Part shown: positions 1 to 64,000 of the stretch, piece after piece
Layout of the letters: each line of letters opens with the position of its first letter
Numbering within the stretch: position 1 is the stretch's first letter
From: Acidithiobacillus ferrianus
Lineage (GTDB): Bacteria > Pseudomonadota > Gammaproteobacteria > Acidithiobacillales > Acidithiobacillaceae
Assembly: GCF_010378095.1 (NCBI RefSeq)
Contig: NZ_WNJL01000023.1
Coordinates: forward strand, 1 to 64,000
Reading direction: 5' to 3'
Length of the DNA: 64,000 nt
Notes under the pieces: model-generated
Databases searched by the model: none
What the model was told of the DNA's origin: nothing
The model's input: the letters and a program-made list of their open reading frames with translations, nothing else
Program-made: the position numbers and the translations under genes

Positions 1-1
1 C

Positions 2-634
2 CTCCCCCACTTCCCCCCGGTTTTCCCCCCGCTCCACTTCCCCCCGCTCCTCGTCCTTTTCCCGATCAGGCCCGGTCCGATCCGGTTGATTTTCCGGTTT
101 TTCCCGATCAGGCTCCCTCTCCCTCTCCCTCACCCGCTTCGCTGCCCGCTCCGCTTCCATGTCTTCCCTCCGCTTTGCTTCCCGGTTGTGGAAGCCTTCA
201 CCAACCGCATACCCGCGGTCGGCCAGCATGCGCTTCTCCACATCCAGAAGCGCCGGGTGGTCCATCTCGGCCAGCATCCTGATCTGGTCAAATTTGGGAT
301 CCCCGCTGGATTCCCGCATGGTGGGACCTTTCAGGGATCCCGCCATGATCCGGTGCTGCGACATGGCCACCTGCAACCTGATCATCGATTCCGCCTGGAC
401 CCTGGCCTCAGCGCGGGCGTCGCGTTGTTCGCGTTCATCCCTGCTTCTCTGGTTGCGTTCCTGCTCTTCCCGCCGGGATCGCGCTGCCCGATCCTGCTCC
501 TGGCGACGTTGAACTTCACGTTGTTGTTCCTGTTGCCGCCGCGCCCGCTCCGCTTCCAACCGCTCCACAAATTGCCGCCGCGCCTGTTCCTCCCGGCGCG
601 CTCGCTCTTGCTGCTGTTCATTCAACAAATCCAT
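2..634 (-). CDS. Arg/Glu/Gln-rich coiled-coil protein, cut by the window edge
   Basis: The frame is open from an ATG at 634 to the window edge, about 211 codons without a stop, so the C-terminus is missing. An AAGGAG ribosome site lies 6 bases before the ATG. Roughly residues 8 to 75 are almost only Arg, Glu and Gln, as in a long coiled coil. A less charged stretch (about 80 to 150) follows, then another Arg/Glu/Asp/Pro-rich tail. It is the last visible gene of the leftward unit containing the 64-aa, 158-aa and TraD-like genes. No family is recognised; a structural or DNA-transfer accessory role is only a guess from position. Confidence 0.7.
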   Translation of the reverse strand, partial: MDLLNEQQQERARREEQARRQFVERLEAERARRQQEQQREVQRRQEQDRAARSRREEQERNQRSRDEREQRDARAEARVQAESMIRLQVAMSQHRIMAGSLKGPTMRESSGDPKFDQIRMLAEMDHPALLDVEKRMLADRGYAVGEGFHNREAKRREDMEAERAAKRVREREREPDREKPENQPDRTGPDREKDEERGEVERGENRGEVGE

Positions 635-681
635 GATGATCTCCTTTATCTACTATAAGGCAAACCCGATGTCTTGCACGG

Positions 682-698
682 GGGATGCAAAGCATCCC
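682..698. other. Short perfect hairpin between two element genes
   Basis: GGGATGC, three A, GCATCCC forms a 7-bp stem with a 3-base loop in the gap between the TraD-like gene and the coiled-coil gene. It has no T-run, so it is more likely an mRNA-processing or stability element than an intrinsic terminator. Confidence 0.4.
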
Positions 699-731
699 TC
701 CTGTTTGCCATGAGAGGTTTGCCCCCGGTCC

Positions 732-2522
732 CTAAGGCGCAACGGGGTGAGAGGGAGCGTCAGCGACCGCAACCCCGGCCGCGCCGACCGCCTGATCCGC
801 CAAGGCGGACGCCATTCGATCGACCTCCTCGTCGCTCAGGTTGGCGATCTGCTCGTCAGTCAACCCCGCCATGATCGCCATAACCCCCTCCTCCAACATC
901 GTTTCAACATCCATTTCCATGTTCATTTCCTCCTGTGGTGGTGGTGCGGCGTCCGGGCAAGTGGTGGCGGGGTCGTTCCTCCCTTTTCCCTCCCCCACAG
1001 TAGTGGCAGAAGGTTGGTCTGGCTTGCGGTCCGGATCGTACCTGGGTAGGGAACGCTGAGGGCAGTCCAGAAAATCCGGTTGATCCCCGTGCCTGGGCAG
1101 CCCGTCGAATTCGATCTTGACCCTGGCCACGCGGTGGCTCCCTCCCATCCTGAGGTACCCATGGAGATCCTCCAGCCCCATGATCTGGGAGGGCAAGATC
1201 AGACGCTCCGTGGTGATGGCTTCATTGGTGCTGCTGCTATTGCTGTTGCTGCTGCTGCTTCCCCCTCCTTGCCCGTTGGTGCTCGTGCTGTTACTGGCGC
1301 TCGCGCTGGCGGTCTTGCGGGTCAGCTTGATTTCCCCCAGTTCTTTGCTGACGTGATCGGCGGTGCTCGCGTCGCCGACCCGGAGGTACAAGCGGGTCTT
1401 GGGGATGCTCCAAAGCGAGGCGGCCAGGTGTTCCCCAAAAGCGTCCTGGAGTTGCCCATACGCTTGGATCCCCAGGATGGCCGTCAATCCAAACTTTCTC
1501 CCCTCGGCCAGAGCGGGGGGAAGACTGGGCAAGTTCTTGAGCGTCGGCAATTCATCCAGTGCCAGCCAGATCCGGCGATCCGGGTCCTGGCGAAGGCTCA
1601 TGGCGTGCCGGACCACCGTGTCCACCCACAAGGACACCAAGGGGCGCAAGGCATCCCTGGCGCGCGGGGGGACGGGGAGGAAAAGCCATGAATCACCCGG
1701 AGTTTCCAGCCACTTCCTGATGGAAAAGGCGCCTGCATCCTCCCTGTGGACGTTTGCAAGCAGTCCCAATGAGCGGAGGTAAACGCCCATTGATGCCCGC
1801 GTGCTCTGGAAGGTTTTCTCCGGCCCGATCATGCCTCCAAACCCCGCGTCCGCGACTAGTTGAGCCAGCGTCCCCAAGGGGGCGGACAAGCCCGTGCTGA
1901 CCAGTTCATCCAGATCTTGGCTTTCGGTCAGCAACGCTTCCAGGGTGGCTTGAGCGGCCACAGACCAAAACTCCCCCTCACCCTTTTGCGTTGGGATCAG
2001 GGACTTGGCAAATGCCGCATATTCAAAGGGTTCGGCGTCCATCCACGGATTCCAGCGCTCGCTTCGTTGATCCAGGGGGTTCAAAATGTGGTCAATGCCG
2101 GGACGGAAGAAAAGGCTGACCAGTTCCCCGCTGACATCGTAAATGACCGCCTTTTCCGTTCCCCGCGCGCGAATCGCACGCAATGCTTTCTTGATCTCGA
2201 CGCTTTTGCCGGTGCCGGGTGCTCCAACGATGAGGACGTGCTGCTGCTCGTCCCCTGTGTCCAATGGCACCCCGCCCAGGGTGATCTGGTTGGGCCGGGT
2301 TTTCCGGCGCAGCGTGTTCTTCACACTGGGAACAGTGGCATCAACCAATGAGGATCCCGCCATGTGCTGATCCTCGTTTTCTCTGCCCAGTTTGGCCGTG
2401 TGGGCGGCTTCCAAAACCGCCCTGGCATGATGGGACAAGTCATCCCATCGCTGTTTCTGGGGCTGAGTGCCGTTTTCCCCGGTGGCCGCTTGCATGAAGC
2501 TTTTCAATTTTTCCATGAACAT
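732..2522 (-). CDS. TraD/VirD4-family conjugative coupling ATPase (first of two)
   Basis: This 596-aa ATPase resembles type IV coupling proteins, which dock the relaxase-DNA complex onto a secretion channel. The Walker A motif GAPGTGKS is near residue 100, and a Walker B-like strand IWLALDELPTL near residue 325. The segment after residue 400 is a low-complexity Ser/Asn/Gly run, and the C-terminus is acidic. There is no obvious N-terminal membrane anchor; the neighbouring 158-aa and 64-aa membrane proteins could supply it. The start at 2522 follows GGAG by 8 bases and lies next to the upstream stop at 2525, which suggests tight coupling. A second, different TraD-like ATPase is at 3295-5343. 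Confidence 0.8.
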   Translation of the reverse strand: MFMEKLKSFMQAATGENGTQPQKQRWDDLSHHARAVLEAAHTAKLGRENEDQHMAGSSLVDATVPSVKNTLRRKTRPNQITLGGVPLDTGDEQQHVLIVGAPGTGKSVEIKKALRAIRARGTEKAVIYDVSGELVSLFFRPGIDHILNPLDQRSERWNPWMDAEPFEYAAFAKSLIPTQKGEGEFWSVAAQATLEALLTESQDLDELVSTGLSAPLGTLAQLVADAGFGGMIGPEKTFQSTRASMGVYLRSLGLLANVHREDAGAFSIRKWLETPGDSWLFLPVPPRARDALRPLVSLWVDTVVRHAMSLRQDPDRRIWLALDELPTLKNLPSLPPALAEGRKFGLTAILGIQAYGQLQDAFGEHLAASLWSIPKTRLYLRVGDASTADHVSKELGEIKLTRKTASASASNSTSTNGQGGGSSSSNSNSSSTNEAITTERLILPSQIMGLEDLHGYLRMGGSHRVARVKIEFDGLPRHGDQPDFLDCPQRSLPRYDPDRKPDQPSATTVGEGKGRNDPATTCPDAAPPPQEEMNMEMDVETMLEEGVMAIMAGLTDEQIANLSDEEVDRMASALADQAVGAAGVAVADAPSHPVAP

Positions 2523-2524
2523 GA

Positions 2525-3001
2525 CTATTTCTCCTCAACACGGCTCTGGGCATAGCCCCCAGCCTCCATCAACACCTTGCGGCCATTCCGCAAGTCCCAA
2601 TAAATTAACGAGAAAGCGGCGAACATGACCGCGCTGACTCCATACCCGATCCACCCTCCCCAAGGAAGCCCCTTTCCCCCGGTCGACGACATGAGGAAAT
2701 CCGGTAACATCATAAAAATGACCCAAGGGATGGGGTAAATGACACCCCAAGTGAGGAACGGACCCCAGAAATGCTCTGCCCAGATATTGGGATGCTGGAG
2801 CCGGGCATAGGTCCAGCAGGCGGCGGGCATTAACAATTCCGGCGCGCCGGCCATGAGTCCCAGAACGCCGATCACCCCAAAAACCGCGCCGATCTTCAAC
2901 ATGGTCCCCATCCTGGGCAAGTCGCCAATGATGGCAGACTGCACGTGAGAAAACGTCTGGTGGGCGTCGTGGGCTTCGTCAACTTCATCTAAAATTCCCA
3001 T
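2525..3001 (-). CDS. Small membrane protein of the transfer region
   Basis: This 158-aa protein has about three to four hydrophobic segments: around residues 35-60, 80-105 (with WGVIYPIPWVIFMM) and 120-140. It starts at MGILDEVDEAH, since an upstream extension would overlap the previous gene. It sits between a 64-aa single-span protein and the TraD-like ATPase and abuts the latter. Coupling proteins usually have their own N-terminal membrane domain, so a separate membrane partner is a reasonable inference, but no family is recognised. Confidence 0.65.
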   Translation of the reverse strand: MGILDEVDEAHDAHQTFSHVQSAIIGDLPRMGTMLKIGAVFGVIGVLGLMAGAPELLMPAACWTYARLQHPNIWAEHFWGPFLTWGVIYPIPWVIFMMLPDFLMSSTGGKGLPWGGWIGYGVSAVMFAAFSLIYWDLRNGRKVLMEAGGYAQSRVEEK

Positions 3002-3017
3002 TTTTTCTGTGCTCCTT

Positions 3018-3212
3018 TCAAGGGTTGACCACAAGCCAGCAGGCGGCGAAGAACACGATCGCCAAGACGATCAACAGCATGTTCTTCAGATCCCTCATGA
3101 TTTCATCCCCCAGACTTCCATCGGAGGGGGATGAACTTTGCAATGGGGTAAGTATGTCCTGCAGCAAGCGGGCCGCTTTCTGGCGCCGCGAGTTTTCTTC
3201 CTCATCATTCAT
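3018..3212 (-). CDS. 64-aa single-span membrane protein
   Basis: This short protein has a charged, soluble N-terminal part and one C-terminal transmembrane segment (LLIVLAIVFFAACWLVV), a tail-anchored layout. An excellent ribosome site, AAAGGAGG, lies 7 bases before the ATG. It is the first gene of a leftward unit (64 aa, 158 aa, TraD-like ATPase, coiled-coil protein) headed by one of the six repeated promoter-region motifs at 3261-3282. Function unknown. Confidence 0.6.
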   Translation of the reverse strand: MNDEEENSRRQKAARLLQDILTPLQSSSPSDGSLGDEIMRDLKNMLLIVLAIVFFAACWLVVNP

Positions 3213-3233
3213 GACGAACCTCCTTTTCAGTGC

Positions 3234-3282
3234 GGATCCGGAAAAGTCCGGCTCCTCTGTCTATGTGTGCCAAGCGGAAACA
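3234..3282 (-). promoter_or_regulatory. Element regulatory motif, copy A, with leader hairpin
   Basis: Read leftward, positions 3282-3261 carry TGTTTCCG-C-TTGGCACA followed by CATAG, 48 bases before the start at 3212. A hairpin lies between motif and ribosome site: CCGGCTCC (3248-3255) pairs with GGATCCGG (3234-3241) with one mismatch. The same layout occurs at five other sites in this element. Confidence 0.7.
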
Positions 3283-3294
3283 TTTTTTCTATTC

Positions 3295-5343
3295 CTATTC
3301 CGCCTCCTCTTCCTCGCGCTCCTGACAGGAGGCATCTAGAATGGTTTGCGATGGTCGTCCAACAACAGGTGGTGCCGCCGGCGACACTTCCTTCAGGATG
3401 TCAAAGGCCACGCCCGCCCCCGGCGCCACAAGTTGATCCAGCATCTGACTGATCAAATGATCCCCCACCAGGTCATCCACCACGGTTTCCCCCGCTTCCC
3501 CGGTCTGTTGTTGCTTGCCGTCAGGTTGCCGTTCGGTGGAGATGACCACACGTGGCTTCTTCCTCAATTCGTCTTCCTGTTTTTTTTCACCGGGGACGTG
3601 GGGTGTGGTGGGGATGTCGACGATGGGGGGAGTTGCCCCCCAGTCGGGCCGGGGATAACGCGGCAAGACCCATTGGGCTTCATGCTTTTTTTCCCGGCCT
3701 TGCCGGATCGTGGGGATGAGGGGGAAAGGCCAGTCCAGCAGCCCCACGTGGTCAGATCCGGCAACGGCCAGAATCGCACGCGGGCCCCTTCTGGTAACCT
3801 TTACTATTTGCCCAAACTGGGAGGGCATCACCACGTGCTCGCGCACCCGTTGGTAGCTTCCCCCCTGGCTGCTGCTTTGGGATCCCGTGGTGTACTGAGT
3901 ATTGAACCGTTCCAGATCCCTTTCCCCCACCAAATTTGCCGCCCATTTTTGGTCCTCGGGCTCCCCTATGCGTCCTATGATTTTTGTGGCGGTTTGCATG
4001 GACCAACTGCGGGCGGTCGTTTTTGAGTACCGCTCCTCGATTTGCCCGATTCCCTGGCAACCCAGAATCATGCGGACGCCTTTGCTTCTCAGGACTTCCA
4101 GGGCTTCTGTGATGGAAGGAATTTTCCCCATGCGGGGGACTTCGTCCAGAATGAGCCAGACGCGCCGGTCCTCTGGAGAGGCGTCCGGCAAGTCCTCCAG
4201 CTTCAGGACGATTTGTTCAACGAGCGAGGCGCACCATGCCTCTGACAAGGCTTTTGCCGACGGGCGGAAGCCCAAAATGGCAACTGGGGGAGTTTTCCCG
4301 TTCCCGTTGATCCACTTGTTGACGCTCCAGTGTCTACCCCCCGCTGAATCTTTCAGGTTGTCCGCTGCAACACCCAGATTGATCACCTGGGTCAGATGGG
4401 CTGCTACGTTTGCCAGAAAGGAAGCCGTCGTCCGGCTCTCCGCGCCCCCAGAAATCAAGGAGGTAGCCATGGGGTTTTCCCTGGAAATGATCTCCTTCAA
4501 GATGGGGAAATGGGCCAATGCTTCCGCGCACTTTTTGGCGAGATCGGCGAAACCCCAGTTTTCCCCCCGCTCCTTTTGGACCTCAGCGATGATGCCGACC
4601 AGCAGGGATCGGGATCCGTTGGTCCACATGGGGTTGTCTTCTTTCTCTGGGGAGGGGATCAGGGTGTTGGCCAAAGCCTCCGCATCCAACCTGGTGCGGA
4701 TGTCGTTGCCTAGAGACCACAGCGCGCTTCGGGTGTCCCACGGGGCGAGCAGGGCAAACTGCGTGTCCAGCTTCTGTTCAAAGTCCCCCTTGAAGCTGAA
4801 AATGACGGCCTTGTCCCCCCGATCAACAATTTGATGGATCATTGGCCAAAGAATCGTGGTCTTGCCCGCGCCAGACCCTCCCACAATGAGCAGGTGGCTG
4901 GTTTCCAACGCCTCCGTGGTCTGAATTTTGGGGTGGATGCGGATGGCTTCGTTTTCTCCTTTTGCTGGGGGGGAAGCATCCAGAATTGCCCGCGCCATCA
5001 CCTTTGGCCGCGCGGTGATCCGGGATCCCCGAACGTGGATCTCGGCTGGCACGTCTCCGGCCTTCCAGCCCAATGCTCCCCCCAACAGCGCGCCCGCCGC
5101 CGCGCCCCCGGCCAGGGGCAAATGGTAGGCGGGGGGAAAAAGTCCGGCTTGACGAATCGCTGCCCAGATCGTGGATGGTGTCAGAAAGCCGGTGCCATGG
5201 AGCAGCCCTACAGCTTCCCATCCCAGGCAGTAGCCCAACACACCTCCGGCCGCCACGCCAAAGACGAACATTTCCAAAAAACCAGATCCCCTGGCAAAGC
5301 GCGGATCGTTGGGGCCGGCGTAGTGCTCAGCGTCCATTTTCAT
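3295..5343 (-). CDS. TraD/VirD4-family conjugative coupling ATPase (second of two)
   Basis: This 682-aa ATPase has an N-terminal hydrophobic region with two likely membrane spans (about residues 20-45 and 70-95), then Walker A GGSGAGKTT near residue 155 and Walker B VWLILDEVPRM near residue 385. This is the classical layout of a membrane-anchored TraD/TrwB coupling protein. The C-terminal third is Pro/Lys/Glu-rich. The start at 5343 (ATG-AAA-ATG) overlaps the end of the preceding 62-aa gene, so translation is probably coupled; an upstream extension would run inside that gene. With the first TraD-like ATPase at 732-2522 the element encodes two candidate coupling proteins. Confidence 0.82.
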   Translation of the reverse strand: MKMDAEHYAGPNDPRFARGSGFLEMFVFGVAAGGVLGYCLGWEAVGLLHGTGFLTPSTIWAAIRQAGLFPPAYHLPLAGGAAAGALLGGALGWKAGDVPAEIHVRGSRITARPKVMARAILDASPPAKGENEAIRIHPKIQTTEALETSHLLIVGGSGAGKTTILWPMIHQIVDRGDKAVIFSFKGDFEQKLDTQFALLAPWDTRSALWSLGNDIRTRLDAEALANTLIPSPEKEDNPMWTNGSRSLLVGIIAEVQKERGENWGFADLAKKCAEALAHFPILKEIISRENPMATSLISGGAESRTTASFLANVAAHLTQVINLGVAADNLKDSAGGRHWSVNKWINGNGKTPPVAILGFRPSAKALSEAWCASLVEQIVLKLEDLPDASPEDRRVWLILDEVPRMGKIPSITEALEVLRSKGVRMILGCQGIGQIEERYSKTTARSWSMQTATKIIGRIGEPEDQKWAANLVGERDLERFNTQYTTGSQSSSQGGSYQRVREHVVMPSQFGQIVKVTRRGPRAILAVAGSDHVGLLDWPFPLIPTIRQGREKKHEAQWVLPRYPRPDWGATPPIVDIPTTPHVPGEKKQEDELRKKPRVVISTERQPDGKQQQTGEAGETVVDDLVGDHLISQMLDQLVAPGAGVAFDILKEVSPAAPPVVGRPSQTILDASCQEREEEEAE

Positions 5344-5515
5344 TTTCCTCGGGGTCCATCTCTGGGAGGGGGTCACGATCCAGGCTGCCATCGATCCACC
5401 CGATCAGTCCAAATTTCGGATGAAAATAGCCCCGACCGGGGGCAACGCCTGCCTCCAGCCAGCTTCTGTGGATCCTCCACATCGCACGTCTAATCCTGAT
5501 CTTCAGGTTTTTCAT
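5327..5515 (-). CDS. 62-aa basic protein before the second coupling ATPase
   Basis: The protein starts MKNLKIRIRR, is strongly basic at the N-terminus and acidic at the C-terminus (PEMDPEENENGR). An AAAGGAG site precedes the ATG by a short gap, and the C-terminal codons overlap the start of the coupling ATPase. It heads a two-gene unit behind motif copy B. No family is recognised; the overlap suggests a partner or translational enhancer of the ATPase. Confidence 0.55.
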   Translation of the reverse strand: MKNLKIRIRRAMWRIHRSWLEAGVAPGRGYFHPKFGLIGWIDGSLDRDPLPEMDPEENENGR

Positions 5516-5529
5516 TTTCCGTCTCCTTT

Positions 5530-5584
5530 GAGGCGGGGGGTGATGAGTGGAACCGCCCTCATATCTATGTGCCAATCGGAAACA
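5530..5584 (-). promoter_or_regulatory. Element regulatory motif, copy B, with leader hairpin
   Basis: Positions 5584-5565 read leftward carry TGTTTCCG-A-TTGGCACA-TAG, 50 bases before the start at 5515. A GC-rich hairpin (5553-5560 with 5530-5536) lies between motif and ribosome site. Confidence 0.7.
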
Positions 5585-5830
5585 ATCCCGGATGGGCGGC
5601 TTGGCAATGGGTTGAAAAGATGATCAATGAAGGATCACGGGGGATAAAGGTGATCGCGTTGGTGCCCGCCCGGACGGGCGCGGGATGGTGGCATGCTGCG
5701 GCGCTGGAGGGAGGCGGGAAACCTGAATTCCTGCGGGGAAGGCTGCGATTCATTGGCAAAGACGGGGCAGCCGGCGCCGCCGCGCCCTTCGACTCCGCGC
5801 TGATCTGGTTTGGGTTCGGCGATCAGAGTT
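5585..5830 (+). pseudogene. Relic resembling a phage-type DNA N6-adenine methyltransferase
   Basis: A rightward frame reads NNPGWAAWQWVEKMI, then VIALVPARTGAGWWHAA, then FLRGRLRF and APFDSALIWFG. These resemble the C-terminal half of phage N6-adenine methyltransferases (Dam-like, PF05869). The N-terminal catalytic half is absent and the tail runs into the 3' end of the oppositely oriented relaxase gene. No start with a ribosome site is seen. It is read as the stump of an older gene; the family call rests on resemblance only. Confidence 0.45.
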
Positions 5831-8800
5831 CCAGTTCCGGTGCGGGGGTGGCGGACGGCTCCACGGTTTCTTTTCCGCCTGTCTGATCCCCCTGGTCCAA
5901 GCCTGACCCGTCTGCGGTCAATTGCTGTTCCTGCACTTTTTCCTGCTGTTCAACAGCCTGAGCACCTTTTTCTTTACCGTTTTGCAGAATGGAGTCCAGG
6001 CGATCCAGGCGGCGATCGGTTTTCAGGTCGGCATTTTTCCGGGCAGTCTCAGCAAGGTTCTTGTCCGCAAAATCCTTTGAGCGTTTGATAAGCCCCTCTG
6101 CGTGATCGGTAATCACGGTCAGCCCGTGCCGCATGCGGGTAGTGCCCACGAGCAGCAAATTCCGTGAGGACCCGGCTGACGACTCACCCGTCATGATCGG
6201 CAAGTCAACGCTTTTGCCTTGAGAATCGTTGACCGTGCGGGCATAGCCGTAATCGAGGGCAAGCCTTTCACCAGCATCCAGAACTACGATCGCACCGTCC
6301 CGGTCTTTCTGAACCGTGATCTGACCGTTTTCTATCTTCTGAATCTTGCCCCCATCCCCGTTTTGAGCGCCGCGCGTCGTGTTATCACGAATCACGATCT
6401 GCTCGCCCACGGCAAGGCCCATGCCGGGTTTCTGGTCAAATACCTGCCACTTTTTGGGGTCGATTTTGCCCGCCTCGATGGTCTTTTTCTGACCATCGGG
6501 GGCTTTCAGGGTGAGAAGGTTATGCTGTCCATCGGTCTTCACCACTTCATAATCCACCACCCGCGCTTCGGCGCCTTTGCCCTCCCTAGTCCGCATAATC
6601 TGGCCGATTTCATACTGGTGAGCCTCTTTCATGTGCTTCTGTGACAAGTCGCTTTTTGTCAGTTGCGTGATCTGGATCTGGTCAGAGGGCAAAGCCCCGG
6701 CATTTTGCAACTTGTCACGAATACCCGCATTCACCATCCCCCGAACTTCATTGGTCGGACAAATGATCATGGTGCGGGCGCGGTCAATTTCGCTCCGGCC
6801 CATGTATTCATTGACTGTGGCTCCAGCGATGGCCGCCCTGCGGTCCTCCTTGGTGACTTTCGGGACCCCATCCTTGTCTTTGGCCCCGGTGCCCTGAATC
6901 TGTGGGGTCTCATGAATATACTTCTTCACCAGTTCCAGGGCTTTTTCCGTGTCCCGGTCAGCCCATGCCTGCCCCAACTTGAGCAAATCCATATCCGCCG
7001 CCTTGGCCTGACGTTGCACCTGAGTCAGCCGGGAAACGTGAATAACCCCCTTGTCTGTAAGGGTTTGGAGAGGATCGCCCGCCTCGACGGGCTTCATCTG
7101 GTCGGGGTCGCCGCTGAGCAAAAGGCGGTCCTGGGGTCCCATCTTGCGTAGGACTTGCTGCATGGTGCGGTCCCCAACCATGCCCGCCTCATCTAATATG
7201 TAGAGCCTGGGCTTCTGATCTTCCTTGGCTTTTTGCATCAGGAATGATGCTGTGGTCACGTTCTTGTCGGTGCCAGCATCTACGAGTTCCTGACGTGCGC
7301 CATGGCTTGGCGTGAGTCCAACGGTCTCATACCCCATGCTTTTTGCTGCATCCACCATGCTTTTCATGGCGGTGGTTTTGCCGGTACCAGCACCACCGAT
7401 CATCGCTGAAACCCTGTCAGCGCTGGTCAGTGTATCAATGACCGCCTGGCGCTGGTCGGTAGCAAATGAAAACCCTTGGCTCTTTTCAGCAGCTTGAACG
7501 GTTTTTCCTGCAGCTTCCTGACTCATCAGAGGGACAAGTTTGCCCCGGCCCTCTGCACAGAATCCTTGAATCCAACCCTCCCTGACAACGGTTTCAACTG
7601 TTGTCACCATCTCCGCGCGGATCATCACGCTGCGTGGATTACCATCTTTGCCGGGCTTTTCTACAACCTTGGTCTGCTCTCCAGCCCAGACGATGCGCCC
7701 ATGAGTGATCATAGCGGCTTCAATGTCAGGATAAGACACTTCCCCCATGCCTTGTTTGATCGCTTCAAGCGCCACCTGGCGCTTGTCAAAGAGCGAGTCT
7801 TTTTCAGAAAGATGGTCCAGCGCGGCGTCGATTGCCTGCCGCGCCTTGGCTTCGGTCAGTCCGTCTCCGGCGGCTGCGCCCCGTCGCATATCATGATCGC
7901 CTGATCGATCAGCTTGTGAGTGATTCTGCAAAATACCTGCACCTTGCCCCCCTTGACCTCCATCCAAACGGCTGCCGGACAGCGACTGCATGCCGTCCCC
8001 GGATCCAGGTTCAACTGGTTCAGGGTAAAGCTTTTCAGAGAAGTGGTGGGTGAAGAAATCTCCGGGTTGCTGCTCTGATCGTTCATTTTGCTGCTCCTTT
8101 TCGGGGTGAGTACCGCTGTTAAAACGCTCTGTGTTGAAATCTGTGGAATCTTTCATGGATTCCTGTCCAGATTTTGAAATTCCACTCAAATCGCGCTGCG
8201 GGTCATAAAGATTTTGAAAGTCAACGCCTTCCTCTCGCAAACGATCGCGCCATTGGTAGCGCAGTTCTATCTGTGACACGTCACGCAACTTATTCTGCCG
8301 GGTGTCCAGATTGGCTACATTCCTCTCAGCGGCGGTCGAAGTTTCGCGGGTAAGTCCCTTGTCCGCCAAGGCTTTTTCAATTTCTTTGCTGCGGTCTGAG
8401 AAAGCCAGAATCTGCTCGCGGCTGATCCCCACCACTTCAAATCCGTCTTTGGTTTTTTCGGTAGAAATGCCCATGCGCTCCAACCCGGCGGCTAGATGCG
8501 CCTTGGCCTTGAAGTCTGCTAAATGCTGTTCAACACTCAAAGCACCGAAGTCCAGATCCATGCCCCTCCAGCCATTTCCATCGTGGGTGGAGTTGATGAG
8601 GATGTTGTGAAAATGGGTGTCAGGATCAATTTTCAGAGATCCGTTTTCGTCCGGGGTGGGCCGGGCATCGTCGTGTTGGAAAGTGGCGATGATCGCTGTG
8701 CCAGTTTTTTCCGACATGACGCCACCCTTGCCATACCTGGCATTCACCACATGATCTTCAATGTGCTGCATACCAACAGCATTTGCTTCCCGGCAAATCT

Positions 8801-9122
8801 CCAGAAGTCGCTCCCTCATCTCAGGCGGCGCACTTTCAATCAGCACGCTGACGCTCTTCGGGACAGACCAGGTCAGATCCACCCCCATGCGGCGGTTGGT
8901 GGCGGCTTCCATACCTTCTGGGCCTTTCTCCAGAAGCGCCTTGAACACCTTGGCGTCGATGGAACCTGACAGGCCAAGCATCTCCGCACCCCGGCCTTGC
9001 CATTGGCTAGGCGCCTCTCCCCCTTTTTGGTAGTAGCCTTTCTCCCCTTGGCGTTCCTGATTCTTGGTGAGGTACCCTGCCACCCCCGCGCTGGATCCCT
9101 TCAGGGATTTGATGTTCAGCAT
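5823..9122 (-). CDS. MobF-family conjugative relaxase with RecD-like helicase domain
   Basis: This 1099-aa protein begins MLNIKSLKGSSAGVAGYL, typical of TrwC/TraA-type relaxases. Residues about 1-300 form the relaxase domain. Catalytic tyrosines are expected near the GYY at about residue 29; the metal-binding histidines are in QHDDAR and in DPDTHFHN. Walker A GGAGTGKTT (near residue 585) and LDEAGMVGD follow, matching the RecD-like 5'-3' helicase half. It nicks oriT, is transferred covalently attached to the strand and unwinds the DNA. The ATG at 9122 follows a GGAG site; a 53-codon upstream extension overlaps motif copy C and is not used. Length is normal for the family. Confidence 0.93.
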   Translation of the reverse strand: MLNIKSLKGSSAGVAGYLTKNQERQGEKGYYQKGGEAPSQWQGRGAEMLGLSGSIDAKVFKALLEKGPEGMEAATNRRMGVDLTWSVPKSVSVLIESAPPEMRERLLEICREANAVGMQHIEDHVVNARYGKGGVMSEKTGTAIIATFQHDDARPTPDENGSLKIDPDTHFHNILINSTHDGNGWRGMDLDFGALSVEQHLADFKAKAHLAAGLERMGISTEKTKDGFEVVGISREQILAFSDRSKEIEKALADKGLTRETSTAAERNVANLDTRQNKLRDVSQIELRYQWRDRLREEGVDFQNLYDPQRDLSGISKSGQESMKDSTDFNTERFNSGTHPEKEQQNERSEQQPGDFFTHHFSEKLYPEPVEPGSGDGMQSLSGSRLDGGQGGQGAGILQNHSQADRSGDHDMRRGAAAGDGLTEAKARQAIDAALDHLSEKDSLFDKRQVALEAIKQGMGEVSYPDIEAAMITHGRIVWAGEQTKVVEKPGKDGNPRSVMIRAEMVTTVETVVREGWIQGFCAEGRGKLVPLMSQEAAGKTVQAAEKSQGFSFATDQRQAVIDTLTSADRVSAMIGGAGTGKTTAMKSMVDAAKSMGYETVGLTPSHGARQELVDAGTDKNVTTASFLMQKAKEDQKPRLYILDEAGMVGDRTMQQVLRKMGPQDRLLLSGDPDQMKPVEAGDPLQTLTDKGVIHVSRLTQVQRQAKAADMDLLKLGQAWADRDTEKALELVKKYIHETPQIQGTGAKDKDGVPKVTKEDRRAAIAGATVNEYMGRSEIDRARTMIICPTNEVRGMVNAGIRDKLQNAGALPSDQIQITQLTKSDLSQKHMKEAHQYEIGQIMRTREGKGAEARVVDYEVVKTDGQHNLLTLKAPDGQKKTIEAGKIDPKKWQVFDQKPGMGLAVGEQIVIRDNTTRGAQNGDGGKIQKIENGQITVQKDRDGAIVVLDAGERLALDYGYARTVNDSQGKSVDLPIMTGESSAGSSRNLLLVGTTRMRHGLTVITDHAEGLIKRSKDFADKNLAETARKNADLKTDRRLDRLDSILQNGKEKGAQAVEQQEKVQEQQLTADGSGLDQGDQTGGKETVEPSATPAPELEL

Positions 9123-9142
9123 GTCTGCTCCTGTGTGGGCTT

Positions 9143-9469
9143 CTACAGATATGTGCGCGTCGGAAACATTTGCAGATCCCCGTCGATGCGCGCCCATTTG
9201 AAATTCAGGTGCTCCAATGCCGCTTGCGGATTGATGTCCAGCAGCAGCAACAGTGATTGCGCATAGATGCCGCCCAGCCATCGCCGGGCGGCTTGATCGC
9301 GCATAAAAGATTGCTCCACGGCATCCAGCAAAATGCGGGCTATCAGATCCCGGTCGTGATTTTTTGAACTGGTCGCATATTCGTTGAATGCCTGCTGATA
9401 ACCTTTAGGTTGCGCTTTGGGTTTGACACGGGTTGTCATGGGAATGACATTGGAATTGGAATAAGTCAT
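9143..9469 (-). CDS. Hypothetical 108-aa protein upstream of the relaxase
   Basis: The start at 9469 has an AGGAGG site upstream. The N-terminus is polar and basic (MTYSNSNVIPMTTRVKPKAQ); the C-terminal part looks helical (ARRWLGGIYAQSLLLLLDINPQAALEHL). The last codons contain motif copy C. In R388-like systems the gene before the relaxase is a small oriT-binding protein (TrwA), but no ribbon-helix-helix signature is clear here, so that role is only a possibility from position. Confidence 0.6.
   Translation of the reverse strand: MTYSNSNVIPMTTRVKPKAQPKGYQQAFNEYATSSKNHDRDLIARILLDAVEQSFMRDQAARRWLGGIYAQSLLLLLDINPQAALEHLNFKWARIDGDLQMFPTRTYL
9149..9168 (-). promoter_or_regulatory. Element regulatory motif, copy C
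   Basis: Read leftward it is TGTTTCCGACGCGCACA-TAT, the most divergent copy, only 27 bases before the relaxase start and inside the 3' end of the upstream 108-aa gene. The leader is too short for the hairpin seen at the other copies, so the relaxase may be controlled differently. Confidence 0.55.
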
Positions 9470-9487
9470 GAATAAACCCTCCTGTTC

Positions 9488-9607
9488 TTAATGCCAGCGC
9501 ATGACATGCCCTGACAATGAATAAATGATGAAAGATTGCGCCGCCAGCCAATGCGCGATCCACCGCCACACAAAGCGATATTCCAGCCAGTATTGACCAA
9601 TGCCCAT
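9488..9607 (-). CDS. Possible 39-aa small protein
   Basis: This short frame, MGIGQYWLEYRFVWRWIAHW..., has host-like codon use and fills the gap between the 74-aa and 108-aa genes, ending just before the ribosome site of the latter. A competing 59-codon frame in the same interval starts by overlapping the upstream stop (ATGA) and ends by overlapping the downstream ATG, so the true frame is unsettled. It is Trp-rich and amphipathic. No function can be assigned. Confidence 0.3.
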   Translation of the reverse strand: MGIGQYWLEYRFVWRWIAHWLAAQSFIIYSLSGHVMRWH

Positions 9608-9632
9608 CCATGCCAGAACGGCATAGCCGCCT

Positions 9633-9857
9633 TCATTCAAGAAACGGTTTGGCATGGCAGATCAACGCGGAGACTTGAGCAGACGCGCGATGTGGAGCGG
9701 GTCCACAGCGATATTCAGTGCCGCCTTTCATGACGACGATGAAATGCAAATGGAAGCGGTCAGCGGGGCAACTGTATGGCCACCTTTCCAGAGCGAACCA
9801 CTCCCCAAGGGAAAGCCTTCTCTGACCTGCAAAATCGTATGTGAAGATGTCAGCCAT
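9633..9857 (-). CDS. Hypothetical 74-aa protein coupled to the ProQ/FinO-like gene
   Basis: The ATG at 9857 overlaps the last codons of the preceding gene (AATGGCTGA), a common sign of translational coupling. The product begins MADIFTYDFAGQRRL and has no recognised domain, membrane span or signal peptide. It lies in a leftward string of small genes leading to the relaxase. Confidence 0.5.
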   Translation of the reverse strand: MADIFTYDFAGQRRLSLGEWFALERWPYSCPADRFHLHFIVVMKGGTEYRCGPAPHRASAQVSALICHAKPFLE

Positions 9858-10356
9858 TTTCCCGCTCCTTTTTCGCCTTCCAGTAAGCTCTCTTTTTCGC
9901 CTTGATCATTTTGACAAAGGCGACAAAGCCGTACATGTCCTTTTCCGATATTTTGCCGACCACATTCGCGTTCAAATCGTAGCGCTTTTGCTCAATAACC
10001 GCCGCCAGCTTGTATTCCTCGGCAGCACAATATTTCTTCAATCGCCGGGTCACCGCTTCGATGACATCTTTTTTGCCGCCGCGAGTCAATTTGCCCGCTT
10101 TCGCGCGGTTGGAAATAATCGCCGCGATCAAATCCTGGTGGAGGCGATACTTGAAGGGCAGGATTCTCCCTTGTTGAAATACCGGAAAACTGAAAATTTC
10201 ATCCCGCTCGGCTTTCATTCGCGCTTCAAAGGCCGCCTGAAATAACGCACGTTCCTTCCGCTCCTTGTCCTTGCGTTCCTTGTCCTTCTTGCGCTCCTTG
10301 CGCCAAATTTGAACGGGAGTGAGAGTGGCTTCTTCTTCCTGTTTCGGCTGTTCCAT
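9850..10356 (-). CDS. ProQ/FinO-like RNA chaperone
   Basis: The 168-aa protein has a very basic N-terminal tail (about residues 15-60, dense in Lys, Arg and Glu). A domain follows with the flow of ProQ/FinO proteins: a segment ending PFKYRLHQDLIAAI, a helical middle, and RYDLNANVVGKISEKD, which resembles the conserved Tyr-Asp-Leu-Asp-Gly/Asn-Val-Gly-Glu-Ile stretch. A basic C-terminal tail closes it. FinO-type proteins bind stem-loops in small RNAs and leaders and can hold down plasmid transfer; ProQ-type proteins act more broadly. Several units of this element have leader hairpins, so these are possible targets (inference). Family call by pattern only. Confidence 0.65.
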   Translation of the reverse strand: MEQPKQEEEATLTPVQIWRKERKKDKERKDKERKERALFQAAFEARMKAERDEIFSFPVFQQGRILPFKYRLHQDLIAAIISNRAKAGKLTRGGKKDVIEAVTRRLKKYCAAEEYKLAAVIEQKRYDLNANVVGKISEKDMYGFVAFVKMIKAKKRAYWKAKKERENG

Positions 10357-10412
10357 GATGCAGATCCTTTGGGCTCGCGCCCTGCAAGGGGCCGGGTGGC
10401 CCCTGTTAATGA

Positions 10413-10901
10413 TTAAGGCTTTGCTACTTTTGCTACTGGTGCCGATTGATTCGCAGGCTCTACCCGGTAATGACCGTGGGCAGAAGTCATGACAAATACC
10501 CGCTCGCCTGGCGTAAGGTGGACAATTCCCGCTTCTGGAATAGATAGCGTTTGGCCGGTAGAAAGCTTCACAAATACATCGGTTCCGGCGCCAGAATTGG
10601 GGGTGATTGCATCACCAATAATGCCGCCGCCAGCCGCACCCGCCAGCGCACCAATGACATTGCCGCCCAGCATATAACCCGCGATTCCGCCAGCGCCTGC
10701 ACCTAAGCCAGTAGCCTGATCCACACGCGCGCTGTTGTTGATCTTGATCGGCATGGTCTTGATGACCGTGCCAGTCTGTACCGATTCAGGGGCGAGATTT
10801 GAAGAGCCGGAAAATCTTGTTGACGATAACGGGATACCTGCACAACCTGATAACGCGAAAGCGGTAAGAACTGCTGCTGTTACTGAGATTTTGCGATTCA
10901 T
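10413..10901 (-). CDS. Glycine-zipper outer-membrane lipoprotein (SlyB/17-kDa antigen-like)
   Basis: The 162-aa precursor begins MNRKISVTAAVLTAFALSGCAG, a signal peptide with lipobox LSGC; Cys near residue 20 would be lipidated. Residues about 65-100 are a Gly/Ala-rich glycine zipper (GLGAGAGGIAGYMLGG and a following GxxxG run), as in SlyB, Pcp and the rickettsial 17-kDa antigen. A small C-terminal beta domain follows. Such proteins stabilise the outer membrane. On a mobile element it may alter the recipient surface or support the transfer channel; this is inference. Confidence 0.75.
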   Translation of the reverse strand: MNRKISVTAAVLTAFALSGCAGIPLSSTRFSGSSNLAPESVQTGTVIKTMPIKINNSARVDQATGLGAGAGGIAGYMLGGNVIGALAGAAGGGIIGDAITPNSGAGTDVFVKLSTGQTLSIPEAGIVHLTPGERVFVMTSAHGHYRVEPANQSAPVAKVAKP

Positions 10902-10953
10902 TTGAAGTGTCCTTTGGGGCCAGACCGGCCCCGTTGTGATGGATGGATTTGGC

Positions 10954-11601
10954 TTAGAACTGGTACGCCAGGCCCGCGCCTTCGGTAGTCACAGACTGCC
11001 CAGGCACATGCAGGTAACGGACATTGATGCTTGCAGTTACATGCGGGGCAATCTGAAAGCCAACCTCCGCCTTGCCCTGGTAAACGCTGCCGCCATTTCC
11101 CCCAAACGTGGAGATGGTGTGGCCATAGCCACCACCGAATTCCAGCATGACGCGGGAGCCGATCGGCACGTTCATGTCAGCACCAGCCAGGGCAAAAAAG
11201 TCCTGAATAGTGGCCCCTTGCGTATATGAATACGGGGTGGTCTGGGTGTAGAAATAACCATATCCAGCATTCACCTGAGATGTGGTGTAACCCGTTTCCT
11301 GCTGGTTGTAATTCAGATTGAGAAAGCCCATGCCAACATACGGCTCAAACGACACGCCACCAGCAGGGATCAGCTTGCCAAGCGAGGCATTCATGCTGTA
11401 GAAGCCATTGGCAAGCGTTGCGCTACCACTAGCCACGAGATTATTAGAGTACAGATTGCCAGCGGTCAGAGTAACGCCGGGACGTCCGGGATGACCGCTC
11501 AGGCCAATATTGGTATAGCCAATGCCAATAGACGGACCCGCAAAAGCCACGGCGGGGATGAAAGATGCAATAACGGCAACTGCAATGATCTGCTTTTTCA
11601 T
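10954..11601 (-). CDS. Outer-membrane beta-barrel protein (OmpA/OmpW-like size)
   Basis: The 215-aa protein begins with a clear signal peptide (MKKQIIAVAVIASFIPAVAFA) and continues as alternating Gly/Tyr/Asn-rich strands, ending in the terminal phenylalanine expected of a barrel (GAGLAYQF). No OmpA peptidoglycan-binding domain is present. It has its own motif (copy D) and leader hairpin, so it is co-regulated with the transfer genes. An envelope role such as mating-pair stabilisation, surface exclusion or phage receptor masking would fit, but nothing in the sequence decides it. Confidence 0.7.
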   Translation of the reverse strand: MKKQIIAVAVIASFIPAVAFAGPSIGIGYTNIGLSGHPGRPGVTLTAGNLYSNNLVASGSATLANGFYSMNASLGKLIPAGGVSFEPYVGMGFLNLNYNQQETGYTTSQVNAGYGYFYTQTTPYSYTQGATIQDFFALAGADMNVPIGSRVMLEFGGGYGHTISTFGGNGGSVYQGKAEVGFQIAPHVTASINVRYLHVPGQSVTTEGAGLAYQF

Positions 11602-11624
11602 TTGAAGAGTTCCTTTTCAGTGGT

Positions 11625-11673
11625 GGAGCCGGAAAAGCCCGGCTCCTATACATCTATGTGCCAATCGGAAACA
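11625..11673 (-). promoter_or_regulatory. Element regulatory motif, copy D, with perfect leader hairpin
   Basis: Positions 11673-11654 read leftward carry TGTTTCCG-A-TTGGCACA-TAG, 52 bases before the start at 11601. GGAGCCGG (11646-11639) pairs perfectly with CCGGCTCC (11632-11625) around a 6-base loop. Copies D and E also share CCAGTAAT just upstream of the core. Confidence 0.72.
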
Positions 11674-11681
11674 ATTACTGG

Positions 11682-11945
11682 TCACCAGCCTTCCTGTTCT
11701 TTCACCTCCTCAAAATACTTGTCAGCTCTTTGCTCTGCACTTGCCCGATTCTCATTGTCGTAGTAAAAATTTTGGTACTTTTTTATCACACTTGCCGAGT
11801 TTATGGCGGTGTATTGCCGCCCAGCCGAAAGCTCGCAAGTTCTGATAATTCGAATAAAATCCCCTTTGCCCAGCCACTCTCCGGCCACATCGACCTGCAC
11901 GAGATCGGTTCCATTTCTCACTCGCGCCCGCTTCAATTCCTTCAT
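11682..11945 (-). CDS. Hypothetical 87-aa protein
   Basis: The start at 11945 follows AAAGGAG by 8 bases. The product begins MKELKRARVRNGTDLV and ends in a charged helix (ADKYFEEVKEQEGW). No membrane span or signal peptide, and no recognised family. It stands alone behind motif copy E, its stop lying just before motif copy D of the next gene. An upstream extension would run through the leader hairpin and motif and is rejected. Confidence 0.6.
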   Translation of the reverse strand: MKELKRARVRNGTDLVQVDVAGEWLGKGDFIRIIRTCELSAGRQYTAINSASVIKKYQNFYYDNENRASAEQRADKYFEEVKEQEGW

Positions 11946-11967
11946 GACCAATCTCCTTTTCAACGCT

Positions 11968-12016
11968 GGAGCGGGGAAATTCCCGCCCTCATGTCTACGT
12001 GTGCCAAGCGGAAACA
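11968..12016 (-). promoter_or_regulatory. Element regulatory motif, copy E, with leader hairpin
   Basis: Positions 12016-11995 read leftward carry TGTTTCCG-C-TTGGCACA followed by CGTAG, 50 bases before the start at 11945. A hairpin (GGCGGGAA with TTCCCCGC) lies between the motif and the AAAGGAG ribosome site. Confidence 0.7.
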
Positions 12017-12017
12017 A

Positions 12018-12250
12018 TTACTGGAACGCTTTGGCTCTGGAGCTCTGGATCTTCCACGGTGTCAGCAAGCTGCCGGGTTTGCGGCCGCGCGGGATGAGCG
12101 AATAGAGTCCGGGCTCGTTGATAACGTTCAGCAAGCTATTGATTCCAGTACCGTCATTATTGGTGACTGTAGCAGAATCAACGGCTTGCATTTTCTCGTC
12201 GCCGGTCAGATAAGCTGCCGCTTGCCTGTCGCCGCCCTGGAGGACAAATC
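12018..12250 (-). pseudogene. Fragment of a BRO-N (antirepressor-type) domain
   Basis: The frame reads QAAAYLTGDEKMQAV, a gap, then LNVINEPGLYSLI and RKPG. This resembles the second half of the BRO-N domain of phage antirepressors (usual pattern: Asp-Asp-Glu-Lys, then Val-Ile-Asn-Glu-Ser-Gly-Leu-Tyr-Ser-Leu-Ile). The N-terminal half is missing, the open frame upstream runs into the inverted-repeat region without a ribosome site, and the C-terminus breaks off after RKPG. It is read as a stump of a phage-derived gene. The stop codon lies immediately before motif copy E. Confidence 0.5.
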
Positions 12251-12314
12251 GGCAGGAAAGCGGCACGGCAAGACGCGCAGCAAAAGCCGCCACCGGGCGG
12301 TCGCGCTCCGGCGA

Positions 12315-12485
12315 GGGGACCCCAGAAGCGAAGCGCACTGGGGACGGAAAGCGCGATGCGCGAAGCGCACTTTTTGCGTCAGAAAAGCGCCCGGAGCTTG
12401 CTCAGCCGCCGGCAGGCACACAATCCACCCGTCAGGGTGCGATTGTGTGCCTTCAAGCTCACTCCGTAGCGTAGCGGAGGGGTGA
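12315..12485. other. Candidate origin of transfer: clustered inverted and direct repeats
   Basis: This gene-free stretch lies between the leftward relaxase side and the rightward StbABC-like operon, where R388-type elements place oriT. It holds a 12-base direct repeat GCGAAGCGCACT (12328-12339 and 12360-12371), an 11-bp perfect inverted repeat GGCACACAATC/GATTGTGTGCC (12415-12425 and 12441-12451) whose loop holds a further ACCC/GGGT pairing, a CCCCAG/CTGGGG pair (12320-12340) and an imperfect CTCACTCCG/CGGAGGGGTGAG pair (12457-12485). The nick site cannot be placed from sequence alone. Confidence 0.5.
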
Positions 12486-12515
12486 GCGACCGGAAAATAT
12501 TGAGCAGAAAACCCG

Positions 12516-12642
12516 CCGCAACATGAGAATATCCGCCGCAAACCGACCGCAAACCGACCGCAACATTTATACCAAACCCGCCGCAAACCAGCCGCAAACC
12601 GACCGCAACATTTAGCATACAGCCGCAAACCAGCCGCAACTT
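12516..12642 (+). repeat. Array of nine phased CCGCAA repeats, candidate partition site
   Basis: CCGCAA occurs at 12516, 12536, 12547, 12558, 12581, 12592, 12603, 12623 and 12634. Within groups the step is exactly 11 bases, about one helical turn. Each internal group is two CCGCAAACC units followed by one CCGCAACAT unit. A 12-base direct repeat TTGAGCAGAAAA flanks the array at 12500-12511 and 12658-12669. It sits just upstream of the StbABC-like operon. In R388 the StbA protein binds short direct repeats at the equivalent place, so this is probably the binding site of the 115-aa protein that follows. Confidence 0.75.
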
Positions 12643-12686
12643 GTAGAACGAAGAATTTTGAGCAGAAAAGCGGCTCAACGGGAAAA

Positions 12687-12706
12687 TGTTTCCGATTGGC
12701 ACATAG
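12687..12706 (+). promoter_or_regulatory. Element regulatory motif, copy F
   Basis: Reads TGTTTCCG-A-TTGGCACA-TAG on the + strand, 47 bases before the start at 12754. It is the only copy driving rightward genes, yet has the same orientation relative to its gene as the other five. No leader hairpin is obvious. Confidence 0.7.
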
Positions 12707-12753
12707 TAATAGCAGAGAAGTTTTTTCTTGTTTGTGGGCGAATGGAGAATGAC

Positions 12754-13101
12754 ATGGAGGACAAGCTGACTGAGCTGGTGAAGAAAGGGATTAGCAAAAA
12801 GTATGAATTGAAAGCGCTCGTCCTGGAGCGGTACGCGGACATTACCGCGGCACGGCAAAACTTGAGGACTTGGGGGGAGATTGCTGAAGCTCTGGGGCTT
12901 CAGAAAAGCAGGGGTAAGGATATGTCGCCGTGCTATTTGAGGATCAGTAAAAGCATTGCGTCTGGGAAATTGAAGCCGGGTAAGGCAGTTGCGGTTGCCG
13001 GGTTACGCGCGACACAGTCAGATAGAGCGTCAGTGCAAGAGCCACGCAAAGACAAAGACAGCGGTGGTAGTAGCAACTTCATCAATCTTGATAAACCGTA
13101 A
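12754..13101 (+). CDS. StbA-like DNA-binding protein (first gene of an stbABC-like operon)
   Basis: The 115-aa protein begins MEDKLTELVKKGISKKYELK. A helix-turn-helix-like stretch, TWGEIAEALGLQ, is near residues 35-50, and the Ser/Lys-rich tail looks unstructured. GGAG lies 6 bases before the chosen ATG; an ATG at 12742 is possible and a longer frame from 12658 would overlap motif copy F. Its place before a ParA-like gene and a C-terminally anchored membrane protein, next to a repeat array and a MobF region, matches R388 stbA. StbA binds repeats to balance plasmid stability against transfer. Homology here is by synteny more than sequence. Confidence 0.65.
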   Translation: MEDKLTELVKKGISKKYELKALVLERYADITAARQNLRTWGEIAEALGLQKSRGKDMSPCYLRISKSIASGKLKPGKAVAVAGLRATQSDRASVQEPRKDKDSGGSSNFINLDKP

Positions 13102-13113
13102 GGAGCAGCAAAA

Positions 13114-13836
13114 ATGGAACAGAAAAAGTTGATTATCTGTCATGGTGACAAGGGCGGCGTGGGCAAGTCGATGTTTGCGATGCTGACCGTCGATTTCATG
13201 CTGAACAAAGGTGAGTCTTTGGCGGTGGTCGAGGGAGATATAGAGATCGGCGATGTGGCTAAACGGTTTTCAGGCGTTAAGAATGTCGCAGGACTTGGCG
13301 TGGATCTGGATAAGAGTGGCCGGGATGCCGAAAACTCAATCGCTACTCTTTTTCGGCACGTTGAAGAACAGGACTGTAAAACCGTTGTGATCAACGCGCC
13401 GGCAAACGCAAAAAAAGCGTTTGATACAAACGCGGAGATCATTGTCCCTGTAGCTCAGGACTTAGGATTTGAAGTGCTGGTGGCATGGATGGTGGGCATT
13501 GAAGAAGCGAGCGCGGAACTGTCAGAGAAGTCTATTATCTGTCAAATGGCAGACCGCAAAATTGCTGTGATAAACCGGCATGAGAGCCAGCATGATATGG
13601 ATTTTTTCTGGTTTACAAACCCGGAATATAAGGATGCGTGGATTGCGTCAGGTGGACTCACTGGAGAAATCCCGGAGCTGGCATCGCGCGTTGCGGTTTG
13701 TCTGAAAGCTCACAAGGGCCGTTCTTTGGCTTCGCTGGCAGGACCTGACAGTCCACTCCACATTGTGGATAGACAGGTCATCAAAAACTGGCTGAAGAAA
13801 TCGTGGACCTCAGCGGTTCAACCTCTCATTGATTAA
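13114..13836 (+). CDS. StbB-like ParA-family ATPase
   Basis: The 240-aa protein begins MEQKKLIICHGDKGGVGKS; KGGVGKS is the deviant Walker A of ParA/MinD/StbB ATPases. The second conserved strand reads VVINAPANAKK rather than the Asp-containing ParA form, as in StbB and VirC1-like proteins. AGGAG precedes the ATG by 8 bases, and the gap to the upstream stop is 12 bases. In R388-type systems StbB is needed for conjugation and works with StbA on positioning. The start and P-loop are clear; the StbB subgroup is inferred from context. Confidence 0.8.
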   Translation: MEQKKLIICHGDKGGVGKSMFAMLTVDFMLNKGESLAVVEGDIEIGDVAKRFSGVKNVAGLGVDLDKSGRDAENSIATLFRHVEEQDCKTVVINAPANAKKAFDTNAEIIVPVAQDLGFEVLVAWMVGIEEASAELSEKSIICQMADRKIAVINRHESQHDMDFFWFTNPEYKDAWIASGGLTGEIPELASRVAVCLKAHKGRSLASLAGPDSPLHIVDRQVIKNWLKKSWTSAVQPLID

Positions 13837-13862
13837 ATATTATTGAATAAGGAGTGCATCAC

Positions 13863-14546
13863 ATGGTTGACATCGACAGCGACAATCCGTGGGAGGCCAC
13901 GGAACAGCAAGAAAGCCAGATTATCGAAACTAAACCTGAACCGGTAGAAATGGAAACGGGGTTGGACTTGATTTCGGATATCTTGCCATCGGGAGAATTT
14001 AAGCAATTTGTAAAATGGACACAATCTTATCGAATTGGTCAGGACGACCCGTTTTTTGGGAATGTTTTGGCTACGCGGGTTGCCTTTCAAAGTGCAGCCG
14101 CATGTGGACATGCGGCGGCGGCCATTCAGGAGGAATTAAAAGATTTGCCAAGCACGATTCAAAACGCGGTTATTTTAGGGGCTGGAGACATCAAAGGGGA
14201 AGTCAAGCAAGCCTTCAATGACAACGTGGAAACGCTGAAAACCGCCATAGCGGGGGGAATAAAGGGAGGGGCAAAAATCAGTATTGATGCCCTGAATCTG
14301 GTGAATGGAAAGTTTATCGCGGCTATTGAGGAGTTTGATTCAAAGGTGGACAAAGCCATTATCCAGCACAAGGACCAGGTGCTTGCAAATTGGGTTCAGT
14401 CTGGAAGCGAAGATTTAAATAAAAGAATTCGCGCTGAGGTAAAACAGGCGCGCGTCATCAGTTTTGGAATTCTGTTTTTTATGGTCTGGGTCGTCTTTTT
14501 CCTTGGTTTTATCGCGGGGGTGTATTTGTCTCATCACCCGATTTGA
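13863..14546 (+). CDS. StbC-like protein with C-terminal membrane anchor
   Basis: The 227-aa protein begins MVDIDSDNPWEATEQQ and is mostly soluble and helical. It ends with one strong transmembrane segment (ILFFMVWVVFFLGFIAGVYL) followed by SHHPI. GGAG lies 8 bases before the ATG; an upstream in-frame GTG is less likely. Its position as third gene after the HTH and ParA-like genes matches stbC, whose role is unknown. It is probably anchored in the inner membrane, possibly linking the ATPase to the membrane (inference). Confidence 0.6.
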   Translation: MVDIDSDNPWEATEQQESQIIETKPEPVEMETGLDLISDILPSGEFKQFVKWTQSYRIGQDDPFFGNVLATRVAFQSAAACGHAAAAIQEELKDLPSTIQNAVILGAGDIKGEVKQAFNDNVETLKTAIAGGIKGGAKISIDALNLVNGKFIAAIEEFDSKVDKAIIQHKDQVLANWVQSGSEDLNKRIRAEVKQARVISFGILFFMVWVVFFLGFIAGVYLSHHPI

Positions 14547-14629
14547 TCAATCACCAGCCCCTTACTCCTTGTTCCATAACTGGCGCGTGCGCTGGCTGGT
14601 CGTGAAGTTGCGAAAGCAGCAGGTTTAGA

Positions 14630-17600
14630 TCACCACGGCGGCGGCACCCCCTCCGTCTTACCCAGGGCCACCAGTACCAGACGTGCGGCCACCAGTTCAG
14701 CATCGCGCGCATCTCCGTATTCGATGGTATCCCATGCGATTCCAGCCAGCCGGTCAGCGTCACCACCCGTTGATTTGAACAGCAAATCGGCCATTTGCAG
14801 GGCTTCCTTAACCATTTCTTCACCGAAGCGAAGGGCGGCCTCCTGTGCGGCTTTGATCGTGCGGGCGTTCCGCCCGGTGGTGGATAGGTGCTGGCTGATC
14901 AGCGGCGCGCGGGTCTGGAACCACTCCTGCACCACCCTTTCATGCGGCATGGTGAATGCCTGAGTGTGGGCGCTTTCCCTTTGTGCCGGGGTGGTATGTA
15001 TATTATATCCACCCTGGCACAAACCATATTCCACGGGGCTTTGCGGGCCATCGGTGCCGGTGGCCGCCATGGTAACGGCCTCCGACTCAAGGGCCGCGCG
15101 GGTCACTGTCTGACCCTTGGAAATGACACGGGCGGCCAGCACGTCCACCTTGGCAAGGCTAGTTTCGCGTTCTTCCTGCATATCCTCCATGTGCTCGGCC
15201 TTGGTCTGGCCCAGACATTCCGGATCGGCTTCGTAGCTGTCCACGGCTAAGCCATGCTGCCACAAACCATACAGGGGCACTCCACCATAGATATGAATGT
15301 CGATGGCGGCGGTTTCAGAGTTGGCTCCGCGCGCGCGGCCGCAAGCCTGCACGGTTTCGCTGGTAACGCGGTTCAGAAGCCATTCACGGATATGTGAATC
15401 TGCGGGCAATGGCAACCGGCATTGCACTTCGGTGCCACCTTCGCAGATCCACTCATCCGCCACGGTCTGCATGTCATCCTGCCAGGCGGGCCAGTTCTCG
15501 GGATTGCCCCCGGCGCTCAGTGCCGCTATTCGGCTGACCTGATACATGGCTCGCCAGGTTTCCAGTGGGGGGAAGAAGCTGCCGACGATGACCAGCGGCT
15601 TATCTTTCCACTTATTGTGAGCCCTGTGGTGCTTGCCCCAATGCCCCAACATTGGGTTTTCGTCGTCTGGGTCGATCTCGTCAGCGGCCTTCTTATGAAA
15701 CAGGTAAGCGGCGCACTCGTGATGCGCCATGAGCGATTCATATTTCCGGATCTCCCGGTCGCGGCGTTCCGCCCCGCTACGCTTCACATTCAAGGGAGTC
15801 AAACCCCAGAAGCGGGTCGGGTAGCGGACGATGCGGACATTCTGGTGAGCAATCGCATTGACGATCTGGCCGCCCTGCGCCTGCACCACGTCAACGATCA
15901 CCGGGTCCGGGGTGGCATCCATGATCACAGTTGGTTGCCCAGACGCCAGCCGTTCCATCACTGGCAGGCTGTGGGCAACGATAAGCTGTCCGTCATTCAC
16001 ATAGCCATCACCGAACTGTAGGGATTCCGCTATGGCATGCGCGGCACGTAGCGGGTTGTCAGACATTTCGCCAACCGCGTTGAATTTCAGGGTTTCCCAG
16101 GCGGCCAGAGCAACGTCGTCTTTGTGTTTCTTTGCGACCTCCAAAATGCCCTGAATGGCTTGCAGCAAGCCATTGTCAACATTGATTGAGCCGGTTTTAC
16201 CAACCCATCCCGCCATGGCCAGAGCAACGGCACGGAAGAACTCGCCAGCCCGGCGGTGAGCGGCCAGCGCCACCTGCATTTTTTCCAGATCGTCACGGTC
16301 TTTTTCTACGGCAAGATCAACTGACTTTGCCAGATTTTCGATGATTGTCTGGTTTCTGCGGGTCCAGTGGTCAATGTCCTGCAAAGCGACATTGACACCC
16401 TTGCCTGGCTCAAAGTGCTCATCAAAGATGACAAGGGAATCACGAGTCAGGCTATGGCTGTAGCTGCCGCTGGCGGCAACGACAAACTGCGCGGCCAGTG
16501 CGTCACGCAAGTGCCCTTGCCAGACGCAAGGTGCTACTTTGCGCCAGTCCAGGCCACGCGCGGAAAGAATATGCTTTGCATTATCAACGCGGTTAGCGGC
16601 TGTCGGTGAGTTCTGCCCAGCGCCTTCAGAATAATACTGAATCTGCCAAGCAAAGCCGTTGCTACATTTAAGGCATACCTCCGCCTGGGAGATATGCCCC
16701 TTGTCCATAGCTTCCTGAGCGGTCGGGTGGTTAGGACAGTATGCCGGACTATCGGGATCAGGGGTCCGCCCGAAGAAATGGAAGAACCCCGCGGCATATT
16801 CGCCTGCCTGATCATGGTCGGGCACGAAAACACATACACGGCCACTTTCCAGCCGCAAGCCTGTGTTCCGGGTTAACGCCTTGGCGGCCGTGCTCTTGCC
16901 CGTGCCGGTGGTCGGCATCATGAGTACGGGATGGAAAGGCTTGTCGTCGCCCTTCATCCACTCCAGATATGCACTCACTGTATGCTGTAGTGCAGTCTGC
17001 AATCCGGCCCGGACCTCGCAAGTTGGTCCGGCCAGCGCCGGGGTTTGCGGGTTTTTCGCTGGACGCCATGCCCTGATCTGAACCGGCTTCGACAAAACCA
17101 TGCCGGGGTCGTCCACTTCCGGCATCTCCTGATCCTGATCGCCATGCGCGACGGCCAGCGCCAGGTGAGCGGCCAGCACGTCGGCGCTCATCCCTTCCCG
17201 CGGATAATCGCCCCAATCGCTGCCCTTGGGCCCGCCCTTCGGGCCGCCGTGATCAGGAACGGGCGGGATCGCATAATAGGCTTTCAGGCAAGCCGCGCGA
17301 AGGATTTTGACTGCACGGGCAGATGCCGTCTGGCCGGTCTGGGACTGGTCCCGATCCGCCAGCACCATAACCGCCGGTGCCTGTGCAAGTTGTTCGGGTG
17401 TCATGCCCTTGGCTTGCTCGGCCTGCTGTTCAGCCCATTTTACCACGCCGCCAGCATCGTATCCGCAAATGCCTGACCAGCCGGAAGCCTGCACCACGGC
17501 GGCGGTGGTTTCCCAGCCTTCTCCAAGCAAAATCGCCTTGCCGATTCCTAAATCGCGCGGGGCAATGCCAGCAGGCGGGGTCAACACTTGAACCCCGTGA

Positions 17601-18214
17601 GTTCCGAGCATCTTTCGTTCTGATTTCTGGCCATCTTCAAAGTAGGTGCGCTGAATACCAACAATCTGACCAGATTTTTGCATCTGGGTCAGCATCAGGC
17701 CGTCATGTGCAATTCGCACCTGGCGCGTCCAGTGGTCCAGGTGTTGTGAACTAAGACGGGCAGTAAGGTATGCCCTGACGATATCCCTGTGCTGCTCAAG
17801 TTTCGTGCGCCGTGCGCCCTTCTGCGCGGCGTTCAGGTCTTTATCCCATCCTGCGGGCATGTCACCAGCGTGGGTACAGGTCCACCCCGCGCCCCAGATT
17901 CTTTGCGCCGCATAGCTGGTGGTAGAGCCTGAATCATGCCCGCCGTTGGCGAGTTGTGCAGGGGCAGACTCCCCTGTCGGCACTTCAGCATGGATCTGGC
18001 GCAAGAGGGCGGCTATCGTGCCGCCTTTGCCGGTGGAAGCATCCAGATACACCCCTTTGCGCGGAGTGATCTTGATGTGGTGGTGACCTGTTCCGGCCAG
18101 GTCCGCGTTGACCTGGCGCCCTTCTACTTGAAAAGGAATGCCCACACTTTGGAGTGTTGTGACCACCTGCTCCGATGTGAAAGTCTTGGCGGCCTGGCGG
18201 GTGCGGGGGTTCAT
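14630..18214 (-). CDS. Toprim primase fused to a helicase-type ATPase
   Basis: This 1194-aa protein has an N-terminal primase-like part: a segment ending KGVYLDASTGKGGT, and a Toprim core with GEGWETTAAV (catalytic Glu) and VLADRD (Asp pair) around residues 215-290. The second half has Walker A MPTTGTGKST near residue 430 and Walker B DSLVIFDEHFE near residue 595, with a zinc-finger-like CPNHP...CLKC stretch between. It would prime and unwind transferred or replicating element DNA. The start at 18214 overlaps the end of the upstream HTH gene. Length and fusion recall plasmid and ICE primases; no closer subfamily can be named. Confidence 0.75.
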   Translation of the reverse strand: MNPRTRQAAKTFTSEQVVTTLQSVGIPFQVEGRQVNADLAGTGHHHIKITPRKGVYLDASTGKGGTIAALLRQIHAEVPTGESAPAQLANGGHDSGSTTSYAAQRIWGAGWTCTHAGDMPAGWDKDLNAAQKGARRTKLEQHRDIVRAYLTARLSSQHLDHWTRQVRIAHDGLMLTQMQKSGQIVGIQRTYFEDGQKSERKMLGTHGVQVLTPPAGIAPRDLGIGKAILLGEGWETTAAVVQASGWSGICGYDAGGVVKWAEQQAEQAKGMTPEQLAQAPAVMVLADRDQSQTGQTASARAVKILRAACLKAYYAIPPVPDHGGPKGGPKGSDWGDYPREGMSADVLAAHLALAVAHGDQDQEMPEVDDPGMVLSKPVQIRAWRPAKNPQTPALAGPTCEVRAGLQTALQHTVSAYLEWMKGDDKPFHPVLMMPTTGTGKSTAAKALTRNTGLRLESGRVCVFVPDHDQAGEYAAGFFHFFGRTPDPDSPAYCPNHPTAQEAMDKGHISQAEVCLKCSNGFAWQIQYYSEGAGQNSPTAANRVDNAKHILSARGLDWRKVAPCVWQGHLRDALAAQFVVAASGSYSHSLTRDSLVIFDEHFEPGKGVNVALQDIDHWTRRNQTIIENLAKSVDLAVEKDRDDLEKMQVALAAHRRAGEFFRAVALAMAGWVGKTGSINVDNGLLQAIQGILEVAKKHKDDVALAAWETLKFNAVGEMSDNPLRAAHAIAESLQFGDGYVNDGQLIVAHSLPVMERLASGQPTVIMDATPDPVIVDVVQAQGGQIVNAIAHQNVRIVRYPTRFWGLTPLNVKRSGAERRDREIRKYESLMAHHECAAYLFHKKAADEIDPDDENPMLGHWGKHHRAHNKWKDKPLVIVGSFFPPLETWRAMYQVSRIAALSAGGNPENWPAWQDDMQTVADEWICEGGTEVQCRLPLPADSHIREWLLNRVTSETVQACGRARGANSETAAIDIHIYGGVPLYGLWQHGLAVDSYEADPECLGQTKAEHMEDMQEERETSLAKVDVLAARVISKGQTVTRAALESEAVTMAATGTDGPQSPVEYGLCQGGYNIHTTPAQRESAHTQAFTMPHERVVQEWFQTRAPLISQHLSTTGRNARTIKAAQEAALRFGEEMVKEALQMADLLFKSTGGDADRLAGIAWDTIEYGDARDAELVAARLVLVALGKTEGVPPPW

Positions 18215-18891
18215 GCCACACCCCTTTTGCCAGCAAGGGCAATCCGGGGGCGGCCTACGCGGCGCGTTGCGGGTGTTACGGGTGCTGCGGGTGCCTGGGC
18301 TTCGGCTTCATGCGTTTCAAGCCACCGAAGGACCGTGGTGGGGCGCCACAGCGGCCCGCGATGGCCGGGGATATGAATGGCTGGGGGGAGTAGTTCCGGG
18401 CTGCGTGAATAATAATTATTGACTGTGCCGCGGGCCAGTCTTAGGTATGCTGCGAGATCTTCGCTGTCAAGAAGGGGTTCGAGTCGGTGCGGCGGCTCCC
18501 CGTCTCCGCCGTCGCCATCATCATTCGAAGATGGCGCCTTCTTCTGCCCACCATGCCCCTGCCTGCCAGATCGGCGGGGTTGCCGGTCTTGAGACTTGCC
18601 CTGGGACAGGTCACGTCCAACGGCGCCTGCCTGCGCCAAGTTCTGGGGGAATGCCTGCCGGTGGGCATGACGCAAGCTTTGCCATGCGGCCATCACTGGC
18701 TTGGCGTGCCTGGTGCAAAGCGCCCGCGACTTTTCTCGGGTTTCGGTTGCCAGGTCGTTAAGGCCGATCAATTCCTGCACCTTGCTCTTAACCAAAAACC
18801 GGCTTATCCAACCGAAATATGCCATGGCTGACATCAGGAACAGGACGCTTGGGCTATTGACTGCCGCGCATAAAATAGTTAAGATTTCCAT
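18211..18891 (-). CDS. AlpA/MerR-like helix-turn-helix protein with N-terminal membrane segment
   Basis: This 226-aa protein begins MEILTILCAAVNSP and has a hydrophobic stretch (residues about 5-35), then a basic disordered middle rich in Gln, Arg, Gly and Asp. A C-terminal winged-helix-like domain reads LDSEDLAAYLRLARGTVNNYY and later WRPTTVLRWLETHE, the pattern of AlpA/excisionase-type DNA binders. The end overlaps the primase start by 4 bases. A GGAGG site lies 9 bases upstream. Membrane tethering of such a domain is unusual. It may regulate or position the primase locus, but function is not shown. Confidence 0.6.
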   Translation of the reverse strand: MEILTILCAAVNSPSVLFLMSAMAYFGWISRFLVKSKVQELIGLNDLATETREKSRALCTRHAKPVMAAWQSLRHAHRQAFPQNLAQAGAVGRDLSQGKSQDRQPRRSGRQGHGGQKKAPSSNDDGDGGDGEPPHRLEPLLDSEDLAAYLRLARGTVNNYYSRSPELLPPAIHIPGHRGPLWRPTTVLRWLETHEAEAQAPAAPVTPATRRVGRPRIALAGKRGVA

Positions 18892-18981
18892 CGAGCAAGA
18901 CCTCCAGAAAGTTAGTTGCTCCGGCACTTTCAAGACGCCTCATGGACCCATTCCATGGGGCGTTTGCCGTTGTGTTCTACA

Positions 18982-19010
18982 TCTATATCTCAACCGATAT
19001 TGCCCGTCAA
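18982..19010 (-). promoter_or_regulatory. Sigma-70-type promoter for the HTH-primase operon
   Basis: Read leftward, TTGACG (19010-19005) and TATAGA (18987-18982) are separated by exactly 17 bases, near consensus for a housekeeping promoter, about 90 bases before the start at 18891. This unit therefore differs from the transfer units, which carry the repeated motif instead. Confidence 0.65.
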
Positions 19011-19049
19011 GTAATTCCGGTTTTTGATTATTATGTATTATTCATACGC

Positions 19050-19817
19050 TCAGAACAGCGATAACTGCCCTCCTTTCCCCTCCTGGCGCATCATACGTGT
19101 AGAACGGCTAATATTCCCCCGCGTGGATTTAACCCTGAATTTTAGCTCCCGGATTTTATCATCCTGTGTAGAATAAAGCAGTGTTTCCTGCTCGTCATGC
19201 GGGTAATTCAAAGGCAATTCATGCGCCACGTCGCCACCCGCGACGTGCTCCATCAATTGCCGCATGGCCTTGTGGTAAAGCTGCCTTGGCCGCTCCCTAG
19301 AAAAGTTCATCTTACTGGCGACTACCGTGAACGAGAAGCCGTCGTTATGAAGCAGAACAACGGCTTGCATTTCTTTGTTAAGGCACTTTATTGACTCTTT
19401 AAGCGCGGCGTTTTCGTTGTTTTCGATGATTTCTTCCAGTAGATTCTGTGCCGCTTCTTCCGGCTCAGGCTCAATAGATGGCGCCCCTGTTGCCGCATCT
19501 CCCCAATCGTCAGCGATATTTTCCAACCAGTCAGAAGCGGAAAATGTCCGCCCGGCATGGCGGTTTATTTCCTTCAGGTGGCTGAATATTGCGGTCCTTA
19601 TAATTCCGTAAACCACCCCCCAGATCCCTGACATGTCGGCGGCCACGTCCTTTTCGTGGCGGTTGAGCCAAGATGCCGCCGCCATTAACCCCTCCTGCTC
19701 CAGATCTTCGCGGGTGGTAACGATGTCGCCGCCCACAAACTGCCCGTTCAGCTTTATTCTTCCAGCTACCTTCTTCGCGAAAACCGCCGCTTCCTTCCAA
19801 AAAATTGCAGTGTCCAT
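19050..19817 (-). CDS. Sigma-70-family-like transcription factor of the element
   Basis: The 255-aa protein starts at MDTAIFWKEAAVF with GGAGG 8 bases upstream. An N-terminal segment, DLEQEGLMAAASWL, resembles sigma region 2. A second, about residues 150-200, with LNKEMQAVVLLH, a helix, then SRERPRQLYHKAMRQL, resembles region 4 of FliA/sigma-28-like factors (compare Ser-Glu-Ser-Arg-Val-Ser-Gln-Leu-His). The C-terminal tail is basic. An imperfect dyad (19898-19921) lies upstream. Sigma factors are uncommon in conjugative elements; it could read the six-copy motif promoters, which lack normal sigma-70 spacing (inference). Confidence 0.6.
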   Translation of the reverse strand: MDTAIFWKEAAVFAKKVAGRIKLNGQFVGGDIVTTREDLEQEGLMAAASWLNRHEKDVAADMSGIWGVVYGIIRTAIFSHLKEINRHAGRTFSASDWLENIADDWGDAATGAPSIEPEPEEAAQNLLEEIIENNENAALKESIKCLNKEMQAVVLLHNDGFSFTVVASKMNFSRERPRQLYHKAMRQLMEHVAGGDVAHELPLNYPHDEQETLLYSTQDDKIRELKFRVKSTRGNISRSTRMMRQEGKGGQLSLF

Positions 19818-19897
19818 GGGATGCACCTCCGAAAAATTGAAGATGCAACCCATTATCCGCATATTCCCAGACAGAAAAGCGCCAAGAAAAGCACAAT

Positions 19898-19921
19898 TTT
19901 TGACATTCTGACTGTCTAAAA
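19898..19921. promoter_or_regulatory. Imperfect dyad upstream of the sigma-like gene
   Basis: TTTTGACA and TGTCTAAAA form an 8-bp inverted repeat with one bulged base and a 7-base spacer, about 80 bases before the start at 19817. It has the size of a repressor operator. The rest of 19818-20261 has no gene. It holds a GGCGGCG/CGCCGCC palindrome near 20064-20080, a small hairpin with a T-run (GTCCG/CGGAC then TTTT) near 20087-20106, and the attachment site at its right end. Confidence 0.4.
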
Positions 19922-20261
19922 CTTTTTCTGACGTTCCATAGCCAAAGCAGGCCGAAAAAATCCGCCGGGATCAATTTGATCCCGGACATTTCTCTAATAT
20001 TCCCTAATTTTCGGACTTGGCTAGGCTGGTGACGGGTTGTGAGTAAGTGGAAACGGCTCGACGTGGCGGCGGTCGCCGCCGGTTAAAGGTCCGTATGGCG
20101 GACTTTTGGAAAACGCAGATCGCGGATCCTCGCGTCTGGCGCTGCAATTACGCTGCACTGAAAAGGTTATTCACGGTGAACGGCGGTGATTGGCAGTGAC
20201 TTCAACTTGTTGTTATTTCTGGTTATTAGTGGTGACGCTCAGGGTGCAAAAGGGGGCTTTT

Positions 20262-20311
20262 TTGGCCTTCTAAGCCGTAGGTTACAGGTTCGATTCCTGT
20301 CAGGCGTACCA
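20262..20311 (+). other. attR-type site: 3' fragment of tRNA-Arg(UCU)
   Basis: The sequence runs from the 5' side of the anticodon stem through loop CTTCTAA (anticodon TCT), T arm ACAGG-TTCGATT-CCTGT, acceptor 3' strand CAGGCGT, discriminator A and CCA. The D arm and acceptor 5' strand are absent: the bases before it (GCAAAAGGGGGCTTTT) do not pair with it. A tRNA 3' fragment is the usual duplicated core at one end of a tRNA-targeted integrated element. By geometry, the intact tRNA and the integrase should be at the other (left) end, beyond the window. Confidence 0.82.
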
Positions 20312-20483
20312 CATGAAACAGCATGTTATATGAGATCCCGTTGAGGAAATTTCCGCATTTCCGGCAACTGGCATCCATTGCGCCCTCCCTGCAATCCCGT
20401 GAAACACCCCGTCCATGGTAGGAAGGTCAAGGGCAGGTGAGCGAAGCAAAAAAGTGAGTATTTTTGACTGGCCGAAGCACCTG

Positions 20484-20511
20484 AAAAAAGCCGCCCCACG
20501 TTCCCGGCGGC
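20484..20511 (-). terminator. Intrinsic terminator for leftward transcription, possibly of a non-coding RNA
   Basis: Read leftward, GCCGCC, a 10-base loop, GGCGGC (20511-20490), then six T residues. No leftward gene precedes it in the 440 bases to the dab1 promoter region, so it may end an unannotated RNA from 20512-20760, which contains further local hairpins (for example CACTC-GG-GAGTG and GGG-CAGCTG-CCC). The rest of 20312-20952 shows no credible gene; a rightward 86-codon frame at 20415 lacks coding character. Confidence 0.5.
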
Positions 20512-20769
20512 CCGCCTGGATATTTACCCTCAGGGAGGGGATACACTCCCCGTATTCTCCGGGACAGCTGCCCCCTCAGTCAGGACCAGAACTCCGGCGG
20601 GCACTCCCGAGTGTGGCGCAGCCTGAATTTCCTCTCGGTCTGCTTACCATTGAGCGCAGTGGGTGCGATCAATAAACGCGACGCGCGCGTCACACATCCA
20701 GAGACATCGCGTGCTTGGGAATGCTCGCCAATGGGCATTCATTAGGTTTAACCTTAATTAAATACAACA

Positions 20770-20790
20770 GTAAATATATTTAACTTTTAT
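20770..20790 (+). promoter_or_regulatory. Probable CbbR operator of the dab1 cluster
   Basis: GTAAATATATTTAACTTTTA plus the next T is identical over 21 bases, and in the same orientation relative to its genes, to the element at 48249-48269 upstream of cbbL. It is AT-rich in a GC-rich genome and lies 163 bases before the first gene of the cluster. LysR-type CbbR binds AT-rich sites of this kind upstream of cbb operons. Exact sharing points to common control of carbon uptake and fixation. Confidence 0.7.
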
Positions 20791-20952
20791 TAATCAAACT
20801 CATCCCCCACACTGCATCCCAGTCATCGCTCCCTGTACACGTCGACGGACCCAATGGAGAGACTTCCTCCCCGTGCGACATAGGGGACGAGCTATGAGGT
20901 CTCATAGCAAACGTCCGGACGATCCGGTCTTGAATGGAGAATGGGAGGCTTT

Positions 20953-21222
20953 ATGTCGTTTTTCAGACAGTTGGAAAAATTCGAAGATGGTTCGCGGTTC
21001 GAAGTTTTCGAACTGGCACAGGCCATTAATGACAGTTTCTCAAAGGGAACTCCGTCCCATGAAGGATTCAGCGGCGCCCATGCCCGGGCTGCCGGACATT
21101 ACGTCTGTGTACGTTATCACCACGATCAAGAACCGTCTTATCTCAGCATCTATGTGGCACGCCGCTATTTAGCATGGATCCGTGTCGGCCATGTTGGAAC
21201 CCATTGGGATATGGAGGATTGA
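20953..21222 (+). CDS. Hypothetical 89-aa protein heading the dab1 cluster
   Basis: The start MSFFRQLEKFEDGSR has GGGAGG 4 bases upstream. The small soluble protein has an alpha-beta pattern, a His-rich middle (YVCVRYHHDQEPSYLSIYV) and a Trp/His C-terminus (HVGTHWDMED). No family is recognised. It is 60 bases before dabB and behind the shared CbbR-type site, so it is probably expressed with the bicarbonate pump. Confidence 0.65.
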   Translation: MSFFRQLEKFEDGSRFEVFELAQAINDSFSKGTPSHEGFSGAHARAAGHYVCVRYHHDQEPSYLSIYVARRYLAWIRVGHVGTHWDMED

Positions 21223-21282
21223 CCAAATAAAGTCGGGGTTGCCGCGGCAACCCCATGACCTGTGCCTTCTTGAGAGGATACC

Positions 21283-22908
21283 ATGCCATCAAACATGAAT
21301 TTGATCATTCTGTTACTGCTCTATGCCGTGCCATTATTACTTTGGGCGACGGGGTTTTTGGGGAGCATTCTACCTGGCGAACGGGCCCCACTGATGGTGC
21401 GCCTCAGTAACGGTGCCGCAGGATTATCTTTTATCAGCGCGGCCCTTGCCGCGCTGTTGTATGCGATCGTTGGAAACGCCCTAACGGTCACCGCATTCTC
21501 CTTTACTTTGCCCAGGAATGTGGGGGCGTTGGCTTTGAGTGTTTATATCAATGCGGTCACGGTGATAATGCTCACGCTGGTTTCTTTCGTCGGATTTGTG
21601 GTTGCGCGCTATGCGCGCAATTATCTCCAGGGCGACAAATATCAAGGGCGATTTTATACCTGGCTGAATCTTACCCTTGCATCCATCCTGACCTTAATCA
21701 TTTCCGGCAACATGCTGATGTTCGTACTGGCATGGATGGCCACCAGCGTTTGCCTGCATCGGCTGCTGATGTTCTATCCGGAGCGGACGGGTGCCGTGCT
21801 CGCGGCGCGGAAAAAGTTTATTACCAGCCGGATTGGCGAAGTGAGCCTGTTGATAGCCGTATTGCTCATCGGCTCTACCCTGCACAGCATGGATTTTGAG
21901 ACGGTTTTCCATGCCATGGCGACCATGACCGGACCGCTTCCAGTCACTCTTCAATGGGCGAGCGGACTGCTTGTGCTGGCTGCCGCCCTTCAATCTGCCC
22001 AGTTTCCTCTGCAAGGCTGGCTGATCCAGGTCATGGAAGCCCCAACCCCCGTATCGGCCCTCTTGCATGCAGGAATTGTCAATGGCGGGGCTTTTCTGAT
22101 CATCCGCACGAGTCCGATCATGTCCCAGGCGGTTGCCGCCTCTGACGTCCTGGCCATCATTGGGCTGGTCACGATCGCCGCCGCCGGGCTGGTCATGCCG
22201 ACTCAAACCAGTATCAAGGTATTTTTGGCCTGGACGACCACCGCCCAGATGGGTTTCATGCTGCTGGAATGTGGCCTTGGAGTATACAGTCTGGCCATGC
22301 TTCACTTGGTAGCCCACTCTCTATACAAAGCCCACGCCTTTTTGTCTTCGGGGAGCGGCGTGGATATTGTCCGTGCGCCAGCCGTGCGCCTCGCTCAACC
22401 CGTGGCCTCATTTTGGCAATGGGCTGTTGTGCTCATCAGCGCGACTCTCATGACGCTCGGTATTGGGGTTGCATTTGGTTTGGATTCCGAACATCAACCT
22501 GCACTACTGGCTTTGGGCGTAATAGTTACGGTAGCCATGACTCAGTTCTTACTCCATTCTTTCAAGACAGGCATGGGGGCTGCGTTCATCGCCCGTGCGG
22601 CGACCCTGAGTGTTCTGGTTATTACTGCTTATTTCAGCCTGCATGCCGTGTTCCACTTTATGCTCGCAACGAGCTTCCCGACCCTGCGGATGCTCAATAG
22701 TCCGGCTCAATATCCGCTCATCGGGCTGGTGGTGCTCGTATTTTTTACCCTCCTGTTAACCCAGCAGAGCTTGCCCGTTTTGGCCAGATATGCCGTGGCA
22801 CGCAGGGCGTACGTGCACCTCCATAACGGTTTGTATGTCGATATTCCGTTTTCACGGTGGGTACAACATTTTTGGCCGATGCAAGCCATTCCATCTGCCA
22901 ACCGATAG
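21283..22908 (+). CDS. dabB: DabB, proton-conducting membrane subunit of the DAB inorganic-carbon pump (copy 1)
   Basis: The 541-aa, very hydrophobic protein is related to NuoL/MrpA-type antiporter subunits. About fourteen membrane spans are expected, and the conserved core contains GWLIQVMEAPTPVSALLHAG, an NDH-1 proton-channel signature. GAGAGG lies 10 bases before the ATG. With DabA it forms a two-component system that uses the proton gradient to drive one-way hydration of CO2 to cytosolic bicarbonate. dabA follows 11 bases later. The family and pairing are well supported by context. Confidence 0.9.
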   Translation: MPSNMNLIILLLLYAVPLLLWATGFLGSILPGERAPLMVRLSNGAAGLSFISAALAALLYAIVGNALTVTAFSFTLPRNVGALALSVYINAVTVIMLTLVSFVGFVVARYARNYLQGDKYQGRFYTWLNLTLASILTLIISGNMLMFVLAWMATSVCLHRLLMFYPERTGAVLAARKKFITSRIGEVSLLIAVLLIGSTLHSMDFETVFHAMATMTGPLPVTLQWASGLLVLAAALQSAQFPLQGWLIQVMEAPTPVSALLHAGIVNGGAFLIIRTSPIMSQAVAASDVLAIIGLVTIAAAGLVMPTQTSIKVFLAWTTTAQMGFMLLECGLGVYSLAMLHLVAHSLYKAHAFLSSGSGVDIVRAPAVRLAQPVASFWQWAVVLISATLMTLGIGVAFGLDSEHQPALLALGVIVTVAMTQFLLHSFKTGMGAAFIARAATLSVLVITAYFSLHAVFHFMLATSFPTLRMLNSPAQYPLIGLVVLVFFTLLLTQQSLPVLARYAVARRAYVHLHNGLYVDIPFSRWVQHFWPMQAIPSANR

Positions 22909-22919
22909 GGAGTCCGATC

Positions 22920-25511
22920 ATGAACAGCACGACAATCACTCGTTCAAAGCCGTTGACCAGGAACATGAACTCAGAGGTCAACGAACTCGGCATGACCAGC
23001 CATACCGTAACCGCTCATGGCTCTGCCTGGCTTGCCGGCGCAGTAGAATCCGCCTGCCAGCGGATTGCTCCACTCTGGCCACTGCACGCCTTCGTGGCGG
23101 TCAATCCCTATTTTGGTCTGCGTCATCAGGATTTCGAGCAGGCCAGTGAGACTCTTGCCAAGGTGGCGGGTTCTTCCCTGGTGATGCCGCGCCGTTACTA
23201 TCGGGAACAGATCTCGACAGGCCGGATTTCTCGCACGGACCTGGAACAGGCGTTACAGCAACACGGCCTCATGGCGGACGCCACGGAAGTGGAAAAGGCC
23301 ATCGCTGAGGATAACCCCCTCCCCACAGGTCAAATCAAACTGATTTCAAATGTCCTGGAAGATCTGGATGGCATACCATGGAATAGCTTTGTCGTAGAAC
23401 GAATAAGCCAATTTGCAGCCGCTTCCTTCGACCAGGGCCAGGCCGGTTGGCCGATGCCCTGGTCGAAGGAATCTCTCTACGAGGCGTGGCGCCATTACGC
23501 CCAAATCGATCTGAGCCCCAGGATGATGGGATTAAAAGGGGTTCGGGCAACAGTCACCGCGTTGCCCACACTGCCCATGGAGACGATCGCTTTGGCGTTG
23601 CAGAAGCTCGCCATGCCGGTTGACATGATCGAAGACTACCTCCATGCCGCCTTATTGAATATTGGTGGCTGGACAGCCTGGACACGGTATCTCCGCTGGG
23701 AACAGGAATTAGCGGGTGGTCAGGAAAATTCCATTGTCGATCTGCTGGCCATTCGGCTGGCCTGGGAATTGATCCTGTGGGATACACGCCAGACCCCAGC
23801 GCTGGGGGATGCTTGGCGGAACGCCGTGCAAACTTTGCAGTTCTCTTCAGCGCATCGTGCGCATGCGCAAATAGACTTTGCGCTGCAAACGGCTTTTGAA
23901 CGGAGTTATCAGAAAGAAATCATCACAAAACTAGCGGGCATTCCCGGGGAATCGGCAACGAAGTCTGGCCCTGCTCGACCCGTGATACAGGCGGCGTTCT
24001 GTATCGATGTGCGGTCCGAGATTTTTCGCCGGGCCTTGGAAACCGTCGCACCCGGCGTACAAACTGTAGGCTTTGCAGGGTTTTTCGGCGCTTTCATGGA
24101 GTTTGTGCCCCTTGGGGCCGCTAAAGCGCGGATGCACATGCCCGTCCTACTGACACCCAACTACCGGGTGCATGAACATATTCACGATGCCAGTGACAAG
24201 GAAGTGGCAAAAGTGATCCACGACCGCCATCAGCGCCTGCACCATGCCAATGTCTGGAAAGTCTTTAAGGGATCGGCCTCCTCATGTTTCTCCTTTGTGG
24301 AATCGACTGGTCTGCTCTATGGTCCGAAACTCCTCAGCGACAGCTTCGGATGGAGTCGTACGGTGCCACATCCCAAGATGAAAGGGATAGCTCCCGAGTT
24401 CCGTAAACGTCTGGCTCCCACGTTGTCCGCTGTATCCCATGGGCCACAGTTGACTCAGACCAGACAGAAAACAACCCGGGTTCCCACCGTCGGCATCTCT
24501 CTGGAAAATCGCGGCGCAACGGGTGAAATGACTTTAAAAGCCATGTCGATGACCAGCAATTTTGCACGGCTGGTATTGCTGGTCGGGCACGGCAGCAGCA
24601 CGGTCAACAACCCTTATGCCACAGGACTGGATTGCGGAGCCTGTGCCGGTCAAACCGGTGAAGTCAGCGCCCGCGCCACCGCGATGTTGCTGAATGATCC
24701 CGCCGTACGCGCGGAACTTGCGCAAAAAGGTATTCTCATTCCCGCAGATACCCGGTTTGTAGGGGCCTTGCATGACACCACGGTCGATGAGGTCACCTTG
24801 TTCGATATCGATGGATTGATATCGACGCACGCGCAGGATCTGAGACAGCTACAAACGTGGCTCGCGCAAGCGGGGCAACTCACGCGAATGGAACGGGCCA
24901 GTTTGCTGGGCATCCCGGATTCCGCCCCGGGGGTTGTCGATGCACTGGTTAAAGAACGCAGTCGGGACTGGTCGCAAGTATTTCCGGAGTGGGGTCTTGC
25001 CGGTAACGCGGCCTTTATCGCCGCACCCCGTTCGAGGACCGCCGGTATCGACCTTTCCGGAAGGGCATTCCTGCACGACTACGAGTGGCGCAAGGATGAA
25101 GGTTTTAGCGTTTTGGAGCTCATCATGACGGCACCGATGGTGGTCGCCAACTGGATCAATATGCAGTATTACGGCTCCGTTGTGGACAATCAAAAATTTG
25201 GTAGCGGCAATAAAGTACTCCACAACATCGTGGGGGGGTCCATAGGTGTACTGGAAGGAAACGGAGGAGATCTCCGCGTTGGACTTCCTCTACAGTCACT
25301 CCACAACGGTGAACGGTGGGTGCATGAGCCTTTACGGTTGAATGTATTTATCGAAGCGCCGAAATCTGAAATGGACCGGATCATTGCCAAACACGAACTA
25401 GTGCGGGAGTTGGTCGAAAACCGATGGTTGTTTCTTTTTCAAATGGACGACGAGCACGGCAGTATCCACCTACGCAACGCGGAAAAAAAATGGCAAAAAG
25501 TATCATCATAA
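22920..25511 (+). CDS. dabA: DabA, beta-carbonic-anhydrase-like subunit of the DAB pump (copy 1)
   Basis: The 863-aa soluble protein belongs to the former DUF2309 family. The putative zinc site is visible: Cys and Asp in AAFCIDVRSE (near residue 360), His in VGHGSS (near 556) and Cys in LDCGACAG (near 571), the Cys-Asp...His...Cys set of DabA. The start at 22920 has GGGAG 8 bases upstream; the longer frame from 22857 overlaps dabB and is unlikely. It works only with DabB. It is shorter than the second DabA in this window (1050 aa), so the two pumps belong to different lineages. Confidence 0.9.
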   Translation: MNSTTITRSKPLTRNMNSEVNELGMTSHTVTAHGSAWLAGAVESACQRIAPLWPLHAFVAVNPYFGLRHQDFEQASETLAKVAGSSLVMPRRYYREQISTGRISRTDLEQALQQHGLMADATEVEKAIAEDNPLPTGQIKLISNVLEDLDGIPWNSFVVERISQFAAASFDQGQAGWPMPWSKESLYEAWRHYAQIDLSPRMMGLKGVRATVTALPTLPMETIALALQKLAMPVDMIEDYLHAALLNIGGWTAWTRYLRWEQELAGGQENSIVDLLAIRLAWELILWDTRQTPALGDAWRNAVQTLQFSSAHRAHAQIDFALQTAFERSYQKEIITKLAGIPGESATKSGPARPVIQAAFCIDVRSEIFRRALETVAPGVQTVGFAGFFGAFMEFVPLGAAKARMHMPVLLTPNYRVHEHIHDASDKEVAKVIHDRHQRLHHANVWKVFKGSASSCFSFVESTGLLYGPKLLSDSFGWSRTVPHPKMKGIAPEFRKRLAPTLSAVSHGPQLTQTRQKTTRVPTVGISLENRGATGEMTLKAMSMTSNFARLVLLVGHGSSTVNNPYATGLDCGACAGQTGEVSARATAMLLNDPAVRAELAQKGILIPADTRFVGALHDTTVDEVTLFDIDGLISTHAQDLRQLQTWLAQAGQLTRMERASLLGIPDSAPGVVDALVKERSRDWSQVFPEWGLAGNAAFIAAPRSRTAGIDLSGRAFLHDYEWRKDEGFSVLELIMTAPMVVANWINMQYYGSVVDNQKFGSGNKVLHNIVGGSIGVLEGNGGDLRVGLPLQSLHNGERWVHEPLRLNVFIEAPKSEMDRIIAKHELVRELVENRWLFLFQMDDEHGSIHLRNAEKKWQKVSS

Positions 25512-25624
25512 TAATGTATATAATGCCTATTTATCGTGAGTAGGTTCGTAATGACGACTGTTACGGTCATACCTCATCATTGCCCGTTATCGCGGAATCT
25601 TCTATTTATGTAGAGGAACAACCG

Positions 25625-26503
25625 ATGCGTACGTTAGAGCATGCAAAATATTCGCGTTTAGAAAATGCTACCTACAAGGGCTCACGCGTGGCCCTACTTA
25701 CCCAGCACGGCAAGGAGAAAGTCGTTGCGCCTTTACTGGCCGCCGCCATCGGTTGTGATGTTGTCCTGGTGACGGACTTTGACACGGACCAGCTGGGTAC
25801 CTTTACCCGCGACATTCTCCGTGCTGGCACCCAGATCGAGGCGGCGCGGAAAAAGGCGCGCATCGGTATGGAGCTAGCGCATTTGCCCCTGGGGCTCGCT
25901 AGCGAGGGCAGCTTTGGGCCGGACCCATTTACCGGGATGTTTCCCTTAAACGTAGAGATGCTCGTCTGGATCGACGATACTCTGGAGGTCGAAGTAGTCG
26001 GTATGGCCTCGGGTAAGACCAACTTTTCTCATCTGCTCACCACCGACTGGGAGCAGGCCGAGGTCTTCGCCCGTGCGACCGGTTTTCCCGGACATGGGAT
26101 CGTAGTACGCCCGCGCCATGCCGACGATTCCCGCATCCGCAAAGGAATTGCCACCTGGGAATCGTTACGTGAGGCCTTTTTATGGGCTTGTGATGAAGCG
26201 GACAACGGCTGCGCTTTCCTGGAAACCGACGTGCGTGCCCATATGAGCCCCATGCGCATGGAGGTCATCGCTTCAGCTACCCGAGATCTCGCACGCAAGC
26301 TTTGCACCCCATGCCCGGTCTGCAACACGCCGGGCTTCCAGATCGTGGAGCGCGTCTCCGGACTGCCTTGCGAGGATTGCGGCGCCCCGACCAGAGAAGC
26401 CAGGGCGGACATCCACCGTTGTGCCAGATGTGGCCACCAGGTCGCGCTGGAACGCCCGGAGAAAACCGCTCCAGCAGGTCATTGCGACTGGTGCAACCCA
26501 TGA
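25625..26503 (+). CDS. DUF6671-like protein with C-terminal zinc ribbons
   Basis: The 292-aa protein begins MRTLEHAKYSRLENA. Residues 15-180 carry the pattern of DUF6671: VALLTQHGKEKVVAPLL, then GTFTRDILRAGTQIEAARKKA and LGLASEGSFGPDPF. The last 70 residues contain CPVC, CEDC, CARC and CDWC pairs, enough for two zinc ribbons. AGAGGA lies 7 bases before the ATG. Function of the family is unknown to me; its place between dabA and pyrC suggests a role linked to carbon uptake or expression control, which is inference. Confidence 0.7.
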   Translation: MRTLEHAKYSRLENATYKGSRVALLTQHGKEKVVAPLLAAAIGCDVVLVTDFDTDQLGTFTRDILRAGTQIEAARKKARIGMELAHLPLGLASEGSFGPDPFTGMFPLNVEMLVWIDDTLEVEVVGMASGKTNFSHLLTTDWEQAEVFARATGFPGHGIVVRPRHADDSRIRKGIATWESLREAFLWACDEADNGCAFLETDVRAHMSPMRMEVIASATRDLARKLCTPCPVCNTPGFQIVERVSGLPCEDCGAPTREARADIHRCARCGHQVALERPEKTAPAGHCDWCNP

Positions 26504-26560
26504 ATTCCGAAGCGGCATGGCTACCATGTGACGGCAGCCCGAATTGAGGCGTATCCCATC

Positions 26561-27118
26561 ATGACAACGATTACCGAGACGGTGCGAGATGCTCCAGTCA
26601 CACGTCTGTTTCTTTTTGTTCGGGGAACAGACGACCTTGCCAATGCCTGCCAGCAGGTCGGAGAGTTTCTTGCGTTTCGTCGTTGTCACAAAAGTGCTTC
26701 ATTGGCCAATGAATGTTTCTTGGGCGCCTGGGTGGATGAGCACACCGTCACCAGCTTCCCTCAAGAATGGGCACGGCCGTTATCAGCCACTCAGACTCTT
26801 CTCCTGACAATGCGGGAGATTTTTGCTTTGTGGGGCATCTGGTCAGTTGCCTCGATCGAGGCGGTATGCCTGGAGACCAATGAGAGGATGGCGCTTTCTC
26901 ACAACCTGCTGCTTGATGCGCTGACTGCACTGATGCAGGGAAACACCGGAACCATTGGCTCTTATTCACCGGTCTTTGCGTGTGGCACGCCGATGGAACA
27001 GGTGCATGCACAGATCAACCAACTGAATCATCTGTATCCACTTCGGATTGGCGGCCCGCTTTATTGCGACCCGGGTACTGGCAATTTGTCCTTACAGGAC
27101 AAACTGTTATATCATTGA
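26561..27118 (+). CDS. Hypothetical 185-aa protein of the dab1 cluster
   Basis: The chosen start is MTTITETVRDAPVTRLFLFV; an upstream in-frame start at 26528 overlaps nothing but lacks a ribosome site. The protein is soluble, with one hydrophobic helix (TLLLTMREIFALWGIW) and no recognised motif. It lies 57 bases after the DUF6671-like gene and 41 bases before the leader peptide of pyrC, all in the same direction. Confidence 0.55.
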   Translation: MTTITETVRDAPVTRLFLFVRGTDDLANACQQVGEFLAFRRCHKSASLANECFLGAWVDEHTVTSFPQEWARPLSATQTLLLTMREIFALWGIWSVASIEAVCLETNERMALSHNLLLDALTALMQGNTGTIGSYSPVFACGTPMEQVHAQINQLNHLYPLRIGGPLYCDPGTGNLSLQDKLLYH

Positions 27119-27159
27119 GAAAACATCCGCGATCTCGGGTTATCAGAAAGGAGAAACAA

Positions 27160-27231
27160 ATGATACCTGGAGTTGATGGTCTTCGATACCCGGCCAAGTT
27201 GGGCTCGGTGAACCGTCGGTACTGCCGGTGA
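27160..27231 (+). CDS. 23-aa leader peptide overlapping the pyrC start
   Basis: An ATG with a strong AAAGGAG site (7-base spacing) opens a 23-codon frame (MIPGVDGLRYPAKLGS...) whose stop TGA overlaps the GTG start of pyrC (GTGA). pyrC itself lacks a clear ribosome site, so translation of pyrC is probably coupled to this short frame. Whether the peptide itself matters cannot be seen. Confidence 0.5.
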   Translation: MIPGVDGLRYPAKLGSVNRRYCR

Positions 27232-28262
27232 ACCGACTGACCCTCACCCGCCCCGATGATTGGCATCTGCATCTTCGTGATGGAGCGGTGTTGGCCTCGG
27301 TGCTCCCTGACACGGCGAGGCGCTTTGCGCGCGGTATGGTGATGCCCAATCTTCAACCCCCCATCACGACAGTCGATTTAGCACAGGCCTATCGCGACCG
27401 TATCCTCGCGGCACTCCCAACGGATATGCGCTTCGAGCCGCTCATGACGCTTTATCTCACGGACCATATGCCGGCATCCGAGATCGAGAAGGTAAAAAAC
27501 AGCAGCTTTGTGCAGGCGGTCAAATACTACCCGACTGGCGCGACCACGCATTCGGAGAGTGGTGTAACCGATTTGAAACGTGTCTATCCAGTGCTCGCGG
27601 CGATGGAAAAGCAGGATCTGCCGCTGTTGTTGCACGGCGAAGTGACCGATCCGAGCGTGGACGTGTTTGACCGTGAGGCCGTGTTCATCGACAGGCACCT
27701 CATGCCACTGACGCGCGACTTTCCCGGCCTGCGCATGGTGTTGGAGCACATCACCACACGCGCGGCGGTCGAGTTCGTCCGGCAAGCTCCCAACAACATC
27801 GCCGCGACGATTACCGCGCACCATCTGCTGCTCAACCGCAATGCGCTATTCGAGGGCGGGTTACGACCACATCATTACTGTCTGCCGCTCCTGAAGCGCG
27901 AGGCGCACCGCACAGCGCTTGTCGCCGCAGCCACTGGCGGCAACCCGAAGTTTTTTCTCGGCACCGACAGCGCGCCACACCCGCGTCAAGCCAAGGAGTC
28001 TGCCTGCGGCTGCGCCGGCATCTATACCGCGCACGCTGCAATAGAACTCTATGCCGAGATTTTCTGGCGAGCCGGTGCACTCGACCGGCTGGAAGCCTTC
28101 GCGAGCTTCCATGGACCCGACTTCTACCGATTGCCGCGCAACCGGGACACGCTCACCCTGGAGCAGCGGAACTGGATCGTACCCGAGGAACTACGTTTCG
28201 GGAAGGAAACCGTCGTGCCGCTACGCGCCGGGGAAACGATGACATGGAATATGCTGGCCTGA
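27228..28262 (+). CDS. pyrC: Dihydroorotase, class II homodimeric type
   Basis: The 344-aa enzyme closes carbamoyl aspartate to dihydroorotate in pyrimidine synthesis. The metal site is intact: HLHLRD near residue 14, the carboxylated lysine in VKYYPTGATTHS near residue 98, His in LLLHGEV and LEHITT, and Asp in GTDSAPH near residue 250. Length is normal. GTG start, coupled to the upstream leader peptide. pyrC next to a bicarbonate pump makes metabolic sense, since carbamoyl phosphate uses bicarbonate, but the link is inferred. Confidence 0.93.
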   Translation: MNRLTLTRPDDWHLHLRDGAVLASVLPDTARRFARGMVMPNLQPPITTVDLAQAYRDRILAALPTDMRFEPLMTLYLTDHMPASEIEKVKNSSFVQAVKYYPTGATTHSESGVTDLKRVYPVLAAMEKQDLPLLLHGEVTDPSVDVFDREAVFIDRHLMPLTRDFPGLRMVLEHITTRAAVEFVRQAPNNIAATITAHHLLLNRNALFEGGLRPHHYCLPLLKREAHRTALVAAATGGNPKFFLGTDSAPHPRQAKESACGCAGIYTAHAAIELYAEIFWRAGALDRLEAFASFHGPDFYRLPRNRDTLTLEQRNWIVPEELRFGKETVVPLRAGETMTWNMLA

Positions 28263-28636
28263 GAAAGCACGGGTGCTGCCGCGAGCCAGATGCGACTGCC
28301 TGGACTCAACCACATGGGCTTTCGAGGACGCGCACCAGGGTGTGCAACCAGCCGGCACGGGTGAAACAGACGGTCGGACCGGCGCCAGAGAGTGACCGGC
28401 AAAAACCCCTTGGTCCCATGGACCATCGGCCGCGGTTCTAGCGCATCGGCAAATCGCTTGCGCCAGTAATGCATAAGGGTGGCTACGGCGATCCCTTCCT
28501 GCGCACAGTCATTCTTGACCGAAAGACCGCCCTGGCAAGCCACTGTCGGTCTGACTGGAGGGACGCAACCGTCGTATCGCCAGGATCTTCGGGCGCGGGT
28601 GGAGCATGTCTTTGCCGCCAAAAATACCTCGCAAAG
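28263..28636. mobile_element. Remnants of insertion sequences between pyrC and the cpII gene
   Basis: Leftward, codons near 28560-28380 read GIAVATLMHYWRKRF and GFLPVTLWRRSD, resembling the small OrfA of IS66-type elements. Rightward, near 28575-28640, SYRQDLRARVEHVFAAKN resembles the C-terminal end of an IS5/IS4-type transposase. Both lack starts and remaining domains. No intact gene or clear terminal repeats are seen. Confidence 0.5.
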
Positions 28637-28963
28637 TTAATTCTTGAACTTCACCAGACGGCTGACCTGAATATCGGTCACGAAAACCACTCCAGTATGC
28701 TTCTCAAAAAAAGGGGCGAAACCTTCCAGGATGGGAGGCACCAACTCCTCTGGAACAGCCACAATGATCATGATCAACACATCATCTTCGTTAAACATGA
28801 CATGCCCATCATAAATACCGTGACTGCCCTTTCCGGAAAGATTGCCGACAATGGTGTATCCCTTTACACCAGAACGATCTAGGAGATCCGTAGCGAAATC
28901 TTTGTGGACACCTTCCATGATGATCTCCAACTTCTTCAGTGGGCTCAGATTCAGGGTTTTCAT
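28637..28963 (-). CDS. PII-like protein of the carboxysome-associated CPII type
   Basis: The 108-aa protein has the PII ferredoxin-like fold pattern: LKKLEIIMEG, GYTIVGNLSGKGSHG with a Gly-rich T-loop region, and MIIVAVPEELVPPILEGF. Its ATG overlaps the dabA2 stop by 4 bases (ATGA). Carboxysome-operon-linked PII-like proteins bind adenine nucleotides and bicarbonate and are thought to sense carbon or energy state for the transporter. That role is taken from CPII; here it is inferred from position and fold. Confidence 0.78.
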   Translation of the reverse strand: MKTLNLSPLKKLEIIMEGVHKDFATDLLDRSGVKGYTIVGNLSGKGSHGIYDGHVMFNEDDVLIMIIVAVPEELVPPILEGFAPFFEKHTGVVFVTDIQVSRLVKFKN

Positions 28964-31900
28964 GCAATATCCTCCATAAGGGGCCGACTCATTGATAACT
29001 CGGATCGTTCCTGCAAGCGGAACGCACCATCATCCAGCACATAGGCACGATACGCATCTTCCGGGTCCATAATAATGACTCGCACCCAGGCACCGCCCAC
29101 CAGCGCCTTAATTTTCACTAAATTACCGACCGCTTTCTGCACAAAGGACAGCGGCGCCTCCACGAGCACGATCAGACGTACCGGTTCATGATAAGGTTTA
29201 CCGTCCTTGAGAACAGTCTGGGTAGGCAAGCCGGTACGCAAGTCACTCTGATTACCGGTCATCACCGCAAATCTGCCGGCCACATTATGATACGCTTTGC
29301 TACCACTACCATAGTGCTCGGTATCCACCACCGAAAAATAGTGTTCCAAGTTGATCCATTCGCCGACCACCATAGGACTGGACAGAATCGTCTCCAGAAG
29401 ACGTCCCTTGGGATCGAGGCGATAGTCGTACGAATGCAGAAAAGCCCGACTTTCCAGATCCAGCCCTTCTGTCAGTTCGCGTTGGCCCACAATCGCATAG
29501 ACATTCCGGGTCAGCCCCCACTCCGGACGCACCTGAGACCAGTCATGCGCCTGCCGCCGAGCCATCATTGCCGCCGCGTAAGGTTCCTCGGCCAAGCGTC
29601 CAGGACCACCCAAGGTGGGCATACGTTCTGCTGCCGAGCGTCGGGAGGCAGCAGAAAGTCCATTACGCAAACGTTCCAGATAGAGCAGATGCCGGGCCGG
29701 TAACAAATCGATATCCATGAGTTCGACCGCGTCCGTCGTGGTGTTGTGAACGGCGGGTATGAACCAGGAATCCTCCGGAATGACTATACCTAAGTCACGT
29801 AGACGTCGTCTGACTTCCGGCTTGTTGGCCATGGCGGCAAAAACACGCGCATTGGGGAGGCCCTTACCACCACCACAGGCACCACAATCCAAAGCTGATT
29901 CATAAGGATTGTTTTGGGTCTGACTTTCATGCGCCACTATCAGTACAAAACGGGAGAAATTACGATTCAGCCCAACCAAAAGAAGTGATTGAGAAATATA
30001 ACGAACCTGTTCATCCACACTAAAGCCGATGCGTCCGAGTCGCTCCATCTGCAAACTCATTTCATGACGCTCTACCCGATAGATATCACGAAGCTTCTGG
30101 ATAAATGCCGTTTCATCCTGATCACTAATATGTCGCCTCCGCGCCAGGTCGCTGGGGCCCTGTGCATTTTCGAGGGCAATTTCCCGCAATTGCCGGACAT
30201 CATCATCGGTCACCTGATCACGAGGTATGTCCCACTCCTTGATCAAGGCACGAACAATCATGGCACGTTGTACCGCACGCAAAATAGAGTCCGCCTGGTC
30301 ATGACTCAGCTTATCCAGTAGCAGGCGCGTAACGGGTTTATCCGCATGCAGACGGTCATGCAGCTGGTGATAAGTAAGTGGCGCCACAGTCTTGCCGATC
30401 AATCCGATACTAAATATCAAACCGACGGCTTCAACGGCCACAAATGGTGAAAGCACCGATCCCTTGAGGTCATGCAGCACATGTTCCAGAGCGCTATAAA
30501 GTGGCTCCTCTTCGAGCTCCAGTGCTGCAGGAATCTCGAGAATCAGGTTTTTTGGAGTTTGAATCGCAGGACAAAGGTGTACCTCAGTGCCTTTGCCGTA
30601 TCCCAAAAAACTGATCGGAACACCAAAAAAGCCACCGATGCCAAATGTCTCATAATCACCAACAGCCTCCAGATGCCGACGCATAGGCTCGGAGCGCACA
30701 TCAATACATAACATGGCCTGAGCAAAGGGACGTTTATCTACTGGCGGAGCCGAGGCTTTGGGAATATTGACCCGATTGATCAACGCCTTGATGTAATGCG
30801 TTTCCATGGAACGCAGCCAGACAAAGCCCTCTCCCTTCTCCCAACTACGCACAACCTCCATAAATTCGTCCAATTGCGCAGGAGTCATCGCCATCAGTTC
30901 TGCCTCCGCATCTCCACCCATGGTCGCGGCCAGTCGACGCAGATGGGACGCCTGACGCTCGCCCTCCCAACGGGATTTGTTATCCATATACGCATGGGCG
31001 AGTTTTTCAAAACTAGGGCGATGGCGGCGAGCCAGAACATCCTCGACACGATGGGCCCACGCCGGGAGGATGGAGCCGGTATGTAGTTCAAGACGCAGAT
31101 AAGCCCCCAGGGGATCGGCATGAACAAATGCCTGCACCGCCTCGGCGTTCGCCGGACAGCCATGATGCCGGACCGCCTCCTGCAGAAGCGCCATCCCCAG
31201 AACCATACGCACCGCCAGAAAATCCGTTAGATCCGCCGGAAACTGCTTCGCCCAATAGTAATGTCTTGCCGAGCTCCGATAGCGAATAAACCCGGCCCAC
31301 CCATGCAGTCGAGTCAATTGTCGAGTGATATATCTCTGCCAGGATTCCTCAGGCACCTTAAGTCGTTTCAGGATGTGGGCGACCATTCCCTCGGGAGTCT
31401 CTTCAGATTCCAGCAGCTGTCGCAACTGCAAGCCACGCAGGAAAAAACGCACATTGTGCTGTGCTACCTCCTTCCAGGCAGCAAAAAATCCCTGGTCACG
31501 TCCCGGTGCCTGCCAGGCGGATTGCCCTTCATCAAAAAAATCCAAACAACTCTTGATGAGAAGTTCGTCCAAGGTTTGGCCGATATCCGTTCCAAATAGA
31601 CGATCAATGTTGGCGTAAACCGGATCATCCTGAGCAATTTTATGAGCGAGTATCACACCAAGCTGAAGCCGCTGCGTGTCCCTATTCATGGTCGTTGATT
31701 GACCATGCAGAACATCATGAAGAAGCTGTCCGTTGAGCCAGTCCGTTTTCGGTACCACCTGCTCACTCTGACAAACCGTCAGTAAAGACCAGAACCACTT
31801 CCGGAGCGCCACACCGGGCAATACCCCGGGAAGCGCACTCAAGAAATCGTCAAGATACTTTTCAAGCTTGGCATCATCCACTTTTCCGGCAAGGCGATAT

Positions 31901-32112
31901 TCTTGGTACTGACTTCTTGAAAGATATCCACGACCGTGGAATAGTGTGTTGGCTTCTTCTATCGCTGCTTCAAAAGACAGATGCTCAAGACCAAAAAGCG
32001 GATTGTGATGAATGAAGGTACGCATCGGCCAGAACCGTGGAATCGGTTCACTGGCCACATAAATCATCGAACGAACATTGAGCCGGTCGCCCAAGGTTAA
32101 TTTATTATCCAT
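28960..32112 (-). CDS. dabA: DabA, beta-carbonic-anhydrase-like subunit of the DAB pump (copy 2)
   Basis: The 1050-aa DUF2309 protein has the zinc-site set intact: LCIDVRSEPMRR near residue 469, VAHESQ near 726 and LDCGACGGGKG near 741. It is about 190 residues longer than copy 1, mainly by insertions before and between the catalytic motifs. The start at 32112 overlaps the stop of the upstream membrane gene. With DabB it makes bicarbonate at the cost of proton gradient. It lies downstream of the carboxysome genes in the same direction. Confidence 0.9.
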   Translation of the reverse strand: MDNKLTLGDRLNVRSMIYVASEPIPRFWPMRTFIHHNPLFGLEHLSFEAAIEEANTLFHGRGYLSRSQYQEYRLAGKVDDAKLEKYLDDFLSALPGVLPGVALRKWFWSLLTVCQSEQVVPKTDWLNGQLLHDVLHGQSTTMNRDTQRLQLGVILAHKIAQDDPVYANIDRLFGTDIGQTLDELLIKSCLDFFDEGQSAWQAPGRDQGFFAAWKEVAQHNVRFFLRGLQLRQLLESEETPEGMVAHILKRLKVPEESWQRYITRQLTRLHGWAGFIRYRSSARHYYWAKQFPADLTDFLAVRMVLGMALLQEAVRHHGCPANAEAVQAFVHADPLGAYLRLELHTGSILPAWAHRVEDVLARRHRPSFEKLAHAYMDNKSRWEGERQASHLRRLAATMGGDAEAELMAMTPAQLDEFMEVVRSWEKGEGFVWLRSMETHYIKALINRVNIPKASAPPVDKRPFAQAMLCIDVRSEPMRRHLEAVGDYETFGIGGFFGVPISFLGYGKGTEVHLCPAIQTPKNLILEIPAALELEEEPLYSALEHVLHDLKGSVLSPFVAVEAVGLIFSIGLIGKTVAPLTYHQLHDRLHADKPVTRLLLDKLSHDQADSILRAVQRAMIVRALIKEWDIPRDQVTDDDVRQLREIALENAQGPSDLARRRHISDQDETAFIQKLRDIYRVERHEMSLQMERLGRIGFSVDEQVRYISQSLLLVGLNRNFSRFVLIVAHESQTQNNPYESALDCGACGGGKGLPNARVFAAMANKPEVRRRLRDLGIVIPEDSWFIPAVHNTTTDAVELMDIDLLPARHLLYLERLRNGLSAASRRSAAERMPTLGGPGRLAEEPYAAAMMARRQAHDWSQVRPEWGLTRNVYAIVGQRELTEGLDLESRAFLHSYDYRLDPKGRLLETILSSPMVVGEWINLEHYFSVVDTEHYGSGSKAYHNVAGRFAVMTGNQSDLRTGLPTQTVLKDGKPYHEPVRLIVLVEAPLSFVQKAVGNLVKIKALVGGAWVRVIIMDPEDAYRAYVLDDGAFRLQERSELSMSRPLMEDIA

Positions 32113-32869
32113 GCGCCCCCCAAAAAATGCCTCCAACCGCAAATAGTCCCAGCACGAGGCCGCCCAACCAGGTGCCGCCCACTGTCAGATCCTCTAGTAA
32201 CTCACCCCGGTAGATACCGAAGAGTAAATCCTGCAAAAACCGTCCTACGGCCCAGCCCCAAAGCAACAAAACCAGAAGACCCCCTGGGATCCATAGCAAC
32301 GGCAGAGCCTTTACCACGTGGAGTAGGATGAAAAAATTGGGGAAAATCGGCGTCGCCGAAGCTGCGAGGGCGGTGAGCGTGACCAGCGCGGAAAGACGGG
32401 GCAAGACCGTCGCCAGTCCACCCGTCAGCCCCAAGTAGGCACCCCCCATCCGCTGCTTGAGAAGTCCTGCCCAGACCAGCATCAGCGCGCCGGGGATCGA
32501 CCAAGACAGCGCAACTGACTGTAGAATAAGGGGATCTAGATTCTGCCCATGTAGCAACCAGGTTAGTGCGAGCCCAGACGTCGTCATCAGCCGTGCCCAG
32601 ACCTGCACTTCACGGGTACTAGCCGCACGAAAGGCGTAGAACACTGCCGTAAAAAGCGCTACGACGCGCAAGTCGGGATCCGGCCCAACCGGTAATGCCT
32701 GCCATGCTCCAGAATGTATCAAAAGCAGCAAACCCAACTGTGGAAACACCAGAATAGCCAGAGCCTGAGCCCAGAATCCCGGAGCGCTGGCAATCAGCTT
32801 GTTAAAAATCCAGCTTAACGGAAACCACGGAAGCAATGTCCCAGCCATGATCCAGATCAAGGTATTCAT
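32105..32869 (-). CDS. Small membrane subunit between dabB and dabA (copy 2)
   Basis: The 254-aa protein has six to seven hydrophobic spans (for example LLPWFPLSWIFNKLI, FPQLGLLLLI, and near the end GGLVLGLFAVGGIFWG). It starts one base after the dabB stop region and overlaps the dabA start, so the three genes form one tight unit. It resembles a half-size NuoL/NuoM-type piece, but no signature is clear. It is present only in this DAB cluster and not in copy 1, so it may be a third pump subunit of this lineage. Confidence 0.65.
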   Translation of the reverse strand: MNTLIWIMAGTLLPWFPLSWIFNKLIASAPGFWAQALAILVFPQLGLLLLIHSGAWQALPVGPDPDLRVVALFTAVFYAFRAASTREVQVWARLMTTSGLALTWLLHGQNLDPLILQSVALSWSIPGALMLVWAGLLKQRMGGAYLGLTGGLATVLPRLSALVTLTALAASATPIFPNFFILLHVVKALPLLWIPGGLLVLLLWGWAVGRFLQDLLFGIYRGELLEDLTVGGTWLGGLVLGLFAVGGIFWGAHG

Positions 32870-32870
32870 A

Positions 32871-34559
32871 TCAGCACCACCGCAACAAAATATTCAAGCG
32901 ATGCGAAAAAACCAAGAGAAGCCGCGTCAGCCTTGCATAAAGATCATTCACATATAATTCCCTGGAGAGCAGGGCATACATCGAAAGATAAGCTCCGCGC
33001 CAGCGTCCCTTATCGACACGATCCCACCAGCCGGAAGAATCGGCAAAGAAGGTCAGTGCCCAGCCACCAACGAATAAAAAGGCAAGAAAAATGACCAGCG
33101 CATCGAAAACGAATGCATTAATACTGGCGGCAGCATAAAGCTTTTGGCTGATGCCATGCGGGTAGAGAAAACTACCAAAATAATGACTGATCAGAGTGTA
33201 ACCAATCACAACGAGCACGAATGATTCTAATATCCCACCCATAAGCCGCCACGGATTAGTATGTGTCATCTTATGAGTTGCAAATAGCGCCTGCGCTCCA
33301 GTTACCCAGCCGAAAAACAGAAGAATGATGACGCCCTGCTCGTAAAGCAATTCCGAAGACACAAAGAAATGGGACAAGCTCAAAACCGCCACCGGCACTA
33401 GAATGGTTAGAGCCGCCGCCGCGAGCCAAGGCAGGCGGGAAGGCTTCGCCGGTCGTCGCTCAACAATGGCGGTGTAAATGGAATCGGGGGGTACACCATC
33501 GTGAGCACGTGCTTCACCGATGACATTTCCCGCACTCAGAAACATCGAGCCCTTGAAAAAACCATGGGCTATCAAATGGAAAATGGCGAGGGGAAAAGCG
33601 CCCACGCCGCACTCCATGACCATGAAACCCATCTGCCCCATGGTGGAATAGCCCAGAGAGCGTTTCACATCATTTTGAATCAGCATCATGGCCGAGCCGA
33701 TAATCGCCGTGACCAAGCCCACTATGAAAGCCATGTGCAGAGCGCCGCCCGCATACTCGAAAACCGGCGCGAAACGATTAAAAAGAAATCCACCGGCATT
33801 GACGATACCTGCGTGCATCAATGCGGAAACCGGGGTCGGTCCGTCCATGGTATAAGGCAACCATCCATGGAGTAAAAATTGTGCGGAGCGGGCGAAAGCC
33901 GCAAAAGCCAGAAGAAAACCCACCAGCTCCGGAATAGATAATCCCCAAAAAGCATGAAGATCCGGATTTATCTGTATCTGCGCAAAAATAACCGGCAAGG
34001 ATATGGAATGGTAGGTTTTGATCAACACAAATGCGGCGAACCAAAGCGGCAAGTCGCCTGCCCGGTAAGTGATTTGTGTCCAGAAGGCATAGCGCCCCGC
34101 TGCGGGGCGGTTGGTATCATGGCCGAGGAGAAAATAAAGAACCACACCAACGAGGAACCAGGCCACCAGCAGGGTAACCAAATCTGCCGCAGAAACCATG
34201 AACAAAATGATCGCAGTCATTAAATCCAATAAGGCAAAGAACCGCGTATAGTTCGGTTCTTCAACCATGTACCGTACCGAGTACATGTGTACTAGCAAAC
34301 TAATTCCACTGACAAATACCCACATGATCAAACTGAGGGGATCCAACCAGATGCTGCCCCAATGGATACCGATATGTACCACCTGCGAATGGCCAGCGAC
34401 CACATAGTAGCCGAGCATGACCAGTGACAGAAAAAAAGTGACCAATGTGGCTATCACGCTGACCCGTGCAGATATTCTGCGTTTTGAACGCAGGAAAAGG
34501 AATATAATGATTGCCGACAACACCAGCAGAAATGGTGTGATTATTGTCAGAATTTCCAT
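32871..34559 (-). CDS. dabB: DabB, proton-conducting membrane subunit of the DAB pump (copy 2)
   Basis: The 562-aa NuoL-like membrane protein has the antiporter-core motif GWLPYTMDGPTPVSALMHAG near residue 230 and IQNDVKRSLGYSTMGQMGFM downstream, standard for proton-translocating subunits. GAGGCG precedes the start. It is the first gene of the second DAB unit and lies behind the cbbO relic, so it could be read from the carboxysome promoter, although a closer promoter in the AT-rich relic region is possible. Confidence 0.9.
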   Translation of the reverse strand: MEILTIITPFLLVLSAIIIFLFLRSKRRISARVSVIATLVTFFLSLVMLGYYVVAGHSQVVHIGIHWGSIWLDPLSLIMWVFVSGISLLVHMYSVRYMVEEPNYTRFFALLDLMTAIILFMVSAADLVTLLVAWFLVGVVLYFLLGHDTNRPAAGRYAFWTQITYRAGDLPLWFAAFVLIKTYHSISLPVIFAQIQINPDLHAFWGLSIPELVGFLLAFAAFARSAQFLLHGWLPYTMDGPTPVSALMHAGIVNAGGFLFNRFAPVFEYAGGALHMAFIVGLVTAIIGSAMMLIQNDVKRSLGYSTMGQMGFMVMECGVGAFPLAIFHLIAHGFFKGSMFLSAGNVIGEARAHDGVPPDSIYTAIVERRPAKPSRLPWLAAAALTILVPVAVLSLSHFFVSSELLYEQGVIILLFFGWVTGAQALFATHKMTHTNPWRLMGGILESFVLVVIGYTLISHYFGSFLYPHGISQKLYAAASINAFVFDALVIFLAFLFVGGWALTFFADSSGWWDRVDKGRWRGAYLSMYALLSRELYVNDLYARLTRLLLVFSHRLNILLRWC

Positions 34560-34586
34560 CTCGCCCTCTTACGCCTCCCTATAAAT

Positions 34587-34880
34587 CTATTTGGTCATGG
34601 AAATATAGAGTTGTGGTAGTTTTCCTGGAATTTTATCGACATGATCCAGAACCAAATAATTACGTTGACCGAAAGTCCTAAATAAATATTCGTCGGCATA
34701 AAGATCTAGTAACAAACAGAACATGCGGATACCCTTACGATTAATATCTTCCACCGTTTTTTGTATCGAAGCGCAAATATTGGGGATCATGCACATCATT
34801 ATCGGCTGGTTCACCACCTGTCAGCAAAAGAATGAGTGTTTTCTGGCTGGGATAACGTATTTGCGAACCTGAGATCTATC
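34587..34880 (-). pseudogene. C-terminal relic of a second cbbO
   Basis: Two adjacent leftward frames match the end of the intact CbbO in this window. First GSQIRYPSQK and LTGGEPADNDVHDPQYLRFD, then after a one-base frameshift KTVEDINRKGIRMF, QRNYLVLDHVDKIPGKLP and the terminal YISMTK. These parallel TDGEPADNDVRDPQYLRYD, NNYVVLDHVQRLPEKLP and YMGLTR in the complete gene. The upstream three quarters are missing. It is diverged, not a recent duplication, and suggests that another cbbQ-cbbO pair once lay here. Confidence 0.85.
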
Positions 34881-35034
34881 CACCGGCCAAAGAATCACCG
34901 CTCCAATCCAGCGCGGGTGCTGTCCACGGAAAGAGCTTATCATCACGATAAAGGTTTTCTGATTGATCTTTTTGTACAGAATACGTCCACGATGATTTTT
35001 CACTCTTTTCCGCAAGTTTTTCAGCTGTATTTGA

Positions 35035-35229
35035 TCAAAACATTATGGGTATTTTCTTCCGCTGATAATATATTTTTTGATTCGGTACCGCCCGCAGACC
35101 CCGCTGCACCAGGAGGCGGGTCAGGGTTGCCGCCACCCAAGTTTTACCGACGCCCGTGTCAGTGCCAGTAACAAAGAGCCCGCTCAGATCTGCTATATCC
35201 GATTCAGCAATGTGTTGAATGATTTTCAT
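35035..35229 (-). pseudogene. 5' fragment of bioD (dethiobiotin synthetase)
   Basis: The 64-codon frame contains GLFVTGTDTGVGKTWVAATL and LLVQRGLRA, the N-terminal P-loop of dethiobiotin synthetase, then turns into unrelated AT-rich sequence and stops. Its ATG overlaps the stop of the preceding aldolase gene (ATGA), so the stub is still translated in coupling. It marks a deletion junction with the cbbO relic; 34881-35034 holds nothing recognisable. Confidence 0.7.
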
Positions 35230-36407
35230 AAGCTTTCCATGGCGTAGTCGATGCTGATTTCTCGGTCGGCCACAGGTCGGAAACGCCGATTGGTGAAGGC
35301 TACATAGTCAGGGTGCCCGTGGTAGGAATCGATCACTTCCGGTGCCGCAAAACGCACCTGCCAGCAGTAGCGGTATTGAGCGCGTTCTCTCATCGCCTTA
35401 CCCGTGATCACTGACCGCACTCCCGGAATGGCGCTCAGCGTCTGCTGCCCCTCGATCATCATCGCGGTCACTTCCTTTTCGGAAAGGCCAACCACATCGT
35501 GGATGATCAGGTGTTCCACGGGTACCCACGGTCGACAGCATGCCAACACCTCAGCGGCGCGTCCGGCAGCACCCCACACGCGCATACAGCGCTCAGCCTC
35601 GGCACTGATCGCCGCACCAACACCCTGGACCAAATCCAGGTAGCCAGCACTCGGTGCCGATCTTGCCCGGGCGCGGATCGCTGCGTTCGCGGCTTCAGCC
35701 AAAGCGGTAAAATAGTTGATCTTCACCACGCCATGGGCAATGAGCCGCCGGAATTGGTCATCGTCGAGCCGAGTCCTGCAGTGCATTGCCAGCGGCATGC
35801 CCAGTGCTTGGTTGATGCCGCGCAGGCGCTGGATATCCAGTTTGGCCTTGCTTTTGAGACAGCTTTGTTCCGCTCCAATGAATACCGCCAGGAAGTCTAC
35901 CCCGGTGCGTTCGACAAAGCCTTTCGCTTCGGCCACGGTGGTATAAGGTCGAGTGGCGGGATGCCGCCAGGTATCCATGTCCGCCACACCAGGGACGTAA
36001 CCCAAATCCCCCTCTACCGGCACACCACAGGCATGGGCCATCTCGACCACCGCCTTCGTACGCGTCAAGTTGTCGGAGAAAGTCGACCGCGAAGCATCTA
36101 CCATCACGCCGTTGCAACCCAGGCGGATGGCCCGCACCGCTGCCTCCAGGTTCGCTCCATGATCAAGATGAAGGGCCACCGGCACCGCGCTATGGCGTGC
36201 CGCCGCCTCCATCCCGGGCATCAGCAGTGCGAAGTCATAGTGCTCCAAGTGCGACTCGGCCAGAGAGAGGATTACCGGTGCGCGAGACCGCTCGGCAGCG
36301 GCCATGACACCCTCGACGAACTCCAGGCTCACGACGTCGAAGGCGCCCACCGCGTAGCCGTGCGCATAGGCATGGTTCAGCAGATCTTTCATGTGCACCA
36401 AAGGCAT
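35226..36407 (-). CDS. Class II aldolase-like protein fused to a Dabb domain
   Basis: This 393-aa protein starts MPLVHMKDLLNHAYAHGYAVGAFDVV. Residues 1-290 follow class II fructose/tagatose-bisphosphate aldolases, including ALHLDHG and VEGDLGYVPG, and KINYFTAL. Two hallmark sites are altered: the zinc-ligand His of the usual Ile-Gly-x-x-His-Gly is replaced (IGAEQSCL), and the usual His-Gly-Gly-Ser/Thr-Gly phosphate loop reads HCRTR. Residues 300-393 match the Dabb stress-responsive alpha/beta barrel (PGVRSVITGK, then SYHGHPDYVAF and RPVADREISIDY). Genes here are called cbbA by position, but this one may not cleave fructose bisphosphate. Confidence 0.75.
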   Translation of the reverse strand: MPLVHMKDLLNHAYAHGYAVGAFDVVSLEFVEGVMAAAERSRAPVILSLAESHLEHYDFALLMPGMEAAARHSAVPVALHLDHGANLEAAVRAIRLGCNGVMVDASRSTFSDNLTRTKAVVEMAHACGVPVEGDLGYVPGVADMDTWRHPATRPYTTVAEAKGFVERTGVDFLAVFIGAEQSCLKSKAKLDIQRLRGINQALGMPLAMHCRTRLDDDQFRRLIAHGVVKINYFTALAEAANAAIRARARSAPSAGYLDLVQGVGAAISAEAERCMRVWGAAGRAAEVLACCRPWVPVEHLIIHDVVGLSEKEVTAMMIEGQQTLSAIPGVRSVITGKAMRERAQYRYCWQVRFAAPEVIDSYHGHPDYVAFTNRRFRPVADREISIDYAMESL

Positions 36408-36531
36408 CGTTTTTCTCCTAAATGAATCCGTTGCGGGGACGCTCCCGTTCCGACCGCCGCATCGCGGGAACCACTCCCAGTAATGCTTGACTCTGAACAG
36501 GACGCTCACCCATCATCGTTCGGCTGCTTTT

Positions 36532-38883
36532 TCATCGCGTAAGGCCCATGTAGAGGATCGGCAACTTCTCGGGCAGCCTCTGCACATGATCCAGAACCAC
36601 ATAGTTGTTCGCACCAAAAATGCGGGATACGTACTGGTCAGCCCTGGGGTCGAGACTCAGGCAGTAAGGAACAATGCCGGCTTGAGTCAACTCTTCCACC
36701 GCTTTCCTGGCGTCATACCGCAGATATTGGGGATCGCGCACATCGTTATCCGCCGGCTCACCGTCGGTGATCACCAGCAACAGTTTCTTGCTGCTGGGTT
36801 GACGTTTCAAAATCGAGCCAGCGTGACGGACCGCCGCGCCCATGCGGGTGGATAGTTGGCCGCTCATGCCCGCCAGGCGGGCCTTGGCCCGGTCATTGTA
36901 AGCAGCGCCGAAATCCTTGTAGCGAAAATATTCCACATCGTGGCGGCCGTTTGAATCGAATCCATGAATGGCGAAGGGATCACCGATCTTGTCGAGAGCG
37001 TCGGCGAGCAGCACCGTGGCCTCACGTGCCAGTTGTAACACGGTGCTGTCCGAACCCAGCACCGGGTCATTGGTGGATTCGGACAGGTCGATCAGGAGCA
37101 GTACCGAGAGATCGCGGACCTTGCGCACATTGCGCATCATGATGCGCGGATCGGGCTGCTCGCCCATGCGCATCTCGATCATGGCGCGCACCGCGGCGTT
37201 CAGATCGACCTCGTCGCCGTCCTCCTGTTTGCGCAGACGTTGCACGCCTTGCGGTTGCATGGCTTCGATCAGATACTTGAGTCGACCGATGATGGGCTTG
37301 TGCTTGACCACGATTTCTTCGATGGTCTCCAGCTTGCCATTCTTGGCGCGCTTTTCCAGCACGGTGCACCAGTCCGGACGCTCCAGCTGCATTTGGTAGT
37401 CCCACTCCGGGTAATGATAGGGATCTGGCGGTGGCGAGCGCCCTTCTTGCTGATTCAGACTGGTGGATTCCTCGTCGCGGAAAAACTCGCTGGATAACAC
37501 CCATATTTCGTTGGCGTCGTCCCCCGCGCCGGGGACATCGATGGCGTTGACCATTTCCATCACGCTGACGTACTTGCGGACTTGCTGCGTGGTGACGCCG
37601 GCGATCACCTGCCCGGCTTCGCGGATATCCTCGAACTCCCACAGATAACGATTGTCGTCGCGGTAGGGGATGTCCGGCAGATCAGTGGCGCTTGAGTAGG
37701 CCACCCCGAACTGCGGCATTTCCGCGGCGAGGCGCAGTCCGAGCTCACGCGACCATTCGGTGGAGGTCAGCCGTTGCCGCTGCTCGCTGAACATCTGGCG
37801 GCCCATCGCCACCCAAGGGTGGTCATCGGCATATTCCGGGTCCAGCAGAGCATGTGCCAAGCGCGCCATCAAGGGTGCTGCCGCATTGCCGGACGCGGGT
37901 GTTGCCGTGTGCAGCGGCAACCAGATTTGCCCGAGCCCAGGAAATTGCTGGAGGGCGATGGCTTCCACACGGGCATCCTCGATCAGGCCGATGAGCGCTT
38001 TCTGCAATGCACTCAACCCCGTGCCATCGAATTGATCTGTGGTGTATACCTGATGGCAAGCCGCGTGAGCGGCACCGGCGCGGTATAGTTCAATGCCGGA
38101 AACGCGCATTTCTTCACCTGACGGTACCTGCCACACCAGATCATCATACGCATCGGGAAGATGTATGATGTATCCCTCGATGGAGGGGCGGTAACCTTCG
38201 CGCTGTTCGAAGTCGCCGCTGGTGGGACGCAGGAAGAAATCACGGCCCCACAAGGCGCGCAAATACATACCGATGCGGCGCTGCACATCGATGAACAGCG
38301 TGCCCTTGCGCTCCTTCTGTAACACCCCGATGGATTCCGGGCTTTCCAGCGCAAAGTATTTTGCCTGGCCGTTGAAGTCGACCTTGTGCGCCTGCGCGCC
38401 CCACAGCGCCCAGCGCCGCAACCCGCCCAGGGTGAGCTGACTCAAAAGTGTGCCGAGGTGATCCAGCATCGGACGCACTCCGCGCGGCGCTTGCGCGAGC
38501 AGGGTGTCGAGCAGGTGCAAATAGCCACGGAACAGCTCCGGGTCACCCAGTCGCGCAGCCGCCACGGGACTGGTGGAGAACATCGCGGCAATGACGGCGG
38601 CGCTGGTCTTGGAATACATCTTGATAGCGGCAGTCAGCATTTCATGAACGGCATCTTCGCCCAGCTCGCGCGCCACCGCCGGTGCGCTTTGGATGAACGA
38701 CACCACCAAGTCGGTACCGCGCCCCAGCGACTTCAGGCCAATTGCGCCTTGCAGGTAGTAGTTCTCCAGCCCACGGGGACTGAACACCCGCGCCGCCTCA
38801 TCCCAGGAGGCGCGCAGCACTTCGCCGGCGTGCTCCCCGAGTTCATCCAATATGTCCTGATATTTTTCGAGTTCGACCGCCAT
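36532..38883 (-). CDS. cbbO: CbbO, VWA-domain RuBisCO activase adaptor
   Basis: The 783-aa protein belongs to the CbbO/NorD family. A C-terminal von Willebrand A domain has the MIDAS motif LLLIDLSESTND near residue 600 and VITDGEPADND near 715. The N-terminal half is the CbbO-specific helical region. CbbO recruits the CbbQ hexamer to inhibited RuBisCO to remove bound sugar phosphates. cbbQ is 17 bases upstream, in the same direction. Length is normal and no frameshift is seen. Confidence 0.93.
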   Translation of the reverse strand: MAVELEKYQDILDELGEHAGEVLRASWDEAARVFSPRGLENYYLQGAIGLKSLGRGTDLVVSFIQSAPAVARELGEDAVHEMLTAAIKMYSKTSAAVIAAMFSTSPVAAARLGDPELFRGYLHLLDTLLAQAPRGVRPMLDHLGTLLSQLTLGGLRRWALWGAQAHKVDFNGQAKYFALESPESIGVLQKERKGTLFIDVQRRIGMYLRALWGRDFFLRPTSGDFEQREGYRPSIEGYIIHLPDAYDDLVWQVPSGEEMRVSGIELYRAGAAHAACHQVYTTDQFDGTGLSALQKALIGLIEDARVEAIALQQFPGLGQIWLPLHTATPASGNAAAPLMARLAHALLDPEYADDHPWVAMGRQMFSEQRQRLTSTEWSRELGLRLAAEMPQFGVAYSSATDLPDIPYRDDNRYLWEFEDIREAGQVIAGVTTQQVRKYVSVMEMVNAIDVPGAGDDANEIWVLSSEFFRDEESTSLNQQEGRSPPPDPYHYPEWDYQMQLERPDWCTVLEKRAKNGKLETIEEIVVKHKPIIGRLKYLIEAMQPQGVQRLRKQEDGDEVDLNAAVRAMIEMRMGEQPDPRIMMRNVRKVRDLSVLLLIDLSESTNDPVLGSDSTVLQLAREATVLLADALDKIGDPFAIHGFDSNGRHDVEYFRYKDFGAAYNDRAKARLAGMSGQLSTRMGAAVRHAGSILKRQPSSKKLLLVITDGEPADNDVRDPQYLRYDARKAVEELTQAGIVPYCLSLDPRADQYVSRIFGANNYVVLDHVQRLPEKLPILYMGLTR

Positions 38884-38899
38884 TTCCCGGCTCCGGATG

Positions 38900-39703
38900 T
38901 CAGAAGAACGTGCTCACCGCCGCGTCGAGCGCATCGCGCATGTCGGAATCATCGGTGATCGGGCGCACCAGCGTCATTCGGCACGCCGCCATCGGCTCCA
39001 CGCCCTTGGTAATGAGGCTGCCGGCGTAGATCAGCATGCGCGTGGAAATACCCTCGTCGAGACCATGTCCCTTGAGATTGCGTGCACGTTCGGCGATGGA
39101 TACCAGCTTGCCGGCGATTTCCGCACTGACGCCGGTTTCGTGGGCGACGATCTCGGTTTCGATGTCGTGGGCAGGATAATGGAAGTCCAGTGCACCGAAA
39201 CGCTGTTTGGTAGACTGTTTCAAATCCTTCATCAAGCTCTGGTAACCCGGGTTGTAGGAAATCACCAGTTGGAAGTCGGGATGGGCCTGCACCAGTTCGC
39301 CCTTCTTCTCCAGCGGCAGCACACGTCGCGCGTCGGTAAGGGGGTGAATCACCACGGTGGTGTCCTGACGGGCTTCCACCACTTCGTCGAGGTAGCAGAT
39401 AGCTCCAAAACGCGCGGCAATGGCCAGCGGTCCGTCCTGCCAGCGAGTGCCTGAAGCGTCGAGCAGGAAACGACCGACCAGGTCGGACGCCGTCATATCT
39501 TCGTTGCACGCCACGGTGATCAGTGGCTTGCCCAGTTTCCATGCCATATATTCGACAAAACGGGTCTTCCCGCAGCCGGTAGGTCCTTTCAGCATCATCG
39601 GCATGCGTACCGAATAGGCGGCCTCGTACAGGTCGACTTCGTCGGTTACCGTGCGGTAATAAGGCATCTGGTGAACGAGGTATTGCTCAATGTCTGCTGG
39701 CAT
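38900..39703 (-). CDS. cbbQ: CbbQ, MoxR-type AAA+ RuBisCO activase
   Basis: The 267-aa AAA+ ATPase has Walker [13 protein letters not shown] near residue 40 and Walker [12 protein letters not shown] near residue 100, and the family C-terminal domain. AGGAG lies 7 bases before the ATG. With CbbO it forms the carboxysomal RuBisCO activase. Its start is 30 bases after the mcdB stop. Confidence 0.95.
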
Positions 39704-39732
39704 TTTTCACTCCTGAAACCAAAAATACGCGT

Positions 39733-39981
39733 TTAATCGGGCCAAACCCGACGCGGGTGCAGACGTTTATGACCCTCTGAGCGCGGTACGGATGATCGTT
39801 TGTCTCCCGGTTCACTCGGCGATACCGGAGGTTTCTCGTCCGGAGAGGCCGTACCGCGGTCTTTCGGGTACACATCCTGCGCACGCGTATCTGCTGCTGT
39901 CGGCGGCGGTGTCTCGACTTGCTGCGATTGAACCTGGCGTACCCCTTGCGCCAGTTTGGATCCCAACTTCTTCACAGGCAT
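39733..39981 (-). CDS. mcdB: McdB, carboxysome positioning adaptor (alpha type)
   Basis: The 82-aa, Pro/Arg/Ser-rich and largely disordered protein begins MPVKKLGSKLAQGV and ends in RRVWPD. A terminal Trp-containing motif is the mark of alpha-carboxysome McdB. It overlaps the mcdA stop by 10 bases. McdB links carboxysomes to the nucleoid-bound ParA-like ATPase McdA. The short length is normal for the alpha type. Confidence 0.82.
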   Translation of the reverse strand: MPVKKLGSKLAQGVRQVQSQQVETPPPTAADTRAQDVYPKDRGTASPDEKPPVSPSEPGDKRSSVPRSEGHKRLHPRRVWPD

Positions 39982-40607
39982 AAGACCTCCTCAATGATCG
40001 CTTCCATATCCGCCACGGCCGTTTGGGCGCGTTTGCCCAATCCGTAGACGCTTGTCCCTTCGACCGCGGCACTGCGATAAGCCGCACGCCGCTGCATGCT
40101 GGCTTGCAATATCGGTATGTCGAACCCCGCCAGAGCCTCGCGCATGGCACGGGACAAGGCATTACGCGATTCCAGTTGATTCAGTACCAGTCTTGCACGC
40201 AAGTCCCGGTTCAACCGCCTGGCCTCACCCACCGCTACCGCCATTCCCACGCTTGCCCACAGATCCATCGGGGAGGGCAACACCGGAATTAATACCATCT
40301 GAACCGAACACATCACCGCAGCGACCACATCACCCTGGAGGACCGGCGGGCAGTCCACCACCACATAGCGATGGGCGCGCGCCAGTTGCGCAATGGTGGC
40401 GAAGGGATCACCGCCAGCCTGTGCCACTGGCGGCAGGCCAGCGCCGTCAGTGGCCATTTCGACCCACTGGCTGAGGGAGCGCTGGGGGTCGGCGTCCACC
40501 AGATGGGTGGAACCGCGTCGCGCCAGGCCCGCCGCCAGATTCAGCGCCAGGGTGGTCTTGCCGGTACCGCCCTTCTGGTGAATTACCGCAATGATCCTGT
40601 CAACCAT
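39972..40607 (-). CDS. mcdA: McdA, ParA-like carboxysome positioning ATPase
   Basis: The 211-aa ATPase begins MVDRIIAVIHQKGGTGKTT, the deviant Walker A of ParA proteins, and has VVVDCPPVL as the second motif near residue 80. With McdB it distributes carboxysomes along the nucleoid. It is not the element's ParA-like gene (13114-13836), from which it differs in motif and size. Confidence 0.88.
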   Translation of the reverse strand: MVDRIIAVIHQKGGTGKTTLALNLAAGLARRGSTHLVDADPQRSLSQWVEMATDGAGLPPVAQAGGDPFATIAQLARAHRYVVVDCPPVLQGDVVAAVMCSVQMVLIPVLPSPMDLWASVGMAVAVGEARRLNRDLRARLVLNQLESRNALSRAMREALAGFDIPILQASMQRRAAYRSAAVEGTSVYGLGKRAQTAVADMEAIIEEVLCL

Positions 40608-40647
40608 GCCTGCCCCCAGGTGGCGTCAACCTTGTCGGACCGATGAT

Positions 40648-40926
40648 TCAGGTTCTCTCCGCCGTAGCCAGCGCTTCCATATCGCTGATGAAACTGGAGT
40701 TGCGTTCGGCCAGCGCAGCCTGACCCTCGGCATCGATGCCAATGTTGACGTAGGTTTTACCGAAACTCACATTCGGATAGTAATGCTCGCGTCCGGACAA
40801 GCCCGCCAGCCGGTCCAGAAAGTGTCGCGTCTCGGCGTAACTGGCGAAGTCAAAACGCCAACTACACGTGGGCAGACGCTCCTGGGACGCGGAGGGAATC
40901 GCATTCGGGTCCTTGACATCGTTCAT
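40648..40926 (-). CDS. acRAF, PCD-like RuBisCO assembly factor
   Basis: The 92-aa protein resembles pterin-4a-carbinolamine dehydratases (WRFDFASYAETRHFLDRLA, then GREHYYPNVSFGKTYVNI), the fold used by alpha-carboxysome RuBisCO assembly factor acRAF. The catalytic histidine set of true dehydratases is incomplete. The ATG overlaps the stop of the ferritin-like gene (ATGA). It is expected to help fold or assemble the RuBisCO large subunit. Confidence 0.83.
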   Translation of the reverse strand: MNDVKDPNAIPSASQERLPTCSWRFDFASYAETRHFLDRLAGLSGREHYYPNVSFGKTYVNIGIDAEGQAALAERNSSFISDMEALATAERT

Positions 40927-41366
40927 GACGCTGCTCCTTGGCGGATCTCCGCCAGCATGCGGTCCAGACTGCGCAAGTGACCGAGTTCATCTTGCAATAG
41001 ACCGGCGAACAATGCTTGCGTCTCGCCATCCCGCATTCTGGCGCAGTAGTGGGCCGCTTCCTCGTACAGGCGGATCGCTTCGATCTCCAACTCGCGATCA
41101 ATCAACAGCATCTCCTCCAGCGAGCGTCCCGGACGGATGGGCGGCAGTTGCGTACCATTGGAGGGAATGCCCAGCAGCAGCATGCGCTCGATCAGTTGCT
41201 GCGCATGCCCAAGTTCCTCTTCCGCATCGCTACGGAAGCGCCCGCTGTGCTCGCCCAGCTGCCACATCGCGGTCAGACTGGCCTGGGCAAGGTACTGCTG
41301 CACCGCAGCCAGCTCGTGGCTGAGCGCGCGCATCAGGTAACCCGTCCGTCGTGGATCGGTCGCCAT
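40923..41366 (-). CDS. Ferritin-like protein of the carboxysome operon
   Basis: The 147-aa four-helix protein begins MATDPRRTGYLMRALSHELA. Two Glu-x-x-His pairs (EEELGHAQQ near residue 50 and QDELGHLRS near 130) match the metal-binding repeats of bacterioferritin/rubrerythrin-like proteins. Genes of this type are regular members of cso operons, though their role in the organelle is not settled. The start at 41366 avoids overlap with csoS1. Confidence 0.82.
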   Translation of the reverse strand: MATDPRRTGYLMRALSHELAAVQQYLAQASLTAMWQLGEHSGRFRSDAEEELGHAQQLIERMLLLGIPSNGTQLPPIRPGRSLEEMLLIDRELEIEAIRLYEEAAHYCARMRDGETQALFAGLLQDELGHLRSLDRMLAEIRQGAAS

Positions 41367-41379
41367 GGCCACGCCTGCG

Positions 41380-41718
41380 CTAGCTGAGGGACCGACTAAC
41401 CACGCCGTCCAGCCCGCTGTCGCCGGCATCGGGCGTCTTCGGCAGAATGTTCTCCACCTCGGAGTGCACGCGGGCGATGATGTGCGCGGCCACCAGACCG
41501 TCGCCGACACGTTCGCACGCATCCGCCCCCGCCCGCACCGCCGCGTTCACCGCGCCGGTCTCGCCACGCACCAGCACGGTGACATAGCCACCGCCCACGA
41601 ACTGGCGGCCCACCAGACGCACTTCCGCCGCCTTGGTCATCGCATCCGCCGCCTCGATCGCCGGCACCAGCCCACGGGTCTCGATCATACCCAGTGCAAT
41701 TCCGCTTACGTTTGCCAT
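41380..41718 (-). CDS. csoS1: CsoS1, hexameric carboxysome shell protein
   Basis: The 112-aa BMC-domain protein begins [16 protein letters not shown] and has [19 protein letters not shown] and [16 protein letters not shown], typical of CsoS1A/B/C. A strong AAGGAG site lies 8 bases before the ATG; a GTG six bases further up is less likely. It tiles the flat facets of the shell. Only one csoS1 is present here, while many cso operons have two or three. Confidence 0.93.
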
Positions 41719-41751
41719 TTTCACTGCTCCTTTCGTGTTGAAAAAAATCTG

Positions 41752-42018
41752 CTACCTACCCACCTGGCCGTCACCGACATCCCAATGGTCAATAATCCCG
41801 GCGATGGTCAGGTCGGTCAGTATCCGGTAATCCCCCGCCGCGTAACGGGCTGCCGAACCGCTCACGGTAATTACCCATTTGCCCGGGGGCACCCCCACCG
41901 GGTCGCAGGCCACACTGAGCCTGCCTTTGGCATCGGTGAGCACCCTAAGGGATGCGTTCTTCAGCCCGGGGATACGCCGCGTGGCCACCAGATCAGAGAG
42001 AACGCGCATAATGTCCAT
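41752..42018 (-). CDS. csoS4B: CsoS4B, pentameric shell vertex protein
   Basis: The 88-aa protein begins MDIMRVLSDLVATRR and contains VPPGKWVITVSGSAARYAAG and DLTIAGIIDHWD, the signature of bacterial microcompartment vertex proteins. It caps the icosahedral corners together with CsoS4A. It lies 10 bases after csoS4A. The longer frame upstream overlaps csoS4A and is not used. Confidence 0.9.
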   Translation of the reverse strand: MDIMRVLSDLVATRRIPGLKNASLRVLTDAKGRLSVACDPVGVPPGKWVITVSGSAARYAAGDYRILTDLTIAGIIDHWDVGDGQVGR

Positions 42019-42028
42019 GGAAGGCGTC

Positions 42029-42277
42029 CTACTCTTCCGACCAATGATCGATAATGCCGACAATGGTAAGATCGCTGGGGAAGTCCTTACTGCCCGCCGC
42101 TTCGCGGGCCGCCGACGAACCCACGCAAATCACCCAGTCGCCGGGGATGCAGCCCACCGCGTCCACCGCAATGCTGCGTGCACCACCTTTTTCCTTCACC
42201 ACCAGTAGCGGACGGTGCCCCATTTCCTTGATCCGGTTGGTCGAAACCAAAGTTTTTTCCACCTGACAAATCTTCAT
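42029..42277 (-). CDS. csoS4A: CsoS4A, pentameric shell vertex protein
   Basis: The 82-aa protein begins MKICQVEKTLVSTNRI and has GCIPGDWVICVGSSAAREAAG and DLTIVGIIDHW. It is the usual first of the two vertex genes. The ATG overlaps the csoSCA stop (ATGA). Confidence 0.93.
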   Translation of the reverse strand: MKICQVEKTLVSTNRIKEMGHRPLLVVKEKGGARSIAVDAVGCIPGDWVICVGSSAAREAAGSKDFPSDLTIVGIIDHWSEE

Positions 42278-43881
42278 CGTTCGCTCCGCAACACTGATGC
42301 GTCATTTGCCTCGACCGGCTCGAGCGGGCTGCCCGGGCACTTGTCTTGCACGGTCATGCCGCACACCAGCAAACCCGACCGACTCAATTCGGCGTAGCGC
42401 GCCTCGATCGCCGCTCTGACCCGTTGACAGTGCTCCACGGTGCGCTCACGGCAGCCAGGTACGCGACTGTCGTAGCGGAAATGTATCGCTACCGGCACCG
42501 GCAGCCCGTGCATGACGTTGAGCTTGCTGAAAATCCGGATGCCCACATCCAGATCCGGCGCGCCTTCCTCCACCGTGTGCAGGTGGGCGAAGTAGGCCAG
42601 GTTACGCACCTGGAATTCCTCGAAGCCGTCACCCACGCTGATGAAACGCTCGTTGTGGCCGATGTCCGGGTAGCGTCCGCCCCAGTTGCCGCATACGTAC
42701 TCGATCTGCGACAGGTTGTTGATCAGCAGCGTGGCAATGAGCCGACGCATACCTTCGTGCGGATCGCCCTGGCCCGCGCCCCAACCGGTGATGGCGCTGG
42801 CGGCCTGGATCGCTTGGTATACCTTGAGCCGGGCCCTGGTGGCGTCGTCGTTGACGGTTTGCCGATACAGCAGCAGGTTGTCCACCGCGCGATACAAACT
42901 CATTTCGCCGTTCGCATCGGGCACATGCACCTTGATGGCATCGGTATCGGTGTCGACCCCGATCAACAACGTATCCACCGAAGCTCCGCAGCAGAAGCTG
43001 TTTTCGATGGCCTGGCGAAACTCGCGCAACCGCGCCAGACCCGCTTCCGCCGCGTCAGTCGCGTTGCTGCCATGTGCGGCACAGCCCTCGTGGGTGGGAT
43101 CGGAACTGCTCCAGTGGTACACCGCTACTTTCAAGTAGCGCGTCCCCGCATCCGCCGTTACCGGACGCCCTTCGCGATAGCGCATCAACTCGGTCGCGAT
43201 CCAGCGATTGACGTTGGCTTCCACATCGAACATGGCACCGGCGTAAGCCTTGCGGCTGCGCACCGCATCATCGGGCAAGCGCAGTACGTAGCGCACCAGC
43301 CCCTTCAGACGCCCGTCCGAACACGGTGTGATATCCACCGCGTGGTAGCCGCAATCAAGAAAAAATGCGACTACATCGTCCACGTTCTGCTGCGGATTGG
43401 CGGTGCGTGACTGCTCCGCCATCAAGCGCATGGTGCGCATAACGCACTCGCCATACAGCGCGCGCATATCCAGATTGGCGATCCATGCATCGCCCAGGAT
43501 TCCGGCGGGCAACTCGAAACCGAGATCCGCGTGAGCGATGGCCTGGGCACGCTCGACGAAATCGGATTCATGCTGCTGACCGGCAATTCGCTTCAGTATC
43601 GGAACGATGGCATCGAAGCGCCTCTTCACGGTCTGCTCGTGCGCCAGCAGTCGGCGGTTCTCCGGCTCGTTGGTGAGCGGATGCCGGCACGGCCGCTCCG
43701 GGTCTGTCGAACAGGCCGGATTGGCTGGCACGGCCGATTTGAGCGCGGCGTCTCGGGGCGCCAATACCGGCTGCCGGCGGCGCTCCTGCAGGATGCCGGC
43801 AGCCGTACCCAGGCCGTAAGGTGGGCGGTTTGCTCCAGGTTGAGGGCTGACATGACGCCCGGGGCGGTTTCTCGTGTTCAT
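42274..43881 (-). CDS. csoSCA: CsoSCA, carboxysomal carbonic anhydrase
   Basis: The 535-aa protein begins MNTRNRPGRHVSPQPG, a basic Pro/Gly-rich targeting tail. The zinc site is visible as ITPCSDGRL (Cys-Asp-Arg) near residue 190 and THEGCAAHGSN (His, Cys) near 255, the CsoSCA pattern. It converts bicarbonate to CO2 inside the shell. AGGGA lies 6 bases before the ATG at 43881; an upstream TTG extension lacks a ribosome site. Confidence 0.93.
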   Translation of the reverse strand: MNTRNRPGRHVSPQPGANRPPYGLGTAAGILQERRRQPVLAPRDAALKSAVPANPACSTDPERPCRHPLTNEPENRRLLAHEQTVKRRFDAIVPILKRIAGQQHESDFVERAQAIAHADLGFELPAGILGDAWIANLDMRALYGECVMRTMRLMAEQSRTANPQQNVDDVVAFFLDCGYHAVDITPCSDGRLKGLVRYVLRLPDDAVRSRKAYAGAMFDVEANVNRWIATELMRYREGRPVTADAGTRYLKVAVYHWSSSDPTHEGCAAHGSNATDAAEAGLARLREFRQAIENSFCCGASVDTLLIGVDTDTDAIKVHVPDANGEMSLYRAVDNLLLYRQTVNDDATRARLKVYQAIQAASAITGWGAGQGDPHEGMRRLIATLLINNLSQIEYVCGNWGGRYPDIGHNERFISVGDGFEEFQVRNLAYFAHLHTVEEGAPDLDVGIRIFSKLNVMHGLPVPVAIHFRYDSRVPGCRERTVEHCQRVRAAIEARYAELSRSGLLVCGMTVQDKCPGSPLEPVEANDASVLRSER

Positions 43882-43938
43882 CGTGATCCCTGGTCCGTTG
43901 GTGTTTTTGCTCAATCACTGTTGTTTCATATCACCCGC

Positions 43939-46239
43939 TCAACCGCGGGCACCACCGGAATAGGTGATGACAGAGCCTTTGGCATCGTTGCCGCTGCTGC
44001 CGGTAATCCGGCTGACGGGCGGTTCCGGCCGCTCGCGGTCTTTCCGTTGCGAAGCCCCCATCACCGTACCGCGCTGATCTCCGCGCCAGGTCGGATTACG
44101 GCGCGTGGAGGCGCCTTCGGTGCCGGTAATACCTTCGTTACGCCGCCAAGCGGCACCCGTGATGGCGAAACCTCCTTCACGCCCGTCACCGGTAAGGCGG
44201 CGGCGCGGCGCCTCTGGTGCGGTAACCACCGGAGCGATATCGTAGATCTCGTCCCGATAACGGAACTCGGGGGTGCCGGAAACCAGACCAGCCGCCAGAT
44301 TCACCGGGCCGGTGATGCGTCCCGCCGCGCCGTAGGCGGTGCCAGTGACGCGGCTGATCTGGCTCCCCTGCGCGCAGCGCGCAGGGGTCGTTACGCTAAA
44401 ATTTCCGCGGACATCTGCCACCTCCGGGGCAGTAACTGCCATGCGGGGAGCGTCGGCCGGACCGCGCGTCAGTGGATGCGGACCGGGCGCCATGTCCTCG
44501 CGCTGGGGTACCCGCCGGTCGCTATAGGCCGTGCCGCTCAAAAGCTGACGCTCGCCGCGAGCGGCGCCGGTCACCTTGCTGTCCGGTCCCAGCCGGATGC
44601 CGGTCACCTTCTTCGTACCGACCTCACCGCCTCGGCTGGTTATCAGCGCGCGCGCGGTGTCCTGTCGGTCCGGTTCGCAAAACGCCGCGTATTGATCGGG
44701 ACCCGCGTATTCCGTGCCCGAGACGGGCTGGCAACCGCCAGACTCATCTCCGGTGACTTTGGCGCTGCGCTCCATCGCCGTGCCCGACACCGGCTGCTCG
44801 CGCCAGGTACGCATCACACCGACTTTTTCCGGCGCAGGAGGGGGCTTACGGTTGCACGCCTGGTACTGAGCCAGCCCGGCAGACTCGGTGCCCGTCACAC
44901 TGGCGCACGCACCACGCTCCGCGCCCGTCACACGCGCGCCGGGAGCAATTTCCGTACCGGTCAAAGGACGTTCGCGCAGGGTGCTCATCACACTCACCTT
45001 GTGGGGCGCGCCGCTGCCGCCGCGGCACAGGTCGCCGGATTGTTCCGGCTGGTAATACTGGCTGCCGGTGAGTTTGAGACAGGAGCCGGGTTCATCGCCG
45101 GTCACCCTGGCACTGCGCCCAACCTCGGTTCCGCTCACGCGCTGACCGGCCTGGGTGGCGCTCACGCCCACCTTGACGGGCGCAGGCACAGGCTGGGTTG
45201 CACAAAACGATTCAAATTTTTCGGCGCTCAGATATTCGGTGCCGGTCACCGTCCTGCAGGCACCATGTTCGTCTCCGGTCACCTTCACGCTGCGACCCAA
45301 CTCGACCCCGCTCACACGCTGTCCTCGGCTGGTAGTGCCAACGCTGACCTTGGCCGGAGCCGGCTCCGGGATGGCCGCGCACAACGCGCCATATTGCTCG
45401 GTGCCGATGTATTCGGTGCCGGTGATGGCACGGCAGCTGCCCGGCTCGGCACCCGTGACCCTGGCGCCACGCTCCACTTGGGTGCCGGTCACGGTGATGC
45501 CGCTCAGAGTGGTGCCTTGCTCCACCTTGGCAGGAGTGGCCGACTTTGGGCGTACCCGGCCACTGGGCCGGCACGCGGGATGATCACCGCGCCCTTGCTG
45601 ACAGAGCGCCTCACGACGCGCCTGGGCGGCATCACGCCCGCTCAATCCTGCCAAGGCACCGGGCCGGCCGCTGTTGCGCGATGCATGTGAACCGCGGCTA
45701 CAAGATGGTGCCACCGCCGTTTTGCCCTGACGGGAAAGCGCACGGCGGCGCTCCTGGCAGAGTTTGCGCACCGCGGAAGCGCTTGGCCCGACCACTGATG
45801 CCGGGTCTTCGTCTACCAGCGCGCATACCGCTTCGAGCAACTGTTCCCGCTCAGTGACGTCCTTCCCGGTGCAGGCACAGCTATCAGGAGAAATGACGCT
45901 TTGGCCCGTAGCTGTAGCGGTCGCTTCCACAGGTGCGGGGGCGGTACCAATCGGCTGGTCCGAGGCCATCACCCGAATCCCTGTGCGCCCCGCAATGTTA
46001 GTCTGCGTCGGCTCTATGGCGCCTCCTTGCGACAATGCTTCACGATGCGCACGGGAAAGCGATTTGCCGGTGGCCCCTGCCGCACCCATGGCAGCCGTAT
46101 TGCCCACTACTCGCGCTGACGCGGAAGGTTTCGCCCCCAGCGCGGCGGCACCGTTGTGCGACAACGCCCGCCGCCGCTCCAGCGCAGCGGCCCGCGCCGA
46201 GCGCGGGGATGCCACATTGTTTGCCATAGAGTCGCTCAT
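43939..46239 (-). CDS. csoS2: CsoS2, disordered carboxysome scaffold
   Basis: The 766-aa protein has the three CsoS2 regions. Four N-terminal helical repeats that bind RuBisCO (ERRRALSHNG, AHREALSQGG, ERRRALSRQG, ARREALCQQG) occupy residues 10-235. Six middle repeats of the Val-x-Gly-Thr and paired-Cys type (for example RGARVTGAEPGSC then VTGTEY) run to about 570. The C-terminal repeats end in the capping peptide SVITYSGGARG. It links RuBisCO to the shell. A programmed frameshift giving a short form is known in some relatives; no obvious slippery heptamer was seen by eye. AAGGAT precedes the ATG. Confidence 0.93.
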   Translation of the reverse strand: MSDSMANNVASPRSARAAALERRRALSHNGAAALGAKPSASARVVGNTAAMGAAGATGKSLSRAHREALSQGGAIEPTQTNIAGRTGIRVMASDQPIGTAPAPVEATATATGQSVISPDSCACTGKDVTEREQLLEAVCALVDEDPASVVGPSASAVRKLCQERRRALSRQGKTAVAPSCSRGSHASRNSGRPGALAGLSGRDAAQARREALCQQGRGDHPACRPSGRVRPKSATPAKVEQGTTLSGITVTGTQVERGARVTGAEPGSCRAITGTEYIGTEQYGALCAAIPEPAPAKVSVGTTSRGQRVSGVELGRSVKVTGDEHGACRTVTGTEYLSAEKFESFCATQPVPAPVKVGVSATQAGQRVSGTEVGRSARVTGDEPGSCLKLTGSQYYQPEQSGDLCRGGSGAPHKVSVMSTLRERPLTGTEIAPGARVTGAERGACASVTGTESAGLAQYQACNRKPPPAPEKVGVMRTWREQPVSGTAMERSAKVTGDESGGCQPVSGTEYAGPDQYAAFCEPDRQDTARALITSRGGEVGTKKVTGIRLGPDSKVTGAARGERQLLSGTAYSDRRVPQREDMAPGPHPLTRGPADAPRMAVTAPEVADVRGNFSVTTPARCAQGSQISRVTGTAYGAAGRITGPVNLAAGLVSGTPEFRYRDEIYDIAPVVTAPEAPRRRLTGDGREGGFAITGAAWRRNEGITGTEGASTRRNPTWRGDQRGTVMGASQRKDRERPEPPVSRITGSSGNDAKGSVITYSGGARG

Positions 46240-46312
46240 GCCTTGATCCTTCTGTATCCATCAAACCTCTATACATGGGCCATCTTGCTGGATAGCCCGA
46301 CATCCACCCTGT

Positions 46313-46645
46313 TTATCGTCCGCGGAACACCACAAAGGAACTGCCCTGGCTCTGCGAGTAATTGTCATACCCGACCAGACGTACATGATGGTTGGGATGG
46401 GCGCGATGACATGCCTCCAGTTCAGTAATAACGGCGTCTACCGACTGCTCACCGAACATGGGCAGCTTCCACATGTACCAGTAGTATTTCGAGGCGCGTT
46501 CAGGCTCCACATGTTCGATGCCGGGATTCCAGCCTTGGCTTACGAGATAGGCGATCTGACGGCGCATTTTCTCCGGCGTCATTGCGGGCAGGTAAGAGAA
46601 GGTTTCATACTTGGGGGTTGAGTTGTAGTCTTGAATGTCAGCCAT
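46313..46645 (-). CDS. cbbS: RuBisCO small subunit, form IA
   Basis: The 110-aa protein begins [20 protein letters not shown] and continues with [18 protein letters not shown], the standard form IA small subunit. It ends SSFVVFRG. Eight copies cap the large-subunit octamer. It follows cbbL by 91 bases. Confidence 0.96.
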
Positions 46646-46664
46646 TTTCTATCCCTTTCTTTAG

Positions 46665-46699
46665 CGCGCGGAGCGGGCCATCAAGCCACACGCCGCGCG
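46665..46699 (-). promoter_or_regulatory. Hairpin between cbbL and cbbS
   Basis: CGCGCGG pairs with CCGCGCG (46665-46671 with 46693-46699) around a 21-base loop, without a T-run. It may protect the cbbL message or set the ratio of cbbL to cbbS. Confidence 0.4.
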
Positions 46700-46736
46700 G
46701 GTTTTCGTTTGCACCTCTGCGATTACTGCCCCAGAA

Positions 46737-48158
46737 TCAGCGGTTCACCACATCCAACTTGTCCACGGTATCGAACTCGAACTTGATCTCTTTCCAGGTT
46801 TCCAAAGCAATTTTCAACTCCGGACTGTCCTTCGCGGCGTTGGTGAGAATGTCTTTGCCCTCGCGCTCCAACTCCCGCCCTTCATTGCGTGCTTCCACGC
46901 AGGCTTCCAGCGCGACGCGATTGGCAGCGGCTCCGGCAGCGTTGCCCCATGGATGCCCCAGCGTACCGCCACCGAACTGGAATATCGCGTCGTCGCCAAA
47001 GATCGCTAACAGCGCCGGCATGTGCCAGACATGGATACCGCCAGAGGCTACGGCGAACACACCGGGCATGGAGCCCCAGTCCTGATCGAAGAAGATGCCA
47101 CGATCGCGGTCCTCGGGGACGAATGATTCGCGTAGCAGGTCGACCCAGCCCTGAGTGGCGCCGCGGTCACCTTCCAGCTTGCCAACCACCGTGCCGGTAT
47201 GCAGGTGATCGCCGCCCGACAGACGGAGCGCCTTGGCCAGCACACGGAAATGAATGCCATGATGCGGATTACGGTCCACCACCGCGTGCATGGCACGATG
47301 GATGTGCAGCAATATGCCGTTTTTCCGACACCAACGCGCCAGACCGGTATTGGCACAAAAACCGCCGGTGAGGAAGTCGTGCATGATGATGGGCATATTG
47401 AGTTCCTTGGCGAACTCAGCGCGCTCATACATTTCCTCGGGCGAAGGCGCTGTGACATTCAGATAATGCCCCTTGCGCTCGCCAGTTTCCGTCTCAGCAG
47501 TCTGGATCGCATCGGCCACGAAGAGAAAACGGTCGCGCCAGCGCATGAAGGGTTGCGAGTTGACGTTCTCATCATCCTTGGTGAAATCCAGGCCGCCGCG
47601 CAGGCATTCGTACACCGCGCGACCATAATTCTTGGCGGACAAACCGAGCTTGGGCTTGATGGTACAGCCGAGCAGCGGGCGGCCATATTTGTTCATCTTG
47701 TCACGCTCGACCTGGATGCCGTGAGGCGGTCCGTTGCAAGTCTTGACGTAGGCGAGGGGGAAGCGTACATCCTCCAGACGTAGGGCACGCACCGCCTTGA
47801 AGCCGAACACGTTGCCCACCAAAGAAGTGAACACGTTCACCACAGACCCCTCTTCGAACAAATCTATGGGATAGGCGATGAGTGCGTAAAAGCTGGTATC
47901 GTCGCCCGGGACATCTTCGATGCGATAGGCGCGGCCCTTGTAATAGTCCATGTCCGTCAACAAATCGGTCCACACCGTGGTCCAAGTGCCGGTAGATGAT
48001 TCAGCGGCTACCGCAGCGGCGGCCTCCTCACGATCCACGCCTGGCTGCGGGGTGATCTTGAAACATGCCAGGATGTCGGAGTCTAAAGGCATGTACTCGG
48101 GGGCCCAATAGGTCTGCCGGTATTCCTTTACACCGGCCTCATACTTTTTTACGGCCAT
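46737..48158 (-). CDS. cbbL: RuBisCO large subunit, form IA
   Basis: The 473-aa enzyme fixes CO2 onto ribulose bisphosphate. Active-site segments are intact: [17 protein letters not shown] (catalytic Lys near residue 170), [17 protein letters not shown] (carbamylated Lys near 195), HRAMHAV and [20 protein letters not shown] precedes the ATG. It is the first gene of the carboxysome operon, 142 bases from the divergent cbbR, and behind the AT-rich operator at 48249-48269. Confidence 0.98.
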
Positions 48159-48248
48159 GCTTGCTCTCCTTGTATCATGGTAGACGATGGTGATTGGAGC
48201 ACCTTAGGTTCCAATGCTTGAGTGGCATTGTGGATGATCTGTTAATTT

Positions 48249-48269
48249 ATAAAAGTTAAATATATTTAC
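48249..48269 (-). promoter_or_regulatory. Probable CbbR operator of the carboxysome operon
   Basis: Read leftward, GTAAATATATTTAACTTTTA plus the next T lies 91 bases before the cbbL start and is identical, over 21 bases and in gene orientation, to 20770-20790. The intergenic region holds further AT-rich half sites (TTTACCATTACAATTTA, 48265-48281) toward cbbR, as LysR regulators with adjacent recognition and activation sites require. Confidence 0.75.
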
Positions 48270-48300
48270 CATTACAATTTACTATGGTTTACTGTTAGCC

Positions 48301-49212
48301 ATGTCCATCCGTCATGCCACTTTGCACCAACTCAGGATCTTCGCTGCCGTCGCGCGGCACATGAGCTTCGCTCGTGCCGCTGAAGAGTTGCATTTGACGC
48401 CACCCGCCCTGTCCATCCAGGTCAGACAACTTGCCGAGGCAGTCGGCCAGCCGCTTTTTGACCAGATTGGTAAAAAAATCTATCTCACAGCGGCCGGGGA
48501 AGCGCTGACGTCGGCTTGCCAGGATGTTCTGGACCGACTGGAGTATTTCACCCAGGAGCTGGCCGCTCTCCAGGGGCTGGAGAAAGGCAGCTTGAGGGTC
48601 GCCACGCTTTCTACCACCAAATACTTTATCCCACGCCTATTGGGCGGGTTTTGCGCGGAACATCCCGGTGTCGACACCGCCTTGTTTATTGGTAATCGGG
48701 AGACCTTGCTGGAGCGGCTCGTGCATAACCAGGACGACCTCTACATCCTCGGTCAGCCGCCGGAACACATGAATGTCGTCGCGGAAGCTTTCGCCGATAA
48801 TCCCTTGGTGGTGGTATCCCGGTCAGATCATCCCCTGGCATCGGAAAAAGACCTCGAACCATCACGTCTGCGGGACGTCTCATTTATTTTGCGCGAACGG
48901 GGTTCGGGAACACGTCTGGCCGCAGAGAAGTTTTTCGGACGGCACGGTGTCACTCTCAAAACACGTATGGAGTTTGGTAGCAATGAGGCCGTCAAGCAGT
49001 CTGTGGCCGGCGGTTTAGGCATTACTGTGCTGTCCGCCAGCACGATCTGTGCAGAACTCGCCAGCGGGGAGCTAGCAGTGCTCGACGTCTGCGGCTTTCC
49101 GCTGGAGCGCAAGTGGTATGCGGTGTATCCGGCGGGAAAGCAGATTTCTCCAATCGTCAAGGCATTTATGGAGTACTTGTTCGCTGCATCGACACATCAT
49201 GGAAGCGGTTAG
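48301..49212 (+). CDS. cbbR: CbbR, LysR-type regulator of CO2 fixation
   Basis: The 303-aa protein begins MSIRHATLHQLRIFAAVARH, with a winged helix at residues 5-65 (FARAAEELHLTPPALSIQVRQL) and a periplasmic-binding-like effector domain after residue 90. It is divergent from cbbL across the shared operator region, the classic CbbR position. It senses Calvin-cycle metabolites or redox state and activates cbb operons. Confidence 0.93.
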   Translation: MSIRHATLHQLRIFAAVARHMSFARAAEELHLTPPALSIQVRQLAEAVGQPLFDQIGKKIYLTAAGEALTSACQDVLDRLEYFTQELAALQGLEKGSLRVATLSTTKYFIPRLLGGFCAEHPGVDTALFIGNRETLLERLVHNQDDLYILGQPPEHMNVVAEAFADNPLVVVSRSDHPLASEKDLEPSRLRDVSFILRERGSGTRLAAEKFFGRHGVTLKTRMEFGSNEAVKQSVAGGLGITVLSASTICAELASGELAVLDVCGFPLERKWYAVYPAGKQISPIVKAFMEYLFAASTHHGSG

Positions 49213-49547
49213 CCAGAGCAAGGAACGACCGTGGTCCGCGACCCGCACCGGCCAGGCTCAGCTACCGAAGACTCGTCAGTGGGTCTCTATTTTTTGGATC
49301 GGCTGGGATCGTCCGCTTCGGAGATCATCAGAAAAGCCGGCAATATCGAATGACAAGTGTCAACGAGATGCTCACCGGGCCAGTGCCAAGGCCACCAAAC
49401 CGCACCGGTTTATCTGTCCAATCCGCGAATGAAGCACCCAGCGGCCTGGTTAGTATATAGGCTATCCAGAAAGTGCGATTTCATTAAGATCGAACATGAG
49501 GTATGCCACGAGGGGAATACCGAACAAAACGATAAAAAGCAAGCCTG
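49213..49547. other. Gene-poor stretch with a possible membrane-protein scrap
   Basis: Only short overlapping frames are present. One leftward frame (stop near 49462) reads [20 protein letters not shown], which looks like one or two membrane spans of a lost protein, but it has no start. No operon, RNA or repeat could be recognised. Confidence 0.3.
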
Positions 49548-49813
49548 ATGCGAAGTAGCCAAGATGCCAGGAAGAAGACCGAAAACACAACCAGTCAAAG
49601 CCTGGAATCCAAACTCTGGGCCACTGTCGACAAGCTGCGCGGGTATCTGGACGCCGACTACAAGCATGTCGTGTTGGAACTCATCTTCCTGAAGTATATC
49701 TCGGATCGCTTTGCCCAAGTGCCATGCCGAGATTTTGGCGGAAGGCGACCTCTACCAGCGGTGAAGGTGAAATCCGCAAGGACGGTCACATCCTTAACCG
49801 GGTCGCCAAATAG
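49548..49813 (+). pseudogene. Relic of hsdM (type I restriction-modification methyltransferase)
   Basis: The frame begins with [20 protein letters not shown] and [18 protein letters not shown], the HsdM N-terminal helical domain. It then shifts frame ([12 protein letters not shown], stop) and resumes with [15 protein letters not shown] near the stop at 49813. The catalytic methyltransferase core is deleted. No hsdS or hsdR lies nearby. Confidence 0.7.
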
Positions 49814-50238
49814 TTCACTGCATGTGGTAGTGCTCGTAATTCGGTCAGGTTCATGGAGTGCCGAGGAATGGCCTTCGAAAACGGCGTTTCCGGGGACAAC
49901 GAGAGCAGCGTGACCGGCACCGGCAAGCGGAACGACGGCATGATGACAAAGGGCCTGAAAGAGACGCGCATCCGGCGCTGCATCCGAGCTATCTCGCGGT
50001 CTATGGCGACCTGCATCGCCCCATCCGGGAAGTCGATGACACGATTCTGTGCCGCGGCGGGTACGGAGCGGCCGTTGATCCAGAGATGCGCGATGGACAC
50101 GTGCGACTGTTGGGATGTCGAGGTACCGGCATAGGGAGAGGCGTGGGTCAGAGGTGCTGCAGCAACGGCACTCAAGACGGCGATACTCGTGAAGGTGAGC
50201 ACCTGATGTTTCCATTTATCGCTAAAAATTATTTCCAT
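49786..50238 (-). CDS. Hypothetical exported protein
   Basis: The frame has a signal peptide ([21 protein letters not shown]) and a 120-residue mature part with [20 protein letters not shown] and a C-terminal Leu/Pro-rich region. Starts at 50238, 50253 or a GTG nearer the signal are possible and none has a strong ribosome site. It overlaps the hsdM relic at one end and the ATPase relic at the other. Function unknown. Confidence 0.4.
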
Positions 50239-50457
50239 ATGGACATCGCGCATCTACAAATCCTGATTTTTCTCAGACTCGCAATCGCCGGGCATCTAGC
50301 ACTGTTTATTGCGCGAACACGGAAGCCCTGGCCCTCTGCTATACTCTTCTGGTCAGCCATTTTGACCAAGACTGCGGCGGTGCTTTTCGTGGCTTATCCC
50401 ATGGGACTGTTGCCTTCCATTACCTGGAGTGAGGGCCGGTGCAATATTGGTATTTAG
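50206..50457 (+). pseudogene. C-terminal remnant of a P-type proton-ATPase
   Basis: The 83-codon frame reads [20 protein letters not shown], then GHLALFIARTRKPW and later ILTKTAAVLFVAYPMG. This matches the end of plasma-membrane-type proton-pumping ATPases (Leu-Gln-Thr-x-x-Phe-Leu-x-Leu-Ala-x-x-Gly-His-Leu). All catalytic domains are missing. Such pumps fit an acidophile. Confidence 0.65.
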
Positions 50458-50506
50458 GTATTCATTGCAAAACCAGCCCCTTAAAATCCATATCTATCGC
50501 CCGGAC

Positions 50507-51889
50507 ATGCGCCGTATCGTCTGCAGCATGTGCGCATTATGTGCCATAAACATGGCTTCCATCGCACAAGCTGCCTCTGCGCAAAATGCCCCGATTTCCC
50601 AAACCAAAATATCGGCGATGCTCGGGATCATCAATTTCAGTTACCTCAATCACGCTCATACTGCGCAGGATACCCACTCCTTTGCACTGGGCGGGCATCT
50701 CTATTTGCACAGTCCCGCACTGGCCGGGTTCAGTCTCGGCATCGGTGGCGACTTCGCTACTTGGACGGGGATTTATCTGCACGCCGACCCCGAGCTCACC
50801 GGGCCTTATCCGAGCCATGGCATTGCCGCTCTGCGTCAGGCCTATCTCCAGTATAGCCATGGCCCTTTGGTCATCCGTGGTGGTCGTCAGTGGATCAACA
50901 CCCCCTACGCCAATATGGATTACTACACCTTTAACCCCCGTGCTTTTACCGGGGTCAGCGCAGTCGTCAATGTGATGGGCCACTCGGATGAAAACCCATG
51001 GATGGGAAACGGCCCGCTGGAAATCAATCACTCGCTAGCCAGCCTCAGTTTTTTTGCCGCCAGAATGTATAGCTACGAGAGCCGCTTCAGCAGTGCTTTC
51101 ACCGCCGCCAATCGCTATACCAACGAACGCAACAACGGATTTTACACCTTGGGCGCCCGCTATCAGGTTCACTCCCTCGGCAACCATTTCTCCGTACAAG
51201 GCTGGTATTACAATTTCTATGGTTTTGCCAGCATGTTTTACGGTCAGGCGGATATAACCCGGCCTCTGGGCAAGAATATGTCGGCTTTCGGCGGCTTTCA
51301 GATCATTTCCGAGGGTGATTCCGGGGCTGGACAGAGCTATCTTGCGCCCCTCAACGCCAGTTCCGTAGACGCTCATGTATATGGGGGTAAAATCGGCCTA
51401 CAGTTCGGTCATGACCATGATCTCGTTTCTCTCGTGGCCGATTACAGTCCGGTAAGTTACAACTCTTTTCGCCATGGCGGCATGATTCACCCCTACAACG
51501 ATCTTAGCGGGACCATGTACACTACGACCATGCAGACTGGCATCTCCGATTACGGCCCAGGTTATGCGTACGGGATTACTTCCCATTTTGGTTTTTTGGA
51601 CAATAAATTACATCTGAATGCCGATCTCATTCGTTACCTCGTCCGCTACGGTTATGGCGGCAGTGTCTATACTTATAATGGTGCTTATGGCTTTCCCAGA
51701 GGCACTGCGGTTCCCAATCAGAAACTCTGGTCCGTGGATGTCGGTTTTTCATACCGATTGTCGCACGTTCTCAAAGGGCTTTATCTGGCCGATTATACGG
51801 ATATCTCCATCGCCCAGAATAAAGTGCGTTATCCGCAATATCACAACCCCTATTTCAGCAATCGCTTTTACTTCAAATACCGCTTCTGA
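50507..51889 (+). CDS. OprD-like outer-membrane porin
   Basis: The 460-aa protein begins MRRIVCSMCALCAINMASIA with a signal peptide ending near AQAASA, then many alternating Tyr/Gly/Asn-rich strands, and ends in a terminal Phe (RFYFKYRF). Size and pattern fit the OprD specific-channel family. A frame extended upstream to 50429 lacks a ribosome site. The MFS sugar transporter follows 57 bases later, so the pair probably imports a small organic solute. Confidence 0.7.
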   Translation: MRRIVCSMCALCAINMASIAQAASAQNAPISQTKISAMLGIINFSYLNHAHTAQDTHSFALGGHLYLHSPALAGFSLGIGGDFATWTGIYLHADPELTGPYPSHGIAALRQAYLQYSHGPLVIRGGRQWINTPYANMDYYTFNPRAFTGVSAVVNVMGHSDENPWMGNGPLEINHSLASLSFFAARMYSYESRFSSAFTAANRYTNERNNGFYTLGARYQVHSLGNHFSVQGWYYNFYGFASMFYGQADITRPLGKNMSAFGGFQIISEGDSGAGQSYLAPLNASSVDAHVYGGKIGLQFGHDHDLVSLVADYSPVSYNSFRHGGMIHPYNDLSGTMYTTTMQTGISDYGPGYAYGITSHFGFLDNKLHLNADLIRYLVRYGYGGSVYTYNGAYGFPRGTAVPNQKLWSVDVGFSYRLSHVLKGLYLADYTDISIAQNKVRYPQYHNPYFSNRFYFKYRF

Positions 51890-51946
51890 AATAACTGAAT
51901 CCATCTCCATAAAAATATACCCTATTACAAAGAGGAGTGATCTTCC

Positions 51947-53350
51947 ATGAATACCGGTGAAAACAGCGCTACAGCGACGTCCGGCCCCCCCGACCTTCCC
52001 CAAAAAAGCGACTGGCGCTTTATACTGATTGCCATAGTGTCTGGCCTGGGTGGCTTGTTGTTCGGTTACGATACTGGTGTTGTTGCCGGTGTTGTACTCT
52101 TTTTGCATAATGTCTTTCATTTTGGCGCCAGCATGAAAGGCCTCTTCGTTGCCATCGCGCTGGCAGCCGCGGCTTTCGGTGCTGCCTTCGCCGGTGCGCT
52201 GTCTGATGCCTTCGGCCGCCGCAGCGTGCTGATGGTCACGGCCATTCTGTTCGCCGCTGGGGCGATGCTGGCCGCCATTGCCTGGAGCGTGCCGATCCTT
52301 TTCCTCGGCAGGGTGATGGTTGGTGCGGCTATCGGTGTCTCCTCCATGATCACGCCACTATACCTTTCGGAGATCACCGCTGCGCACTGGCGCGGCGCTA
52401 TCGTCACCATCAATCAGTTTTACATCACCGTCGGTATTTTCGTCTCTTATATCGCCGATTATCTGCTTTCGGGTACCACGAATGGATGGCGCTGGATGCT
52501 GGGCTTGGGTATCATCCCTGGTGTCATTCTGTTGATCAGCATGACGATTTTGCCGGAGAGTCCGCGCTGGCTTGCGGGTCGCGATCTGATCACTCGCGCC
52601 GAGGCAGGGCTGCGGTTTCTGCGTAACAAGCTGGACGTCTCCGTCGAACTCAGCGTCCTCCGCCGCGATGTGGTGGAAGGAACCCGCTTGGCAGCACCAT
52701 GGTCGCTCCTTTTTAAGCACAAGATGCGTAGACCACTGATTGTCGGCATTGGGCTCGCCATCTTCCAGCAGGTCACCGGCATCAACGTCGTCATATACTT
52801 CGCGCCATCCATCTTTCGGGCTGCCGGTCTCTCCTCAACCTCGGCATCCATCCTCGCCACGGTCGGCATCGGTGCGGTTAATGTTATCATGACTGCCGTC
52901 GCCATGCGTCTTCTGGACTCGTCCGGTCGGCGCAGACTGCTGCTCTGGGGTCTCTGGGGCATGCTGGTAAGCCTCGTCATTATTGGTGTCGGATTTATGG
53001 TGCAGCTGCACGGCGCGCTGGCCTATATCATCGTAATCATGGTGGCCGTCTTCGTCGCCTTTTTCGCCATCGGTCTCGGCCCAATTTTCTGGTTGCTGAT
53101 TTCTGAAATTTTCCCGCTGGCCATCCGCGGTCGTGCCATGAGTATTGCCACTGTCGCCAACTGGGTGTCCAACATGGTGATATCGGGGATCTTTCTCAAC
53201 CTGCTGCTAGCCATCGGGCGAGGCCCAACCTTCCTGCTCTACGCCGGGATGACGGCACTCGCCATTCTCTTCACTCTCTGGATCGTACCGGAAACCAAAG
53301 GCCGCACACTGGAGGAAATAGAAAACAATCTCGACCTAGCCGATAACTAA
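51947..53350 (+). CDS. MFS sugar/proton symporter (sugar porter family)
   Basis: The 467-aa, twelve-span transporter has GLLFGYDTGVVAG near residue 40, DAFGRRSVL near 85, PESPRWLAGR near 205 and PETKGRTLEEIE at the end, the sugar-porter signatures. GAGGAG lies a few bases before the ATG. Substrate cannot be read from sequence. With the porin it would give an autotroph limited access to an organic solute. Confidence 0.88.
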   Translation: MNTGENSATATSGPPDLPQKSDWRFILIAIVSGLGGLLFGYDTGVVAGVVLFLHNVFHFGASMKGLFVAIALAAAAFGAAFAGALSDAFGRRSVLMVTAILFAAGAMLAAIAWSVPILFLGRVMVGAAIGVSSMITPLYLSEITAAHWRGAIVTINQFYITVGIFVSYIADYLLSGTTNGWRWMLGLGIIPGVILLISMTILPESPRWLAGRDLITRAEAGLRFLRNKLDVSVELSVLRRDVVEGTRLAAPWSLLFKHKMRRPLIVGIGLAIFQQVTGINVVIYFAPSIFRAAGLSSTSASILATVGIGAVNVIMTAVAMRLLDSSGRRRLLLWGLWGMLVSLVIIGVGFMVQLHGALAYIIVIMVAVFVAFFAIGLGPIFWLLISEIFPLAIRGRAMSIATVANWVSNMVISGIFLNLLLAIGRGPTFLLYAGMTALAILFTLWIVPETKGRTLEEIENNLDLADN

Positions 53351-53555
53351 TCGGCATCGTATTCCTAATAAGTTGCGGTCTATTTGCAACCAACTGAGGT
53401 ATGATTTTTCTCCAGCTCTTTAGGGGAGGTATGAACAACCCCGCATAGTTATCACAGCAGTGTGAATTTGACGTGATCCTGGCCATATTCAGGTCAAATT
53501 TCCGGCGTTCTCTGCCTTTTGCCCGAGATTTTCGAGTGTTGGACAGACCACCCCC

Positions 53556-54305
53556 TCATCCGGCCCGCAACATTGGGTCGATACGGGCGAAATTGGCCAG
53601 AGTGAAGCGCACGGCCAACTGGCTGTCGTTCTTCTTCATCCCCCGGTAGCGCGTCTTTGTGAAACCGAACTGGCATTGGAGGACCCGAAAGACATGCTCC
53701 ACCTTGGCCCGGATGCTGGCCTTCAGATATTCCACCTGGATCTGCGGCTGATGCTGGTCGGGGTTCAGCTTCAGGGTCCGGAGTTTTCCTGGTCGCTCAG
53801 CAATATGCCACTGGGCGGTGACCTCCTGCAGCTCTGGGCGTTTCTCCGCTCCCCGGTATCCGGCATCGGTGCCAATGAAAGCCTCTACGGCCGTGCGGGT
53901 GGCCGTGTTCTTGTGGCTCAGATCCAATGGCAAAGAAGGAAAGGGCTACCAAACCAGAATCAGCGTCATTTTACGCGAGGCCATGCTGAAGGATATATCG
54001 AGAAGGCGGACGCTATTGTTTTTTGTTGTGGGATACGCTGATGGGGTATTGTGTGACCGCCATTGATCAAACAGAAAAAGAGGCGTTACATTCCAATGCC
54101 GGTTTACCGGTGTAACCCCATCGGCACACAGATGTTTGTTGCGACGCAGCACCGGGTTTGGCCGTTTGACCATGATCGCGCTGACACTGCCGAAGCGTTC
54201 ACGCGGCAGCCCCTTCCATTGACGGCCCGTGCGCAGCACATACACGATCGCCTCGAACACCAGCCGTGGGGACCTCGGCGTGCGCCCGCCGCCCGGCTTG
54301 CGCAC
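53556..54305 (-). mobile_element. Two abutting IS5-type transposase relics
   Basis: Leftward, 54305 to about 54170 reads RSPRLVFEAIVYVLRTGRQW and GLPRERFGSVSAI, the N-terminus of a two-frame IS5-group transposase, then continues into unrelated sequence. From 53945 to 53556, GTDAGYRGAEKRPELQEV, then ASIRAKVEHVFRVLQCQFGF and RYRGMKKND form the C-terminus of a different IS5-type transposase. Neither is complete and no flanking inverted repeat pair was found. 53351-53555 has no other feature. Confidence 0.7.
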
Positions 54306-54337
54306 GGGAATTTATGTGATTATTTACGGATAAATGC

Positions 54338-56068
54338 TTATTTTACCATGGTTGCCGCCAGCAGGGGTTTCAGCTCGGCAAGGGACCGTGTGTTGAGCAC
54401 CTCCTGCTTTTCCAGCCAACCGCGTCGTGCCTGTTGGATGCCAAAGGGTAGATGGGCAAAACCCTGGGTACTGTGGGCGTCGGAATTGACGGCTAACAGT
54501 ACACCTTCCTCCTTGGCCGTCCGGATATGCGTGTCCACCAGATCCAGACGTTCGGGCTGGGCATTGATCTCGAGAAAGCAGCCCCGCTCACGCGCATGAC
54601 GGATGATACGGGACATGTCTACATTCATGGGCTTCCGGCTACTGAGCAGTCGCCCGCTGGGGTGGGCGAGAATGGTAAAACAAGGACTGTCCATGGCCCT
54701 GAGAATGCGCGCGGTCTGCCTGTCACTGGGCAGGTCGAACTGGGAATGTACCGCGCCTACCACCAGATCCAGGTCACTCAAGAGAGTATCTGGCAAATCC
54801 AGGCTGCCGTCTTCCAGGATATCCACCTCAACCCCCTTGAGCAGGGTGATGCCCTGGAGTTCCCCATTGAGGGCATCGATCTCCTCCATCTGCCGGCGCA
54901 GGCGCACCGGGTCCAGGCCATGGGCGATGGTCAGGTGGCGGCTGTGCTCGGTGATGGCCAGATATTCCAGACCCGCCGCCTGGGCGGCGGCGGCCATTTC
55001 TCGCAGGCTGTGGTGGCCGTCGGTGGCGCTACTGTGGCTGTGCAGATCACCGCGTAGGTCGACCCTTTCCACCAGCTTGGGCAAACGCCCGGCGCGGGCG
55101 GCTTCGATTTCGCCACGGTTTTCCCGCAGTTCCGGTTCAATGTAAGGCAAACCCACGGCGGCGTATACCGATTCCTCCGTCTCTCCGGCGACGCGTTCTT
55201 TGCCCCGAAACAGCCCGTATTCGTTCACTTTCAACCCGATCCCCTGGCCCAAGCGGCGGATGGCGATGTTGTGGGTCTTGGAGCCGGTGAAATAGTGTAG
55301 AGCGGCACCGTAGGCGGACGTGTCCACAGTTCGCAGATCCACCTGGAGTTTGTTCCGTAAGATCACGGTGGCCCGGGTAGGGCCTTGAGAAAGCACTGCC
55401 GACACGTCCCCGTAAGTGGTAAAACGGGTCATCACCAAGCTGTCGGCGGTGGCTGTGGCCAGCACATCCAGATCCCCCACCGTATCCTTGCCACGCCGAA
55501 AGCTGCCTGCCACCACCACTCGATGCACGCCGGGCACGCCTTGCAGATAGCGGACCAGAGCGGCCACATATGGGGCGGCGATCGCGATGGGAAAGCGGGG
55601 AATGGCGGCCAGATGGGCCTGGAGGGTTTCAAGGATGCGCGCTTCGGACTTCTCGCCAAAGCCGGGGATGCCGCGGATGCGCCCCTCGCGCGCGGCACGG
55701 GCGAGGTGTTCCACCGTTTCCACGTTCAGTTCGTGCCAAAGGGCTTTGACCCGCTTGGGGCCGAGGCCCGGCACTTTGAGCAGTTCGGTCAAGGCCGGCG
55801 GGGTCTGCTTTTCCAGTTTCTCCAGAAAGGAGCAATGGCCCGTGGTGACCATCTCAACGATCTTCCCGGCCAAATCCTCGCCGATGCCCGGCAGTTCCTT
55901 GAGGTCGTCACCCGCCTCCACCATGGTATGGAGATCGGTACTCATGCCTTGTATGAGGCGGGCGGCGTTGCGGTAGGCCCGGACCCGGAACGGGTTGGCA
56001 TTGTCGATTTCCAGAAGATCGGCGATTTCATCGAAGGCGCGCGCGATATCCGGATTGAGGATAGGCAT
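54338..56068 (-). CDS. polX: Family X DNA polymerase with PHP exonuclease domain
   Basis: The 576-aa protein has helix-hairpin-helix segments (LPGIGEDLAGKIVEM near residue 60, VPGLGPKRVKALW near 100), the polymerase nucleotidyl site GSFRRGKDTVGDLDVL near residue 190, and a C-terminal PHP domain with DLHSHSSATDGHHS near 345 and NSDAHS near 540. PolX fills gaps and removes damaged ends in base excision and break repair. Length is normal. It overlaps no neighbour and lies 3 bases from the phosphoribosyltransferase stop. Confidence 0.93.
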   Translation of the reverse strand: MPILNPDIARAFDEIADLLEIDNANPFRVRAYRNAARLIQGMSTDLHTMVEAGDDLKELPGIGEDLAGKIVEMVTTGHCSFLEKLEKQTPPALTELLKVPGLGPKRVKALWHELNVETVEHLARAAREGRIRGIPGFGEKSEARILETLQAHLAAIPRFPIAIAAPYVAALVRYLQGVPGVHRVVVAGSFRRGKDTVGDLDVLATATADSLVMTRFTTYGDVSAVLSQGPTRATVILRNKLQVDLRTVDTSAYGAALHYFTGSKTHNIAIRRLGQGIGLKVNEYGLFRGKERVAGETEESVYAAVGLPYIEPELRENRGEIEAARAGRLPKLVERVDLRGDLHSHSSATDGHHSLREMAAAAQAAGLEYLAITEHSRHLTIAHGLDPVRLRRQMEEIDALNGELQGITLLKGVEVDILEDGSLDLPDTLLSDLDLVVGAVHSQFDLPSDRQTARILRAMDSPCFTILAHPSGRLLSSRKPMNVDMSRIIRHARERGCFLEINAQPERLDLVDTHIRTAKEEGVLLAVNSDAHSTQGFAHLPFGIQQARRGWLEKQEVLNTRSLAELKPLLAATMVK

Positions 56069-56071
56069 GGC

Positions 56072-56746
56072 TTATGGGTGCTCCGACCCTTGCCGGGGTG
56101 GTGATATTCCACGCAAAATCCTCAGCACCTCTTCGTCCTTGACCTCACGGAAGTCCGTGAAGAATTCCCCCACCGCATGAAACGGTTCCGGAGCCGACAA
56201 ATAAACCAGATCATCTGCAAGGGGTTGCAAGCGCGCGATGGTGTCGGGGGGAGCCACGGCAAAGGCGGCGACCAAACGGGCAGGCCGCCGCTGGCGAAGG
56301 AGCCGCAACGCGGCACCCAAAGTGGCACCGGTGGCGACGCCATCGTCCACCACGATGACGACCCGACCTCGGGGATCAATGGCGGGGTGAATCGGCGTGT
56401 ATTGCGCGCGCCTCGTCTTGATCACCTTCAGTTGCCGTGCCGCCTCGTCACGCATGTACCGGCCGTCGATGCCAAGGCGACCGGCAAGGGGATCGGTCCA
56501 TATCTGCCCCTCCTCATCGACGGCACCGATGGCATACTCGGGATTGCCTGGCGCTCCGATTTTACGCACCAAAACCACATCGAGGTCTCCGTGGAGGGCG
56601 TCGGCGATGATGCGGCCCATGGGCAGTGCTCCGCGTGGGATGGCGAGTACCAGGGGATGCCTGCCGTCATAGGGGGCCAGGTTGCGGGCCAGCAATTCCG
56701 CTGCGGCTTCCCGACTGGCAAAACGCGGGGGAATAACGGCCATCAT
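56072..56746 (-). CDS. Phosphoribosyltransferase-family protein
   Basis: The 224-aa protein has the PRPP-binding loop VVIVVDDGVATGATLGAAL near residue 130 and an N-terminal PRGALPMG loop near residue 40. It resembles the broad family of putative phosphoribosyltransferases found with host stress genes; no substrate can be named. GAGG lies 4 bases before the ATG. The pair with polX is probably one operon. Confidence 0.85.
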   Translation of the reverse strand: MMAVIPPRFASREAAAELLARNLAPYDGRHPLVLAIPRGALPMGRIIADALHGDLDVVLVRKIGAPGNPEYAIGAVDEEGQIWTDPLAGRLGIDGRYMRDEAARQLKVIKTRRAQYTPIHPAIDPRGRVVIVVDDGVATGATLGAALRLLRQRRPARLVAAFAVAPPDTIARLQPLADDLVYLSAPEPFHAVGEFFTDFREVKDEEVLRILRGISPPRQGSEHP

Positions 56747-57015
56747 AAAACCTCATCTCCGCAAGAGAACATGGATACGGTCGGGGTTGTGCGTGACGGT
56801 GCGTCCCTTTGCGGGAACAGTGACGCCCATCCATGCCAACAACCCGTCTTTACAGGATAGCAGTCTTCGGCCGCATCAGCGGAAGGTGGAGACCGGTTCG
56901 TGGCGGCGATGATCGACAACGAGCGTGTCGCTTGACTTCCAGATTCACGAAGCGCGTGATGGAATCAAATCAGCAGGACATTCGGTATCCACGCATCACT
57001 TGAAGGAGGAAAGGC

Positions 57016-57462
57016 ATGACCAGCACTTGGATATTGGTAAGCAACGCCGCCGAGGCGCGTCTCTTCCTCAATGCAGGTTGTGGCAAGGGTTTGCAACTCA
57101 TCCATCATTGGGTCCATCCCGACAGCCGCAAGCATGAAGGGGATCTCGTCACGGATAGCGCCGGGCGCACCCAACAAAGCGACGCCCAGGGCGAGCGTTC
57201 CGCAATCCAATGGAAGACCAGTCCCAAGGAAGCGGAAATGCAGCGCTTTGCCGCGGAGTTGGCGGAACGTCTGGAAGCGGGACGCGTGGCGGGGACCTTC
57301 CAGCGTTTGATCCTCGTGGCACCGCCGCATTTCCTGGGCCTGCTCCGGGAAAGCCTGGATGCCCCTACCAGCGCGATGGTGCATGCCAGCCTGGACAAGG
57401 ATTATTCGCAGGAGACCGTACCAGAACTGGCGAACCAGCTCGCCAAGGTACTGTGTCCTTAA
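57016..57462 (+). CDS. Host-attachment family protein
   Basis: The 148-aa protein starts MTSTWILVSNAAEARLFL, has RFAAELAERLEAGR in the middle and LILVAPPHFLGLLRESLD near residue 100. This is the pattern of proteins annotated as host attachment protein (PF10116). Their role is not settled. AGGAGG precedes the ATG. Its 3' end overlaps the 3' end of the convergent serine-hydrolase gene by 4 bases. Confidence 0.75.
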   Translation: MTSTWILVSNAAEARLFLNAGCGKGLQLIHHWVHPDSRKHEGDLVTDSAGRTQQSDAQGERSAIQWKTSPKEAEMQRFAAELAERLEAGRVAGTFQRLILVAPPHFLGLLRESLDAPTSAMVHASLDKDYSQETVPELANQLAKVLCP

Positions 57463-58733
57463 AGCGGGGATGGACACGCTCCGTGGAGTACCGCGGGGGT
57501 TTTCTCTCGGCATCGACTCACCAACGCATAATAACGCGCGAGGCGTGGGCGACGCGCGACCACCTCTGCGTCGGTCAGAGGACCGAGACGAGAGGCAACC
57601 AGATGGACCACCGCTTCCCTGAGCGGGCCGGCGTTGCCTTGGCCGAAGGGATAGACGCGATTCGTCAGGACGATCACGTAAGTCTTCGATACCGGATCTA
57701 CCCACAGGAGCGTTCCGGTGAATCCGGTGTGATCATAGGCGCCCACGGGGCGCAAGTCGTCCCGGTTGGCGGCGAAGGGCGCGGTCAGATCCCAGCCCAG
57801 TCCGCGCAATCGCCCTTTCCCGGGTGGAGATTGGGGGACGGTCATCCGTTCCACAGAATAGCGATCCAATATCCGGGCGCCGTGGAAAATGCCACCATTG
57901 AGAAGCATTTGCGCAAAAGTGGCGAGATCATCGGCGGTGGAAAACAACCCGGCATGACCCGAAACCCCTCCCATGCGGTAGGCCGTGGGATCATGCACCT
58001 CGCCCCACCGCAACTGGCCGTTCAGGTATTCCGTGGGCGCAATGCGATACCGTTCCCGGGCGGGTGGGCGGAAACCTGTTTTCCGCATGTTCAATGGCCC
58101 GAAGATGTGCTTCGCGCAATAACCATCGAGAGGCTCGCCGGACACCCGCTGCACGATTTCGCCGAGGGCCTCGAAATTGATGTCACTGTACACATAGCGG
58201 GTGCCGGGCGTAGCCACCGGCTTTTCCGCGACAATCGCCCGAAGCGCCCCCCGATAACCGTCCCATGGGACTTCCGGGTTGAGATCGGGAGCCAGCCCCG
58301 AGTAATGGGTAAGCATCTCCCGCACCGTGATGGCGCGCTTCCCGTTCTCCCCAAAGGCCGGCCAGTATCTGGCCGCGGGCGCATCCAGATCCAGCTTTCC
58401 TTGCTCCACGAGTTGCATTATCGCCGTGGTGGTGGCGACCACCTTGGTGAGGGAGGCCAGATCGAACAGCGTTCCGACGGTCATGGGGATCCTTTCGGGC
58501 CGCAGGGCGGCAAAGCCGAAGGCTTGACGATAGACGATCCGCTCTTCGTTGCCCACGAGTACGACGGCCCCGGGAATTCTGCCTGCCCCGATTTCCTGGT
58601 GAACGATCCGCGCGATGCCGGACAAGTCCGCCCGATGGAGCCTTTCCGGATCACCACCCGCCTGGGCGGGCAAGGTGCCCGTACCCAGCAAGGCCAACAG
58701 GGCCAACACGCGTGCCGACGCGCTCCAGATCAT
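57459..58733 (-). CDS. Serine hydrolase of the beta-lactamase/esterase family (class C fold)
   Basis: The 424-aa protein has a signal-like N-terminus (MIWSASARVLALLALLGTGT). Active-site motifs are SLTK near residue 95 (nucleophile Ser and Lys), YSDIN near 180 (Tyr-x-Asn) and HTGFTGT near 340. These suit a penicillin-binding-type esterase or transpeptidase-like hydrolase, not necessarily a lactamase. Its ATG overlaps the upstream stop (ATGA), so it is coupled to the glycoside-hydrolase gene. Confidence 0.85.
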   Translation of the reverse strand: MIWSASARVLALLALLGTGTLPAQAGGDPERLHRADLSGIARIVHQEIGAGRIPGAVVLVGNEERIVYRQAFGFAALRPERIPMTVGTLFDLASLTKVVATTTAIMQLVEQGKLDLDAPAARYWPAFGENGKRAITVREMLTHYSGLAPDLNPEVPWDGYRGALRAIVAEKPVATPGTRYVYSDINFEALGEIVQRVSGEPLDGYCAKHIFGPLNMRKTGFRPPARERYRIAPTEYLNGQLRWGEVHDPTAYRMGGVSGHAGLFSTADDLATFAQMLLNGGIFHGARILDRYSVERMTVPQSPPGKGRLRGLGWDLTAPFAANRDDLRPVGAYDHTGFTGTLLWVDPVSKTYVIVLTNRVYPFGQGNAGPLREAVVHLVASRLGPLTDAEVVARRPRLARYYALVSRCREKTPAVLHGACPSPL

Positions 58734-60094
58734 TGCGCGCGCGGCGCCACATCTTCCACAACATTGCGTGAACATATTTCCGTCCCGACCCCTCCCCGGT
58801 TTGGAACCCCGCCATGCCCATCCATCCCCTTTCCTGACTTTGGAGGGAGTCCTGCCGACGTATAGACATTGCGGGAATTCCATAGCATCCAGCCATCCGC
58901 TCCGAAAGTCTGCGCCGCGTCGATCTGCGCCGCGATCTCCGCGCCCTCGAAGGGTTGCCCACCAAAAGCGTAGTCCCGAAACGCCTGCAGCCAGGGACGG
59001 AAGCGAACCGCAGGCAGCCCCGTCCTCTCCTCGGCCTTGCGCAGTGAAAGGTAAACCACCTGGCGCGGATGACGGACGGGGTTGGGATAACCCGGGATAC
59101 CATACTGGAAACCCGAAGGATAGAGCATGGGGGAGAGATAATCGACATTTCGGGCCAGTTCCTTCAAGCTCTGGCCAATTCCCGTATCGTTGCGATTCCA
59201 GATCACATAACCGAAGATGTCCGCGGAAAGGAAAACATTGTAAGGGACCAACCGTTTACGGGCTGCCGCGAGAAACCCGGAAATTGCCGCGATCCTGTTC
59301 TTCTCCGTGTTCGGTTCCGAAAATATCAGGCCCTTGGCCTCGGGAAAACGGACGTAGTCGAACTGGATCTCGTCGAACCCGTCTCCGGCGGCGGCGGCGG
59401 CGATATCGAGATTATAGTCCCACACTTGCTTGACGAAGGGATCCGTCCAGGCGATCCCCTCCCGATCCTTCCAGATGGCCCCACTCGCGGTACGCACCGC
59501 CCAACCCGGTTTCGCCAGCGCGAGGATATTGTCTTTGAAAACAACGATCCTGGCAATGACGTAAATACCTGCTTTATGCAAGGCATCTATCAGCCGCCTG
59601 ATGTGTTTGATGGTGACATTTTTTTGGGCTCCGTCCTCTGCCGCCAGGGGAACATCGGTCTGGTACGCGATTCTTCCCCGTTCATTTTTCACATCGATCA
59701 CCACGGCGTTGAGGTCCGTTTTCCCGATGAGGTCCAGGGCCGACTCCCGCAGGCGCATGTTGGCTACCCCATAGGCCGACAAATACAGGGCCCTGGGTCG
59801 GAACGGCGCAAGGGGCAGGGTTTCGTTGTCCTTGAGATCCCCCACGGGAATCTCACTTCTCCCGTAACCATAAGCCCTGAGGCCAAGTACCGTCCCTTCC
59901 CCGTCGATCTGGAAACGGCCCTCCTGACTGGTGCGCACGACCGTGTTTCCCAGGGTCACGAAAGCGCCCGGAATGGGCTTGCAGGTCGATGCATCCACCA
60001 CCGTCCCGCTGTATGCGGCGGCGCTCCCAGGGATAAGCCACAGGATGGCCAATAACGAAGCGCATAGATTCTTGCTTTTCTGGTAGCTTCCCAC
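58730..60094 (-). CDS. Putative glycoside hydrolase (DUF4015/GHL13-like)
   Basis: The 454-aa protein has a signal peptide (MGSYQKSKNLCASLLAILWL), a small N-terminal beta domain (residues 30-95) and a barrel (about 100-400) with NAVVIDVKNERGRIAY, FDEIQFDYVRFPEAKG, SADIFGYVIW and DYLSPMLYPSGF. Acid residues in QFDYVRFPE are the likely catalytic site. This family is related to the C-terminal hydrolase half of PgaB. It lies between the deacetylase and the serine hydrolase, in one direction, and is coupled to the latter. Confidence 0.85.
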   Translation of the reverse strand: MGSYQKSKNLCASLLAILWLIPGSAAAYSGTVVDASTCKPIPGAFVTLGNTVVRTSQEGRFQIDGEGTVLGLRAYGYGRSEIPVGDLKDNETLPLAPFRPRALYLSAYGVANMRLRESALDLIGKTDLNAVVIDVKNERGRIAYQTDVPLAAEDGAQKNVTIKHIRRLIDALHKAGIYVIARIVVFKDNILALAKPGWAVRTASGAIWKDREGIAWTDPFVKQVWDYNLDIAAAAAGDGFDEIQFDYVRFPEAKGLIFSEPNTEKNRIAAISGFLAAARKRLVPYNVFLSADIFGYVIWNRNDTGIGQSLKELARNVDYLSPMLYPSGFQYGIPGYPNPVRHPRQVVYLSLRKAEERTGLPAVRFRPWLQAFRDYAFGGQPFEGAEIAAQIDAAQTFGADGWMLWNSRNVYTSAGLPPKSGKGMDGHGGVPNRGGVGTEICSRNVVEDVAPRAQ

Positions 60095-60106
60095 AATTCA
60101 CCTCTT

Positions 60107-60919
60107 TCATCTGGAATTCCTTTTCAGCAGTCTTCCGAAGGTCCCGCCCGTATCCTGATCTGTGATCAAACAACGCGGGAGCGCCATCGCATTGTTCGCC
60201 GGACCCGCTGGCGCACTGACCATGGTGAAGGCAGCCACATACCCCGCCGCCACGGCCTCTTTTATCAGGTCATCGTCATAGATCCCGTAGGGCCACGCGA
60301 GCATGTTCACCGGGGTCCCCAGTTTCTTGTCGAGCATTGCCTTGGATTTTTCCAATTGCATAGCCACGAACTTCGCATACGCCTGGGGAAGAAGGCGCTT
60401 CTTTTCTGTCCTGAAGTTCGGATGCCAGTATGTATGGGATTGAATATCCACGAGCCCCGAGCCGTGCATGGTGCGCAATTCATTCCAGGTCAGCGCATAG
60501 GATGCCCGGGATATGGCGGAAGGATAAATGAAAAGGGTCACCGGGACATGGTACTGCCTTATCAGAGGAAACAGGTCCGTATACACCGACTGATGTCCAT
60601 CGTCCGCGGTAATTACCACGGCATGGGGAGGTGTCGGGGGCCCGACGCCGCGAATATACGCCACAAGCTCCCGGAGGGGAATGACCCGATAGCCGTGGCT
60701 TTTGAGGTACCCAAGCTGCTCCGCGAAGACCGCCGTGCGAACGGTCATGGCATTCCGGGCCACCAGGCCGAAACGATGATAAAGCAGGATGGGCACACGT
60801 TGCTCCGTTCCTGACCCCCAAGCCGGCGCGGCGAAAAACACCACGAGTAAAAGAGCCCGGAACCTGGATACCCGTTTGCCCATACCCACCCTCCGCCAAA
60901 GCGCACGCCGCCCCATCAA
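60107..60919 (-). CDS. Polysaccharide deacetylase (CE4/NodB fold)
   Basis: The 270-aa protein has a signal-like N-terminus (about residues 15-35), VPILLYHRF near 45, the metal motif VITADDGHQS near 100, DIQSHTYWHP near 155 and LAWPYG near 205, matching CE4 esterases. The first motif has Ala-Asp-Asp in place of Phe-Asp-Asp. It probably removes acetyl groups from an exopolysaccharide in the periplasm. It is 12 bases upstream of the glycoside-hydrolase gene. A start at 60886 (MGKRVSRF) is equally possible. Confidence 0.85.
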   Translation of the reverse strand: MMGRRALWRRVGMGKRVSRFRALLLVVFFAAPAWGSGTEQRVPILLYHRFGLVARNAMTVRTAVFAEQLGYLKSHGYRVIPLRELVAYIRGVGPPTPPHAVVITADDGHQSVYTDLFPLIRQYHVPVTLFIYPSAISRASYALTWNELRTMHGSGLVDIQSHTYWHPNFRTEKKRLLPQAYAKFVAMQLEKSKAMLDKKLGTPVNMLAWPYGIYDDDLIKEAVAAGYVAAFTMVSAPAGPANNAMALPRCLITDQDTGGTFGRLLKRNSR

Positions 60920-61129
60920 CGCTCCTGATCGCTTAGTTCAACACAGCTGGGGGATGGGATCTAGCTTGGGTGCCTGGACTGACAGGCGCGAAGACATTGA
61001 GCGTATGTGTTCTTCGCCTATAATCCGGACTCACGGAGGATCGGTTTTTTTTGGAGGTTTCCGAACTTTGGAGTATCTTCCCTGACGAATAGGAAAACCG
61101 TGGTCCCGGATTTACTCGCGCGCTCGCCA

Positions 61130-61319
61130 GAATCGGTCAATACCGCGTTTCCACGTATCACCGGCTATACTCTTGATGACGTGCGCGGACCAACCGCGCC
61201 ATCCTCCAGGGTACGGAAATCGGTGATGACACCAAGGCATCAATCCGCGCAGCGCGCGATAGCGGCAGGAGTTTTCAAGGCGTATTTGCTGAATGACCGT
61301 CGCGGCGGGACACCATAGA
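61130..61319 (+). pseudogene. PAS-domain relic
   Basis: One frame reads VNTAFPRITGYTLDDVRG, a second RTNRAILQGTE and GRSFQGVF, and a third LLNDRRGGTP. Joined by frameshifts they spell the second half of a PAS domain (Asn-x-Ala-Phe-x-x-Ile-Thr-Gly-Tyr-Ser, Ile-Leu-Gln-Gly, Leu-Asn-Tyr-Arg-Lys-Asp-Gly-Thr-Pro). No start or signalling output domain is left. The rest of 60920-61619 holds no credible gene. Confidence 0.65.
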
Positions 61320-61619
61320 GGCATACGTTCACGATCCATACTGTCTACGCTGCATCAGGTCGCATAACGCACTTCGTGCACATGCAACGGGATGTCACCA
61401 CTCGCGGCACACAATGCAGAATGGATGCGCATGGTTTGCCAAGACCTTTTGAAGCCCAGGAGGGCATGCATGATGATCCCCGACAGCATAGGGGTGCCGT
61501 ACAGCAATTCGGGGCCGGCCCGCACGCACAGCGTGGCTACAGGATCTGCGTGCTCGTCCCGATATGTTATTGGAAGAAATCTCTAGATCGCCTGTCCAGG
61601 ACAGGCAGGAGAAGAAACC

Positions 61620-63824
61620 TTGGCACGTCAAAACCAACAGGAAAAACCCACCGTGACACCACATCAGATGATCAACACATCTCCGTCGTCGGCTAAATAT
61701 TTGTCGAAGGGGCTCTCCTGGGATCCCTACGGCAAGGATGCGGAGTGCCTGACCCTCGTGCAGGGTATGCTGCAGCACTACAGCGCAGCCGTGATTGCGG
61801 CGTTCTACCAGAGCCTGATGGTGGACGACAGTTCCGCGCAACTCCTGGATCTTCTTTCGGTAGAGGAGAATGCGCAGCTTCGCCACAGCCAAGCAAGCTA
61901 TCTGCGGCTCGTGTTATCGCCCACGCTCACCCGTGAAATGCATGCATCCATGGCCCGTGAAACGGGTCTCCGTCATAACCATATCGGCCTACCCGCGGAA
62001 ACGCTCTCGCAATCCTTTCAGATCTATCGGACGACCTTGGAAAAGATGTTGTATCCGGAAATCGAAAATCGGACGATGCTGCGTACCCTCATTATGGAAA
62101 GGCTCAATAACGATCAATCCTGGCAACTCATGGCCTACACGGAAGCGGAATCTCAGCGATCCTCCGCTATGGAAGATTTGGGACTCATGCTCAACGAAGT
62201 GGCCAATCTGGGGGATCTGATCCAAGGCATCCTGGACAGAATCATCGGCATTCCAGGCATCGTTGGCACCGAGATCATCACGATCGACAACAATCTCCAC
62301 ACGGAATGCGCCTTGAGTCTTGGAAAATCATTATATGTGGAGGTGACCCAACAAAAAGATCACCGTGCTGCGCGCAGCGCGAACTCCGAGAGCACCCTGC
62401 TCAGGGCGTGGCAAACCGAAAGTCCCGTGCGCATGGACAGCATGCAAAAAGAAGGCGAACTCAGCCCCCGGCTGCGCACCTACGCCGCAAAAAAGGGGAT
62501 ACGCTCATGGGCCATCTATCCCATTCAGGACAGCATAGGCGCACCGCAGTTCCTCTTATCCCTCTATAGTGCCTGGCCTGGTTATTTCAGATCGGGTACA
62601 CAACAAAGTTTTTGGTACTCACTCAAGCGGCAAATCGGAAACCAGGTCGATCTCATCAAAAGAAGCAGCTTGATTAAAGACAGGCTGCTCACCCCGCAGA
62701 AGGATAGACAGCGTTACCGCCAATTGTTGCAGGGGAACGGCCTGGAAATGTGGTATCAGCCCATCGTGAACCCCGCGACACAACGCGTTGTTAAAGTCGA
62801 AGCGCTGGCGCGACTCCGGGATGGCGACAGAATAGTCTCGCCATATCATTTTTTACCCGCCTTTGGCAGTGCCCAGTTGGCCTTGCTGTTTGAGAAAGGG
62901 CTCGATCATGTATATCACGATGCCCAACGATGGGCCATCGAGGGCATTTTCCCCGAAGGGGTTTCCATCAATATGCCGCCGGTGGCCTTGCAGGATGCCA
63001 ATTTCATCCAACATCTCGCGGCGTGGGGGATGACCCATCTGCCTTCCGCATCCACGCATCCCCCACAAACGCCCGTCCACATCACCCTGGAAATTCTGGA
63101 AACGGATATACTGGACGAGGCCATGGCGTACGAGCAGATCGATCTGCTGAGACGATCGGGATTTCGCATCGCACTGGACGATGTGGGTAGCGGCGAATCT
63201 TCTCTGAGAAGATTACGGACGTTACCGATCGATGAGATAAAAATCGATCAGTCTTTTATCCGCTCTTTGGACACCAATCTCGATGTCATACGTTTTGTGT
63301 CGGTCTTGGTCGATCTGGCCGACGATTTGCACTTGCGGTGTGTTGCCGAAGGTGTGGAAAACGCGATCATCGCGGACATGGTGGCCAGTGTGGGGCATCC
63401 CTTATTGCAAGGATATCACTACGCCAAACCCATGCCCCATGAGGAGATCGCGCCATGGTTGGCAAACCATGAATTCTCGGAAAAGCCGATATATCCACAT
63501 ACGTTACAAGGCTGGTATTCCCAGCTGGTGGTACGCCAGAGAATAATTCGTAGCGCCTTATCACAAATACCATCCATGCTCGATATTGCCGCCATTCAGA
63601 TGGAAAGCGAGAATTCCATTCGCGAGTTTCTTCGTATTTTGTCCGTTCCCGAGGGACCAGAAAATAATCTCTTGAATGCACACGACCTTTATTTCAAGGC
63701 GGCACTTGGCATTGCAGAAAAGAGTCCTGGCGCGGAAAAGAAGGGCGACAGTTTCGCCTTTTTGGATCTCGCCGGCAACGCGCTCCGCTTATGCGTGTAT
63801 GATGTGCTGGGTATCCAGCGTTAA
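61620..63824 (+). CDS. EAL-domain c-di-GMP protein with N-terminal globin-like and GAF-like sensor parts
   Basis: The 734-aa protein starts at TTG (AGGAG 8 bases upstream); an ATG at 61668 is possible. Residues about 20-180 form a helical sensor resembling protoglobin-type domains (HYSAAVIAAFYQSLM, TREMHASMARETGLRHNHIG). Residues 200-350 look GAF-like. Residues 365-620 are an EAL domain: VEALARL, ITLEILETDIL, ALDDVGSGESSLRRL, PIDEIKIDQSFI and AEGVENA, so most catalytic residues are kept and c-di-GMP hydrolysis is likely. The helical C-terminus is unassigned. It lies near the exopolysaccharide genes. Confidence 0.85.
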   Translation: MARQNQQEKPTVTPHQMINTSPSSAKYLSKGLSWDPYGKDAECLTLVQGMLQHYSAAVIAAFYQSLMVDDSSAQLLDLLSVEENAQLRHSQASYLRLVLSPTLTREMHASMARETGLRHNHIGLPAETLSQSFQIYRTTLEKMLYPEIENRTMLRTLIMERLNNDQSWQLMAYTEAESQRSSAMEDLGLMLNEVANLGDLIQGILDRIIGIPGIVGTEIITIDNNLHTECALSLGKSLYVEVTQQKDHRAARSANSESTLLRAWQTESPVRMDSMQKEGELSPRLRTYAAKKGIRSWAIYPIQDSIGAPQFLLSLYSAWPGYFRSGTQQSFWYSLKRQIGNQVDLIKRSSLIKDRLLTPQKDRQRYRQLLQGNGLEMWYQPIVNPATQRVVKVEALARLRDGDRIVSPYHFLPAFGSAQLALLFEKGLDHVYHDAQRWAIEGIFPEGVSINMPPVALQDANFIQHLAAWGMTHLPSASTHPPQTPVHITLEILETDILDEAMAYEQIDLLRRSGFRIALDDVGSGESSLRRLRTLPIDEIKIDQSFIRSLDTNLDVIRFVSVLVDLADDLHLRCVAEGVENAIIADMVASVGHPLLQGYHYAKPMPHEEIAPWLANHEFSEKPIYPHTLQGWYSQLVVRQRIIRSALSQIPSMLDIAAIQMESENSIREFLRILSVPEGPENNLLNAHDLYFKAALGIAEKSPGAEKKGDSFAFLDLAGNALRLCVYDVLGIQR

Positions 63825-63890
63825 CCCGCATGCCGGGTTTTATAGGCTTTATTGCATGATCACGCCGAGAAGTGCCATACAGGGATCATC

Positions 63891-64000
63891 GTGAATTTCG
63901 GCATTGTCTTTCTCGTCGCCAGCCTGGTATTCATCGGTCTCTTCAGCCAGTGGCTCGCCTGGCGGGTCAAGCTGCCCGCCATTCTTTTTTTGTTGATACT
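63891..64000 (+). CDS. Cation/proton antiporter, start only
   Basis: From GTG at 63891 (AGGGA 5 bases upstream) the frame reads MNFGIVFLVASLVFIGLF, then WRVKLPAILFLLI, to the window end. This is the usual N-terminus of CPA-family cation/proton antiporters. The rest lies outside the window. Confidence 0.6.
   Translation, partial: MNFGIVFLVASLVFIGLFSQWLAWRVKLPAILFLLI

Follow-up and report, generated by a model that had tools for sequence, protein, structure and literature searches.

We identified six copies of a conserved, gene-pointing sequence box in the 64,000-nucleotide stretch of the Acidithiobacillus ferrianus genome analyzed here (contig NZ_WNJL01000023.1; hereafter, the window), placed upstream of relaxase, coupling-protein, barrel, and stb genes and recurring in a second element from Acidithiobacillus ferrivorans. 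We read this motif as the core of an element-private promoter, served by host RNA polymerase together with an element-encoded specificity factor, an explanation whose chances of being right or wrong we judge to be evenly balanced.

Box sites and gene layout in the window

The pattern TGTTTCCG-N4-GCACA has six exact sites in the window, compared with 0.00 expected and none in 100 shuffles. All six positions given by an earlier sequence-only reading were recovered, and each box lies 5' of its gene and points at it, in agreement with the common facing that reading had described. On the minus strand, box A (3261-3282) precedes a 64-aa ORF, a 169-aa ORF, and the coupling protein TraD2 (732-2522), while box B (5565-5584) precedes a small ORF and the coupling protein TraD1 (3295-5391), both TraD proteins being assigned by NCBIfam. 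Box C (9149-9168, minus), with middle bases ACGC, stands 26 bases before the ATG of a MobF relaxase/helicase (5823-9122, minus; NF041492, 191.2 bits against a cut-off of 100; start set by hand within an ORF listed to 9281). Box D (11654-11673, minus) precedes a barrel protein (10954-11601) and, from the ORF list, a same-strand gene run to 9143; box E (11995-12016, minus) precedes an 87-aa protein (11682-11945); and box F (12687-12706, plus) precedes a StbABC-like operon. In the latter, the StbA-like protein (12754-13101, plus) lacks a family match and is named from its position before the gene for a StbB-like ParA-type ATPase (13114-13836, plus), which has weak family matches and is 77% identical to its A. 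ferrivorans counterpart.

The core proposed in the sequence-only reading, TGTTTCCGNTTGGCACA, is exact in five of the six copies; the relaxase copy reads TGTTTCCGACGCGCACA, with three mismatches and without the TTG of that core, and carries TAT where the other five have the expected TAG. At up to three mismatches, TGTTTCCGNTTGGCACA has six window matches against 0.82 expected, a number reached by none of 100 shuffles. The two extra bases described before TAG are present, as CA in box A and CG in box E. Counted by hand, 48, 49, 52, 49, and 47 bases separate the end of the motif from the start codon in five copies, as claimed, and 26 rather than 27 do so in the relaxase copy. The general order is core, TAGATA-like stretch, in some cases a hairpin, Shine-Dalgarno sequence, and start codon; leader folding places hairpins, with coordinates set by hand, behind boxes A (3234-3255), D (11625-11646), and E (11969-11990), all on the minus strand. 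In the -10-like hexamer, A takes the place of the usual T at position 6, a point against our reading.

Describing the motif as element-wide was too strong: the AlpA-primase region (14630-19817) is free of copies. This region encodes, all on the minus strand, a Toprim-domain protein (14630-18214; Toprim_3) that we call a primase on our own reading, an AlpA-like protein (18211-18891; faint HTH_17 match, start set by hand within an ORF listed to 18933), and a sigma-70-like protein ending in GQLSLF (19050-19817; profile matches). The element appears to end on the right at a tRNA-Arg(TCT) gene (20235-20311, plus).

We agree that the motif fits neither ordinary sigma-70 spacing nor sigma-54. A canonical sigma-70 scan of positions 1-20,000, in which T was demanded at position 6, gave six candidates where 9.6 would be expected, not one of them at a box, and the columns upstream of the box carry almost no information. 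Sigma-54 promoters have GG at -24 and GC at -12 (TGGCAC-N5-TTGC); TGGCAC is missing from all eight A. ferrivorans copies, which read CTGCACA or TTGCACA, and the inspected copies have no GC at -12. Taking the TAGATA-like stretch as a -10 element, TGTTTCCG-N4-GCACA would occupy about -30 to -13 and stand in for a -35 element, with host RNA polymerase initiating right after the TAGATA-like stretch. The box would be recognized by a specificity factor encoded on the element, presumably from the AlpA/primase region, itself without a box; this factor would then switch on, as a group, the operons of the relaxase, the coupling proteins, the barrel, and stb, in a predicted early/late order.

Confinement to the element and recurrence in A. 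ferrivorans

Across the genome (3,165,856 bases), 30 places lie within three mismatches of TGTTTCCGNTTGGCACA, against nine for the reversed-pattern control. Five are exact, all in the window; none has one mismatch, two have two, and 23 have three, the relaxase copy included. There is thus no exact or one-mismatch site elsewhere in the genome. Among related elements, a second one, on contig C6 of A. ferrivorans (genome G013), has eight copies. The 14 copies agree fully at 13 of 17 positions, every copy points at its gene, and the DNA further upstream holds almost no information. A matrix scan of 15 loci scored the 14 copies at 30.3-43.9 bits, with everything else at or below 8.1 and no intermediates, the matrix having been built from these same 14 sites.

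Four gene pairs compared between the window and C6 share 13 of 13 core positions, whereas ungapped comparisons of 60 nt of their upstream DNA reach at best 33-49% identity; the relaxases are 75% identical, and the 74-aa and 108-aa proteins 65%. Because the box recurs 5' of matching C6 operons despite diverged upstream DNA, a shared regulatory site that defines a regulon is well supported. In a pattern scan of genome contigs, 35 stretches matched, more than once only in the A. ferrivorans contig (two stretches, five matches); the other 33, with a single match each, are probably chance. The same scan of viral contigs gave 38 stretches with one match each, and searches of viral contigs with the sigma alignment, the relaxase, and the AlpA-like protein led to 52, 3, and 12 pattern-matching stretches, respectively, none of them confirmed.

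Similar boxes could also arise by copying of promoter cassettes within each element, with no dedicated reader; the middle bases are indeed closer within an element than between the window and C6. This is very unlikely, as only the core is kept, the 5' sequence of the 14 sites is nearly free of information, and the outer 13 bases are identical between elements whose upstream DNA has diverged.

The sequence-only reading had left the choice between a shared operator and a special promoter. The promoter fits better and the operator less well, because the site is asymmetric, points at its gene in 14 of 14 copies, and abuts a -10-like stretch. As an operator, the motif would bind an element repressor such as StbA over ordinary promoters, resembling the all-repressor network of R388, a MobF plasmid with stbABC and regulators that reach many promoters. 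In R388, six plasmid proteins including StbA repress plasmid promoters and StbA acts on both maintenance and transfer promoters (PMC3937220), a reach mirrored here by the site common to the stb and transfer operons. We nevertheless regard this as unlikely, given the asymmetric, oriented site and the absence of any ordinary sigma-70 candidate at a box. The regulators identified in R388 are all repressors (PMC3098194, PMC3937220), and R388 StbA sites are arrays of 9-bp repeats with a spacing of 2 (PMC3098194), unlike the single boxes found here. The window has a separate direct-repeat array 5' of stbA (12509-12639, plus), with an 11-bp period (CCGCAAACCGA) in 12536-12639, which is probably the StbA site. 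With this array 5' of its own gene, and with no blastp match at 1e-4 between the window and C6 StbA proteins, StbA was set aside as the reader; the array argument is weakened by C6, in which no clear repeat array was found. Overall, the observations of the sequence-only reading were partly confirmed and its interpretation partly supported.

Divergent boxes and candidate readers

The same layout with different boxes was found in two more MobF elements of the A. ferrianus genome (C31a and C31b) and one in G013 (C883), where a TATAGATG-like stretch comes after each of the element-specific boxes. The A. ferrianus genome (G000) thereby contains box classes 1 and 2, and G013 classes 1 and 3. Class 2, with an N7 spacing, has 13 exact sites in G000 against none for the reversed control; G001, G003, and G043 have single matches, all within chromosomal coding surroundings, and G014 has one single class 2 match. 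A class 3 pattern scan gave 44 stretches with one match each, and contig C17 holds a three-copy word. Of 39 places with TTTGGCA in loci L163-L166, 23 were kept and 16 dropped, and two on other contigs brought the comparison to 25 sites, among which TTTGGCA is invariant by construction, since they were chosen by it; folding took in 18 of these 25.

A de novo motif search gave a motif judged clean in all five box-bearing elements but in not one of the 23 other loci, a result that is not independent because exact repeated words in these very loci had first drawn attention to the five. The boxless loci, many of them partial contigs, include some that were picked for other genes; G000C28, where a single class 2 site accompanies an AlpA-like gene, was left out of both groups. 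Scores of the box-bearing elements were 104-155, against 73-83 for two shuffles of each, yet the groups cannot be told apart by score, since four boxless loci also exceed their own shuffles, with diffuse consensus (G026a, 117.7; G019C1b, 108.4; extended G000C6, 104.1; G025C20, 100.0). Rfam, run on eight loci other than the window, gave three matches, none at a box.

Strictly invariant, element-specific boxes before a TATAG-like start resemble T7-type promoters, which would imply a single-subunit, phage-type RNA polymerase. Of the explanations considered, we hold this the least probable: no candidate gene for such a polymerase was noticed in the elements, and PF00940 had no match in five genomes including G000 and G013, an absence that weighs little because the control genomes were silent too.

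Among StbA, the AlpA-like protein, and the sigma-like protein as possible readers, the sigma-like protein appears to fit best and the other two poorly. In the window, it matches TIGR02937 (5.6e-8) and a PHROG sigma factor (3.5e-8), although its matches to TIGR02937 and Sigma70_r4 both fall below curated cut-offs; the C883 protein matches Sigma70_r4_2 at 28.0 bits, above the cut-off of 25.7. The AlpA-primase region of four of the five box-bearing elements encodes a sigma-like helix-turn-helix protein with a clamp-motif-like tail, the helix-turn-helix being clear in two, faint in one, and only family-inferred in one; among the 23 boxless loci there is one clear case, split in two pieces. The C31a protein reaches only E 0.12 against a sigma model, the C6 protein has no sigma-model match, and C31b has boxes yet no sigma-like protein in the stretch of DNA examined. 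Read by eye, the tails in the sigma-like protein alignments follow Q[LM]xLF in 13 of 14, Q[LM][GA]WD[FM] in 18 of 21, and QxGWD in 16 of 16 sequences; by sequence resemblance, the GQLSLF type may be clamp-binding.

The protein at 19050-19817 is the leading, if unproven, candidate for the box reader in the window. It is contested: the window and the C6 element of A. ferrivorans share a box but carry different sigma-like families, C6 and C31a share a family with different boxes, the window-type sigma was absent in a search of G013, and the window and C31a families showed no significant similarity when their profiles were compared. Three sigma-like proteins had no match in a plasmid collection, where the Toprim protein gave partial matches in seven records; the stretch of pTcM1 examined among these lists no MobF relaxase. 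As a reader, the AlpA-like protein was rejected: its helix does not track box class, and all 11 loci picked for carrying it lack a clean motif.

Instead of a sigma-like reader, host sigma-70 might use the TAGATA-like -10 with help from a non-sigma activator of the element on the box near -30, such as the 74-aa (9633-9857), 108-aa (9143-9469), or AlpA-like protein; we consider this possible, at rather less than even likelihood. If TAGATA is the -10, the box takes the position of the MotA box in T4 middle promoters, which is centered at -30, 12 ± 1 bp from the adjoining -10, in place of the -35 (PMC2988021). The box and the transfer module travel together in the window and C6; the 74-aa and 108-aa proteins occur only in the window, C6, and C883 among 21 loci, and an AlpA-like protein is present in all five box-bearing elements. 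Against this, the 74-aa and 108-aa proteins are missing from C31a and C31b, and the 108-aa protein has no Pfam or PHROGs match and the 74-aa protein no PHROGs match. The matches of the Pfam and PHROGs scans include no MotA or AsiA relative. In T4, changes within the MotA box are tolerated while an excellent sigma-70 match is required at the -10 (PMC2988021); here the box is near-invariant and the -10 poor.

Implications and comparison with known systems

To our knowledge, little is known of transfer and maintenance gene control in acidophiles, for which the box offers a defined, testable regulon; the different boxes suggest separate promoter codes for elements co-resident in one cell. Should the sigma-like proteins prove to be the readers, conjugative elements of this kind would regularly bring their own sigma factors, whose clamp-motif-like tails would make replication-coupled transfer-gene expression directly testable. 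A more specific proposal, which we hold as an improbable conjecture, is that the members of a group of MobF elements in acidithiobacilli encode their own clamp-tailed (GQLSLF or QLGWD[FL]) sigma/sigma4-like factor in the primase region, which might fire private transfer and partition promoters only on clamp-loaded, replicating DNA in the style of T4 late transcription, box and factor diverging and so avoiding cross-talk between co-residents.

Among known systems, the SigN (ZpdN) regulon of Bacillus subtilis plasmid pBS32 parallels the arrangement proposed here, with a sigma factor encoded by the plasmid and a set of promoters that the plasmid also carries; several of the promoters listed in PMC6751061 contain AGATA, and its authors looked without success for SigN promoters in the chromosome. 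The putative promoter set described here is similarly multi-copy and confined to the element. SigN promoters differ in having a -35-like ATTTACG at the usual distance, and sigN is autoactivated (PMC6751061), whereas here there is no -35, the sigma-like gene is boxless, and the reader is a candidate. In T4 late transcription, PMC2988020 describes small sigma-like or sigma4-like proteins, within gp55/gp33/gp45, with C-terminal clamp-binding tails, which the GQLSLF ending of the window protein recalls; the T4 late promoter is -10-only, whereas here there is an upstream box, and clamp binding is a possibility suggested by sequence resemblance.

Occurrence and conservation of the box

The window is the opening 64 kb of contig C16, part of a 3.17-Mb genome, and the element within it seems to extend over about positions 1–20,300, with a tRNA-Arg (20235–20311) near its right end and its left end cut off by the contig. 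This single element encodes two different TraD-type coupling ATPases (732–2522 and 3295–5391 (-)). Within its relaxase gene, another frame at 7856–8086 (-) encodes a small cysteine-rich protein (CxxC...FC), 19 positions of which are identical in the four relaxase genes compared (the window, C6, G016:C7, and C883).

The motif is real, specific, and conserved. In the window, TGTTTCCG-N4-GCACA occurs six times against an expectation of 0.00. All six copies point towards the gene they precede, as the sequence-only reading had described; the core it proposed for all six holds for five, the copy upstream of the MobF relaxase gene carrying three mismatches. A genome-wide scan allowing up to three mismatches to TGTTTCCGNTTGGCACA returned 30 places (5 exact, 0 with one mismatch, 2 with two, and 23 with three) against 9 for the reversed control. 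A search of 17 genomes from this genus with TGTTTCCG-N4-GCACATA, at no more than one mismatch, recovered it in the window element (5) and in C6, an element of A. ferrivorans (G013) (8, exact), with one further match each in genomes G014 and G009.

C6, whose relaxase is 75–76% identical to that of the window, contributes eight class 1 copies to an alignment of 14, in which 13 of 17 positions are invariant. Columns further 5' of the core hold little information, and on its 3' side T, A, then A, T are preferred at fixed columns. With a matrix derived from these same 14 copies, they scored 30.3–43.9 bits, against 8.1 for the next best site in 15 loci (the whole window included). In four gene pairs of the window and C6, the core is identical at 13 of 13 positions, and the upstream 60 nt reach a best ungapped identity of 33–49%.

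Leader layout and related boxes in other MobF elements

The class 1 core is followed by TAGATA, TATAGATA, or a similar stretch. Taking start codons set by a simple rule, so that some may be misassigned, the distance from box start to start codon is 61–72 nt where the leader folds at -9 kcal/mol or better (seven leaders); of the seven others, six have 46–52 nt and stbA has 67. Folds of this strength occur in 7 of 14 class 1 leaders, compared with 9.1% of mononucleotide shuffles; for class 2 the figures are 3 of 18 and 2.4%, and for class 3 they are 1 of 5 and 10%. Since the class 1 stems differ from each other in sequence, we read them as RNA hairpins. The run of genes that box D (11654–11673 (-)) precedes, where leaders form hairpins, includes one for a ProQ/FinO-domain protein (9850–10356 (-); 41.6 bits, cut-off 27).

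A word count upstream of ORFs and an expectation-maximisation search recovered the same layout in other MobF elements. In C31a and C31b, from the same genome as the window, the motif is AATTTGGCA-N7-ATAGRTGA (class 2; 25 selected sites, two of them on other contigs), and in C883, from G013, it is TTTTTGAATG-N4-CACCTATA (class 3; n=5). Exact TTTGGCA-N7-ATAGRTRR occurs 13 times in the window's genome, against none for the reversed control, and once in each of 4 of 56 other genomes. The boxes are class-specific, and the stretch 3' of them is similar across classes (TATAGATG). We infer that the boxes belong to a wider pattern of element-private promoters. Unlike in the window, the AlpA-like gene of the class 2 elements itself lies behind class 2 boxes (L165 6654–7040 (-); L279 about 14,000 (-)). 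Another locus carries an ALIL pseudoknot (L166 14439–14555 (-); 106.3 bits).

Candidate readers of the box

Only two clear genes are common to all five box-bearing elements, those for the AlpA-like protein and the MobF relaxase. In four of these elements, the AlpA-like gene has as neighbours a Toprim-domain gene and a gene whose product, a further protein, carries a helix-turn-helix of sigma-like or related type. The window protein (19050–19817 (-)) matched TIGR02937 at 5.6e-8, below the model's cut-off, and a PHROG sigma factor at 3.5e-8, with RpoH as its best match among solved structures (0.0011). Its C883 counterpart (L168 4306–5295 (-)) fuses a DnaJ-like N-terminal domain to a sigma region 4-like helix-turn-helix, scores 28.0 bits with Sigma70_r4_2 (cut-off 25.7) and 3.7e-8 with TIGR02937, and has 30 relatives at E 1e-3 or better. 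The C31a protein matched TIGR02937 at 0.12; no sigma model matched the C6 protein, which can be aligned to the C31a family (32%). Three sets of these proteins end in tails (GQLSLF-like, 13/14; Q[LM][GA]WD[FM], 18/21; QxGWD, 16/16) that we take to resemble beta-clamp-binding peptides.

Among 23 box-less loci (12 with a relaxase or TraD1 match, the other 11 chosen for having an AlpA-like gene), one held a clear relative of the sigma-like proteins (G000C6, split in two pieces); the box-less locus G026b gave a weak match (0.0019), and none of the 12 has an AlpA-like gene. C31b and C31a, which sit in one cell, have the same box class; no sigma-like protein was found in the stretch of C31b covered.

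The box probably functions as a promoter with an element-encoded reader. That the sigma-like protein is this reader is a tentative and unproven assignment. Several observations oppose it: the window and C6 share a box but differ in protein family, whereas C6 and C31a share a family but differ in boxes; profile comparison of the window and C31a families gave no significant match; and a search of G013 found no window-type sigma. Either an assembly gap hides such a sigma in C6, or specificity resides in the transfer module common to the window and C6, for example in its 74-aa and 108-aa proteins. The combined statement, a promoter with an element-encoded reader and the sigma-like protein as leading candidate, we regard as evenly balanced, because that protein is named only as leading candidate.

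Alternatively, the box could be a repressor site. The window stbA has a repeat array of 11-bp period, comparable to the 9-bp repeats spaced by two that R388 StbA binds (PMC3098194); no clear array was found in C6. Because R388 StbA represses many promoters (PMC3937220), we retain this reading, as an improbable one.

Upstream of the window's AlpA-like gene, TTGACG-N17-TATAGA (18982–19010 (-)), noted by eye, is a possible ordinary early promoter; the sigma-70 scan missed it because it requires T at position 6. The AlpA-like gene leaders of C6 (L133 6878–6896 (+)) and C883 (L168 5989–6007 (-)) share GATAGCGGCAGCGAYAAGG; of 326 loci, the 6 that match it are without exception overlapping fragments covering one or other of these two sites.

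Comparison with known promoter systems

The earlier judgement that the core fits neither sigma-54 nor normal sigma-70 spacing was borne out, features of sigma-54 and canonical sigma-70 being absent. Judged by titles and abstract openings under partial literature coverage, no paper describing such promoters in acidithiobacilli was found. The nearest system in geometry appears to be the T4 middle promoters (PMC2988021), and the nearest in biology the SigN regulon of pBS32 (PMC6751061).
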